Source: Saururus chinensis
Lineage: Eukaryota; Streptophyta; Magnoliopsida; Piperales; Saururaceae
Direction of reading: 5' to 3'
Length of the DNA stretch: 64,000 bases
NCBI GenBank assembly: GCA_035235625.1
Contig: CP141148.1
Coordinates: forward strand, 16,617,057-16,681,056
In this document: piece after piece, positions 1 to 64,000 of the stretch
How the letters are laid out: each line of letters begins with the position of its first letter
Numbering within the stretch: position 1 is the stretch's first letter
Notes under the pieces: generated by a model
Databases searched by the model: none
What the model saw: the letters and a program-made list of their open reading frames with translations, nothing else
Told to the model about the DNA's origin: nothing
Made by a program: the position numbers and the translations under genes

Positions 1-9094
<9,094 letters not shown>

Positions 9095-9294
9095 TATCAC
9101 GACCCGAAATTTTAAAAAGCCTTTTTAAAATAGAATGAATGGTAGTGACCCAAATTTTTTTTAATACAAAATAAACCAATTGATTAAATATCCAGGTCAT
9201 GATAACTGGGGTTCGCAAATATGAATATCAAATCATATGATATTATTACACGTATCAAAATTTAATAAGAACAGCTCTTCCATCTAAGCACAAG

Positions 9295-9620
9295 TGATGT
9301 GCCCGATGCAGGCATGATCGGTACCTAGGAGAATTGTGCAGGGAAAGGGAAGAAGTATTAAAGAAAGGGGAGGAACTGGGAATCACAATTTGCATAACTC
9401 CAAACAAAGTCAAGGCCGCCCCATATAGGAGGCGACCCTCCTAGGGAACCGAACCAGCTGAACCATACTGGCCCGGTTCTTACAATATAATCCAATTAGT
9501 GGGTCGGCTATCCCAGGCCACTAATGAACCAACAAGTACGATAATAAAATACTACAACAACAATTAAATAGTTCAATGCAATAAAGTAATAAAAAGAGAG
9601 TCTGAGCATCGTGCACAACA
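9295..9620 (-). repeat. E1 3' LTR
   Basis: 326-bp copy of the E1 LTR. On the plus strand it begins tgatgtgcccgatg and ends gtgcacaaca, so its ends are TG...CA. It matches 14,192-14,527 throughout, with about 15 substitutions. The polypurine tract side lies immediately beyond 9,620. Confidence 0.95.
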
Positions 9621-9629
9621 CTCAACCAT

Positions 9630-10760
9630 GCTTCCACTAGTCGCCTTGTCCGCAAGGCAACCATGTTGGATAACGAGCCAAGAAATCATTCTCAGACATC
9701 CACGTCGCATACAGGACCCATCAAAGGTGGAGGTGGAGCAGCCACAGCCAACGTCCGGTCACCCACAAACCTGCGAAGACGGGACACATGGAACACAGGA
9801 TGGACCAAGGAGTCGGGCGGCAAGGAGAGGCGATAAGCAACCGGACCAACGCGCGCCTCCACCGGATAGGGACCATGGAACCGGGGAGCGAGCTTAGAAT
9901 GCTCGGGCTGAAACAAAGAAGTCTGGCGCTGTGGTAAAACAGAGACATAAACCAAATCACCCACTTGGAACTCCCGATCAGTACGACTGTGATCATACAG
10001 TTGTTTCATCCGGTTCTGAGCTTCAGCCAAATTCATCTTCAATTGACACAAGACCTCATCGCGAGTTTGGAGCATATAATCCACCTCAGCCACAGAAGAG
10101 CGATGAGGGACATACGACAAAATAGTAGGTGGGGGTCAGCCATACAGTACCTCAAAAGGAGTAAAGCCCGCACGCGTGTGATATGCAGTGTTATAGGACC
10201 ATTCCGCCCATGGAAGAAGCTGCAACCAACGGCGAGGCTGCACCATAGTAAAGCACCGTAGGTACTGTTCCAAACAACGATTAACCACTTCCGTCTGCCC
10301 ATCTGTCTGCGGGTGATAAGCAATGCTCATATGAAGTGACGTACCCTATAGAGCAAAGAACTCCTGCCAAAACTGAGAGAGGAAGATACGATCACGATCA
10401 GAAACAATGGTGCGTGGCATACCGTGCAGCTTCGCCACCTCCCGGACATACAGGTCAGCCATGGTCTTAGCAGTGAAAGGATGTCCCAACGCACAAAAAT
10501 GAGCATACTTAGATAGACGGTCGACCACCACCATTATCACCGACTTACCCTGCACCAACGGCAAAGCGTCAACAAAATCCATCGATATATCCTCCCAAAC
10601 TTTATCCGGAATAGGCAGGGGTTGGAGCAAACTGGCTGGAGAAGTGGTAGCTGCCTTGGCGCGCTGACAAATATCACAAGCGGTCACATACTCGTGCACA
10701 GCCCGACAAACCCCCAACCATAAGAAACTCTGGCTGACCCGTTATAGGTGCGGAAAGTTC
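9630..10760 (-). pseudogene. E1 integrase region with chromodomain remnant (fossil)
   Basis: The integrase zinc-finger end (YVTACDICQRAKA) lies near 10,650-10,690. The DDE core is marked by SMDFVDALPLVQGKS and [16 protein letters not shown]. The C-terminal [20 protein letters not shown] block near 9,830-9,890 follows. A short piece resembling the end of a chromodomain (NDFLARYPTW) is seen near the LTR. Placement of integrase after RNase H makes this Ty3/gypsy rather than Ty1/copia. The copy is broken. Confidence 0.85.
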
Positions 10761-10979
10761 CCTCATGTCTAGCCACTGGAGAATCATGGAAATGCGAGAT
10801 AATGCGTCGGCGAAGATCAGCGACATCGGGAACCCACAACCGATCCTTCCCGAACAAGAGATCATCCCGCCAAGTATAAAACGGACAGGCTGCAGGATCA
10901 GTCTGAATAGCAACGATCAAAGACTGCGTCGAGGCATCACTCTAGTAGGCCAGCTTCAACTCCTCAATAAATGGACATG

Positions 10980-12830
10980 AGAGTGTGGAGAATGTCAGGC
11001 ACGAACCCGGGGCAGGTATGCGAGAGAGAGCATCAACCACTGTGTTCTCTGACCCCTTCTTATAAACCACTTCATAATCATAACCCAGAAGTTTACTGAC
11101 CCACCACTGCTGAGATGGCGTGGACACCCGCTGTTCGAGGAAATACTTTAGTGGTTGATGGTCCGTACGAATCAGGAACTGACGACCCAATAGGTAAGGC
11201 CGCCATTTGGTGACCGCATGGATGATGGCAAGCATTTCCTTCTCATAGACAGACAGGGACAAGGACCGGCCCGCCAGAGCCTTGCTGAAATAGGCGATGG
11301 GCCGCTCATCCTGTAACAGAACCGCTCCCAATCCAGCGTCTGACGCATCCGTCTCTACCACAAACGAATGGCTGAAATCAGGCAGAATCAAGACTGGGGC
11401 AGAAGCCATGGCTTGCTTCAGCCCTTCAAAGGCCTCCTGTGCATCCGGAGTCCAAGCAAAAGTGCCCCATTTGAGCAGCGCTGTCAGAGGTCGAGCCAAT
11501 TCGCCATATTGACTAATGAATCGCCGGTAGTACCCGGTGAGGCCTAAAAAACCACGGAGTGCCCAGACACATTTGGGAATAGGCCAAGACATCATGGCGG
11601 CCACCTTGGCTGGGTCGGTGGCGACACCATTTCCCAATATAATGTGGCCTAAATTATCTACCTGCGGGTTGCCAAAAGAGCACTTCGAACGTTTAAGAAA
11701 TAAAGAATTGTCACGCAGAATAGAGAAGACTGACCTGAGGTGTGTCAAGTGCTCTGTCCAGGATCTGCTGTACACCAGAATATCATCGAAGAAAACCAAG
11801 ATATAACGGCGCAGGAAGGGACAAAAAAGGTCGTTCATGAGGCATTGAAATGTGGATGGGGCATTAGTCAATCCAAACGGCATAACCAGGAACTCGAAGT
11901 GGCCGTCGTGAGTCCAAAAGGCTGTCTTGTGTACATCGGCGGCATTCATGCGGATCTGATGATAGCCCGAATGCAGGTCTAGCTGACTAAACACAGTAGC
12001 GCCCGTCAACTCATCGAGCAACTCCTCAATCACCGGGATTGGGTACTTGTCTTTCACAGTGACGGCATTGAGGGCGCGGTTGTCAGCACAGAAACGCCAT
12101 GTACCGTCCTTCTTCCTCACAAGTAACAATGGCGACGAGTAGGAACTTGTGCTGGGCCTGATGATCCCCGCCTAAAGCATATCTGTCACCAGTCACTCGA
12201 TCTCTGCCTTCTGAATATGTGGGTATCGATATGGACGCATGTTGGTTGGGGCGGTGCCAGGGGTAATAGGAATCTGATGATCATGAGAGCAGGCAGGTGG
12301 GAGACCCTGTGGCTCAGTGAACAAGTCTTGGTGATCTGTCAACAACTCCTGGAGGTCGGTCGGCATGCTGTCCTGAGTCACCTCAAGGGCTGCATGCTGC
12401 TGCAACAGAAGCCCTTGGGGGGCGTACCAGAACAAAGTGCTCAAAGGCAGGGTGGAGAGAAGAGTGCCCAGCCTAGAGCCTTCCAACCGAACGAGCTGCC
12501 CCTGGAGCTCAAAGACCATCTACATCCCCGAAAGTTCCACACCACATCGCCGAGCTCCTGTAGCCACTGCACACCTAACACAACGTTCGCCCCTTTTGTA
12601 GGTAATAGGAAGAGATCAGTGACAAATGAATGGCCTTGTACAGATAAAGTGACCTGCGCACACACCCCATTGCTCCGGAGGTGCTTGCCATCTCCAATCA
12701 GTACGTCAAAGGGTTTGGAATCTGACACGAAATAGCCAAGTCTGTGGGTGACTCTATCATTAATGAAATTGTGAGTAGAACCACTGTCAATCAATATCCT
12801 GTTGGTGCTTGAGGAACCCCTGGATGTGCA
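10980..12830 (-). pseudogene. E1 protease, reverse transcriptase and RNase H region (fossil)
   Basis: Family motifs in order on the minus strand are: aspartic protease ILIDSGSTHNFIND (about 12,755-12,795), reverse transcriptase with [12 protein letters not shown] and the VFFDDILVYS catalytic box (about 11,780-11,800), and RNase H with the VETDASDAGLGAVL block (about 11,310-11,360) and a C-terminal VVDALSRI motif near 11,020-11,040. This arrangement is standard Ty3/gypsy pol. The copy is broken. Confidence 0.88.
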
Positions 12831-12899
12831 TCGTGCGAGGCGTGAAGGCCCCGGAAAATGCATGCACTGATATCTCCGGTAAGAGCTCTTCAATGGCGG

Positions 12900-14161
12900 A
12901 CGAAGCAGAGCCATCGGAACCCTCTTCCCCGTCGTCAATCTCTTCCACCAGAAGGCTGCCCTTAACAGAACAATGATGTCCGGGCACGAATTTCTCGTCA
13001 CATCGGAAGCATAACCCCTTCGAACAACGTTCCTCCATTTGAGCCAGTGTGAGGCATCTCACGATAGGACCTGCAGGAGTGGGCGGCCGGTTGTGCCGGG
13101 CGGTTGCTGAACTGATGGGTGGCGTGATCAAGGGATTGGCTAGAGAAGCAGGCCGAGGCACCGGACCAAGCCGCCCTCCTCTGCGCTGTCTGGCCAGTTT
13201 TTCCTCTTTGATGCGTGCATGGCGCACCACATCTCGCATGTTGGCACATGGGAAATGCCGCATCTTCCAAAATTTCAGGCTTGAGGCCGCACTTGAAGGG
13301 GCATCCATCGGCTAATCTGGCAATCGGTTAGCCACCTTCATGAATTCAGTGTAGTATGTATGGACGGTGGTAGTCTGGTGCAGGGATGATAGCATCTCAT
13401 TAAAATCCTGGAATTCATTAGGCCCAACTGCACACAGAGTTCATCGGAGAAGGTTTCCCAGGTCGGGTAGCGCACCTCCTTCTCGAAGCTTTGGAACTAG
13501 ACTGAAGCGTCACCATCCAGGTGAAAGGCTGCGATGTGCAAGCGTTCAGCCTCAGAGTGCGTCCCTTGATAGGCGAAGAATTTTTCCGCTTTGTATAGCC
13601 ATTCCACCGGATCGTCATCCCCATTGTAGAGGGGAAACTGTAGGCGGGGGGGTTCAGCGCTCCCTCGTTGTCCCCTACCATGCCGAGGAAACTCGTCCCA
13701 GTCATCTTCAGCGTCCTGGAACTGGTCAAGATGGGGCAGCCTCATAGGGGCATTTTCACGAACACCTGGCGTTTCTCGCATGTCCCAGGTCTGGCGTCTT
13801 CCTCCCAACACTGGCTGGCCAGCGCCATAGCGCGCTGGGTAGGGCAGCATCCTTATGTTGACGCCGGCCGGCACTGGGGGGTCGGGAAGGATGGGCTCTG
13901 GAGGTTGCGAGGGCCCTCCCTTCTCCGGAGAGGGGTAGTGACTGGTACAGACAGAAGAGGATTGACGCGCCCTTCTAGGGCATCCTGTAGTACTTTCATG
14001 TTGGCGAAGCTGGCAGTAAGGGTTTGCACCGCCAAGAGTATCTCTGACAGCTTGGCGTTGCTGACCATGGAATTGGCCTTCGGGCTGTCTGCTGATGATG
14101 GCGCTGGTGCCTCCTTCTCTGAAGGTGCTTCCTGCACAACAGCTTGTTTGCCACAAGCCAT
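12900..14161 (-). pseudogene. E1 gag region (fossil)
   Basis: The gag region starts at a Met codon at 14,161 (MACGKQ...), a little downstream of the primer site. Recognisable gag features include the PVEWLYKAEKFFAYQGTHSE segment typical of this chromovirus group, and a CCHC-type knuckle of the form CFRCDEKFVPGHHC near 12,975-13,015. It is closely related to the gag of E2 (49,574-55,129), so both belong to one clade though their LTRs differ. Gag would form the particle and the knuckle would bind RNA. This copy is broken. Confidence 0.85.
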
Positions 14162-14176
14162 GGCCGGGGATCGCAA

Positions 14177-14191
14177 GAGCTCCGATACCAA
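14177..14191 (-). other. E1 primer-binding site (initiator Met tRNA type)
   Basis: Directly inside the 5' LTR the minus strand reads TTGGTATCGGAGCTC. This closely resembles the TGGTATCAGAGC site used by many plant retrotransposons to prime from initiator Met tRNA. Its position fixes the transcription direction of E1. Confidence 0.85.
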
Positions 14192-14527
14192 TGATGTGCC
14201 CGATGCAGGCACGATCAGTACCTAGGAGAATTGCGCAGGAAAAGGGAAGAAGTATTGAAGAAAGGGGAGGAACTGGGAATCACAATTTGCATAACTCCAA
14301 ACAAAGTCAAGGCCGCCCCATATAGGAGACGACCCTCCTAGGGAATTGAACCAGCTAAACCAGACCGACCCGGTTCTTACAATATAATCCAATTAGTGGG
14401 TCGGCTATCCCAGGCCACTATTGAACCAACAAGTACGATAATAAAATACTACAATAACAATTGAATAGTTCAATGCAATAAAGTAATAAAAAGAGAGTCT
14501 GAGCATCGTGCACAATCGTGCACAACA
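14192..14527 (-). repeat. E1 5' LTR
   Basis: 336-bp partner of the LTR at 9,295-9,620. It has the same ends and carries a 10-bp tandem duplication of the atcgtgcaca stretch near its outer end, which explains most of the length difference. Confidence 0.95.
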
Positions 14528-17394
14528 ACAAGTTTGTCATCCATCTAAAAATAAATAACAAGTTGATTCTCATGCTAAAGATATAGCTACATACCGGAGT
14601 TGCAGAAACGAGGAACTTCATCTTGTGCTCGCCTCCTAGTCACACTTGTCGTCGCCTAGAAAATCTGCAACCAACCAAACCAAACAACAACAACAATGGA
14701 ACCTCTTCGCCTTCAGGAAAAGAACTTCCAAAGGACAAAATATTTTATTTATATTTTTCGGATCAGGCCAACATCACCCGATGTTAGTTGCCTACGTACT
14801 CATCAGATAACATCTCTAATGTTTCCAACAAGATCGGATCCAGACTTAGTTCTGCCTAAAACTACACTGTACTAAGAAGCATAGCATCACACATGTAATG
14901 CTCAAATATTTTAAAGCAACCTACATTTTATGCAAGTCCTTAATCATTCCACTTGTCTAATTAACAAGCAATATCAAATTATATTATTAATTATCTCACA
15001 GTCCTTGTTTAATAATTAATACTAACAAATTTGTATTCACTTAGAGATAACTCACCCCTCGAGAAATCTCGAGACATATCCATTCCAACATGCAAAACAT
15101 CAATATACAGTGACACATGTAAAGTAATATACACATTACTGAATATAAAATAACTCAGAAACATGGGCTAACCTTCAACCAATAAAGACCAACACAATGA
15201 AAAAAACTATGGACACCGTTCAGGAAGCAATGCACTAATTGTTGCCTAAAAATACCGACTCTCGCTCAAAGGAGTAATTGTATGTTAATAGAAATCCTAA
15301 CATCTCTAGGCCTAGAGATGTAGGTATCAGCTGTGCTCATGGACACACTGGCCGGAGGTAGATGAACCTTCCATGATGCTCAAAAACCTGGCTTGCACAT
15401 TTGTAGGGATCCATCGTCCCAAAGGAGCGGAGACTACAAAGGTTTGAAAGATTACCGTCATGGCTATTATCGTGAGCTTAAACTTTGACTCAGCATGTGA
15501 TACAATGCATCCACATAAGGCAAAGGGATTAAAGACTATACTCACAGCATATCATGCATGCAACAAATTTACACAATCAGCAAGTTAACATGCTGATTTT
15601 AGACTAAGACATGTAAGTCTATCAACAAGACTACGAATCAGAATTGATTCTCAGATAAACTGTTCAAATCCACACAACTATGAATTTGATTGAGGTTGAA
15701 AGAAATTAATCAAATCAGCAAACTAACACAACAAATCAGGCTAAAGTAACTAGCAACATTCAACATGATAACAAATCAAATCAAGGCTTTGACTAATAAT
15801 AATCAACATAAATAATCAGAACCACATAGGTCCAAGCAGATCATAATATCAATAACCAAATTCAATAATAATATTAGATTGTTCAAGCTTTTGTGCCTAA
15901 CCCTCCTTGGGTTAACTTATTAAATTTCTATGAAAACTGGTCATAATGCACCTAAGGGATTAAAGTAATTCAACAATGGATATGGTCCAATCTAATCTCG
16001 GGTAAGTTTTTAACCTCTCAAAAGGTTTCAGTATCACATTGGCACGTGAATGCAGGCCAGTCTACACATAAGGGTATTTCTATTTTTTTATTCAGGGCTT
16101 TCCTCAACCATGATGGGTCCAAAAATAAAGCCAGGGTTATACGTTGATGTTATAAAGCTGGGGCAATTTTCTTGGCATTTGACTGGGTCATAAACCCCTT
16201 AAACCGACCCCCATTCAATTAAGCATCCCACCTTAACCCTAGACGTAAAATAGTCATATATCTACTTACTTAGATTTTTACCTAGCTTATGGCTTGGTCA
16301 AAATTTAGGATACACATTAAACTATCATTGAGATTTTTCTCAATTTTTAAATCCACTCATAGGCAACTGAACCGGAGCCTCAGGTAAGTGGTTTCCACAC
16401 GACAATTTAACTATAAGGGGTAAAAAGGTCATTTTACAATCTCTGGGATTCTACCCAGGTCTGAAACTTCATTATAATCTCCCACACTTCTTTGGGCCCT
16501 TCAGTATTTTTTAGAATTTGTTTTACATTTTTTAACCCCCTAAACTAGACCCAGTTCACTCCCTTCTTTTTTTTTTTAAACCCGGACCGGTTTGGTTTGG
16601 ATCGACAACCTGCAACACAGGTCATCTTCCCCGCATCCGTCCAGAGCTAAATACGCCTCTGGCGGTGCCATGTCTGGCCGCCATGGTGGGGCGGTGGTTT
16701 GGGCTCGACTGGATCGCTGCCAAGCGGTGATCTTGTGGGGTTGGCCCTGCCGTCGCCCGGTGGCCGGCTGGGGCCAAAGATGCACCCTTTTTTTTAAGTT
16801 GGTGCTCTGTGCTGCGACCAGAGTAGCTGCGACAAGAGCCAGCACACCCTCCCGGATTAGGTCCAACCCCTAGTAGTTGATGGTCGGCTGGTGATGGCTG
16901 GCAGCTAGAAAACAAACAACAGTTCAATGAAATCACTATTCACATAATTTACAAAAATAATTTATATTTTAATAATGAAATATATGCTAATCTCGACTTG
17001 AAATCCAACCTTTGGTTGCTGAGTTGTCATCAATCTACCACCACCAAATCTTTGCCAAAGTTTCGCCGGAAAATTACATCGTTGCCTCTTCCTCCTTCCC
17101 TTCACCGTCCAAAAAAAACTCCCTCAAACAACCCTAATCAACCCCTTTTATAATAAGGAGATTAGGGTTCCTAATCCCCAAAGAGGTTCGGGCCAACTAA
17201 TCCCCTCTTATCAACTTAATTGGGTCTGTATAATTTCGAAATACTAATTGATTGGGCCCATATAGTGACTTAAACAGATAATTTATGCATCCAACTCGGG
17301 TAAATGGGCCCCACATGATATGTTCAACTTCGAATGATTGTATCTCCCTCATCTGAACTTTGATTCACATGCTCTTTTTGTCTACTTTCAATCG
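14528..17394 (-). other. X1 body between E1 and the plastid insert, non-coding
   Basis: This is the main body of X1. The stretch 14,530-14,850 matches X2 at 35,970-36,240, and 15,840-16,460 matches X2 at 36,780-37,385. At 17,060-17,394 (minus strand) it matches the inverted arm of X2 at 37,575-37,890, including a pyrimidine/purine block around gattagggttcctaatcc. In X2 the equivalent block contains a TATA-like cctataaatagg, which supports this being LTR promoter sequence transcribed on the minus strand in X1. Small open frames at 15,327-15,545 and elsewhere have no recognisable domain. No gene is supported. Confidence 0.7.
16560..16875. other. Local GC-rich block in X1
   Basis: About 300 bp that is strikingly GC-rich (gccgcc, ggtggccggc and similar strings) inside an otherwise AT-rich region. 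It has overlapping open frames of 93-104 residues on both strands, none with a domain I recognise; the compositional skew alone explains the open frames. The corresponding interval is missing from X2, so I cannot tell whether it is ancestral LTR sequence or a later insert. Confidence 0.6.
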
Positions 17395-17644
17395 GGTCTT
17401 CTTTTTCATCTCCGATCACTCGATAATTTCCACAAGCACAAATTCCACTTTTAATAGGTCCAGAGATTCTTTCACAAAACAATCCATCTTTTTCCGGTTT
17501 ATTCGTTTTGTAATGAAAAGTATAGGGTTTTGTCACCTCTCCAACTATCTCGCCATTAGGTAGAAGTTTGTTGGCCCACACACTTATTTGTTGAGGAGAA
17601 ACTGATCCAATTCGAAGTTGTTGATGTTTATACCGGTCGATCAT
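17395..17644 (-). pseudogene. rpoC1: rpoC1 5' fragment (plastid RNA polymerase beta' subunit), truncated
   Basis: In the plastid, rpoC1 encodes the beta' subunit of the plastid-encoded RNA polymerase. Here the first 84 or so codons are present from the ATG at 17,644 ([20 protein letters not shown]). Two of the zinc-binding cysteines are visible in [11 protein letters not shown], but the fragment ends before the rest of the zinc site, the catalytic region and the exon 1/intron boundary. The usual ERIFGPIKSG stretch reads [10 protein letters not shown], probably a post-transfer change or a species difference. After GDEKEDP the frame runs into X1 sequence. It lies 26 bp beyond the rpoB stop, matching the plastid operon. 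It is non-functional in the nucleus. Confidence 0.93.
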
Positions 17645-17670
17645 AGAACAAAAATGATGATTCATTCCGA

Positions 17671-18868
17671 TCAAGCTTCCTTCCTATGAATCTGGAAGTT
17701 CTTCTCAGATACAAGGAAATGATTCAGTTCCAAAGCCAAAGATCGTAGTTCTCGAACGAGTAGTCGAAAAGATTCTGGAGCATCCTCAGGATTTGCTATT
17801 GTTCCTCCAATGATCGTAGTACCAAGTACTTCCTGACGAGCTCTAATATGATCGGATTTATAAGTAAGCATCTCTTGTAAAATATGAGCAACACCAAATC
17901 CCTCTAGGGCCCAAACTTCCATTTCTCCTACTCGTTGTCCCCCTTGCTTCGCCCTTCCTCTAAGGGGTTGTTGTGTAACAAGTGCATAATGCCCGCTGGA
18001 GCGTCCATGGATTTTATCATCAACTTGATGAATTAACTTCAGGATATAGGACTTTCCTATTAGAACAGGTTGTTCAAAAGGATCCCCTGTTCTTCCATCA
18101 AATATTCTGCTTTTTCCCGGATACTCGGGTTCAAATACCCATGGATTTGCTGTTTGCTTACTAGCCTCATATAATTCAGAAAACACTAGTTTTCTCGAAG
18201 CTTCTTGCTCATATCTTTCATCAAAGGGTGCTACTCTATAATGTCTGCCTAACAAGTCCCCCGCTAACCCTAGCGAGCATTCAAATATTTGTCCCACATT
18301 CATTCGCGAAGGTACTCCCAATGGGTTGAAGACCATATCCACTGGTGTTCCATCTTGCAAATAAGGCATATCTTGTCTAGGCAAAATTTTCGAAATGATA
18401 CCCTTATTCCCATGTCTTCCAGCTACTTTATCACCTACTTTGATTTCACGTTTCTGTGAAATATATACACGAATGGTTTCTGGATTATAACTGGAACCCC
18501 CCTTTTTTTGTATCCATCTCACATCAATAACTCGCCCCCTTCCCCCTATAGGTAGTTTTAGACAAGTTTCCTTTGAAGTGGATACCTGAATGCCAAGTAT
18601 AGCTCGTAATAATCTATCTTCCGGGGCATACGACGATTCTTTTGCTGTCTGAGGCGTTAATTTACCTACTAAAATATCGCCTGTCTCGACCCAAGATCCC
18701 AGCATCACAATTCCGTTTCTGTCTAAATTGCGGAGTAAATGAGTTTCTAAATGCGGTATTTCCTTAGTGATTCTTTCAGGACCGTGGCTTGTCACATGAG
18801 TCTGAATTTCATATTTCCGTATGTGAAAAGAAGTATAAATATCTTCATATACCAGACATTCACTAGAA
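17671..18868 (-). pseudogene. rpoB: rpoB C-terminal fragment (plastid RNA polymerase beta subunit), truncated
   Basis: rpoB encodes the beta subunit of the plastid-encoded RNA polymerase, usually about 1,070 residues. Roughly the last 397 codons are present, from [19 protein letters not shown] to the natural stop after [12 protein letters not shown] at 17,671. Conserved polymerase blocks are intact: [19 protein letters not shown] with the active-site-proximal lysine motif, [17 protein letters not shown], and [17 protein letters not shown]. The frame is open throughout. The N-terminal two thirds and any nuclear promoter or transit peptide are absent, so this is a transferred fragment rather than a working nuclear gene. 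The near-perfect plastid character points to recent arrival. Confidence 0.95.
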
Positions 18869-18975
18869 AATTATTCACCAATTCCAATTATTGAATAAGT
18901 TATTTCAATGTGAAGGTTAAGGGCTCCAACACCCTAATTTTATTTTGGGAATTTAAAAAATTCCCAAACGTTACA

Positions 18976-19591
18976 CGTTATATACTTTTCATCAATTAAA
19001 TTCGAAGTAAGTTAAGAATATGCAAAAATTGTTATATCATTTAAAGTTTAAAGAGGCCTCTAATTAATTTTTATGTTCATAATATTCAATCAAATTGACA
19101 AAGTGATTCAACAATTCAACTGTACTTCCTTAGCTTATATAATTTCATTTACTTAACTAGATTTTTAATAAAGTACCAAAGCTCATGATAAATGTATATT
19201 TAAGTCTTTTAAATGAATTTGTACTCAGTTGTTAAGTTCAAAAGAATAAATCAAACATACTAAACGACGAACTAATTGAACCCCTTTTGATCAAGTTTTA
19301 TCATTTCGATTGATTAAAACTGATGTATATTAAAGATACCTCCCAACCATTTGTTAAATTCGTAATAATGAATCAAATTGACAAAGTGATTCTACAATTT
19401 GACCATTATTCCTTAGCTTATATGGTTTTATTAGCTTAAATAGATTTAGAACAAAGTACTAAAAAGCTCATGACGAATATATATTTAATTCTTTTAAATA
19501 ATAATGTACTCATTTACTATGTTTGAAAGAGTTAATCAAACATACTAAACAACAAACCAATCGGAAAACCTTTTTCTATGTGGTTAAGTTA
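18976..19591 (+). repeat. Satellite A between X1 and Z
   Basis: About two monomers of the same plus-oriented satellite, resuming in phase after X1 (the cgttata word is shared by both flanks of X1). One monomer near 19,330 lacks an internal stretch. No gene. Confidence 0.92.
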
Positions 19592-20792
19592 TGGTGAATG
19601 ATGATGCCTTGTCAAACTTTAAGTGTGGTATGAATATGCATATATAAGTTTAGCATGAAGATGCACTTGATTTGAATGGTACTTTCTGATGGTTTTCACC
19701 CATGATTTCAGTAGGAACTAGGATTAAATGTTAATGTGCATGTGTGGGATGATTATGATGATGCATGAGGGGCTGATGAGAGCATGTATCATGAATTAGG
19801 ATTCATGTTTGCCTTACCCACATATGTACCATGTTCCATGCATCATAAAATGGATTTCTAAATAAAACTTTATCGAGATTAGCCGTAATTGATTGATTGG
19901 ATGTAACGATGTCAGGTTGTGTGCCTGATTAATTGATCGTTGGCTTATCAAAAATTGGTCAGTCCAAAAAGACATGATTTTGATTTGAGTTCTTGTGTGG
20001 AACATGGACACTCCCTAGGTTGAGTCAATCTAAGTATACATTAAATTGAGTTGAATGGTGACGAGTTGTGTACTCGTCATGTGGTTGAGATCTCTTGAGA
20101 TAGTCATCTGGACCCTAAGAATCCAAAGTGATATGCCTTTGTGCACCGGCTACCAAGTGTTCTAAGTTCCCTATGTGGGCATTTGGACTCTTCCCACCAC
20201 AGGAGATGTCCAGGGTGAACACACCTACTCTAAGTTCTTTGTGTGAGATTCAGACATCCTTGGCTAGGATTGTCCTGGGTGATCAGACTTTGGGGCTGAC
20301 TACCCCGAACACTTTAGGTTTCCTTCGTAGAAATCGGACTATGTCCAGCCTATGTGGCATGATTGTATTTTTCTCTATGATGGAGGCATTCACCATTTGT
20401 TGACGATACATGTGTATGAGATAATATTATGCCCAAGTTACACAGGTTATGTAGGGATAATTGAGATTATGTGATACATGTGAATATGACTTATTTTGCA
20501 TGATTTAGTATCATGTGATTGAGACTCTTATCATGCAGGGTGAATGATCTATTGATGAATAATATGAATATACATTATGTGATTATGGGTTGAAGACACG
20601 TGTTATGCAGGTTTATTGTTATGAAGGAGAATGACTTGTTATGCACGATTAGGGATGTGATTGTGTGAGAATCACTTATTATGCAGGATGGATGTTATGC
20701 CATAATGTGATTATGCATGCCATGATTAGTATGTTTGAGATAGTGGTATGCAGGATGATTATGTATGGATAAATAGGGGATGGTAAGAGATT
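19592..20792 (+). mobile_element. Element Z: truncated LTR fragment related to Y
   Basis: About 1.2 kb unlike the satellite but clearly homologous to the interior of element Y. Its 19,750-20,400 part parallels Y at 23,340-24,200, sharing the gctgatgagagca, 'cccacatatgtaccatg', gattgatcg-like, 'ggacatg...gagttc' and 'gactaccccgaac' blocks in the same order. It lacks the TG start and the GTGATA end seen in Y, so it is truncated at both sides. The last 350 bp are rich in 'gatgatt' and 'tatgcag' words with only partial match to Y. The open frame at 20,128-20,403 has no recognisable domain. Old relic, non-coding. Confidence 0.75.
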
Positions 20793-22036
20793 TGATCAAA
20801 CGTACTTAATGATGAACCAATCGGACAATTTTTTCTTAAGTTATATCTTTTTAATCGATTAAAATCGAAGTAAGTTAAGAATGTGCATAAATCATTATAT
20901 TGTTTAAAGTTTAAAGAGACATCGCATTCATTTGTTATGTTTATAATAACAAATCAAATTGACAAAGTGATTCAACAATTTAATCGTTCTTCCTTAACTT
21001 ATATGATTTCATTAGCTTAATAAGATTTAGAACAAAGCACCAAAGCCATCATGAATATATATTTAATTATTTTAAATGAAAATATACTCATTTCCTTAGT
21101 TTAAAAGAATGAATTAAATGTACTAAACTACGAAAAAATCAAACCACTTTTTGTAAAGTTATATCCTTTTAATCGATTAAAACCGAAGTAAGTTAAGAAT
21201 GTGCACAAATTGTTATATCATTTAAAGTATAAAGAGACTGCCATTTATTTGTTATGTTTGTAATAATGAATAAAATTGACAAAGTGGCCCTTAATTTATA
21301 TGATTTAATTCGCTTAACTAGATTTAGAACATTGCAATAAACCTCATCTCAAATGTATATTTAATTGTTTTAAATACCTACGTACTCATTTGCTATGTTC
21401 GAAAAAATGAATCAAGCGTACTAAATGATGATCCAATCGGCCCACTTTTATATTCTTTTAATCGATACAACCAAAGTAAGTTAAGAATGTGTACAAATTG
21501 TTATATCGTTTATAGTTTAAAGAGCCTCCTATTAATTAATTCATTACATTCATAATAACGAATCAAATTAACAATGTAATTCCACAATTTGATCGTTCTT
21601 CCTTTATTTATATAATTTTATTAACTTAACTTAATTTAAAACAGAGCAGTAAAGCTCTTCACAAATGTATATTAAATAGTTTTAGATGAAAATGTACTCA
21701 TTTGCCAAGTTCAAAAGAATAAATTAAACATACTAAATGACGAACTAAGCGGACCATTTTTTGTTAAGTTATTTCCATTTAATCAATTAAAACTGATGTA
21801 AGTTAAGAATGTTCACAAATGATTATATCGTTTAAAGTTTAAAGAGACCACACTTACATTCGTTACATTCGTAATAACAAATCATATTAATAAAGTGATT
21901 AGACAATTTGACCGTTCTTCATTAGCTTATATAATTTCATTTACTTAACTTGTTTTAGAAAATAACACCAAAGCTCATCACGAATATATATTTAAATATT
22001 TCAAATGAATATGTACTTATTTGCTAAGTTCAAAAT
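20793..22036 (+). repeat. Satellite A between Z and Y
   Basis: About four plus-oriented monomers. The first begins inside the 'atcaaacgtactta' part of the monomer, although the array left of Z stopped later in the monomer; about 60 bp of satellite is therefore present on both sides of Z. The last five bases, aaaat (22,032-22,036), are the left flank of Y. No gene. Confidence 0.93.
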
Positions 22037-22601
22037 TGTAAGATCCCTAATCTTAAACCGGTCTTCTTAATCCCTTCTAAATCTACCATTTTCCCTTTGT
22101 TTCAATTCGTTTTTAAACATCAAAACTACTGATTTGTATTTTTACTACAAACCCTAGCTCTCAAAATCCGATTTTTATGTTCAACAAGCTCTATCTAAGT
22201 TTTTAATTAGGGTTTTCTTTGTAAATCGGTTTTAATGGAGTTTAATTCAAACTCTATGTCTTTGTAAGGTTTTTAAGAAGGGTGACCATCAAATCTAAGC
22301 TTAATCAAGGGATAAGAGGTAATGGACTTTCGAAATTTCAGTTTATCTATGGTAAAACTCTTGATTTTGTGGTTTATTTTGAATAAAGTTACTTGATTTA
22401 GTGTTCTAATGGCATGATTAGAAAATGGTAATCTTTAATCCCGATTTTATAGGGTTTTATCTTATTATGATGTGGTTTAGCATTCTAGAAGTCATAGTGG
22501 ACTTTTGATGGTATTTAAGTTGTTAGATGATGATTTGAAGTGTTATAAATGGAGTTTCAGTTTGAAAATGTGAAAGGAAGAAGAAAGTTGTTTCTGCCTT
22601 G

Positions 22602-22770
22602 TTGGCGTTCGAACGGCCCTATGGACGTTCGAACGGCAACACTGTCAGATCGACAGATTTCCAGTTCAGCCGATCGAACAGCCTGATGGGCGTTCGAACG
22701 GCTAAATTGTAAATTTGAAATCTTCCTGTTTAGCCGATCGAATGGCCTTCTGGGCGTTCGAACAGCTACA
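22602..22770 (+). repeat. Short palindromic minirepeats in Y
   Basis: Four copies of a gcgttcgaacggc-like word (near 22,605, 22,625, 22,690 and 22,754) alternate with two copies of agccgatcgaa (near 22,668 and 22,732). The core cgttcgaacg is a perfect 10-bp palindrome in three of them. It is strongly GC-rich compared with the surroundings. Confidence 0.85.
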
Positions 22771-24072
22771 CAACAGAATTGTGTTCTAACTGCATGATGT
22801 TTATTTCAATGATTCCACTTTAACTTGCCAATTTTATATGAATGTAGAGTGTTTTGAACTATATTATGCTACTGGATAGGCACACTATTGAGGTTATGAA
22901 GTTGAGATATATAATTAGAGATTTGTGGAATGACTTATGGTTTGTGGCATGATGTTGGAATTGTCATCTTGAAATTATGAACGGTTGTTTCTCTATAGTT
23001 AAGCACATTTTCAGTAGGACTACAACCTATTAATGGACTGATTTGTCATGATAGAATGTAGTTAGTTGGTGTGTGGATGTTGGTGAATGTCATGGCTTAA
23101 GGATGAAATGAATGATCTTATATGTGGTTGAGTTTTGATTTGATTTGTGATTTCAATGATTCTTCTCCTATGATTTCCGTTAGAATTCATGATTAGATGT
23201 TAATGCTCATGTGTAGTGTAATGGTGAGTGAATTACAAGCATGTTGATATGCATTGAGTGAAGTGCTTCTACTATGTGCACACACACATGTGGGGTTTAA
23301 TGATGATATTGAAGCATGATATTATGATTATAAATGATGCATTAGGAGCTGATGAGAGCACTTATCATGAATTAAGATTCATGTATGCCTTGCCCACGTA
23401 TGTACCATGTTGCATGCATCATGAAAATGTATTTCCAATCGATCAGTTGTGTGGAACAGCCGAAGAGAAACCATTAGACACTTGTGGTATGAGACGCATT
23501 ATGTCAATGGATAGCTCTAAGGTTCGTTGCGCTAGTGCTTAGTTAAATTTGCTTCTATGGCGTCATGAATACTCATAGTATGGGACATGAGGACTAGAGT
23601 CGACATAGAAGTATTTTTATGTGCACACTCCAAGGCTTTATCGAGGTTAATCGAATTTGATCGATTGGATGCAATGTGGTGAAATTGTGTGCCGGTTTAA
23701 TCGGTCGTGGCTTAATCGAAATTTGATTAGTCCGAAAGGACATGTTTTGATTTGAGTTCCTGTGTGGAACATGTGCACTCCCCGGGTTGAGTCGAGTCAA
23801 GATGAGATTATATGAGGACGAGTCATACACTCGTTGCGGTTGAGATTTATTTATTGAGACAGTCGAACCTGGACCCTGAGAATCCAGTATGGTATGCTCT
23901 TTGCACCAGCTACCATGTGTTTATGGGTTTCCTACATGGGAACTCGGGCTCTCCCCTCCGCAGGAGATGTCCCAGAATAAACACCCCTGCTCTAGGTTCT
24001 CTTCGTGAAAATGTGACATCCTTGGCCAGGATTGTCTGGGGTGAGCAGCAATTAGGGATTGACTACCCCGAA

Positions 24073-24430
24073 CTTCTTAAATTCTTATGTAAATTTTGGA
24101 CCACGACACGCCTACGTGGCCTTGTCTGTGTTCCCGTCTTCGTGACGCTATTTGTGATTACTCCTTGATGGAGGCATTCTTTATATGATGTGATCTTCCT
24201 AAATTCTTGTGTAGAATTTGGATCATGATACGCCTACATGGCCTTGTCTGTGTTCCTGTCTTTGTGACGCTGTTTGTGATTACTCCTTGATGGAGGTATG
24301 CTTTATATGATGTGATGCATGATTGAATATGTATGTTAGAGATACATTTTACGTAGGTGGATATGATGTTGAGGCATGATTTGATATGTATGCTAGAGAT
24401 ACATTTCATGCATGTTGATATGATGTGAAT
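24073..24430 (+). repeat. Two tandem duplications in Y (122 bp and 57 bp)
   Basis: A 122-bp segment is present twice in direct tandem (24,073-24,194 and 24,195-24,316), with about a dozen differences. It is followed at once by a 57-bp segment repeated twice (24,317-24,373 and 24,374-24,430) around the shared word agagatacattt. Z has only one copy of the first unit, so the duplication arose in the Y lineage. Confidence 0.88.
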
Positions 24431-26000
24431 GACACCATGTGGATTATACACTATTAGGTTTAGGAGATATGTATGTGTGATCAGAAAATGATACATCTTG
24501 TCAATCTTTGATCTAAATGATTTTATTGCTATGTTATTGTATTTCCGATGATGATAGTTATATTAAAAAAGAACATTGCTGAGTTTGTTTAAACTCACCC
24601 CTCTTTTTTGTGTTTTTTCTTTGGGGCTGCGTGGTGCGACACACAAACTAACAAGATCTCCTCTTTGAGGAAAGATCGGAGATGACATGGATGTGATAAT
24701 GGAAACCCTTCTTTTGTGGATTGTTTCCCTTGTTTATGCTATTATGTTTAGAACCTTTGTGTAGGGTTCTTTGTTGGATTTTTATACTACTTTATACAGT
24801 TGTGATGTTTAAGACTTATTTTGAGCCAGTGTGGGCTTTAGTTGACTAAGCATGTGGGTTTGAGACTAGTTGTTTACTTTGTGTTAAGCAACTCTCTTTC
24901 TTTTCTTCTTATTTACTCTTGCTCAAAGGAATGTGCGTACTCCGTAATTCTGTTAGATCGCCCGTATTTAAGGGTTAAGTCTTCTGCTAAACAGTTTCTC
25001 AATTTTCCCTGGTCGCCCCCGCGCGCTTGACCGGCCCCTGGACTGGGTTCGGCTTGGGTCGGGCATCGCCGGGGTGTGATAGAAATAACTAATCAAATTT
25101 ATTAAATGATGATACTATCAGTCCACTTTTGGTCAAGTAATGTCCTTTTGATAGATTAAAATAGAAGTAAGTTAAGATTGTGCACAAGTCATTATATTGT
25201 TTAAAGTTTAAAAATATATCTCATTCATAATGTTTGTAATAATGAATCAAATTGACAAAGTGATTCTACAAGTTGACTGTTCTTCCTTAACTTATATGAT
25301 TTTATTCGCTTAAGTTGATTTAGTACAAAGCACCAAAGCTCGTTAGGAAAGTATATTTAATTGTTTTAAATAACTACGTAGTCTATTGCTAATTTCAAAA
25401 GAATTAATCAAACGTAGTAAATGATGAACCAATCGGACTACTTTTTGATAAGTTATATCTTTTTAATCGATTAAAACTGTAGTAAGTTAAAAATGTGTAC
25501 AAATTGTTATATTATTTAAAGTTTAAGAGACCTCCTAATTATTTCTTACATTCATAATAACTAATAAAATTTACAAAACGATTCTATAATTTGACTATTC
25601 TTCCTTAACTTATATAATTTTTATTTACTTAGCTAGATTTAAAATAAAGCAACAAAGCTTGTCACGAATGTATATTTAATCGTTTTAAATTAATACATAC
25701 TCATTTGCTAAGTTCAAAAGAATAAATCAAATGTACTAGACGACAAACCAATCGGGCCATTTTTGGTTAAGTTATATCCTTTTGATTGATTAACACTGAA
25801 GTAAGTTTATATGTACAAGGATTATTATATCATTTAAAGTTTAAAGACACCTCCTTTTAATTCATTACGTTCGTAATAATTAATCAAATTAACAAGGTAA
25901 TTCCATAGTTTGACCATTCTTCTTTAAATTATATGATTTTGCTCATTTAAATAGATTTATAACAAAGCACCAAAGCATGTCACGAATGAATTTTTAATTA

Positions 26001-26162
26001 TTTTAAATGAATACGTACTCATTTGCTAAGTTTAAAAGAATTAATTAAACTTTCTAAATGATGAATCAATTGGATCACTTTTTTTAAATGAATACGTACT
26101 CATCTACTAAGTTTAAAAGAATTAATTAAACTTACTAAATGATGAATCAATTGGATCACTTT
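26001..26162 (+). repeat. 81-bp tandem duplication within a satellite monomer
   Basis: The segment beginning ttttaaatgaatacg is present twice back to back (26,001-26,081 and 26,082-26,162), with very few differences. It is a partial-monomer duplication younger than the surrounding monomers, which differ far more from each other. Confidence 0.9.
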
Positions 26163-28015
26163 TGGTCAAGTTATATCTATTTAATCGATTAAAACCAATG
26201 TAAGTTAATAATGTGCAAAAATCGTTATTTTGTTTAAAGTTTAAAGAGACCACTCACTCATTTGTTACGTTACTAATGATAAATCAAATTTACAAAGTGA
26301 TTTCACAATTTAACCGTTCATCCATAACTTATATGATTTTCATTCACTTAAATAGGTTTAGAAGAAAGCACCAAAGCTTGTCACGAATGTATATTTAATT
26401 ATTTTAAATAACTACATACTCATTTGCTAAGTTAAAAATAATGAATCAAATGTACTAAATGACGAACTAATCAGACCACTTTTGGTTAAGTTATATCCTT
26501 TTGATAAATTAAAACTAAAGTAAGTTAAGAATGTGTATATATCGTAACATCATTTATAGTTTTGAGAACCCTCCAATTCACTTTTTACATTCATAATAAC
26601 AAATCAAATTGATAATGCAATTCCACAATTTGACAGTTCTTCCTTAACTTATATGATTTCATTTACTTAATTTGATCAAGAACAAAGCAGCAAAGCTCGT
26701 CACGAATGTATATTTAATTATTTTAAATAACTACATACAAAATGCTAAGTTCAGAAGAATAAATCAAACATACTAAATGATGAACCAATTGGCCCACTTT
26801 TGGTGAAGTTATATCCTTTTAGTCGATTAAAACCAAAGTAAGTTAAGAATGTGCACGAATCATTATATCATTTATAGTTTAACGAGACTATCTGATTCAT
26901 TCGTTATGTTCGTAATAACGAATCAAATTAACAAAGTAATTCCACAATTTGGTCCTTCTTCATTAACTTATATGATTTCACTCACTTAAGTAGATTTAAA
27001 ACAAAACACTAAAGCTCATTAAGAAAGTATATTTAATTATTTTAAATGAAAATGTCCTTATTTGCTAAGTTAAAAATAATGAATCAAACATATTTAATGA
27101 CAGATCAATCAGACAACTTTTGGTCAAGTTATATCCTTTTAATCAATTAAAACATAAATAAGTTAAGAATGTGAACAAATCATTATATCATTTAAAGTTT
27201 AAAGAGACCTCTTACTCATTTGTTATGTTTGTAATAACTAATCAAATTGACAAAGTGATTCCACAATTTAACCATTTTTTCTTAACTTATATGATTTGAT
27301 TCGCTTAACTAGATTTAGAACAAAGTAAGAAAGCTTGTCACGAATGTATATCTATTTTTTTTAAATAACAATGTACTCATTTGCTAAGTTCAAAAAAATA
27401 AATCAAATGTACCAAATGATGAACCAATCAAACCACTTTTCATGTAGTTATATCCTTCTAATTGATTAAAACTGAAGTACGTTAAGAATATGCAAAAATT
27501 ATTATATTTTTTAAAATTAAAAAAGACCTCTCATTCATTCTTTACATTCGTAATGACAAATCAAATTAACAAAGCAAATCTACAATTTGACTGTCCTTCA
27601 TTAACTTACATAATTTCGAACATAGCACCAAAGCTCATAAATATATATTTAATTATTTTAAATAAAAACGTATTCATTTGTTAAGTTTGAAATAATGAAT
27701 TAAACGTACTTAATGATGAACCAATCGGATCCTTTTTAGTCAAGTTATATCCTTTTAATATATTATAACCGAAGTAAGTTAAGTATGCACACAAATCGTT
27801 ATATCATTTGTAGTTTAAAGAGACCTCCCATTAATTTGTTTCGTTCATAATAACAAATTAAATTAACAAAGTGATTCCACAATTTAACCATTTTTAATTA
27901 ACTTTTATTATTTCATTCGCTTAACTAGATTTAGAACAAAGCCCCAAAGCTCGTCACGAATGTATATTTAATTATTTTCAATAACTATGTACTAATTTCC
28001 TTAGTTCGAAATAAT

Positions 28016-28193
28016 AAATTAAACGTACTAAATGACGAACCAATAGGACCACTTTTAGTAAAGTTATATCCTTTTAATTGTTGATTGAAACAGAAGTAAA
28101 TTAAGAAATTAAACATACTACATGACGAACCAATAGGACCACTTTTAGTAAAGTTATATCCTTTTAATCGATTGAAACAGAAATAAATTAAGA
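28016..28193 (+). repeat. 90-bp tandem duplication within a satellite monomer
   Basis: The segment from aaattaaacgtacta to the gaaacagaagtaaattaag stretch is repeated in tandem (28,016-28,105 and 28,106-28,193). The rare words 'ccaataggaccac' and 'agtaaagttat' are shared by both copies. Like the 26,001-26,162 case it points to recent slippage or unequal exchange on a sub-monomer scale. Confidence 0.9.
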
Positions 28194-31100
28194 ATATGCA
28201 CAAATCATTCATTTATAGTTAAAAGATACCTCCCATTCATTCGTTACTTACGTAATAACGAATCAAATCGCTATATCACTTATAGTTTAAAGATACCTCC
28301 CATTTAATTGTTTTAATTGAACAAAGCACCAAAGCTAGTCAAGAAAGTATATTTAATTGTTTTAATTGAAAATATACTTATTTCTTATGTTCAAAATAAT
28401 AAATCAAACATACTTAACAACAAACCAATCGGATAAGTTTTGGTTAACTTATATCATTTTAATTGATTAAAACCGAAGTAAGTTGAGAATGTACACAAAT
28501 CATTACCTTGTTAAAGTGTAAAGAGACCTCTCATTCATTTGTTACATTCGTAATAATGAATCAAATTGACAAAGTGATTCTACAATTTGACCGTTCTTCC
28601 TTAACTTATATGATTTTCTTCGCTTAACTAGATTTAGAACAAAGCCCTATAGATCATCACGAATGTATATTTAATCATTTTTAATAATGACATACTCATT
28701 TCCTAAGTTTAAAATAATGAATTAAACATACTAAATGACAAACTAATCGGACAACTTTTGGTAAAGTTATATCCTTTTAATCGATTAGAACCGAAATAAG
28801 TTAAGAATGTACATAAATCATTATATTATTTATAGTTTAAAGAGACCTCCCAATTATTTCTTACGTTCGTAACCAATCAAATTTACAAATCAATTCTACA
28901 ATTTGACTGTTATTCCTTGTTTATAAATTTTATTTGCTTAGTTAGATTTAGAACAAAGCAACAAAGTTTGTCACGGATTTATATTTAATTATTTTAAATG
29001 AATATGTTACTCATTTTTTAATTTCAAGATAATAAATCAAACGTACTAGACGACAAACCAATCAGACCATGTTTGATTAAGTTATATCCTTTTGATCGAT
29101 TAAATCTGAAGTAAGTTTAAAAAGACCTCCTATTTATTCGTTACCTTTATAATAATGAATCAAATTAACAAAGTGATTCTACAATTTAACCATTTTTTCT
29201 TAACTTATATAATTTCATTCCCTTAATTAGATTTAGAACAAAACACTAAAGCTTGTCAAGGATGTATATTTAATTATTTTAAATAAAAATATTCTAATTT
29301 GTTAAGTTCGAAAGAATTAATTAAACATACTAAATGACAAACTAATCGGACAATTGTTGGTCAAGTTATATCCTTTTAATTGATTAAAACCGAAATAAGA
29401 TAAAAATGTTCACAAATCGCTATATCGCTTATCGTTTAAAGAGACCTCCCATTTATTCATTGCATTCATAATAATGAATTAAATTAAAAAAATAATTTCA
29501 CAATTTGACCTTTCTTCATCAACTTATATAATTGCATTCCCTTAACTAGATTTAGAACAAACCACCAAAACTCGTAACGAATCTATATTTAATTCTTTTA
29601 AATGAGAATATACTCATTTGCTAAGTTCAAAACAAAAAATCAAATGTACTTAACAATGAACAATTCATACCCCTTTTGGCCAAGTTATATCCTTTTAATC
29701 GTTTAAAATTGAAATAAGTTAATAATGTGTACAAATCGTTATATCATTTATAATTTAAAGAGACCTCCCATTCATTCATTACATTTGTAATAATGAATCA
29801 AAATAACAAAGTGATTTCATAATTTGACCATTCTTAATTAATTTATATAATTTCATTCACTGAACTAGATTTAAAACAAAGCACTAAAGCTTGTCAAGAA
29901 TGTATATTTAATTGTTTTAAATGAAAATATACTCATTTGTTAGGTTTGAAATAATAAATCAAACATAATTGACGATGTACCAATTGAATAATTTTTTGTT
30001 AAGTAACCTTTTAATCGATTAAAACCAAAGTAAGTTAAGAATGTGTACAAATTGTTATATCGTTTAAAGTTTAAAAAAACCACCCATTTATTTATTACGT
30101 TCGTAATAACTAATCAAATTAACAAAGATATTTTACAATTTGACCGTTCTTCCTTGTCTTATATAATTTTATTCACTTAACAAGATTTAGAATAAAGCAT
30201 AGAAGCTCATTAAGAATTTATATTTAATTATTTTAAATTAATAATTACTCATTTTTTAAGTTCAAAATAATAAATTAAATGTACTAGACGACGAACCAAT
30301 CAAACCCTTTTTGGTCAGGTTATATCCTTTTGTTTGATTAAAACTAAAGAAAGTTAAGAATGTGCAAAAATCATTATATCGTTTAAAGTTTAAAGAGACT
30401 TCCCATTTATTCGTTATGTTTGTAATAATGAATCAAATTAATAAAGTAATTCGACAATTTGACCGTTCTTCCTTAGATTTAGAACAAAGTACTAAAGCTT
30501 CTCACGAATGTATATTTAATTATTTTAAATAAATACGTACTCATTTTCATAGTTGAAAAGAATTAATTAAATGTACAATACGACGAACCAATCAGAATAC
30601 TTTAAGTCAAGTTATATCCATTTAATCGATTAAAACCAATGTAAGTTAAAAATGTGCACAAATTGTTATTTTGTTTAAAGTTTACAAAAATCTCTATTTC
30701 ATTTGTTATGTTCGTAAAAATGAATCAAATTAATAAAGCGATTTCACAATTTGAAAGTTCTTCCTTAACATCTATGATTTCATTCGCTTAACTTGATTTA
30801 GAAAAAAGTACCAAAGCTCGTTATGAATGTATATTTAATTATTTTAAATAACTACATACTCATTTGCTAATTTTGAAATAATGAATCAAACATACTAAAC
30901 GACAAACCAATTGGCCTATTTTGTTCAAGTTATATCCTTTTGATTAATTAAAACCGAAGTAAGTTAAGAATGTGTAAAAATCATTATATCATTTATAGTT
31001 GAAAGAGACCTCCCATTTATTTGTTACATTCGTAATAACGAATCAAATTGATAATGCAATTCGGCAATTTTACCGTTCTTGCTTAACTTATATAATTCAT

Positions 31101-34100
31101 TCGCTTAACTTGATTTAAAATAATGCACCAAAGCTCATCACGAATATATATTTAATTGTTATAAATAACTATGTATTCATTTGCTAAATTTGAAAGAATG
31201 AATCAAATGTACTAAACGATTAACCAATCGGCCCACTTTTTGTCATGTTCTATCATTTCGATTAAAATCGAAGTAAGTTAAGAATGTGCACAAATTATTA
31301 TATCATTTAGAGTTTAAAGAGATCTCTCATTCAATCGTTATGTTCGTATTAACGAATCCAATTTATAAAGTGATTTTACAATTTGACCATTCTTTATTCA
31401 CTTATATATTTTCATTCACTTAATTAGTAAACAAAGCACCATAGCTCGTCACGAATGTATATTCAATTATTTTAAATAAAAAACTTACTCATTCGCTAAT
31501 TTTGAAATAATGAAACAAACATATTTAACAACCAGCCAATTTGACAACTTTTGGCCAAGTTATATCATTTTAATCAATTAAAACCGAAGTAAGTTAAAAA
31601 TATTCACAAATTGGTATATTGCTTAAAGTTTGAAGAGACTTGTCATTATTTGTTACATTCATAATAATGAATATAATTAACAAAGTGATTTTACAATTTA
31701 ACCTTTCTTCCTTAACTTATATGATTTCGTTCGCTTTACTAGATTTAGAACAAAGCAACAAAGCTCGACACTAATATATATTTTAATTATTTTAAATAAA
31801 TACATACTCATTCGCTACATTCAAAAGAAGGAATTAAACATGTTAAACGATGAACCAATCCTTTTTGGTCAAGTTATATCCCTCTTATTGATTAAAACTG
31901 AAGTAAGTTAAAAATGTGCACAAATTATTATTATATCATTTAAAGTTTAATGACACCTCCCATTTATTCAAATTAACAAAGAGATTCAATAATTCGACCG
32001 TTCTTCCTTAACTTTTGTAATTTAATTTACTTAACTTTAATTACAACAAAACACTAAAGCTCATCACAAATGTATATTTAATATTTTTAAATAACTACAA
32101 ACTCATTTGCTAAGTTCGAAATAAAAAATCCAATATACTAAACAACGAACCAATCGGACCACTTTTAGTTAAGTTATATCCTTCTAATCAATTAAAACTG
32201 AAGTTAGTAAAGTATGTACACAAATCATTATATCGCTTATAGTTTATAAATACCTCTCATTCATTCGTTACGTTTGTAATAACGAATCAAATTAATAAAT
32301 CAATTCCAAAATTTTACCGTTCTTCATTAACTTATATAATTTTATTCTCTTAACTTAATTTATAAGAAAGAACCAAAGCTCGTCACCAATGTATATTTAA
32401 TTACTTTAAATAAAAATATACTCATTTACTAAGTTCGAAAGAGTGAATCAAACGTACTAAATAACGAACAAGGCACAAAAGCTAGTCATAAATGTGTATT
32501 TAATTGTTTTAATCAATATATACTCATTTAGTAAGTTCAAAAAAGTAATTCAAATGTACTAAACAACGAACTAATCGGACCCCATTTGGTCAAGTTATAT
32601 CCTTTTGATCGATTAAAACCAAAGTAAGTAAAGAATATTCACAAATTGTTATATTGTTTAAAGTTTAAAGAAAAAGCTATTTAATTGTTACATTCGTAAT
32701 AACAAATTAAATTGACAAAGTTATTCAATAATTTGACCGTTCTTCCTTAACTTATATAATTTCATCCGTTTAACTAGATTTAGAATAAAGCACCAAAGCT
32801 ATTCATGAATATATATATTTGATTATTTTAAATTAATACGTACTCATTTGCTAAGTTTAAAAGAATAAATCAAACATACTAAACGATGAACCTATCAGAC
32901 CCATTTTTTTCCAGTTATATAGTTTTGATCGATTAAAACCGAAGTAAGTTAAGAATGTGCACGAATTGTTATTTCATTTAAAGTTTAAAGAGACCTCCCA
33001 TTCAAAGGTACTAAACAGCGAACTAATTGGACCCCTTTGGTTAAGTTATATCCTTTTGATCAATTAAAACCGAAGTAAAGAATGTGCACAAATCGTTATA
33101 TCATTTATTATTTAAATAGACCTCCCATACATTTGCTATGTTCGTAACAACAAATCAAATTGACATAATGATTTCGCAATTTGACTGTTCTTTCTTAACT
33201 TATATAATTTCATTGACTTAAAGCACCAAAGCTCACCACGAATGTATATTTACTTATTTTAAATGAATACGTACTCATTTGCAAAGTTCAAAAGAATAAA
33301 TTAAACATACTAAATGACGAGACAATCAGACCCTTTTTTCTCAAGTTATATCATTTTGATCAATTAAAACTAAGTAAGTTAAAGAATGTGCACAAATTGT
33401 TATATTATTTAAAGTTTAAAGACCTCCCCTTCATTTGCTACATTCGTAATAACAAATCAAATTGACAAAGTTATTCAACAATTTGACTGTTCTTCCTTAG
33501 TTTATATGTTTTTATTTACTTTACTATATTTAGAGCGAAGTACTTTAGCTTATCATGAATTTATATTTAATTATTTTAAATAAATATGTCCGCATTTGTT
33601 GAGATTGAAAAAATAATTTAATCATACGAAACAACAAACCAATCGGACCACTTTCGGCAAAGTTATATCAGTTTATTTGACTAAAATCGAAGTAAGTTAA
33701 GAATGTGCACAAATTGTTATATCGTTCAAAGTTTAAAAAGACCTCCCATTCATGTAATAAAGAATCAAAGTGATAGTGATTTTACAATTTGACAAATCTT
33801 CCTTAGCGTATATGATTTTATTCACTTAACTAGATTTAGAACAAAGCACTAAAGCTCTTTACAAAAGTATATTTAATTGTTTTAAAAAATATGTATTCAT
33901 TTGCTAAGTTGAAAAGATTGAATCAAGCATAGTAAACGACGAACCAATCATACCCCTTTTCGTTAAGTTATATCCTTTTGATCGATTAAAACCGAAGTAA
34001 GTTAAGAATGTATACAAATTGTTATATCGTTTAAAGTTTAAAGAGACCTCCTATTCATTAGTTACATTTGTAATAAAAAGTCAAATTAACAAAGTTATTC

Positions 34101-35789
34101 CACAATTTGACTATTCTTCCTTTATTTATAAGATTTTATTTGCTTAACTAAATTTAAAACAAAGCTCACGAATGTATATTTAATTATTTAAAAAGAATAC
34201 GTACCATTTCCTAAGTTAAAAATGAATCAAGTATACTAAATGACAAACCAATCAAACCCCTTTTGGTCAAGCTATATCTTTTCGATTGAATAAAACTGAA
34301 GTAAGTTAATAATGCGTACAAACCGTTATATCATTTTATGTTTAAAGAGACTTATCCTTCATTTGCTACATTCGTAATAATTTATATAATTTCATTCGCA
34401 TTACTAGATTTAGAAAAAAAATACTAAAGCTCATAAAAAATGTAAAATTAATTATTTTAAATAACTATATAGTCATTTTCTATTTTCAAAAGAATGAATC
34501 AAACGTACTAAACAACAGACTAATCGGACAACTTTTGGTTAAGTTATATTATTTTAATCGATTATAACCGAATTAAGTTTAAAATGTATATAAATTATTA
34601 TATCGTTTAAAGTTTAAAGAGACATCCCTTTAATTGACTACATTCGTATTAATGAATAAAATTCAAAAAGTGATACAACAATTTAACTATTTTTTAATTT
34701 ATATGATTTAATTCGCATAACTAGATTTAGAACAAAACACTGATCGTCATGAATATATATTTAATTATTTTAAATAACTATATTGTCCTTTACTATGTTC
34801 GAAAGAATGAATTAAACGTACTAAACAACGAACTAATTGGACCCCTTTTGGTCAATTTAAATCCTTTTGATCATTAAAAACCGAAGTTAAAAATCTGCAA
34901 AAATCGTTATATCGTTTAAATTTTATAGAGTCTTCCCATTCATTTTTCACATTTGTAATAACGAATCAAATGGACAACATAATTATACAATTTGACCATT
35001 CTTTATAAGCTTATATGACTTCATTCACTTAACTAAATTTATAACAAAGTACTAATGCATGTCACAAATATATATTTAATTATTTTAAATTTGTACGTAC
35101 ACATTTTCTAAGTTCGAAAGAATGAATCAAATGTGTTAAATGTTGAACTGATTGGATTTCTTTTGGTCAAGTTATATCCTTTTGATCGATTAAAACTAAA
35201 TAAAGTTAAGAATGTGCACAAATTATTATATCGTTAAAAGTTTAAAGAGATCTCCCATTATTTTGTTACATTCGTAATAAGGAATCAAATTAACAAAGCA
35301 ATTCTACAATTTGACCGTTCTTCCTTAACTTATATGATTTTATTCACTTTACTTCATTTATAACAAAGCACTAAAGCTCGTCACGAATGTATATTTAATT
35401 ATTTTAAATAACTATGTACTCATTTGCTACGTTTGAAAGAATGAATCAAACGTAGTAAACAACGTACCAATCGGACCACTTTTTGTTCAAGTTATATCCT
35501 TTTAATCGATTAAACCCGAAGTAAGTTAGGAATGTGCACAAATTGTTATATCACTTATAGTTTGAAGAGGCCTCCCATTAATTCGTTATGTTCATAATAA
35601 CAAATCAAATTAACAAAGTGATTCCACAATTCTACTGTTCTTCATTAACTTATATAATTTCTTTCCCTTAACAAAGCACCAAAGCTCGTCATGAATATAT
35701 TTTTAATTTTTTTCAATAAAACATATTCATTTGTTAAGTTTAAAAGAATGATTCAAACATTCTAAACAACGAACCAATTGGATGAAGTG

Positions 35790-38035
35790 TATCACAACCT
35801 GGATTTTTAAAAGACTTTTCAAAATAGCATGAACGGTAGTCACGAGAAATTTTTTTTATCTTTTCTTCTTAAATACAAAACAAACCATTCAATTAAATAT
35901 CCAGGTCATTCGATCAAATCATATGATATTATTACACATCTCAAAATTCAATAAGAACAGCTCATCCATCTAAGTACAAAGTCTATCATCTGTCTGAACA
36001 TAAATAACAAGTTGACTCTCACGCTAAAGATATACTTACGTATCGGAGTTGGAGACACAAAAAACTTCATCTTGTGCTCGCCTCCTGGTCTCACTTGTCA
36101 TCACGTGGAGAATCTGGAACCAACCAAACCACCCGCCTTCAGGAGAAGAGCTTCCAAAGGACAAAAGGTTTTATTAATATTTTTTGGATCAAGCCAACAT
36201 CACCTAATGTTAGTTGCCTATGTACTCATCGGACAATATCTCTACTGTTTCAACATTATAATGAAACAGATTAGAGCTGAGATGAACAACTCAAGTCAGC
36301 TATCTAACATGACAAATTTAGGCTAATACAACCATCAACGTTCAACCTAAGGTATATCACAATCAAGGCTGAAATTCAGGGACTTAATAAGTATAAATAC
36401 ATCATGAACTAAGGCTCAAAGATCAGGGATTTAATAAGCAAGATTACAACCTAAATCAAGCTGAGAATCAAGTATAGATAGCCAATAAAACAACCTAAAC
36501 TAGGGCTAAAATTCAGGTATTCTCTCAATTTGGTATTAATTTAGCCAAAGTAGAGCCTAAAACAAGGTTGTAATTTAAGGATTTAAATAGGCAAAAGTAT
36601 AGCCTTAAACTATGCTGCAAATCAGGGATCTAAATAAACAAAGTAGAGCCTAAACCAAAGCTATTCACCCATCAATTAATCTTTCAATAATCTCAAGCTA
36701 GTGATAAGTTACTATCACAACATCAATAACAAATATCGAAACAATGAACAACATAAACAATCAGAAGAACCACATAAGTCCCAATACATAATATCAATAA
36801 TTAAATTCAATAATGATATTATAATTGTTTGAGCAGTCATGCCCTAACCCTCTTTGGGTTAACTTATTAAATCTTTATGAAAACTAGTCATAATGCACCT
36901 AAGGGCATTAAAGTAATTATCTAACATTGGATAGGGTCCTCTCTGCTCTTGCGTAAGTCTTTATCCTCTCAAAAGATTTCAGTATCACATTGGCCCATTA
37001 ATAACATCCACGCATAAGGGTCTTTTTGTTCAGGGCTTCTCTAAACCCTAATGGGTCCAAAAACTAATCTCAGGGTTACACCTTGAAGTTCTGAACACAA
37101 GGTAATCTTCTTGCCATTTAATGAGGTCGTAAACCCCTTGAATTGACCCCGGTTCGATTAACCATCTTACTTTAACCCTAGGGATAAAATAGTCAATTAT
37201 CTATTTGTTAGGATTTTTCCCTAGCTTATATGACTTGGTTAAAAATTTAGGATACATATTAAAATATTATTGGGATTTTTATCAATTTTTAAATCCACTC
37301 ACTAACCCCTGAACCTAAGCCCCTAAGTTTGGTCAACAATAATTATTCTATGATTTAACTCGTAAGGGAATAATAATTTGCGTACATTTTGGAATCACTT
37401 TGTAACGTTCGGGATATTTCTAAATTCCTGATGTCGACCACGTGGAAATTAAGATATTAAACCCCTTTCTCATGAGAATAACTTGATTATCAGTTGGGAT
37501 TAGTGGCTGGAACTTAAATGAATGGAAAGTAGATAGAAAAAGCTTTGAAATGCCACCAAGAATGTGCAAATCAAAGTCCGGATGTGGGAGATACGACTGT
37601 TTGAAGTTAAACATATTGCATAGGGCCCGTTTACCCGATTTTAACGTGTAATTGGGCCGTTTAAATCATTTTGCGGGCCCAATTAATTAGAACTCCGAAT
37701 AAATTTTTAGTGACCCAATTAAGTGGCCTAAGTGAGGAGGTTTGGCCCAACTTCTAAGGGGATTAGGAACCCTAATCTCCATGCCTATAAATAGGCCAAT
37801 TAAAGCTAATAGAGGGGGATTAACTCTAACCGTTAAGGGAGAAAAGAGGAAATGGGGGAAGGAGGGGAAGAAGCCACAATTGAAGGAAAAAAAAACAAGC
37901 AGCTTAGAAAAGATATGGTGGCCTAGAAGTTCGAGCAGATCGTGAATGATTTGAAGATGTTCATGCCAAAACGAAAACCTAGCCTGATCGAGAGGGTGAA
38001 AATTGGCTTCAATCACTTTAAGAATAAATTCGTAA
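35790..38035 (-). mobile_element. Element X2: rearranged second copy of the X solo LTR
   Basis: 35,790 to about 37,387 matches X1 (9,095-9,294 joined to 14,528-16,460) in the same minus orientation, starting tatcacaacctgg. About 37,388-38,035 is the other end of the same LTR in the opposite orientation: at 37,401 it begins tgtaacgttcggg, the X LTR start, and continues through a TATA-like cctataaatagg near 37,785. Just before 37,401 lies ggaatcactt, which is satellite in inverted orientation. Its cactt is the complement of the aagtg that precedes the element at 35,785-35,789. The simplest reading is that the half of the LTR nearest its start, plus a few flanking satellite bases, was inverted after insertion. 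No coding domain; frames at 36,012-36,326 and 37,687-38,016 are not recognisable. Confidence 0.72.
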
Positions 38036-41000
38036 AAATTCGTAAAAATAAATTGAATGCACTAAACTACACTTATGGTTTAAAAACACCTCCTATCATT
38101 TGTTACATTCGTAATTATGAATTAAATAGATAAAGCGATGCCACAATTTAACCGTTCTTTTATAACTTATGTGATTTTATTCGCTTATCTACTTTTAGAA
38201 CAAAACACCCAAGCTCGTCACGAATATATATTTGGGTATTTTTAAAAATTATGTACTAATTTACTAAGTTCATAACAATTAATCAAATGTACTAAATGAC
38301 GAACTAATTGGACCACTTTTGGCTAAGATAGAAGTTCGTTAAGAATGTGTATAAAATCATTATATTATTTAAAGTTTTAAAAGGCCTCCAAATTATTTTT
38401 TATGTTCGTAATTACAAATCAAATTGAGAATGCTATGGCATAATTTATCCATTCTTTCTTAACTTATGTGATTTTGTTCATTTATCTAGTTTTCGAACAA
38501 AGCACTCAACTAGACAAGAATGTATATAAAGTCTTTTTAAAGAAATATGTACCTATTTACTAAGTTCATAAGACCACTTTTTGGTTAATTATTTCCTTTT
38601 AATCGACTAAAACTGAAGTTTATTAAGATTGTGACCAAATTGTTATTTTGTTTAAAGTTTAAAAATACCTCTCAATCATTTGTTACTTTCAAAATTACGA
38701 ATCAAATAGAGAAAGAGATGCTACAATTTGATTTTCTTCCTTAACTTATGTGAGTTTATTTGCTTAACTTGTTTTAGAACAAAACAACTAAGCTCGTCAA
38801 GAATGTATATTTGGCTATTTTAGTGAAATACGTACTCATTTGCTAAGTTCATAAGAACAATCCAACACTCTAAATGACAAACCAATCGGATAACTTTTGA
38901 TCTAGTTATATCATTTTAACCTATTAAAATCAAAGTTCATTAAGAATGTGCACAAATCGTTATATCATTTAAAGTTTTAAAGACCTCATAATCATTTGTT
39001 ACTTTCAAAATTACGAATCAAATAGAGAAAGAGATGCTACAATTTGATTGTTCTTCCTTAACTTATGTGATTTTGATTGCTTAATTAGTTTTAGAACAAA
39101 GCACCTAAGCCAGTCACAAATATATATAAAGTCTTTTTAAAGAAATACCTACCCATTTACTAAGTTCGTAAGAACGAATCAAATGCACAAAATGACAAAC
39201 CAATCAGACCACTTTTTGTTTAATTATTTCCTTTTGATCGATTAAAACCAAAGTTCGTAAAGATTGTGCTCAAATTATTATATCATTTGAAGTTTAAAAA
39301 GACTTTGACAATCATTTGTCACATTCTTAATTACGAACCAAACAGTGAAAGCGATGCCACAATTTGACAATTTTTCCTTAACTTATTTAATTTTATTCGC
39401 TTAAATCATTATATTATTTAACATTTAAAAAGGCCTCATAATCATTTTTTATGCTCGTAATTACTAATAAAATGGAGAAAGTGATGCCACAATTTGCCCA
39501 TTCTTCACTAACTTATGTGATTTTATTCACTTAACTAGTTTTAGAACAAAGCACCCAAGCTAGTCACGATGTATATTTAGTTCATTTAAAGAAATAGTAC
39601 TCATTTTCTAAGTTCGTAAGAACAAATCAAATGCATAAAATGACGAATAAATCGGACCAATTTTGGTCAAGTTATTTCCTTTTATTTGAATAAAACTAAT
39701 GTTCATTAAGAATGTTCACAAATCATTATATTATTTAAAATTTAAAAAGACCTTCGAATGATTTGTTATATTTGTAATTACAAATTAGATGGAAAAACGA
39801 TGTCATAATTTGATTGTTCTTTCTTAACATATGTGATTTTATTCGCTTCACTAGTTTTAGAGCTAAGCACCCAAGCTTGCTATGAAAGTATTTTAGTTTC
39901 TTTAAAAAAATACTTATTTACTAAGTTCGTAAGAATAAATTAAATGCACTAAATGACAAACCAATCAAACTACTTTTTATCTAGTCTATTTCTTTTAATT
40001 GATGAAAACCAAAGTATGTTTAAAATGTGCCTAAATTGTTATCCCGTTTAAAGTTTTGAAAGACCTCTAAATCACTCGTTATGTTCGTAATTATGAATAA
40101 AATGAAAAAAACGATGCGACAATTTGACCGTTCTTCCTTTACTTCCTTAACTAGTTTTAGAATGAAGTACAAAAGATAGTCACGAATATATATTTAGTTT
40201 CTTTAAAGAATTTGTACTCATTTACTAAGTTCGTAAGAACGAATCAAACGCACAAAACGACGAAACAATCAGACAACGTTTTGTCTAGTTATTTCCTTTT
40301 AATCGATTAAAACTGAAGTTCATTAAGAATGTGTACAAATTATTATATCGTTTAAAGATTAAAAAGTCCTCATCATTTGTTACGTTGGAAATTATGAATC
40401 AAATGGAGAAATCGATGCCATAATTTGACCGTTCTTCTATAACTTATGTGATTTTATTTGCTTAGCTAGGTTTAGAACAAAACACTGAAGCTCGTCACGA
40501 ATATATAGTTAGTTATTTTTTTAATAATATGTACTCATTTACGAATTTTGTTACAACGAATCAAATAGACAAAATGACGAACTAATCGAACTACTTTTGG
40601 TAAAGTTATATCCTTTTAATTAATTAAAACCAAAGTTCATTAAGAATGTGCACAAATTGTTATATCGCTTAAGGTTTTAAAAGACATCCCAATTATTTGT
40701 TAGGTTCGTAATTATGAATTAAATGGAGAAAGCTATGTAACAATTTGACCATTCTTCCTTAACTTATATTATTTTATTTGCTTAACTAGTTTTAGAAAAA
40801 AAGCAACAAAGCTCTCCACAAATGTATATTTTGTTCTTTTAAATAAATACGTACTCATTTACTATATTCGTAAGAATGAATCAAATGCACTAAACGATGA
40901 ACCAATTGGACCACTTTCAGTCTAGTTATATCCATCTAATCAATTAAAACCAAAGTTCATTAAAAATGTGCATAAATCATTATATTTATGAAAGCAACCT

Positions 41001-44000
41001 AGCGGTGTCACGAATGTATATTTAGTTGTTTTAAATAAATACATACTCATTTACTATGTTCGTAAGAAGGAATCAAATGCACAAAATGACAAATCAATCG
41101 GACCACTTTGGTTCTAGTTATTTCCTTTTAATTGGTTATAACCGAAGTTCGTTAAGAATGTGTACAAATCGTTATATCATTTAAAGTTTTGAAAGACCTC
41201 TTTATCATTTGTTACATTCGTAATTATGAATCAAATGGATAAAGAAATTCAACAATTTGACCGTTCTTCCTGAACTTAAGTGATTTTATTTGCTTAACTA
41301 GTTTTAGAATAAAGCAACTAAGCTCGTCACGAATGTATATTTAGTTCTATTTAATAAATACATGCTCATTTACTAAGTTTGTAAGAACGAATCAAATGTA
41401 CTAAATGACGACGAACCAATCGGACCACTTTTCGTCTAGTTATATCATTTTAATCAATTATAACCAAAGTTTGCTAGGAATGCACACAAATCTTTATATC
41501 GTTTAAAGTTTAGAAGAAAGTCCTAATCATTTATAACGTTCGTAATTACGAATCAAATGGAGAAAGCAATGCCACAATTTAACTGTTCTTCTTTAACTTA
41601 TGTAATTTTATTCTCTTAACTAGTTTTAGAACAAAGCACCCAAATTAGTTAAGAATGTTTGTTTAGTTTTTTTGAAGAAATAAGTACCCATTTACTAAGT
41701 TCGTAAGAACGAATCAAACATACAAAATGACGAACCAATTGGTCCACTTTTTGTTTAATTTTTTCCTTTTAATCAACTAAAATTGAAGTTATTTAAGATT
41801 GTGACCAAATCGTTATATCGTTTAAAGTTTAAAAATGCCTTTCAATCATTTCTTACCATTTTTAATTACGAATCAATGGTAAAAGCGATGCTAGAATTTG
41901 ACCATTCTTCCTTAACTTATGTAAGTTTATTCGCTTAACTTGTTTTAGAACAAAGCAACTAAGCTCGTCAAGAATGTATATTTGGCTATTTTAGTTAAAT
42001 ACGTACTCATTTGCTAAGTTCATAAGAACAAATCTAACACTCTAAATGACAAACCAATCGAATAACTTTTGATCTAGTTATATCATTTTAACCTATTAAA
42101 ATCAAAGTTCATTAAGAATGTGCACAAATTATTATATCATTTAAAGTTTTAAAGACCTCATAATCATTTGTTATTTTCAAAATTATGAATCAAATAGAGA
42201 AAGAGATGCTACAATTTGATTATTCTTCCTTAACTTATGTGAGTTTATTCGCTTAACTTGTTTTAGAACAAAGCAACTAAGCTCGTCAAGAATGTATATT
42301 TGGCTATTTTAGTGAAATACGTACTCATTTGCTAAGTTCATAAGAACGAATCCAACACTCTAAATGACAAACCAATCGGATAACTTTTGATCTAGTTATA
42401 TCATTTTAACCTATTAAAATCAAAGTTTATTAAGAATGTGCACAAATTGTTATATCATTTAAAATTTTAAAGACCTTATAATCATTTGTTACTTTCAAAA
42501 TTACGAATCAAATAGAGAAAGAGATGCTACAATTTGATTGTTCTTCCTTAACTTATGTGATTTTGATCGCTTAATTAGTTTTAGAACAAAGCACCTAAGC
42601 CAGTCACAAATATGTATAAAGTCCTTTTAAAGAATACCTACCCATTTACTAAGTTCGTAAGAACGAATCAAATGCACAAAATGACAAACCAATCGGACTA
42701 CTTTTTGTTTAATTATTTCCTTTTTTAATAAATTAAAACCAAAGTTCGTAAAGATTGTGCACAAATCGTTATATCATTTGAAGTTTGAAAAGTCTTCACA
42801 ATCATTTGTCACATTCTTAATTACGAATCAAATGGTGAAAGCAATGCCACAATTTGACAATTCTTCCTTAACTTATGTGATTTTGTTTAAAAAGGCCTCG
42901 TAATTATTTTTTACGCTCGTAATTACTAATCAAATGGAGAAAGCGATGCCACATTTTGACCTTTCTTCACTAACTTATGTGATTTTATCCGCTTAACTAG
43001 TTTTAGAACAAAGCACCCAAGCTAGTCATGATGTATATTTAGTTCTTTTAAATAAATACGTACTTGTTTTCTAAGTTCGTAAGAACAAATCCAATGCACA
43101 AAACAATGAACAAATTGGACCGCTTTTGGTCAAGTTATTTTCTTTTAATTGAATAAAACTGATGTTCATTAAGAATGTTTACAAATCGTTATATCGTTTA
43201 AAGTTTAAAAAGTCCTTCAAAAATTACGAATTAGATGGAGAAAACAATGCCACAATTTAAATATTCTTTCTTAACATATGTGATTTTATTCTCTTAACTA
43301 GTTTTAGACCCAAGCACCCAAGTTCATTCTGAAAGTATTTTAGTTTTTTTAAAAAAATACTTATTTACTAAGTTCGTAAGAATAAATTAAACGCACTAAA
43401 CAACGAGACAATCAAACTACTTTTGGTCTAGTTTATTTCTTTTAATCGATGACAACTAAAGTATGCGTAGAATGTGCCTAAATTGTTATCCCGTTTAAAG
43501 TTTTGAAAGACCTCCAGATCATTCGTTATGTTCGTAATTATGAATAAAATAGAAAAAGAGATGCAACAATTTGACCGTTCTTCCTTTATTTACATGATTT
43601 TATTCGCTTAACTAGTTTTAGAATGAAGTACACAAATGTATATTTAGTTTCTTTAAAAAAATTTGTACCCATTTACTAAATTCATAAAAACGAATCAAAC
43701 GCACAAAATGATGAACTAATCAGACCACTTTTTGTTTAATTATTTCTTTTTAATCGATTAAAACCAAAGTTAGTAAAGATTATGCACAAATCGTTATATC
43801 ATTTGAGGTTTAAAAAGACTTCACAATTATTTGTCACATTCTTAATTACGAACCAAATGGTGAAAGTGATGACATAATTTGACAATTCTTCCTTAACTTA
43901 TTTGATTTTATTCGCTTAGCTAGTTTTAGAACAAAGCAGTCAAGCTCGTCCTGAATATATAGTTAGTTATTTTTTAATAATATGTTACTTATTTACGAAG

Positions 44001-45452
44001 TCTGTTACAATGAATCAAATAGACAAAATGACAAACTAATCGAACCACTTTTGGTTAAGTTATATCCTTTTAATTAATTAAAATTAAAATTCATTAAGAA
44101 TGTACACAAATTGTTATATTGCTTAAAGTTTTAAAAAAAATCCCAATTATTTCTTAGGTTTGTAATTACGAATTAAATGGAGAAAGCTATGCAACAATTT
44201 GACTATTTTTCCTTAACTTATATTATTTTATTTGCTTAACTAGTTTTAGAAAAAATGCAACAAAGCTCGCCACGAATGTATATTTTATTCTTTTAATTAA
44301 ATAAATACGTACTCAGTTACTATGTTCATAAGAATGAATCAAATGCACTAAACGACGAACCACTTAGACCACTTTCAGTCTAGTTATATCCATCTAATCA
44401 ATTAAAACCAAAGTTTGTTAAAAATATGCATAAATCATTATATCTATGAAAGCAACCTAGCTCGTCACGAATGTATATTTAGTTGTTTTAAATAAATACA
44501 TACTAATTTACTATGTTCGTAAGAATAAATCAAATGCACAAAATGACGAATCAATCAGACCACTTTTGGTCAAGTTATTTCTTTTTAATCGATTATAACC
44601 GAAGTTTATTAAGAATGTACACAAAATGTTATATCGTTTAAAGTTTTGAAAGACCTCCATATCATTTATTACGTTCGAAATTATGAATCAAATGGATAAA
44701 GCAATGCCACAAATTGACTGTTCTTCCTTAACTTAAGCGATTTTATTCGCTTAACTAGTTTTAGAACAAAACAACTAAGCTTGTCACGAATCTATATTTA
44801 CTTCTATTAAATAAATACATACTTATTTACTAAGTTTGTAAGAACGAATCAAATGTACTAAATAACAAGCCAATTGGACTTATGTGATATTATTTGTTTA
44901 ACTAGTTTATAACAAAGCATCCAACTTATAGTCAATAATGTTTGTTTAGTTTTTTAAAGAAATATCTACTCATTTACTAAGTTCGTAAGAATGAATTAAA
45001 CGTACTAAACCGAAGTTTGTTAGGAATGTGTAAAAATTGTTATATCATTTAAAGTTTAAAAAGTCTTCTTAATCAATTGCCACAAATTGAGAAAGCGATG
45101 CCACAATTTGACCGTTCTTCTAAAACTTTGTGATTTTATTTACTTAACTAGTTTTAGAACAAAGCACCCAAGCTAGTTATGAATGTATATTTAAATTTTT
45201 TAAGGAAATATGTACTCATTTACTATGTTTGTAAGAACGAATAAAATGTACAAAATAATGAACAAATTGCACCACTTTTGGTCAAGTTATTTTCTTTTCA
45301 TCAATTAAAACCAAATTTTGTTTAGAATGCACAAAAATTGTGAAATCGTTTAAAGTTGAAAAAGTTCTCCCAATCATTTTGTTATGTTCGTATTTATTAA
45401 TTAAATGGAGAAAGCGATGCCACAATTTGACAATTCTTTATTAATTTAACTA
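38036..45452 (+). repeat. Satellite array, subfamily B
   Basis: About 24 plus-oriented monomers of a distinct subfamily. Diagnostic differences from A are cgtaattacgaatcaaatgg (A: cgtaataacgaatcaaatt), gagaaagcgatgccacaatt (A: acaaagtgattccacaatt), 'cttatgtgattttatt' (A: 'cttatatgatttcatt'), aactagttttagaac (A: aactagatttagaac), 'gaagttcgttaagaat' (A: 'gaagtaagttaagaat') and a tatatttagtt start. Subfamily B starts immediately after X2 and ends at the orientation switch near 45,453. It contains a long-period higher-order repeat. No gene seen. Confidence 0.93.
38560..45050 (+). repeat. Higher-order repeat in subfamily B, period about 3.45 kb, two units
   Basis: Individually recognisable monomer variants return in the same order at nearly constant spacing. 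The 'tatatttggctattttagt' variant is at 38,810 and 42,295. The 'gaaagtattttag' variant is at 39,885 and 43,330. The 'atatatagttagttattttt' variant is at 40,500 and 43,960. The 'tatgaaagcaacctag' junction monomer is at 40,987 and 44,447. The 'aatgtttgtttagtttttt' variant is at 41,655 and 44,937. Offsets cluster at 3.44-3.48 kb and drop to 3.28 kb at the end. The second unit has one additional monomer copy (about 41,945-42,250 against 42,250-42,550). Confidence 0.85.
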
Positions 45453-45465
45453 GTTCTAAATCTAG
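45445..45465. other. Satellite orientation switch (inversion junction)
   Basis: Left of this point monomers read on the plus strand and are subfamily B. Right of it they read on the minus strand and are A-like: the sequence passes from 'ttaactagtt' directly into 'ctaaatctagtaaagcgaat', the reverse complement of the 'cgcttaactagatttagaac' block. There is no spacer, and the join falls at ctag-containing near-palindromic sequence common to both orientations. Confidence 0.9.
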
Positions 45466-46261
45466 TAAAGCGAATAAAATCATATAAGTTAAGGAAGAAT
45501 GGTTGAATTGTGGAATCACTTTGTTAATTTTATTCGTTATTACAAATGTAATAAATGAATGGAAGGTCTCCTTAAACTTTAAATAATATAACAATTTGTT
45601 CAAATTCTTAACTTCGGTTTTAATTGGTTAAAATGATATAATTTGACTAAAAGGGGTCCGATTGGTTCGTGGTTTAGTACATTTAATTCAATTTTTTGAA
45701 CTAAGCAAATTGAGTACGTATTTATTTAAAATAATTAAATATACATTCATGACTAGCTTTGGTGTTATGTTCTAAATCTAGAAAAGTGAAAGAAATCATA
45801 AAAGTTAAGGAGGAACGGTAAAATTGTGGAATCACTTTATTATTTTGATTCATTATTATGAACGTAATAAATTAATGTGAGGCCTCGTTAAAATTTAAAC
45901 AATATAACAATGATTTGTGTATATATTCTTAGCTTACTTTGGTTTTAATAAATTAAAAGGATATAACTTAACCAAAAATGATTCTATTGGTTCGTCGTTT
46001 AGTACGTTTAACTCATACATTTGAATGTAGCAAATGAGTACGTATTTATTTAAAATAATTAAATATACATTCATGACAATATAACAATTTGTCCACATTC
46101 CTAACTTACTTTGGTTTATAATCGATCAAAAGCATATAACATGACTAAAAATGATCCAATTGGTTCATCGTTTAGTATGTTTGATTAATTATTTTAAACT
46201 TAAGAAATGAGTATATAGTTATTTTAAACAATAGTTATTTAAAATTATATAAATTAAGGAA
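45453..46261 (-). repeat. Satellite A, inverted arm, proximal part
   Basis: About 2.5 minus-oriented monomers between the switch and E3. The last one is shortened ('gttattttaaacaatagttatttaaaattat'). The final five bases, aggaa (46,257-46,261), are the left copy of the E3 target duplication. No gene; frames crossing this stretch are chance frames. Confidence 0.93.
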
Positions 46262-46855
46262 TGATGTGCAGCGCAGAGAAAGAAGATGAGTGCCAAAGCA
46301 AAAATGAACTCTGAACGGAACTCGCTGAGAGGAAAAATCACAAGGATTACGACGACTTCCTTAAGCTTGAGGTATCCAAGCTTGAGGGCATCTGAAACTA
46401 TCTCTGAAGAGAGAAAGCCAAGGAAGATAGGTTCTGAGAGTTGCTGATACTCCAGACACAAATTAAAGATGAACAAGCCAAAACCCCCAATTTCATAACA
46501 TAGAAGCCATATATATAGGCATAAATTCGTACAAGCATTTGAGATAGCATTAAATAAAGTGAAAACTAGTTCCAAAAGCATTAAAAGTCATAAAACAAGT
46601 CCCTAAGTGGACTACATATAAAAAGGCGTCTTGGTTGCAACAGCTTGCTTTTAATTAATGAGGCCTTGGGACTCCAAAGGTTGTAGGTCAAGAAAAGAAT
46701 CTCTGTAGTTGGGCTCAATTAATCCTTGGCTTTTAGTCTTCTCGTGGATTCTTGGGTTTCTTCTTAAATAAGGATGATGAGCCTTTAGCTGGGCTTTCAA
46801 TGGCTTTGCTGCATCTAGCTTGTCCAGGTACTTGTCAGTAACATGATCCACATCA
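46262..46855 (-). repeat. E3 3' LTR
   Basis: 594-bp LTR running from tgatgtgcagc to gatccacatca on the plus strand, matching 56,652-57,246. On the minus strand it contains a TATA-like ctatatatatgg near 46,510-46,520. About 205 bp of its upstream end is covered by the C-terminal end of the integrase reading frame. Confidence 0.95.
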
Positions 46856-48060
46856 TTCTCCCCAGGTGGAAGAAAACTCATCCTTGAGTTTGCAATTTCG
46901 TCTTCTGAATTGTTTCCATAATATAGAATCAGATGCTTAACATTAAAAACATCATGAGTGCGGATATGGCTGGGAAGCTTCAATCTATAGGCATTGTCAT
47001 TGATCTTCTCAACAATCTCATATGGACCGATCTTACGTGGGCTTAACTTACTATAATCTCCTTGTGGAAATCAATCCTTTGTAAGAACAGCCCACACATA
47101 ATCACCATTTTCAAAAACTAACTTTCTGCGGTGTTTGTTTGCTGCAAGCTTGTATTGTTCTGTTGTCTTCATCAAGTTAGTCTTAACTTCTTCATGATCT
47201 TGAAGCATCTCAGAAACAAAGCCTTCCATCTTCTTGCTGGGCCGCTTCAAGTTAGGTAGAGGAGCAAGATCTAAGGCAGCCCTCGGGTTTACACTATAAA
47301 CAACTTCAAAAGGACCAAAACCTATAGAGCGGTTAGTGGACCTGTTGTAAGCAAATTCAGCTTGTGCTAGAGCATGATCCCATTTCTTCAAATTTTCCCC
47401 AGTTAAGCATCTCAATAAATTACCAAGGCTTCTATTGATAACTTCAGTTTGCCCATCTATTTGGGGGTGATATGCACTACTGAATTGAAGATTTGTGCCA
47501 AGTAACCTCCAAAGACTCCTCCAAAAGTGGCTGACAAATTTTGGATCACGATCTGAAGTGATGGACTTGGGAACACTATGGAGACGAACTACTTCACAAA
47601 AATAGATCGAAGCAATATGTGAGGCATCCATTGTCTTTCTGCAAGATATGAAATGAGCCATCTTCGAAAAATGGTCTACAATAACAAAGATAGAATGGAC
47701 GCCTCTTTGTGTTTTTGGAAGCCCCAGAACAAAATCCATGCTTACATCTGTCCATGGTCCTTCAGGAATGGGAAGTGGCATATAAAGTCCAGCATTTGTG
47801 GAAGTTCCCTTTGAGACTTGGCACACATGACAACTTCTCACATAACGAGTAACCTCCTTTCGAATTGAAGGCCAATAGTAGTCTTTAGAGATGAGATCAA
47901 GAGTCTTCTTTTCTCCAAAGTGTCCTTTACTGTGGAGCTCTTGAGTAATCTTTAGCCGCAGGGAACACTCTGGGATACACAACTGATTCCCTTTGGAAAG
48001 GAAACCATCACTGAGAAAATACTCAGACTTTTTTCCTTCTTTGATACCTGCAATTATATG
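46651..48060 (-). pseudogene. E3 integrase region with C-terminal tail entering the 3' LTR (fossil)
   Basis: The HHCC zinc-finger region ends in SCHVCQVSKG (about 47,800-47,835). The DDE core is marked by DVSMDFVLGLPK, TSDRDPKFVSHFW and TDGQTEVINRSLGNLLRC-like motifs. The C-terminal DVFNVKHLILYY block is near 46,925-46,960, and the tail then continues through VDHVTDKYLDKLDAAKPLKA into the 3' LTR, stopping near 46,651. Coding sequence overlapping the 3' LTR is known in CRM-type elements. I do not see a canonical chromodomain. This copy is broken. Confidence 0.85.
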
Positions 48061-48139
48061 AGAAAAGTAATAATCAGTGGGATAGAGTTCTCGAATTGTT
48101 CCAAACCCAATGACTTCAGCTTGCATTCTAGAGAGTAGA

Positions 48140-49330
48140 GAAGTCCGGCGACTTAAAGCATCAGCTACTCGATTTTGCACTCCAGATTTGTGGTTCAGGG
48201 TGAATGTGAACTCTTGGAGATAGGCGGCCCACTTTGCATGTCTGTGGTTGAGCTTTTGTTGGCTGTGAAGGTGCTTCAATGCTTCATGGTCAGAGTACAA
48301 GACGAAGTCTCGTTGGATTAGATAATGCCGCCAATGCCTTAATGTTTGATATACAACATAGAACTCCATATCATAGGTAGAATACCGCTGCTTTGCTCCA
48401 CCAGACTTTTCACTAAGTAGGCAACAGGTTTGCCTTCTTGACTTAACACAGCACCAATACCAACTTTAGAAGCATCACAATCAACATCAAACAACTTTTC
48501 AAAGTCTGGCAATGCTAGTAGAGGTGCAGCTGATAATCTTGCCTTTATCTCAAGGAAACTCCTCTCAGCTTCAAGAGTCCACTCTAGTTTTGCCTCTTGA
48601 TGCACTCTGTGATTGATGCTACAATTGTGCTGAAATGATGAATAAACCGTATGTAGAAAGAAGCAAGTCCATGGAAAGACCTTACTTCAGTAATTGTAGT
48701 GGGGCGGGGCCATTCAACAATTGCTCGCACCTTGTCATCATCAACCTTGATGCCATCTCCAGAAACAATGAATCCCAAAAATAGGACTTGAGGAGTCATA
48801 AACTCACACTTCTTCAGCTGCACAAATAATCTTTCCCTGCATAAAGTATTCAGTACTTCACGAAGGTGCTGCAAATGTAACACACTGTTAACACTATAAA
48901 TCAATATATCATCAAAGTAAACTATGATGCATCACCCAATGAAGAGCTTCAGCACATGGTTCATTACCCTCATAAAAGTGTTTGGTGCATTTGACAAACC
49001 AAATGGCATGACAAGCCACTCATATAAGCCTTCACACGTCTTAAATGCTGTTCTCCATTCATCTCTTGGTTTCATTCTGATTTGGTGGTAGCCGCTTTTA
49101 AGATCAAGCTTTGAGAAGATAGTTGCTCCAGCCAAATTATCTAGCATATCATCCAATTTTGGAATTAGAAATCTATACTTCACTGTTATCTTATTAATAG
49201 CACGACTATCTATGCACATTCTCCAAGTACCATCTTTTTTTGGCACCAAGAGAGCTGGGACACCACATGGACTCAAACTTTCTTTGATATACCCCTTCTC
49301 CAATAGTTCAGCAACTTGTCTATTCAATTC
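48140..49330 (-). pseudogene. E3 reverse transcriptase and RNase H region (fossil)
   Basis: Reverse transcriptase motifs: [20 protein letters not shown] (about 49,190-49,250), [33 protein letters not shown], and a YFDDILI catalytic box near 48,900-48,928. RNase H follows, with [30 protein letters not shown] and VADALSRR. The [22 protein letters not shown] combination resembles CRM and Galadriel rather than Reina. This copy is broken. Confidence 0.88.
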
Positions 49331-49573
49331 TTCATGTTAGGAAGGCTAGCACCTGGAACCAAATCAATTTGGTGCTGAATGTCCCTTAGTGGAGGTAAGC
49401 CAGTTGGTAATTCATCAGGGAAGACATCTGAAAACTCATCAATAAGAGGTCTAGCACAAATGGGTATTACTTGCTCCTTGGACTCCTGCCTGGAAAGAAG
49501 TACATAAACAACTCCTTTTTCCTTCACAACTCTTTCAAATTGTGTCAAAGATAACAACTTTGAACTATCGGAT

Positions 49574-50008
49574 TGTTGTGTCCGGGTCGGACACAAACGG
49601 TACCTAGCTTCACGAAGGGGAAAGGGGAGAAGTTTGGACGAAGGAAGAAGAGAAATAATTCTAAATTGCATAAACGTCCAAGGAGGAAGACAACCCCTTT
49701 TATAGGAGGCGGTCAGCTAGTCCTCCCCCTAACTAGGGACCAGCTGGTCTGTTACAATCCCCTTAATTACGGACCACCATCTGGTCCGTTCAATCATTAA
49801 CGGACCGTTACAATCATTAATGGTCCGTTACATTAAGGGTCCGTTACAATAATTAATGGTCCGTTACAATCATTAACTAAATCCCCTTGATTACGCTTTA
49901 TTACATCACAAAAGGAAATTACCAAAAAGTAAAGTAAGCCATAATATAGTAGGTCCTAAAATAGAAAGTAGTGCATGGTGAGGGAGATGTCTCATGGTGT
50001 ACACAACA
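49574..50008 (-). repeat. E2 3' LTR
   Basis: 435-bp LTR from tgttgtgtccggg to gtacacaaca on the plus strand, matching 54,694-55,129. The minus strand carries a TATA-like cctataaaagg near 49,697-49,707. A block of short direct repeats lies at 49,782-49,876. Confidence 0.96.
49782..49876. repeat. Short direct and inverted repeats in the E2 LTR
   Basis: Five close copies of a 'ggtccgttacaatcattaat'-like unit of about 20 bp, one of them starting from the complementary 'cggaccgtt', fill this stretch; the same block is at 54,902-54,998 in the other LTR. Position upstream of the TATA-like box in transcriptional sense is compatible with an enhancer-like U3 repeat, which is inference. Confidence 0.85.
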
Positions 50009-50009
50009 C

Positions 50010-51540
50010 TCCACCACGCTTCCGCTTTCGCCTTGTCCTCAAGGCGACCAAGTAGGGTAGCGCTCCATGAACTCATCCTCAAGCATCCAAGTAGCATCCT
50101 CAAGAGGTTGACCCTGCCAAGACACGAGTACCTCAGTGACAATACGGCCCGAACGATGCACCCGTCATTTATCAAGCACAAAGGCAGGTGTGGGTAAGTC
50201 AGGCTCGGGGGGCCCCATCAGTGGTGGAGGCGGGGCACTAGAGACAAGGGTCGGGTCCCCAACAAAACGGCGAAGGCGAGAGACATGGAAGACCGGGTGC
50301 ACCAACGATCCGGTGGGCAATGCCAAGCGGTAAGCCACGGGTCCGATGCGCTCGATAATGGAATAAGGGCCATGGTAACGTTGAGCCAACTTAGCATTGT
50401 CAGCTTGGAATAAGCTGGTCTGACGCTGAGGAATCACTGAGACATAAACAAGATCGCCCACATGGAACTCCTGATCAGTATGCTTCTTATCATATACCTG
50501 CTTCATACGGTTCTGAGCAGATCCTAAATTGAGTTTAAGCTGTCGGATAACCTCGTCTCGTGTCTGGAGCATATAATCAACCTCAGCCACAGAAGAGCGG
50601 TGAGGCACATAGGACAACACGGTAGGAGGAGGGCGCCCATAAACTACCTCAAAAGGAGTGAATCCAGCCCTTGTATGATAGGCCGTGTTATACGACCATT
50701 CTGCCCAAGGAAGGAGCTGGAGCCATCGGCGGGGCTGATCCCCAACGAAACAGCACAAGTACTGTTCTAAGCAGCGGTTAACAACCTCTGTCTGCCCGTC
50801 TGTCTGTGTGTGATAGGCAGTACTCATATGAAGTTTGGTGCCCTGAAGTGCAAAGAACTCGCGCCAAAACTGAGAGAGGAAGATCCGGTCTCGATCAAAA
50901 ACAATGGTGCGAGGCATGCCATGCAACTTAGCTACCTCACGAACATACATCTCAGCCACTGTTTTGGCGGTGAATGGATGGCCCAAGGCACAGAAATGTG
51001 CATACTTGGACAAGCGATCCACAACCACCAAAATTACTGATTTGCCCTGTACAACGGGCAAGGCCTCCACGAAATCCATAGACACATCTTCCCAAACTTT
51101 GTCGGGAATGGGGAGGGGCTGAAGTAACCCAGCAGGTGATGTAGTAGCAGCTTTCGCCCGCTGACAGACGTCGCACGCAGCCACATAGTTTTGAACTGCC
51201 CTCCGAAGACCCTGCCACAAGAAGCTTTGACTGACCCGCTTATATGTTCGGAAGGAACCCTCATAGCCAGCCAATGGTGTGTCATGGAAATGAGAGAGAA
51301 TACGTTGTCGGAGATCATATGCATCCGGCACCCACAATCGTCCCTTCCAAAAGAGAAGTTCATCTTGCCACACAAATAAAGGAAGGGCAGCAGGGTCACC
51401 TTGTATACGAGTAACCAGCTCATGTGTGGATGAGTCCTCCAAGTAAGCGCGCCGCAGCTCCGGTAGGAAGGGGCAAGAGGGCATAGACAATGGAAGATAA
51501 GATTCGTCAGAAGGTCGGCGAGAGAGAGCATCTGCCACCG
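50010..51540 (-). pseudogene. E2 integrase and chromodomain region (fossil)
   Basis: The integrase zinc finger ends YVAACDVCQRAKA near 51,150-51,190. The DDE core is marked by SMDFVEALPVVQGKS, RDRIFLSQFWREFF and [16 protein letters not shown]. The [20 protein letters not shown] block is at about 50,310-50,370. Beyond it, around 50,030-50,160, a chromodomain-like segment (SWQGQPLEDATWMLEDEF) is visible. In chromoviruses this domain is thought to steer integration to heterochromatin, in keeping with the setting. The copy is broken. Confidence 0.88.
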
Positions 51541-52730
51541 TATTTTCTGCCCCCTTCTTATATACCACCTCACAGTCATAGCCCAAAAGCTTGCTGACCC
51601 ATCGTTGCTATGCCGGAGTTGACACCCACTGCTCAAGAAAGTACTTCAAGGGCTGATGGTCTGTGCGGATGAGGAAGCGGCGGCCGAGCAGGTAAGGGCG
51701 CCATTTGGTGACTACATGTATTATGGCGAGCATCTCCTTCTCATAGGCTGAAAGTGATAAGGAGCGGCCAGCAAGTGTTTTGCTGAAAAAGGCAATTGGC
51801 CACTCATCTTGAAGTAGAACGGCACCAAGACCCTTATCCGAAGCATCTGTCTCCACCACAAAGGAATGACTGAAATCTGGAAGAACCAAGACTGGGGCAG
51901 TTGCCATGGCCTGCTTCATCCTCTCAAAGGCCTCTTGGGCTGCCTCTGTCCAAGTAAAGGCCCCCTTCTTGAGGAGGGCAGTGAGGGAACTAGCAATCAT
52001 CCCATAGTGACTGATGAAATGTCGATAGTACCCTGTAAGGCCTAGAAATCCACGGAGTGCTCGGACACATGTGGGGGTCGGCCATGAGAGCATAGCGGCT
52101 ACCTTTGAAGGGTCAGTGGCAACCCCTTCATGAGAGATGACATGGCCAAGGTACTCCACCTGTTTACTGCCAAAAAAGCACTTCGAGCGCTTAAGGAATA
52201 ATGAATTAGCTCGCAAAATAGAGAGGACAGTTCTGAGATGCTCCAAGTGATCCGTCCATGATGTGCTATATAGATCAATATATCATCAAAGAAGACCAAG
52301 ACAAATTGGCGAAGGAAAGGGCGGAACAAGTCATTCATGAGGTTCTGGAAGGTAGCTGGTGCATTGGTCAATCCAAATGGCATGACCAAGAATTCAAAAT
52401 GGCCATCATGGGTGCGGAAGGCTGTCTTGTGGACATCAGTTGGCTGCACACGGATTTGATGATATCCCGAGCAAAGATCAAGCTTGCTGAAGACGGCCGC
52501 CCCAGACAACTCATCGAGGAGCTCTTCAATCACCGGAATAGGATACTTATCCTTGACAGTGATAGCATTCAGTGCCCGGTAGTCTACACAGAACCGCCAA
52601 GTGCCATCCTTCTTTCGGACAAGTAACACTGGTGAAGAGAAGGAACTAGTGCTTGGTTGGATGATACCTGACTGGAGCATGTCGGCCACCAAGCGCTCAA
52701 TCTCCGCCTTTTGGATGTGAGGGTATCGGT
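51540..52730 (-). pseudogene. E2 reverse transcriptase and RNase H region (fossil)
   Basis: Reverse transcriptase motifs [48 protein letters not shown], and the VFFDDILIY catalytic box near 52,268-52,302 appear in order. RNase H follows with VETDASDKGLGAVLLQDE, IRTDHQPLKYFLEQ and NTVADALSRR. It is strongly similar to the same region of E1. The copy is broken. Confidence 0.9.
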
Positions 52731-52789
52731 ATGGCCGGACATTTGCGGGTGAAGCACCAGGGATGATAGGAATGTGGTGATCATGGGGT

Positions 52790-54666
52790 CACACCGGAGG
52801 TAGCCCCTTAGGTTCGGCGAAGACATCTTCATGCTCCGCCAAGAGAGCAAGTAGATCCTCCGGAAGGCTGCCTTGGCTCACATCAACAGTGGCACGCTGC
52901 TGAAGAAAAATTCCTTGAGGTGCAAACCGAAAGAGAGTGCTTACTGATTGGGCGGACTGCAAGGTGCCTAGCTGAGAACCTTGGATGCGAACCCGCTGCC
53001 CGTGTACCTCAAAGTCCATGATCATGTCACGGAAGTTCCATATGATGTCACCCAGCTCCTGAAGCCATTGGACTCCCAACACCACGTCAGCCCCTTTTGT
53101 GGGCAGCAAGAACAAATCAGTTTTGAAAGTATGGCCCTGGATGGATAATGAAGCCTGCAGACACACCCCAGTGCTCCGAAGGTGTTTGCCATTGCCGATC
53201 AAGACGTCGAATGGCTTCGAGTCTGACACAAAGCACCCCAACCGTTGTGCCACCTTATCATTGATGAAGTTATGGGTGGAGCCACTGTCGATAAGGATGG
53301 CCACTTGTTGCCGCTTGAGGTAGCCTTGGACGCGCATGGTGCGAGGAGTGAAGGCCCTTGAAAAAGCATGCACCGAAATCTCAGGCAACATGCTTGCATA
53401 AGGGGGTGGTGCATCCGGGGGTGGATCATAATCCTCCTCATCGGCCTCCTCGACTAGTAGGCTGCCTCGGACAGAACACCGATGGCCGGGTACGAACTTC
53501 TCATCACACTTGAAGCACAAGCCTTTCGATCGCCGCTCTTCCATTTGGGCCGGAGTGAGGCTGCGTATAGGAGCACCAGCAGGGCCGGAGGGCTGGCTGG
53601 GGCGGCTGGTGGGAACGCTGATCACTGCGGTAGGGAAGGGCGCTGGGCTAGTTGGGGGTCGAAGAGAAGAGCCTAGCCAGCCTCCTCGTTGTTGTTGGGC
53701 CAGCTTCTCCTCTTCAATTCGTGCATGACGCACAACTTCACGCATCGACGTACAAGGGAAATGACGCATCTCATCTGAAATTTCTGGTTTGAGCCCCCTT
53801 TTAAAGGTTCCAACGAAGGCTGCCATTGGCCAATCAGGGAGGCGATTCGCAATCTTCATGAACTCGGTGTAGTATGCTCGCACGGTAGTGGTTTGGCGCA
53901 GTGTGGACAACATCTCATTGAAATCTTGGAACTCATTGGGGCCGAATTGGACACAAAGCTCATCAGCGAATGAAGTCCAAGTTGGGAAGCGGACCTCCTT
54001 CTCGAAGCTCTGAAACCAAATTGAAGCATCGCCGTCTAGATGGAAAGCGGCTATACGTAACCGTTCAGCCTCGGAGTGAGTTCCCTGGTAGGAAAAAATT
54101 TTCTCCACCTTGTATAGCCATTCCACCGGGTCTTCATCTCCATTGTACCGTGGGAATTGAAGACGAGCCAAATGTGGCTCAGCCCCACCCCGAAGTCCTC
54201 CGCGGAAGGCAGAGTACTCCTCCCCATCATCCTCAAACTCGTGGGCAAGATTTTTGTGGGGCGGCACCATTGAGGCATTTCCTTGAACATCTGGAGGGCC
54301 TCGCATATTCCAACCTGCACGTCCTCCTTCTTTGTGCTGATTAAAGGTGCCAAAGCGGACTGAATGTCCGGGATGGTGCACCTCTCTCTCAGACGACGCT
54401 TGGAGGCCGGGGGCGCGAGATTCAATGGGCTGCGAAGGTTCACCCAACTCAGCCTGGACTGGCTGCGGCTTGGGAAAAAGTGACGCTGTGGGGGCTGCTT
54501 GAATTTGGGAAACCGTCGTGGTGAGGTGCCCGAGTTGTGCAAGGATCAGCGAGAGCAAAGAGGGATCAGCCTGTTCGGTTGCTGGTTTGGGGCTGCTCGC
54601 TATGTCCTCTTGTCCCTTCTCGGGCTGTGTCTTGGGAGCCGTTGCCGGCTGTTTGCCTCGTGCCAT
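52790..54666 (-). pseudogene. E2 gag-protease region (fossil, long open stretch)
   Basis: Begins at an ATG at 54,666 (MARGKQPATAPKTQ), about 12 bp beyond the primer site. An upstream in-frame ATG lies in the LTR and is less likely to be the start. About 625 residues are open. In order they hold a variable proline/glutamine-rich N-terminus, the capsid-type segment EDPVEWLYKVEKIFSYQGTH, the knuckle CFKCDEKFVPGHRC near 53,480-53,525, and an aspartic protease with ILIDSGSTHNFINDKV near 53,290. The gag and protease would be made as one polyprotein with pol in this family. Confidence 0.9.
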
Positions 54667-54678
54667 GGCAGATCGATG

Positions 54679-54693
54679 AGGCTTTGATACCAA
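54679..54693 (-). other. E2 primer-binding site (initiator Met tRNA type)
   Basis: Next to the 5' LTR the minus strand reads TTGGTATCAAAGCCTC, one mismatch from the TGGTATCAGAGCC site of initiator Met tRNA. It confirms that the right-hand LTR is the 5' one. Confidence 0.9.
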
Positions 54694-55129
54694 TGTTGTG
54701 TCTGGGTCAGACACAAACGGTACCTAGCTTCACGAAGGGGAAAGGGGAGAAGTTTGGACGAAGGAAGAAGAGAAATAATTCTAAATTGCATAAACGTCCA
54801 AGGAGGAAGACAACCCCTTTTATAGGAGGCGGCCAGCTAGTCCTCCCCCTAATTAGGGACCAGCTGGTCTGTTACAATCCCCTTAATTACGGACCACCAT
54901 CTGGTCCGTTACAATCATTAACGGACCGTTACAATCATTAATGGTCCGTTACATTAAGGGTCCGTTACAATAATTAATGGTCTGTTACAATCATTAACTA
55001 AATCCCCTTGATTACGCTTTATTACATCACAAAAGGAAATTACCAAAAAGTAAAGTAAGCCATAATATAGTAGGTCCTAAAATGAAAAGTAGTGCATGGT
55101 GGGGGAGATGTCTCGTGGTGTACACAACA
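54694..55129 (-). repeat. E2 5' LTR
   Basis: 436-bp partner of 49,574-50,008 with the same ends, the same TATA-like box and the same internal short repeats (54,902-54,998). About nine substitutions separate the two. Confidence 0.96.
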
Positions 55130-55239
55130 CGGATTTAGGTTTCTTTTCAATGTCCCTTGAAGGCACTAATGTAAATTTCATCTTTTCCAACATGAAACTA
55201 TAAGTATTTTGTCGACCATCATGCACAACAGAATTATCA

Positions 55240-55640
55240 TACTACCATGGTCTACCTAATAATAGGTGACAAGCATCCATAGGGGCCACATCACACCACA
55301 CAGAATCACTATATCTATATCCAATCGAAAATGAAACAAGGCAACGTTTTGAGATTGTTACCTCATTATCTTTTCTGAACCAAGTGAGTTTATAGGGCTG
55401 GGGATGTGATTCGGTTGGAATGCTCAACTTCTTCACAGCCTCTTCAGAGATGACATTCTCACAGCTTCCGCTATCAATAAGTAACGAGCAAACTTTTCCT
55501 CCGATTGTGCAAGTAGGTTTAAAAATGTTGTAGCGCAACCAATCTTCACTAGATTCTCCTCGTGGAAACAAAAGAGTATTCTGAATGACAAGGAGCTCGC
55601 CCTCATCACCCTGCAGTTCTTCCTCTATCTCTTCATCAAA
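55240..55640 (-). pseudogene. E3 protease region (fossil)
   Basis: An aspartic protease segment with LLIDSGSCENVISEEAVKKL (active-site DSG near 55,450-55,490), followed by the CHLLLGRPW end motif near 55,245. In this family the protease matures the gag-pol polyprotein. E2 is inserted a short distance downstream, between protease and reverse transcriptase. Confidence 0.88.
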
Positions 55641-56620
55641 CACTGGTGGGGCATTCAATTATTAACTGCTTGCCAGCACGTCTAGAGTTTTGGGGACATT
55701 CTCGAGACATATGACCCAATCCAGGACAATTAAAGCAACGAACTCCAGAGTTAGTTCCACCCTTCTGTTTCTGTTGGGCAGTTTCAATAGTGGTAGGAAC
55801 TGGCATAAAGGGCTTGGTGGCTTTAGGCACTAAATTAGCACCCAAATTAGCCTTAAAACGAAGTTGTTGTTTCTCAATCTATAAAGCTCTTTGGTGTGCA
55901 TCAGAAACCTCCCATAAGTCGAACATATTAAGAGTATCTTGGAAATTTTGACGAAGACCACCAACATAGAGATCTACTAATTCATCTGGTGCATCAGCAA
56001 GTTCACAACGAGCAACCAGATTGTAGAACTCTTCAGTATATTCATCAATAGATCTTGATCCTTGCTTTAACTTCTGGAGTCTCTGATTCATAACTCGCTT
56101 GTAATTGAATGGCAGGAAGGCTTCTCTCATCTTTCTTTTCATGTTCTCCCATGTGGTGATGCTATCTTTCCCTTGTCTTTGGCGAGTAATCTTCAATTGC
56201 TACCACCATGCAGCAGCACATCCTCTCAATCTAGTGGCAACAAGTGGAACCTTCTTGTTTTCTGGAACTTCTTTGAAATCAAGGGCCTCTTCCACTGCAT
56301 ATAACCAATCAATATAAACTCTTCAGCAGATAGTCCACCATTGAACTCTGGGATATCGATCTTCAAGCCAGATTCCCAACGGCGATAGTCAGGCTGTGGA
56401 TGGATTTCCTCCTCTTCACCACGCATCCTTCTCCTTGGAGGTTGTGAAAAGGATTTTCTTCAACTTCATTTTCGCCTTCAGATTGATGAGTGGATTGTTT
56501 TGATAACTGCTGTGAAAGGGACTCCACAGCTCGACGCAGTTCAGTGATCTCCTTGCGAATATTATCATTGTTCACTTCATCAGCAACAACTGGTCTCCTT
56601 CTAGGCAGCATTTCTGGAAA
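55640..56620 (-). pseudogene. E3 gag region (fossil)
   Basis: The region starts near a Met codon in MLPRRRPVVADEV just inside the 5' LTR. It has an acidic/coiled segment (KEITELRRAVESLSQQLS), a capsid-type retrotransposon gag segment (KMREAFLPFNYKRVMNQRL and SIDEYTEEFYNLVARCE), and a CCHC knuckle of the form CFNCPGLGHMSRECP near 55,690-55,735. These are typical plant gypsy gag features and differ from the gag of E1 and E2, supporting a separate clade. This copy is broken. Confidence 0.88.
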
Positions 56621-56635
56621 CAAGAAAGCAACCCG

Positions 56636-56651
56636 GCACTTCGATACCAAC
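56636..56651 (-). other. E3 primer-binding site (Met tRNA type)
   Basis: The minus strand next to the 5' LTR reads GTTGGTATCGAAGTG, sharing the TGGTATC core of the initiator Met tRNA site. The match is weaker than in E1 or E2 beyond that core. Confidence 0.75.
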
Positions 56652-57246
56652 TGATGTGCAGCACAGAGAAAGAAGATGTGTGCCAAAGCAAAAATGAACT
56701 CTGAACGGAACTCGCTGAGAGGAAAAATCACAAGGATTACGACGACTTCCTTAAGCTTGAGGTATCCAAGCTTGAGGGCATCTGAAACTATCTCTGAAGA
56801 GAGAAAGCCAGGGAAGATAGGTTCTGAGAGTTGCTGATACTCCAGACACAAATTAAAGATGAACAAACCAAAACCCCCAATTTCATAACATAGAAGCCAT
56901 ATATATAGGCATAAATTCGTACAAGTATTTGAGATAGCATTAAATAAAGTGAAAACTAGTCCCAAAAAGCATTAAAAGTCCTAAAACAAGTCCCTAAGTG
57001 GACTACATATAAAAAGGCATCTTGGTTGCAACAGCTTGCTTTTAATTAATGAAGACTTGGGACTCCAAAGGTTGCAGGTCAAGAAAAGAATCTCTGTAGT
57101 TGGGCTCAATTAATCCTTGGCTTTTAGTCTTCTCGTGGATTCTTGGGCTTCTTCTTAAATAAGGATGATGGGCCTTTAGCTGGGCTTTCAATGGCTTTGC
57201 TACATCTAGCTTGTCTAGGTACTTGTCAGTAACATGATCCACATCA
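56652..57246 (-). repeat. E3 5' LTR
   Basis: 595-bp partner of 46,262-46,855, with about 15 substitutions and a one-base length difference. It is followed on the plus strand by the target duplication aggaa and the inverted satellite. Confidence 0.95.
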
Positions 57247-60200
57247 AGGAAGAAAAGTCAAATTTGTGGAATCGCATTGTTAATTTGATTCTTTATTATA
57301 AACGGAAAAATGAATGGGAGATCTCTTTAAACAATAAATGATATAATATTTTGTGTATATTCTTAACTTGCTTCAGTTTTAATCAATTAAAAAGATATAA
57401 CTTGACTATAAATGGTCCAATTAGTTCATCATTTAGTACGTTTGATTCATTCTTTTGAATTTAGCAAATGAGTACATAGTTATTTAAAATAATTATATAT
57501 ACATTTGTGACAAGATTTAGTGCTTTATTCTAAATCTAGTTAAGCGAATAAAATGATATAAGTGAAGGAAGAACGATCGAATTGTGGAATTACTTTGTCA
57601 ATTTTATTCATTATTACAAACATAACAAATAAAAGCGAGGTCTCTTTAAATATTTTAAAATGATAAAATGATTTGTGTATACTTACTTCGGTTTTAATCG
57701 ATTAAATAGATATAACTTGACTAAAAGTGGTCTGATTGGTTCGTTATTTAGTACATTTAATTAATTTTTTTAGCTTAGCAAATGAGTACGTATTCATTTA
57801 AAATAATTAAATATACATTCATGACGAGCTTTGGGGCTTTTTTCTAAATCAAGTTAAGCAAATGAAATTATTTAATTTAAGGAAGAACGGTCAAATTGTA
57901 GAATCACTTTGTCAATATGATTCGTTATTTCAAATGTAATAAATGAATAGGAGGCCTCTTTAAACTTTATACGATATAGCAAATTTTGCACATCCCTAAC
58001 TTACTTCGGTTTTAATCAATTAGAAAGATATAACTTGTCCAAATATAATCCGATTAGTTCATTGTTTAGTATGTTTGATTTAATATTTTAAACTTAGCAA
58101 ATGAGTATGTTATTATTTAAAATTATCAAATATACATTAGTAACGAGCTTGGTGTTTGTTCTAAATTAAGTTAAGTTAATGAAATCATATAAGTTAAGGC
58201 AAAACGACCAAATTGTGAATTCACATTGTTAATTTGATTTGCTATTATGAACGTAATGAATTAACAAGTGATATCTTTAAACTATAATGATATAACAATT
58301 TGTTCACATTCTTAACTTACTTTGGTTTTAATCGATTAAAAAGATATAACTTGACCAAAAATGGGTCGATTAGTTCATTGTTTAGTATATTTTATTCATT
58401 CCTTCGAACTTATCAAATGAGTACATAGTTATTTTAAACAATTAAATATACATTTGTGACAAAATTTGGTGCTTTGTTTAAAAATCAAGTTATACGAATA
58501 AAATTATATAAATTAAGAAAGAACAGTCAAATTATAGAATCACTTCTTAATTTTATTCATTATTATAAACGTAACAAATGAATTAAAAGTCTCTTTAAAC
58601 TATAAACGATATAACGATTTGCGTACATCATTAACTTACTTCGGTTTTAATCAATAAAAAGGATATAACCTAACCACAAATGGTCCGATTGGTTCATTAT
58701 TTAGTACGTTTGATTCATTATTTAAAATTTAGCAAATGAGTACGTAATTATTTAAAATAATTAAATATACATTCGTGACGAGCTTTAGTAATTTTTTCTA
58801 AATCAAGATAAGTTTATAAAATAATATAAATTAAGAAAAAACGGCCAAATTATGAAATTGCTTTGTCAATTTGATTTGTTATTAAGAATATAAAAATGAA
58901 TAAGATGTCTCTTTAAACTTTAAATAGTAAAATTGTGGAATCACTTTGTTATTTTGATTCATTATTATGAACGTAACGAATTAATGTGCAGTCTCGTTAA
59001 ACTTTAATTAATACAACAATGATTTGTGTATATATTCTTAACTTACTTTAGTTTTAATCCATTAAAATGATATAACTTAACCAAAAATGGTTCTATTAGT
59101 TTGTCATTTAGTATGTTTAATTCATACATTTGAAAGTAGCAAATGAGTATAAATTTATTTAAAATAATTAAATATACATTCTTGACAATATAACCATTTG
59201 TACACATTCTTAACTTACTTCTGTTTTAATTAATAAAAAGCATAGAACTTAACCGAAAGTGATCCAATTGGTTTGTCGTTTAGTACGTTTGATTAATTAT
59301 TTTGAACTTAAGAAATGACTACGTAGATATTTAAAATAATAGTTATTTAAAATTATATAAATTAAGAAAGAACGGTCAAATTTGTGGAATCTCTTTATTA
59401 ATTTGATTCATTATTATAAATGGAATATTAAATGGGAGATCTCTTTAAACAATAAACAATATAATGTTTTCTATACATTCTAAACTTACTTCGGTTTTAA
59501 TCAATTAAAAAGATATAACTTGACCATAAATGGTCTGATTAGTTTGTTGTTTAGTACATTTGATTCATTCATTTGAAACAAATGAGAGTACATAGTTATT
59601 TAAAATTATTAAATATACATTTATAATAAGATTTAGTGCTTTATTCTAAATCTAAATGATATAAGTTAAGGAAGAACGGTTGAATTGTGAAATCACTTTG
59701 TCAATTTTATTCGTTATTACGAACATAACAAATAAAATGGAGGTCTCCTTAAATGTTTTAAAATGATAAAATGATTTGTGTATAAAACTTACATTGGTTT
59801 TAATCTATTAAATATATATAACTTGACCAAAAGTGGTCTGCTTTGTTCATTAGCTGAGTACATTTAATTAATTCTTTTGAACTTAGCTGAGTACATATTT
59901 ATTTAAAATAATTAAATATACATTCATGATGAGCTTTGAGGCTTTTTTCTAAATCAAGTTAAGAGAATAAAATCATATAAGTTAAGGAAGAACAGTCAAA
60001 TTGTGGAATCATTTTGTTAATATGATTCGTTATTTCGAATGTAACAAACAAATGGGAGGCCTCTTTAAACTTTATACGATATAGCAAATTTTACACATCC
60101 TTAACTTTTTTGGTTTTAATTGATTAAAAAGATATAACTTGACCAAATGTAATCCGATTGGTTTATTTTTTAGTACGCTTGATTCAATATTTTGAACTTA

Positions 60201-63200
60201 GCAAATGAGTATGTTATCATTTAAAATTATTAAATATACATTCATGACGAGCTTTGGTGCTTTGTTTTAAATAAAGTTAAGTAAATAAAATCATATAAGT
60301 TAAGGTAAAATGGCCAAATTGTAGAATCACGTTGTTAATTTGATTTGCTATTGTGAATGTAATGAATTAACCATTGGTCTCTTTAAACTATATATTATAT
60401 AACAATTTGTGCACATTCTTAACTTACTTTAGTTTTAATTGATTAAAACGATATAACTTGACAAAAAATGAGTCGATTGGTTTGTCATTTAGTACGTTTG
60501 ATTTATTCCTTCGAACTTTTTAATTTGTGACGAGATTTGGTACTTTGTTCAAAATCAAGTTAAGCAAATAAAATCATATAAATTAAGAAAGAACAGTCAA
60601 GTTATAGAATCACTTTTTAATTTGATTTGTTATTATAAACGTAACAAATGAATTAGAAGTCTATTTGAACTATAAACAATATAATGATTTGCGTACATTA
60701 TTAACTTACTTCGGTTTTAATAAATAAAAAGGATATAACTTAACCACAAATGGTCCGATTGGTTCCTTGTTTAGTACGCTTGATTTATTCTTTCGAATTT
60801 AGTAAATGAGTACATCATTATTTAAAACAATTAAATATACATTTATGATGAGCTTTGGTACTTTATTCTAAATACAGATAAGCGAATGAAATAATATAAA
60901 TTAAAGAAAAAGAGTCAAATTATGGAATCACTTTGCCAATTTGATTCGTTATTACGAATGTAACAAATAAATGGGAGGTCTCTTTAAACTTTAAATTATA
61001 TAATGATTTATGTATATTCTTAAATTACTTCTGTTTAAATTGATTAAATGGATATATAACTTAACCAAAAAGTTATCCAATTAGTTCATCGTTTAGTATG
61101 TTAATTAATTTTTTTGAACTTAGCGAATGAGTACACATTCAATTAATATAACTAAATATACATTTTTGATGAGCTTTGGGGCTTTGTTCTAAATCTTGTA
61201 AAGCGAATGAAATTATGTAAGTTAAAGAAGAACAGAAAATTCTGGAATCACTTTGTCAATTTAATTTATTTTTATAAACATAACAAATAAATGCGAGGTC
61301 TCTTCAACTTTAAAAGATATAACAATTTTTGCACATTCGTAACTTACTTCAGTTTTAATTAATTAAAAAGATATAACTTAACAAAAATAGTCTGATTGGT
61401 TTGTCATTAAGTATGTTTGATTTATTATTTTAAACTTAGCAAATGAGTATGTTTTCATTAAAAATAATTCAATATACATTCGTGATGAGCTTTAGTGCTT
61501 TGTTTTAAATCTTGTTAAGGGAATGAACTATATAAGTTAATGAAAAATAGTCAAATTGTGGAATTGCTTTGTTAATTTGATTTGTTATTACGAACATAAC
61601 AAAAGAATATGAAGTCTCTTTAAGCGTTAAATAATATAACAATTTGTGCACATTCTTAACTTACTTCAGTTTTAATCAATGAAAATATAACTTGACCAAA
61701 AGTAGTCCAATTAGTTCGTCATTTAGTACATTTAATTCATTATTTAGAATTTAACAAATGAGTACGTTGTTATTTAAAATAATTAAATATACATTCGTGA
61801 TGAGCTTTATTACTTTGTTCTAAATCTAATTAAGAGAATGAAATCATATAAATTAAGAAAGAATGGTTAAATTGTAAACTCGCTTTGTTAATTTGATTTA
61901 TTATTATAAATGTAACAAATGAATGGGAGGTCTCTTTAAAATATAAACGATATGATATTTTTTGGACATTCTTAACTTATTTTGGTTTTCATTAATTAAA
62001 AAGATATAAATTGACCAAAAATGGTCTGATTGGTTCGTCATTTAGTATGCTTAATTCATTCTTTCGAATTTACTAAATTAGTATGTAGTTATTTAAAATA
62101 ATTAAATATATATTCGTTATGAACTTTAGTGCTTTATTCTAAATCTAGTTAAGTGGATAAAATCATATATGTAAAGGAAAAACGGTCTAAAAGGGCTCTA
62201 ATTAGTTCGTCATTCTGTATATTTTATTCATTCTTTTGAACAATTAAATATAAATTCGGGATGAGCTTTAAAATAAGTATTGATTTAAAATAATGAAATA
62301 TACATTCATGACAAGGTTTGGTACTTTGTTCTTAATCTAGTTAATTGAATGAAAACATATAAGATAAGGAAGAATAGTCAAATTATGGAATCACTTTAAT
62401 AATTTGATTCATTATTACGAACATAACAAATGAATTGGAGGACTCTTTAAACTTTAAAGGATATAATGATTTTTGTACATTCATACTTTACTTTGGTTTT
62501 TATCGATCAAAAGGATATAACTTGACTAAAAGGGGTCCAATTGGTTAGACTTTAGTACGTTTGATTAATTCTTTTGAACTTAGCAAATGAGTACGTATTA
62601 ATTTAAAATAATTAAATATAGATTCGTGACAAGCTTTGGTGTTATGTTCTAAATTTTGATTGGTCAAATTTTAGAATCTTTGTCCATTTGATTCGTTCAT
62701 ATGAACGTAACAAATGTAGCAATTTGTGTCATTCTTAACTTACTTCGGTTTTAATCGATCAAAAACATATAACTTAACTAAAAGGGCTCCAATTGGTTCA
62801 TTGTTTAGTATATTTTTATTCAATCTTTTGAACTTAAAAAATGAGTAGGTATTTCATTTAAAATAATTAAATATACATTCGTGACGATCTTTAGTTCCTT
62901 TTTCTAAATCTAGCTAAGCAAATGAAATGATATAAGTTAAGGAAGAACGGTCATATTGTGGAATCTCTTCTTTGTCCATTTGATTTGTTATTAAAAATGT
63001 GACAAATGCATATATGGTCTCTTTAAACGATATAATGATTTGTACACATTCTTAACTTCTTTCAGTTTTAATCGATTAAAAGGATATAACTTGACCAAAA
63101 GTGGTCTAATTGGTTCATCGTTTAGTACGTTTGATTCAATCTTATAAATTTAGCGAATAAATGAGTATTTATTTAAAATATTTAAATATACAATCGTGAT

Positions 63201-64000
63201 GAGCTTTGGTACTTTGTTCTAAATGTAGTTAAGCGAATGAAATCATATGAGTGAAGGAAGAACGGTCAAATTATAGAATTATTTTGTTAATATAATTCAT
63301 TATTATGAACGTATCAAATAAATTAGAGGTCTCTTCAAAGGATATAATGATTTATGTGCATTCTTATTTTACTTAAGTTGTATTTGATGAAAAGGATATA
63401 ACTTGACTAAAAGGGGTCCAATTGGTATGACGTTTAGTACGTTTGATTTATTTTTACGAACTTCACAAATGAATACGTATTTATTTAAAACAATTATATA
63501 TACATTCGTGACAAGCTTTGGTACTTTGTTCTAAATCTAGTTAAATGAATGAAATCATATAAGTTAAAGTAAAACCGTCAAATTGTGGAATCACTATGTA
63601 AATTTGATTAATTATTACAACGTAACAAATAATAGGAGGTCTTTTTTTAAACTCTAAACGCTATAACAATTTGTACACATTCTTATTTTACTTCGGTTTT
63701 AATCGATTAAAAGGATATAACTTGAACAAAAGGGGTGTGTTTGGTTTGTCGTTTAGTACATTTTATTTATTGTTTTGAACTTAGCATATGAGTATGTATT
63801 CAATTAAAACAATTAAATATAGATTCAGTGCTTTGTTCTAAATCTTGTTAAACAAATGTAATCATATAACTTAAGGAAAAATGGTCAAATTGTAAAATTT
63901 CTTTGCCCATTTGATTCATTCTTATGAATATAACAAATGTATGGGATATCTCTTTAAACTTTAAATGATATAACGATTTGTACACATTCTTAACTTACTT
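57247..64000 (-). repeat. Satellite A, inverted arm, distal part
   Basis: About 21 monomers in minus orientation, continuing in phase from 46,261 after E3. The diagnostic words are reverse complements of the A set, for example 'ctaaatctagttaagcgaat', 'ggtcaaattgtggaatcac', 'ttcggttttaatcgattaaa' and 'aaataattaaatatacattc'. It shows a higher-order period of about 2.1 kb between the copies at 57,838 and 59,948. The array runs off the right edge of the window. No gene or other insertion is seen. Confidence 0.94.

Follow-up and report, generated by a model that had tools for sequence, protein, structure and literature searches.

An abrupt reversal of orientation interrupts a tandem satellite at positions 45448-45455 of the stretch of Saururus chinensis DNA that we analysed (64,000 nucleotides, hereafter the window; C9:16617057-16681056, in a genome of 516.46 Mb on 11 contigs), and the subfamily of the satellite changes at the same place. 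This switch is neither singular nor otherwise special within its surroundings, where similar switches are dense. The reading that we favour, with a probability of about 0.62, is that it represents an old illegitimate join of two satellite segments that were already opposite in orientation, in a degenerate domain that has been repeatedly cut, copied and rejoined. Coordinates below are given relative to the window, with negative values lying in its left flank and values above 64000 in its right flank.

Organization of the window

The features that bear on the switch are listed here from left to right, each with the evidence by which it was recognized.

25083-35782, plus strand: satellite, subfamily A (consensus BLAST, monomer clustering)
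35783-38069, no strand: non-satellite stretch between the A+ and B+ blocks, with LTR-like and other repeat pieces (partial repeat matches)
38070-45448, plus strand: satellite, subfamily B, the left arm of the switch (consensus BLAST, clustering, diagnostic sites)
45448-45455, no strand: switch of orientation and subfamily (BLAST, affine alignment, jumping alignment)
45453-46256, minus strand: satellite, subfamily A, the right arm until the retrotransposon (BLAST, clustering, diagnostic sites)
46257-57251, no strand: LTR retrotransposon, a clean insertion in the minus arm (target duplication, LTRs)
57252-64000, minus strand: minus-oriented A array, resumed (BLAST, orientation map, clustering)

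The minus arm runs for about 800 bp (its consensus BLAST match stops at 46232), is interrupted by the retrotransposon and then continues as mostly minus-oriented satellite to 67766, beyond the window. The retrotransposon is bounded by a target duplication, AGGAA (46257-46261 and 57247-57251), carries LTRs at 46262-46855 and 56652-57246 that are 97.3% alike, and contains a nested second element with repeats at 49574-50009 and 54694-55130. The likeness of the LTRs could loosely date this insertion, but not the switch. Repeats that partially match the non-satellite stretch at 35783-38069 lie at 14.5 kb within the window and, on the right-hand side of the window, at 108 and 162 kb. The border at 108 kb has a copy at -26 kb; the order of A+, LTR-like and B+ sequence at 35.8-38.1 kb was rejected as the same border as at 108 kb, as the registers differ. 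Elsewhere in the window, an uninterrupted (AT)57 run lies within satellite at 1583-1696, and an open reading frame of 374 amino acids on the minus strand at 17671-18795 matches the C-terminal third of plastid rpoB, the RNA polymerase beta subunit (best E 1.3e-240). The latter is a plastid DNA fragment within the satellite array.

Two subfamilies of the satellite

The satellite, which occupies much of the window, has a tandem unit of ~319 bp and is AT-rich (~25% G+C). The 264 kb made up of the window and 100 kb on each side yielded 391 full-length monomers, which are ~77% alike on average. They fall into two groups that separate cleanly along the first principal axis, and a four-cluster cut assigned 320 monomers to A and 69 to B, leaving 2 singletons. 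Fourteen columns are diagnostic, and identity is 78.5% among A monomers, 79.6% among B monomers and 75.0% from one subfamily to the other. A and B are genuine subfamilies. Satellite accounts for 177,958 bp of the 264 kb, as the sum over mapped satellite intervals, in oriented stretches ~0.1 to 16 kb long, and subfamily B forms six blocks that are interleaved with A. Four blocks of A monomers, at about -64 to -54, -42.8 to -35, -10 to -0.8 and 88.8 to 102 kb, have in common an irregular order of monomer types along axes 2 and 3 and are ~88-97% alike; they are segmental duplications of stretches of many monomers.

The best satellite matches listed fall on 10 of the 11 contigs, at one or a few places per contig. 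On C11, the listed matches in 23.919-23.931 Mb recur in 23.940-23.952 Mb, each with the same score and shifted by a constant ~21.0 kb, which suggests that 21 kb were duplicated, either recently or in the assembly. The ends of C9 and C11 were also read; at C11:1-10000 the first bases form a short, degenerate tandem repeat (ATTAGTGTAGCAATATCGCTCC-like), and TTTAGGG was absent from these 10,000 positions.

Fine structure of the switch

With the doubled satellite consensus as BLAST query, the plus-strand matches reach as far as 45448, and from 45453 onwards the matches are on the minus strand. A jumping alignment, which used A and B templates for each arm, scored the combination B+/A- best (549.1, compared with 514.2 for A/A and 501.9 for B/B) and placed the break just behind 45448, leaving 2 bases unmatched and 0 shared. 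In an affine local alignment, the left arm continues through AACTAGTT past an 18-bp deletion, and on this reading the join falls in a shared GTT at 45453-45455 (3 shared bases). The join may lie at either place. Across the interval 45448-45455 there are between 0 and 4 spare bases, and the abrupt head-on switch that had been predicted from the sequence is present, at the predicted coordinates (45445-45465).

The subfamily of each arm was read at the sites at which the two consensus sequences differ. In the left arm (44500-45452), 53 of 70 such sites were B, 12 were A and 5 were neither, whereas the right arm (45452-46232) had 49 A, 4 B and 2 neither among 55. Because the left arm has its last B call at 45419 and the right arm its first A call at 45461, the change of subfamily coincides with the change of orientation to within ~40 bp, in agreement with the original prediction.

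Frequency of orientation switches

Orientation changes 18 times in the 264 kb. Thirteen of these changes are abrupt, which we defined as a gap or overlap of 30 bp or less; a join at -64380 with a 114-bp spacer was examined among 14 joins and excluded from the 13. Subfamily also changes at 7 of the 13. Two abrupt switches were found in the 10 kb of C6 that were read, and near 25480.3 kb of C2 a minus-to-plus change is implied by the strands of the listed matches. Six samples of 7 kb, from C11, C8, C4, C1, C3 and C7, had no switch within their satellite stretches. Head-on switches are therefore a common feature of this array, and they are present elsewhere in the genome, unevenly. The original prediction had taken the window switch for a breakpoint joining two previously separate domains. 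A rearrangement breakpoint between subfamily blocks describes it well, but the 264 kb contain six blocks of B interleaved with A and 13 switches that are abrupt, and a singular boundary between two large domains is not supported.

The original prediction had also noted that the join lies in near-palindromic CTAG sequence. CTAG is there, but it belongs to the repeat unit, and its presence within ~15 bp of the break at 3 of the 13 abrupt switches, compared with ~0.9 expected (0.068 per such window; binomial p ~0.05 by hand calculation), makes it a weak shared mark at most. With so weak an excess, and with the registers of the switches scattered, neither CTAG nor a palindrome was upheld as the switch site.

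Among direct contacts between A and B in the 264 kb, a count that leaves out borders broken by non-satellite DNA, seven of eight are flips, the exception lying at 117.7-118.0 kb. It is conceivable that copied patches of B spread within the A array and are inserted mainly against the local polarity, so that the borders of B would coincide with flips. This reading is weak, because the contacts are not independent (two pairs of flips each flank one single patch), and we hold it to be doubtful.

Sources of neighbouring switches

We searched the 264 kb for the sources of these switches, as matches with minimum values of 88% for identity and 500 bp for length. Two copied pieces meet at 88793-88798: the left piece, 80215-88798, was copied from -99634 to -90998 (98% alike) and the right piece, 88794-95438, from -6515 to 129 (96.5% alike). 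The pieces overlap in CAAAT (5 shared bases), and at least five shared bases occur in 1.3% of random joins (n=20,000). Their source segments are 84.5 kb apart in opposite blocks, and both parents are intact elsewhere and run on as ordinary satellite past the break in the copy. The composite copy as a whole (80215-95438, 15.2 kb) has sharp outer edges and is a recent duplication that carries a newly formed switch. It is either a ~100-kb duplication from which the 84.5 kb are missing or the product of copying with a template switch, and in both cases the switch formed without an inversion at that position.

Two further sources were traced. An insert at -26972 to -25466, which has a switch at each end (-26973 and -25466), is a 90-91% copy of 107435-109037 (1.5 kb). 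Its flanks, B- at register 74 and A- at register 269, do not continue each other in register, so that the insert did not go in cleanly. For these two switches, too, no inversion at the switch is needed. A B block, -89487 to -86085, was copied in inverted form from -30404 to -27106 (~90% alike) and stops at its switch.

Origin of the window junction

No parents for the window junction were found among matches in the 264 kb at the same thresholds: the right arm yielded nothing besides retrotransposon matches, and the left block matched only within itself, at 38.6 and 42.1 kb. In the right arm, relatives of single monomers reach 89-90%, but only within that arm (57.5/59.6 and 57.8/59.9 kb), and the best other genome match seen for the left arm, 90% over 517 bp, lies in the same block (2 of 1293 candidates scored). 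Since the junction has no long close relatives in the 264 kb, it appears to belong to an older part of the array.

By analogy with the neighbouring switches, we infer that the window junction had the same origin. Satellite segments of ~1-100 kb would be duplicated, inserted or deleted, and the ends would be rejoined with 0-5 shared bases at many places of the 319-bp unit. Where the ends came from opposite blocks, or where a copy was inserted backwards, the outcome would be an abrupt head-on switch, often with a change of subfamily.

The original prediction had named an inversion as one possible cause. A two-break inversion within the array, with the window switch as one of its two ends, would leave the opposite orientations that BLAST and the jumping alignment place at the join, and the picture would be the same if the partner had been lost or were situated beyond the 264 kb. 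The partner would be a B-/A+ or A-/B+ switch with registers near 249-271 and 281-283 (derived by hand). However, the sole abrupt B-/A+ switch on C9 in the 264 kb (-26973) has registers 74/173, the three abrupt A-/B+ switches have 238/209, 84/288 and 313/66, and none of the remaining 12 abrupt C9 switches of this region is a reciprocal partner, matching in registers and with swapped subfamilies. Nor is an inversion needed, because the one neighbour for which both parents were found, at 88793-88798, arose by the fusion of blocks that were already opposite. We consider an inversion unlikely.

The arms themselves argue against a fold-back, that is, a palindromic duplication formed by a hairpin or by template switching at a replication fork. 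They belong to different subfamilies, and they are 73.9% alike over 368 bp, compared with a mean of 75.1% (sd 3.2, n=150) for random opposite pieces. Being no closer than random, they speak against a recent fold-back and also against an artefact of a fold-back or palindromic read, and the earlier view that this is not a simple fold-back duplication is probably right. Some observations fit a fold-back: if the left arm is extended past the 18-bp deletion, the arms meet within ~10 bp of one unit position (by hand-counted registers), and a C6 switch lies at nearly the same unit position, with an offset of 11. Over 15 switches (13 on C9 and 2 on C6), offsets were 38 or less at 8, compared with ~3.7 expected under a cut-off that was chosen afterwards, which leaves room for a fold-back component in some switches. 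However, the overall distribution of offsets showed no significant departure from uniform (KS p=0.13), and some of the small-offset switches (88793, -25466) have another known source. The C6 switch was rejected as a copy of the window junction, as the two loci, aligned across the junction, are 73% alike over ~1.1 kb, no more than the random 75.1%, and both arms of the C6 switch read best as A (A/A, not B/A). For the window junction, a fold-back is very improbable.

An assembly misjoin has in its favour that the region is repetitive and that the junction is known from the assembly alone. Against it, there are zero N in the 264 kb, switches recur with distinct registers and flanks, also on C6 and, among the listed matches, on C2, and arms that differ by 26% argue against a chimeric palindromic read. 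The clean retrotransposon with its target duplication supports the minus arm, though not the join itself. We put the chance of a misjoin as slim.

Discussion

The illegitimate joining of already opposite segments that we favour can be set beside two known systems. Orientation changes and inversions are described for primate centromeric alpha-satellite arrays (PMC11062924), in which, as here, monomers are reoriented at breakpoints inside tandem arrays. The primate cases described there include a 3.2-Mb inversion, and the inversions were checked with reads, whereas the stretches reported here are ~0.1-16 kb long, consist of monomers ~77% alike and are known from the assembly alone. In the titles and abstract openings of the literature searched, there was no evident plant precedent for orientation switches in satellites, and we do not claim that none exists.

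Microhomology-mediated break-induced replication is a mechanism put forward to explain copy-number variants in humans (Hastings et al. 2009; PMC2621351). As presented there, it gives discontinuous duplications mixed with deletions as well as inverted duplications, and its joins share 2-5 bp. The sister switch at 88793-88798, which has 5 shared bases and identified parents, fits this model. The window junction, with 0 or 3 shared bases, is a candidate case only, and end joining after breaks would fit it equally.

By itself the window switch, a scar among many in this degenerate satellite, matters little. The sister switch with its intact parents shows that an abrupt change of satellite polarity can arise by deletion and fusion or from copied segments. 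It also counsels caution: an orientation flip in an assembly need not mean an inversion.
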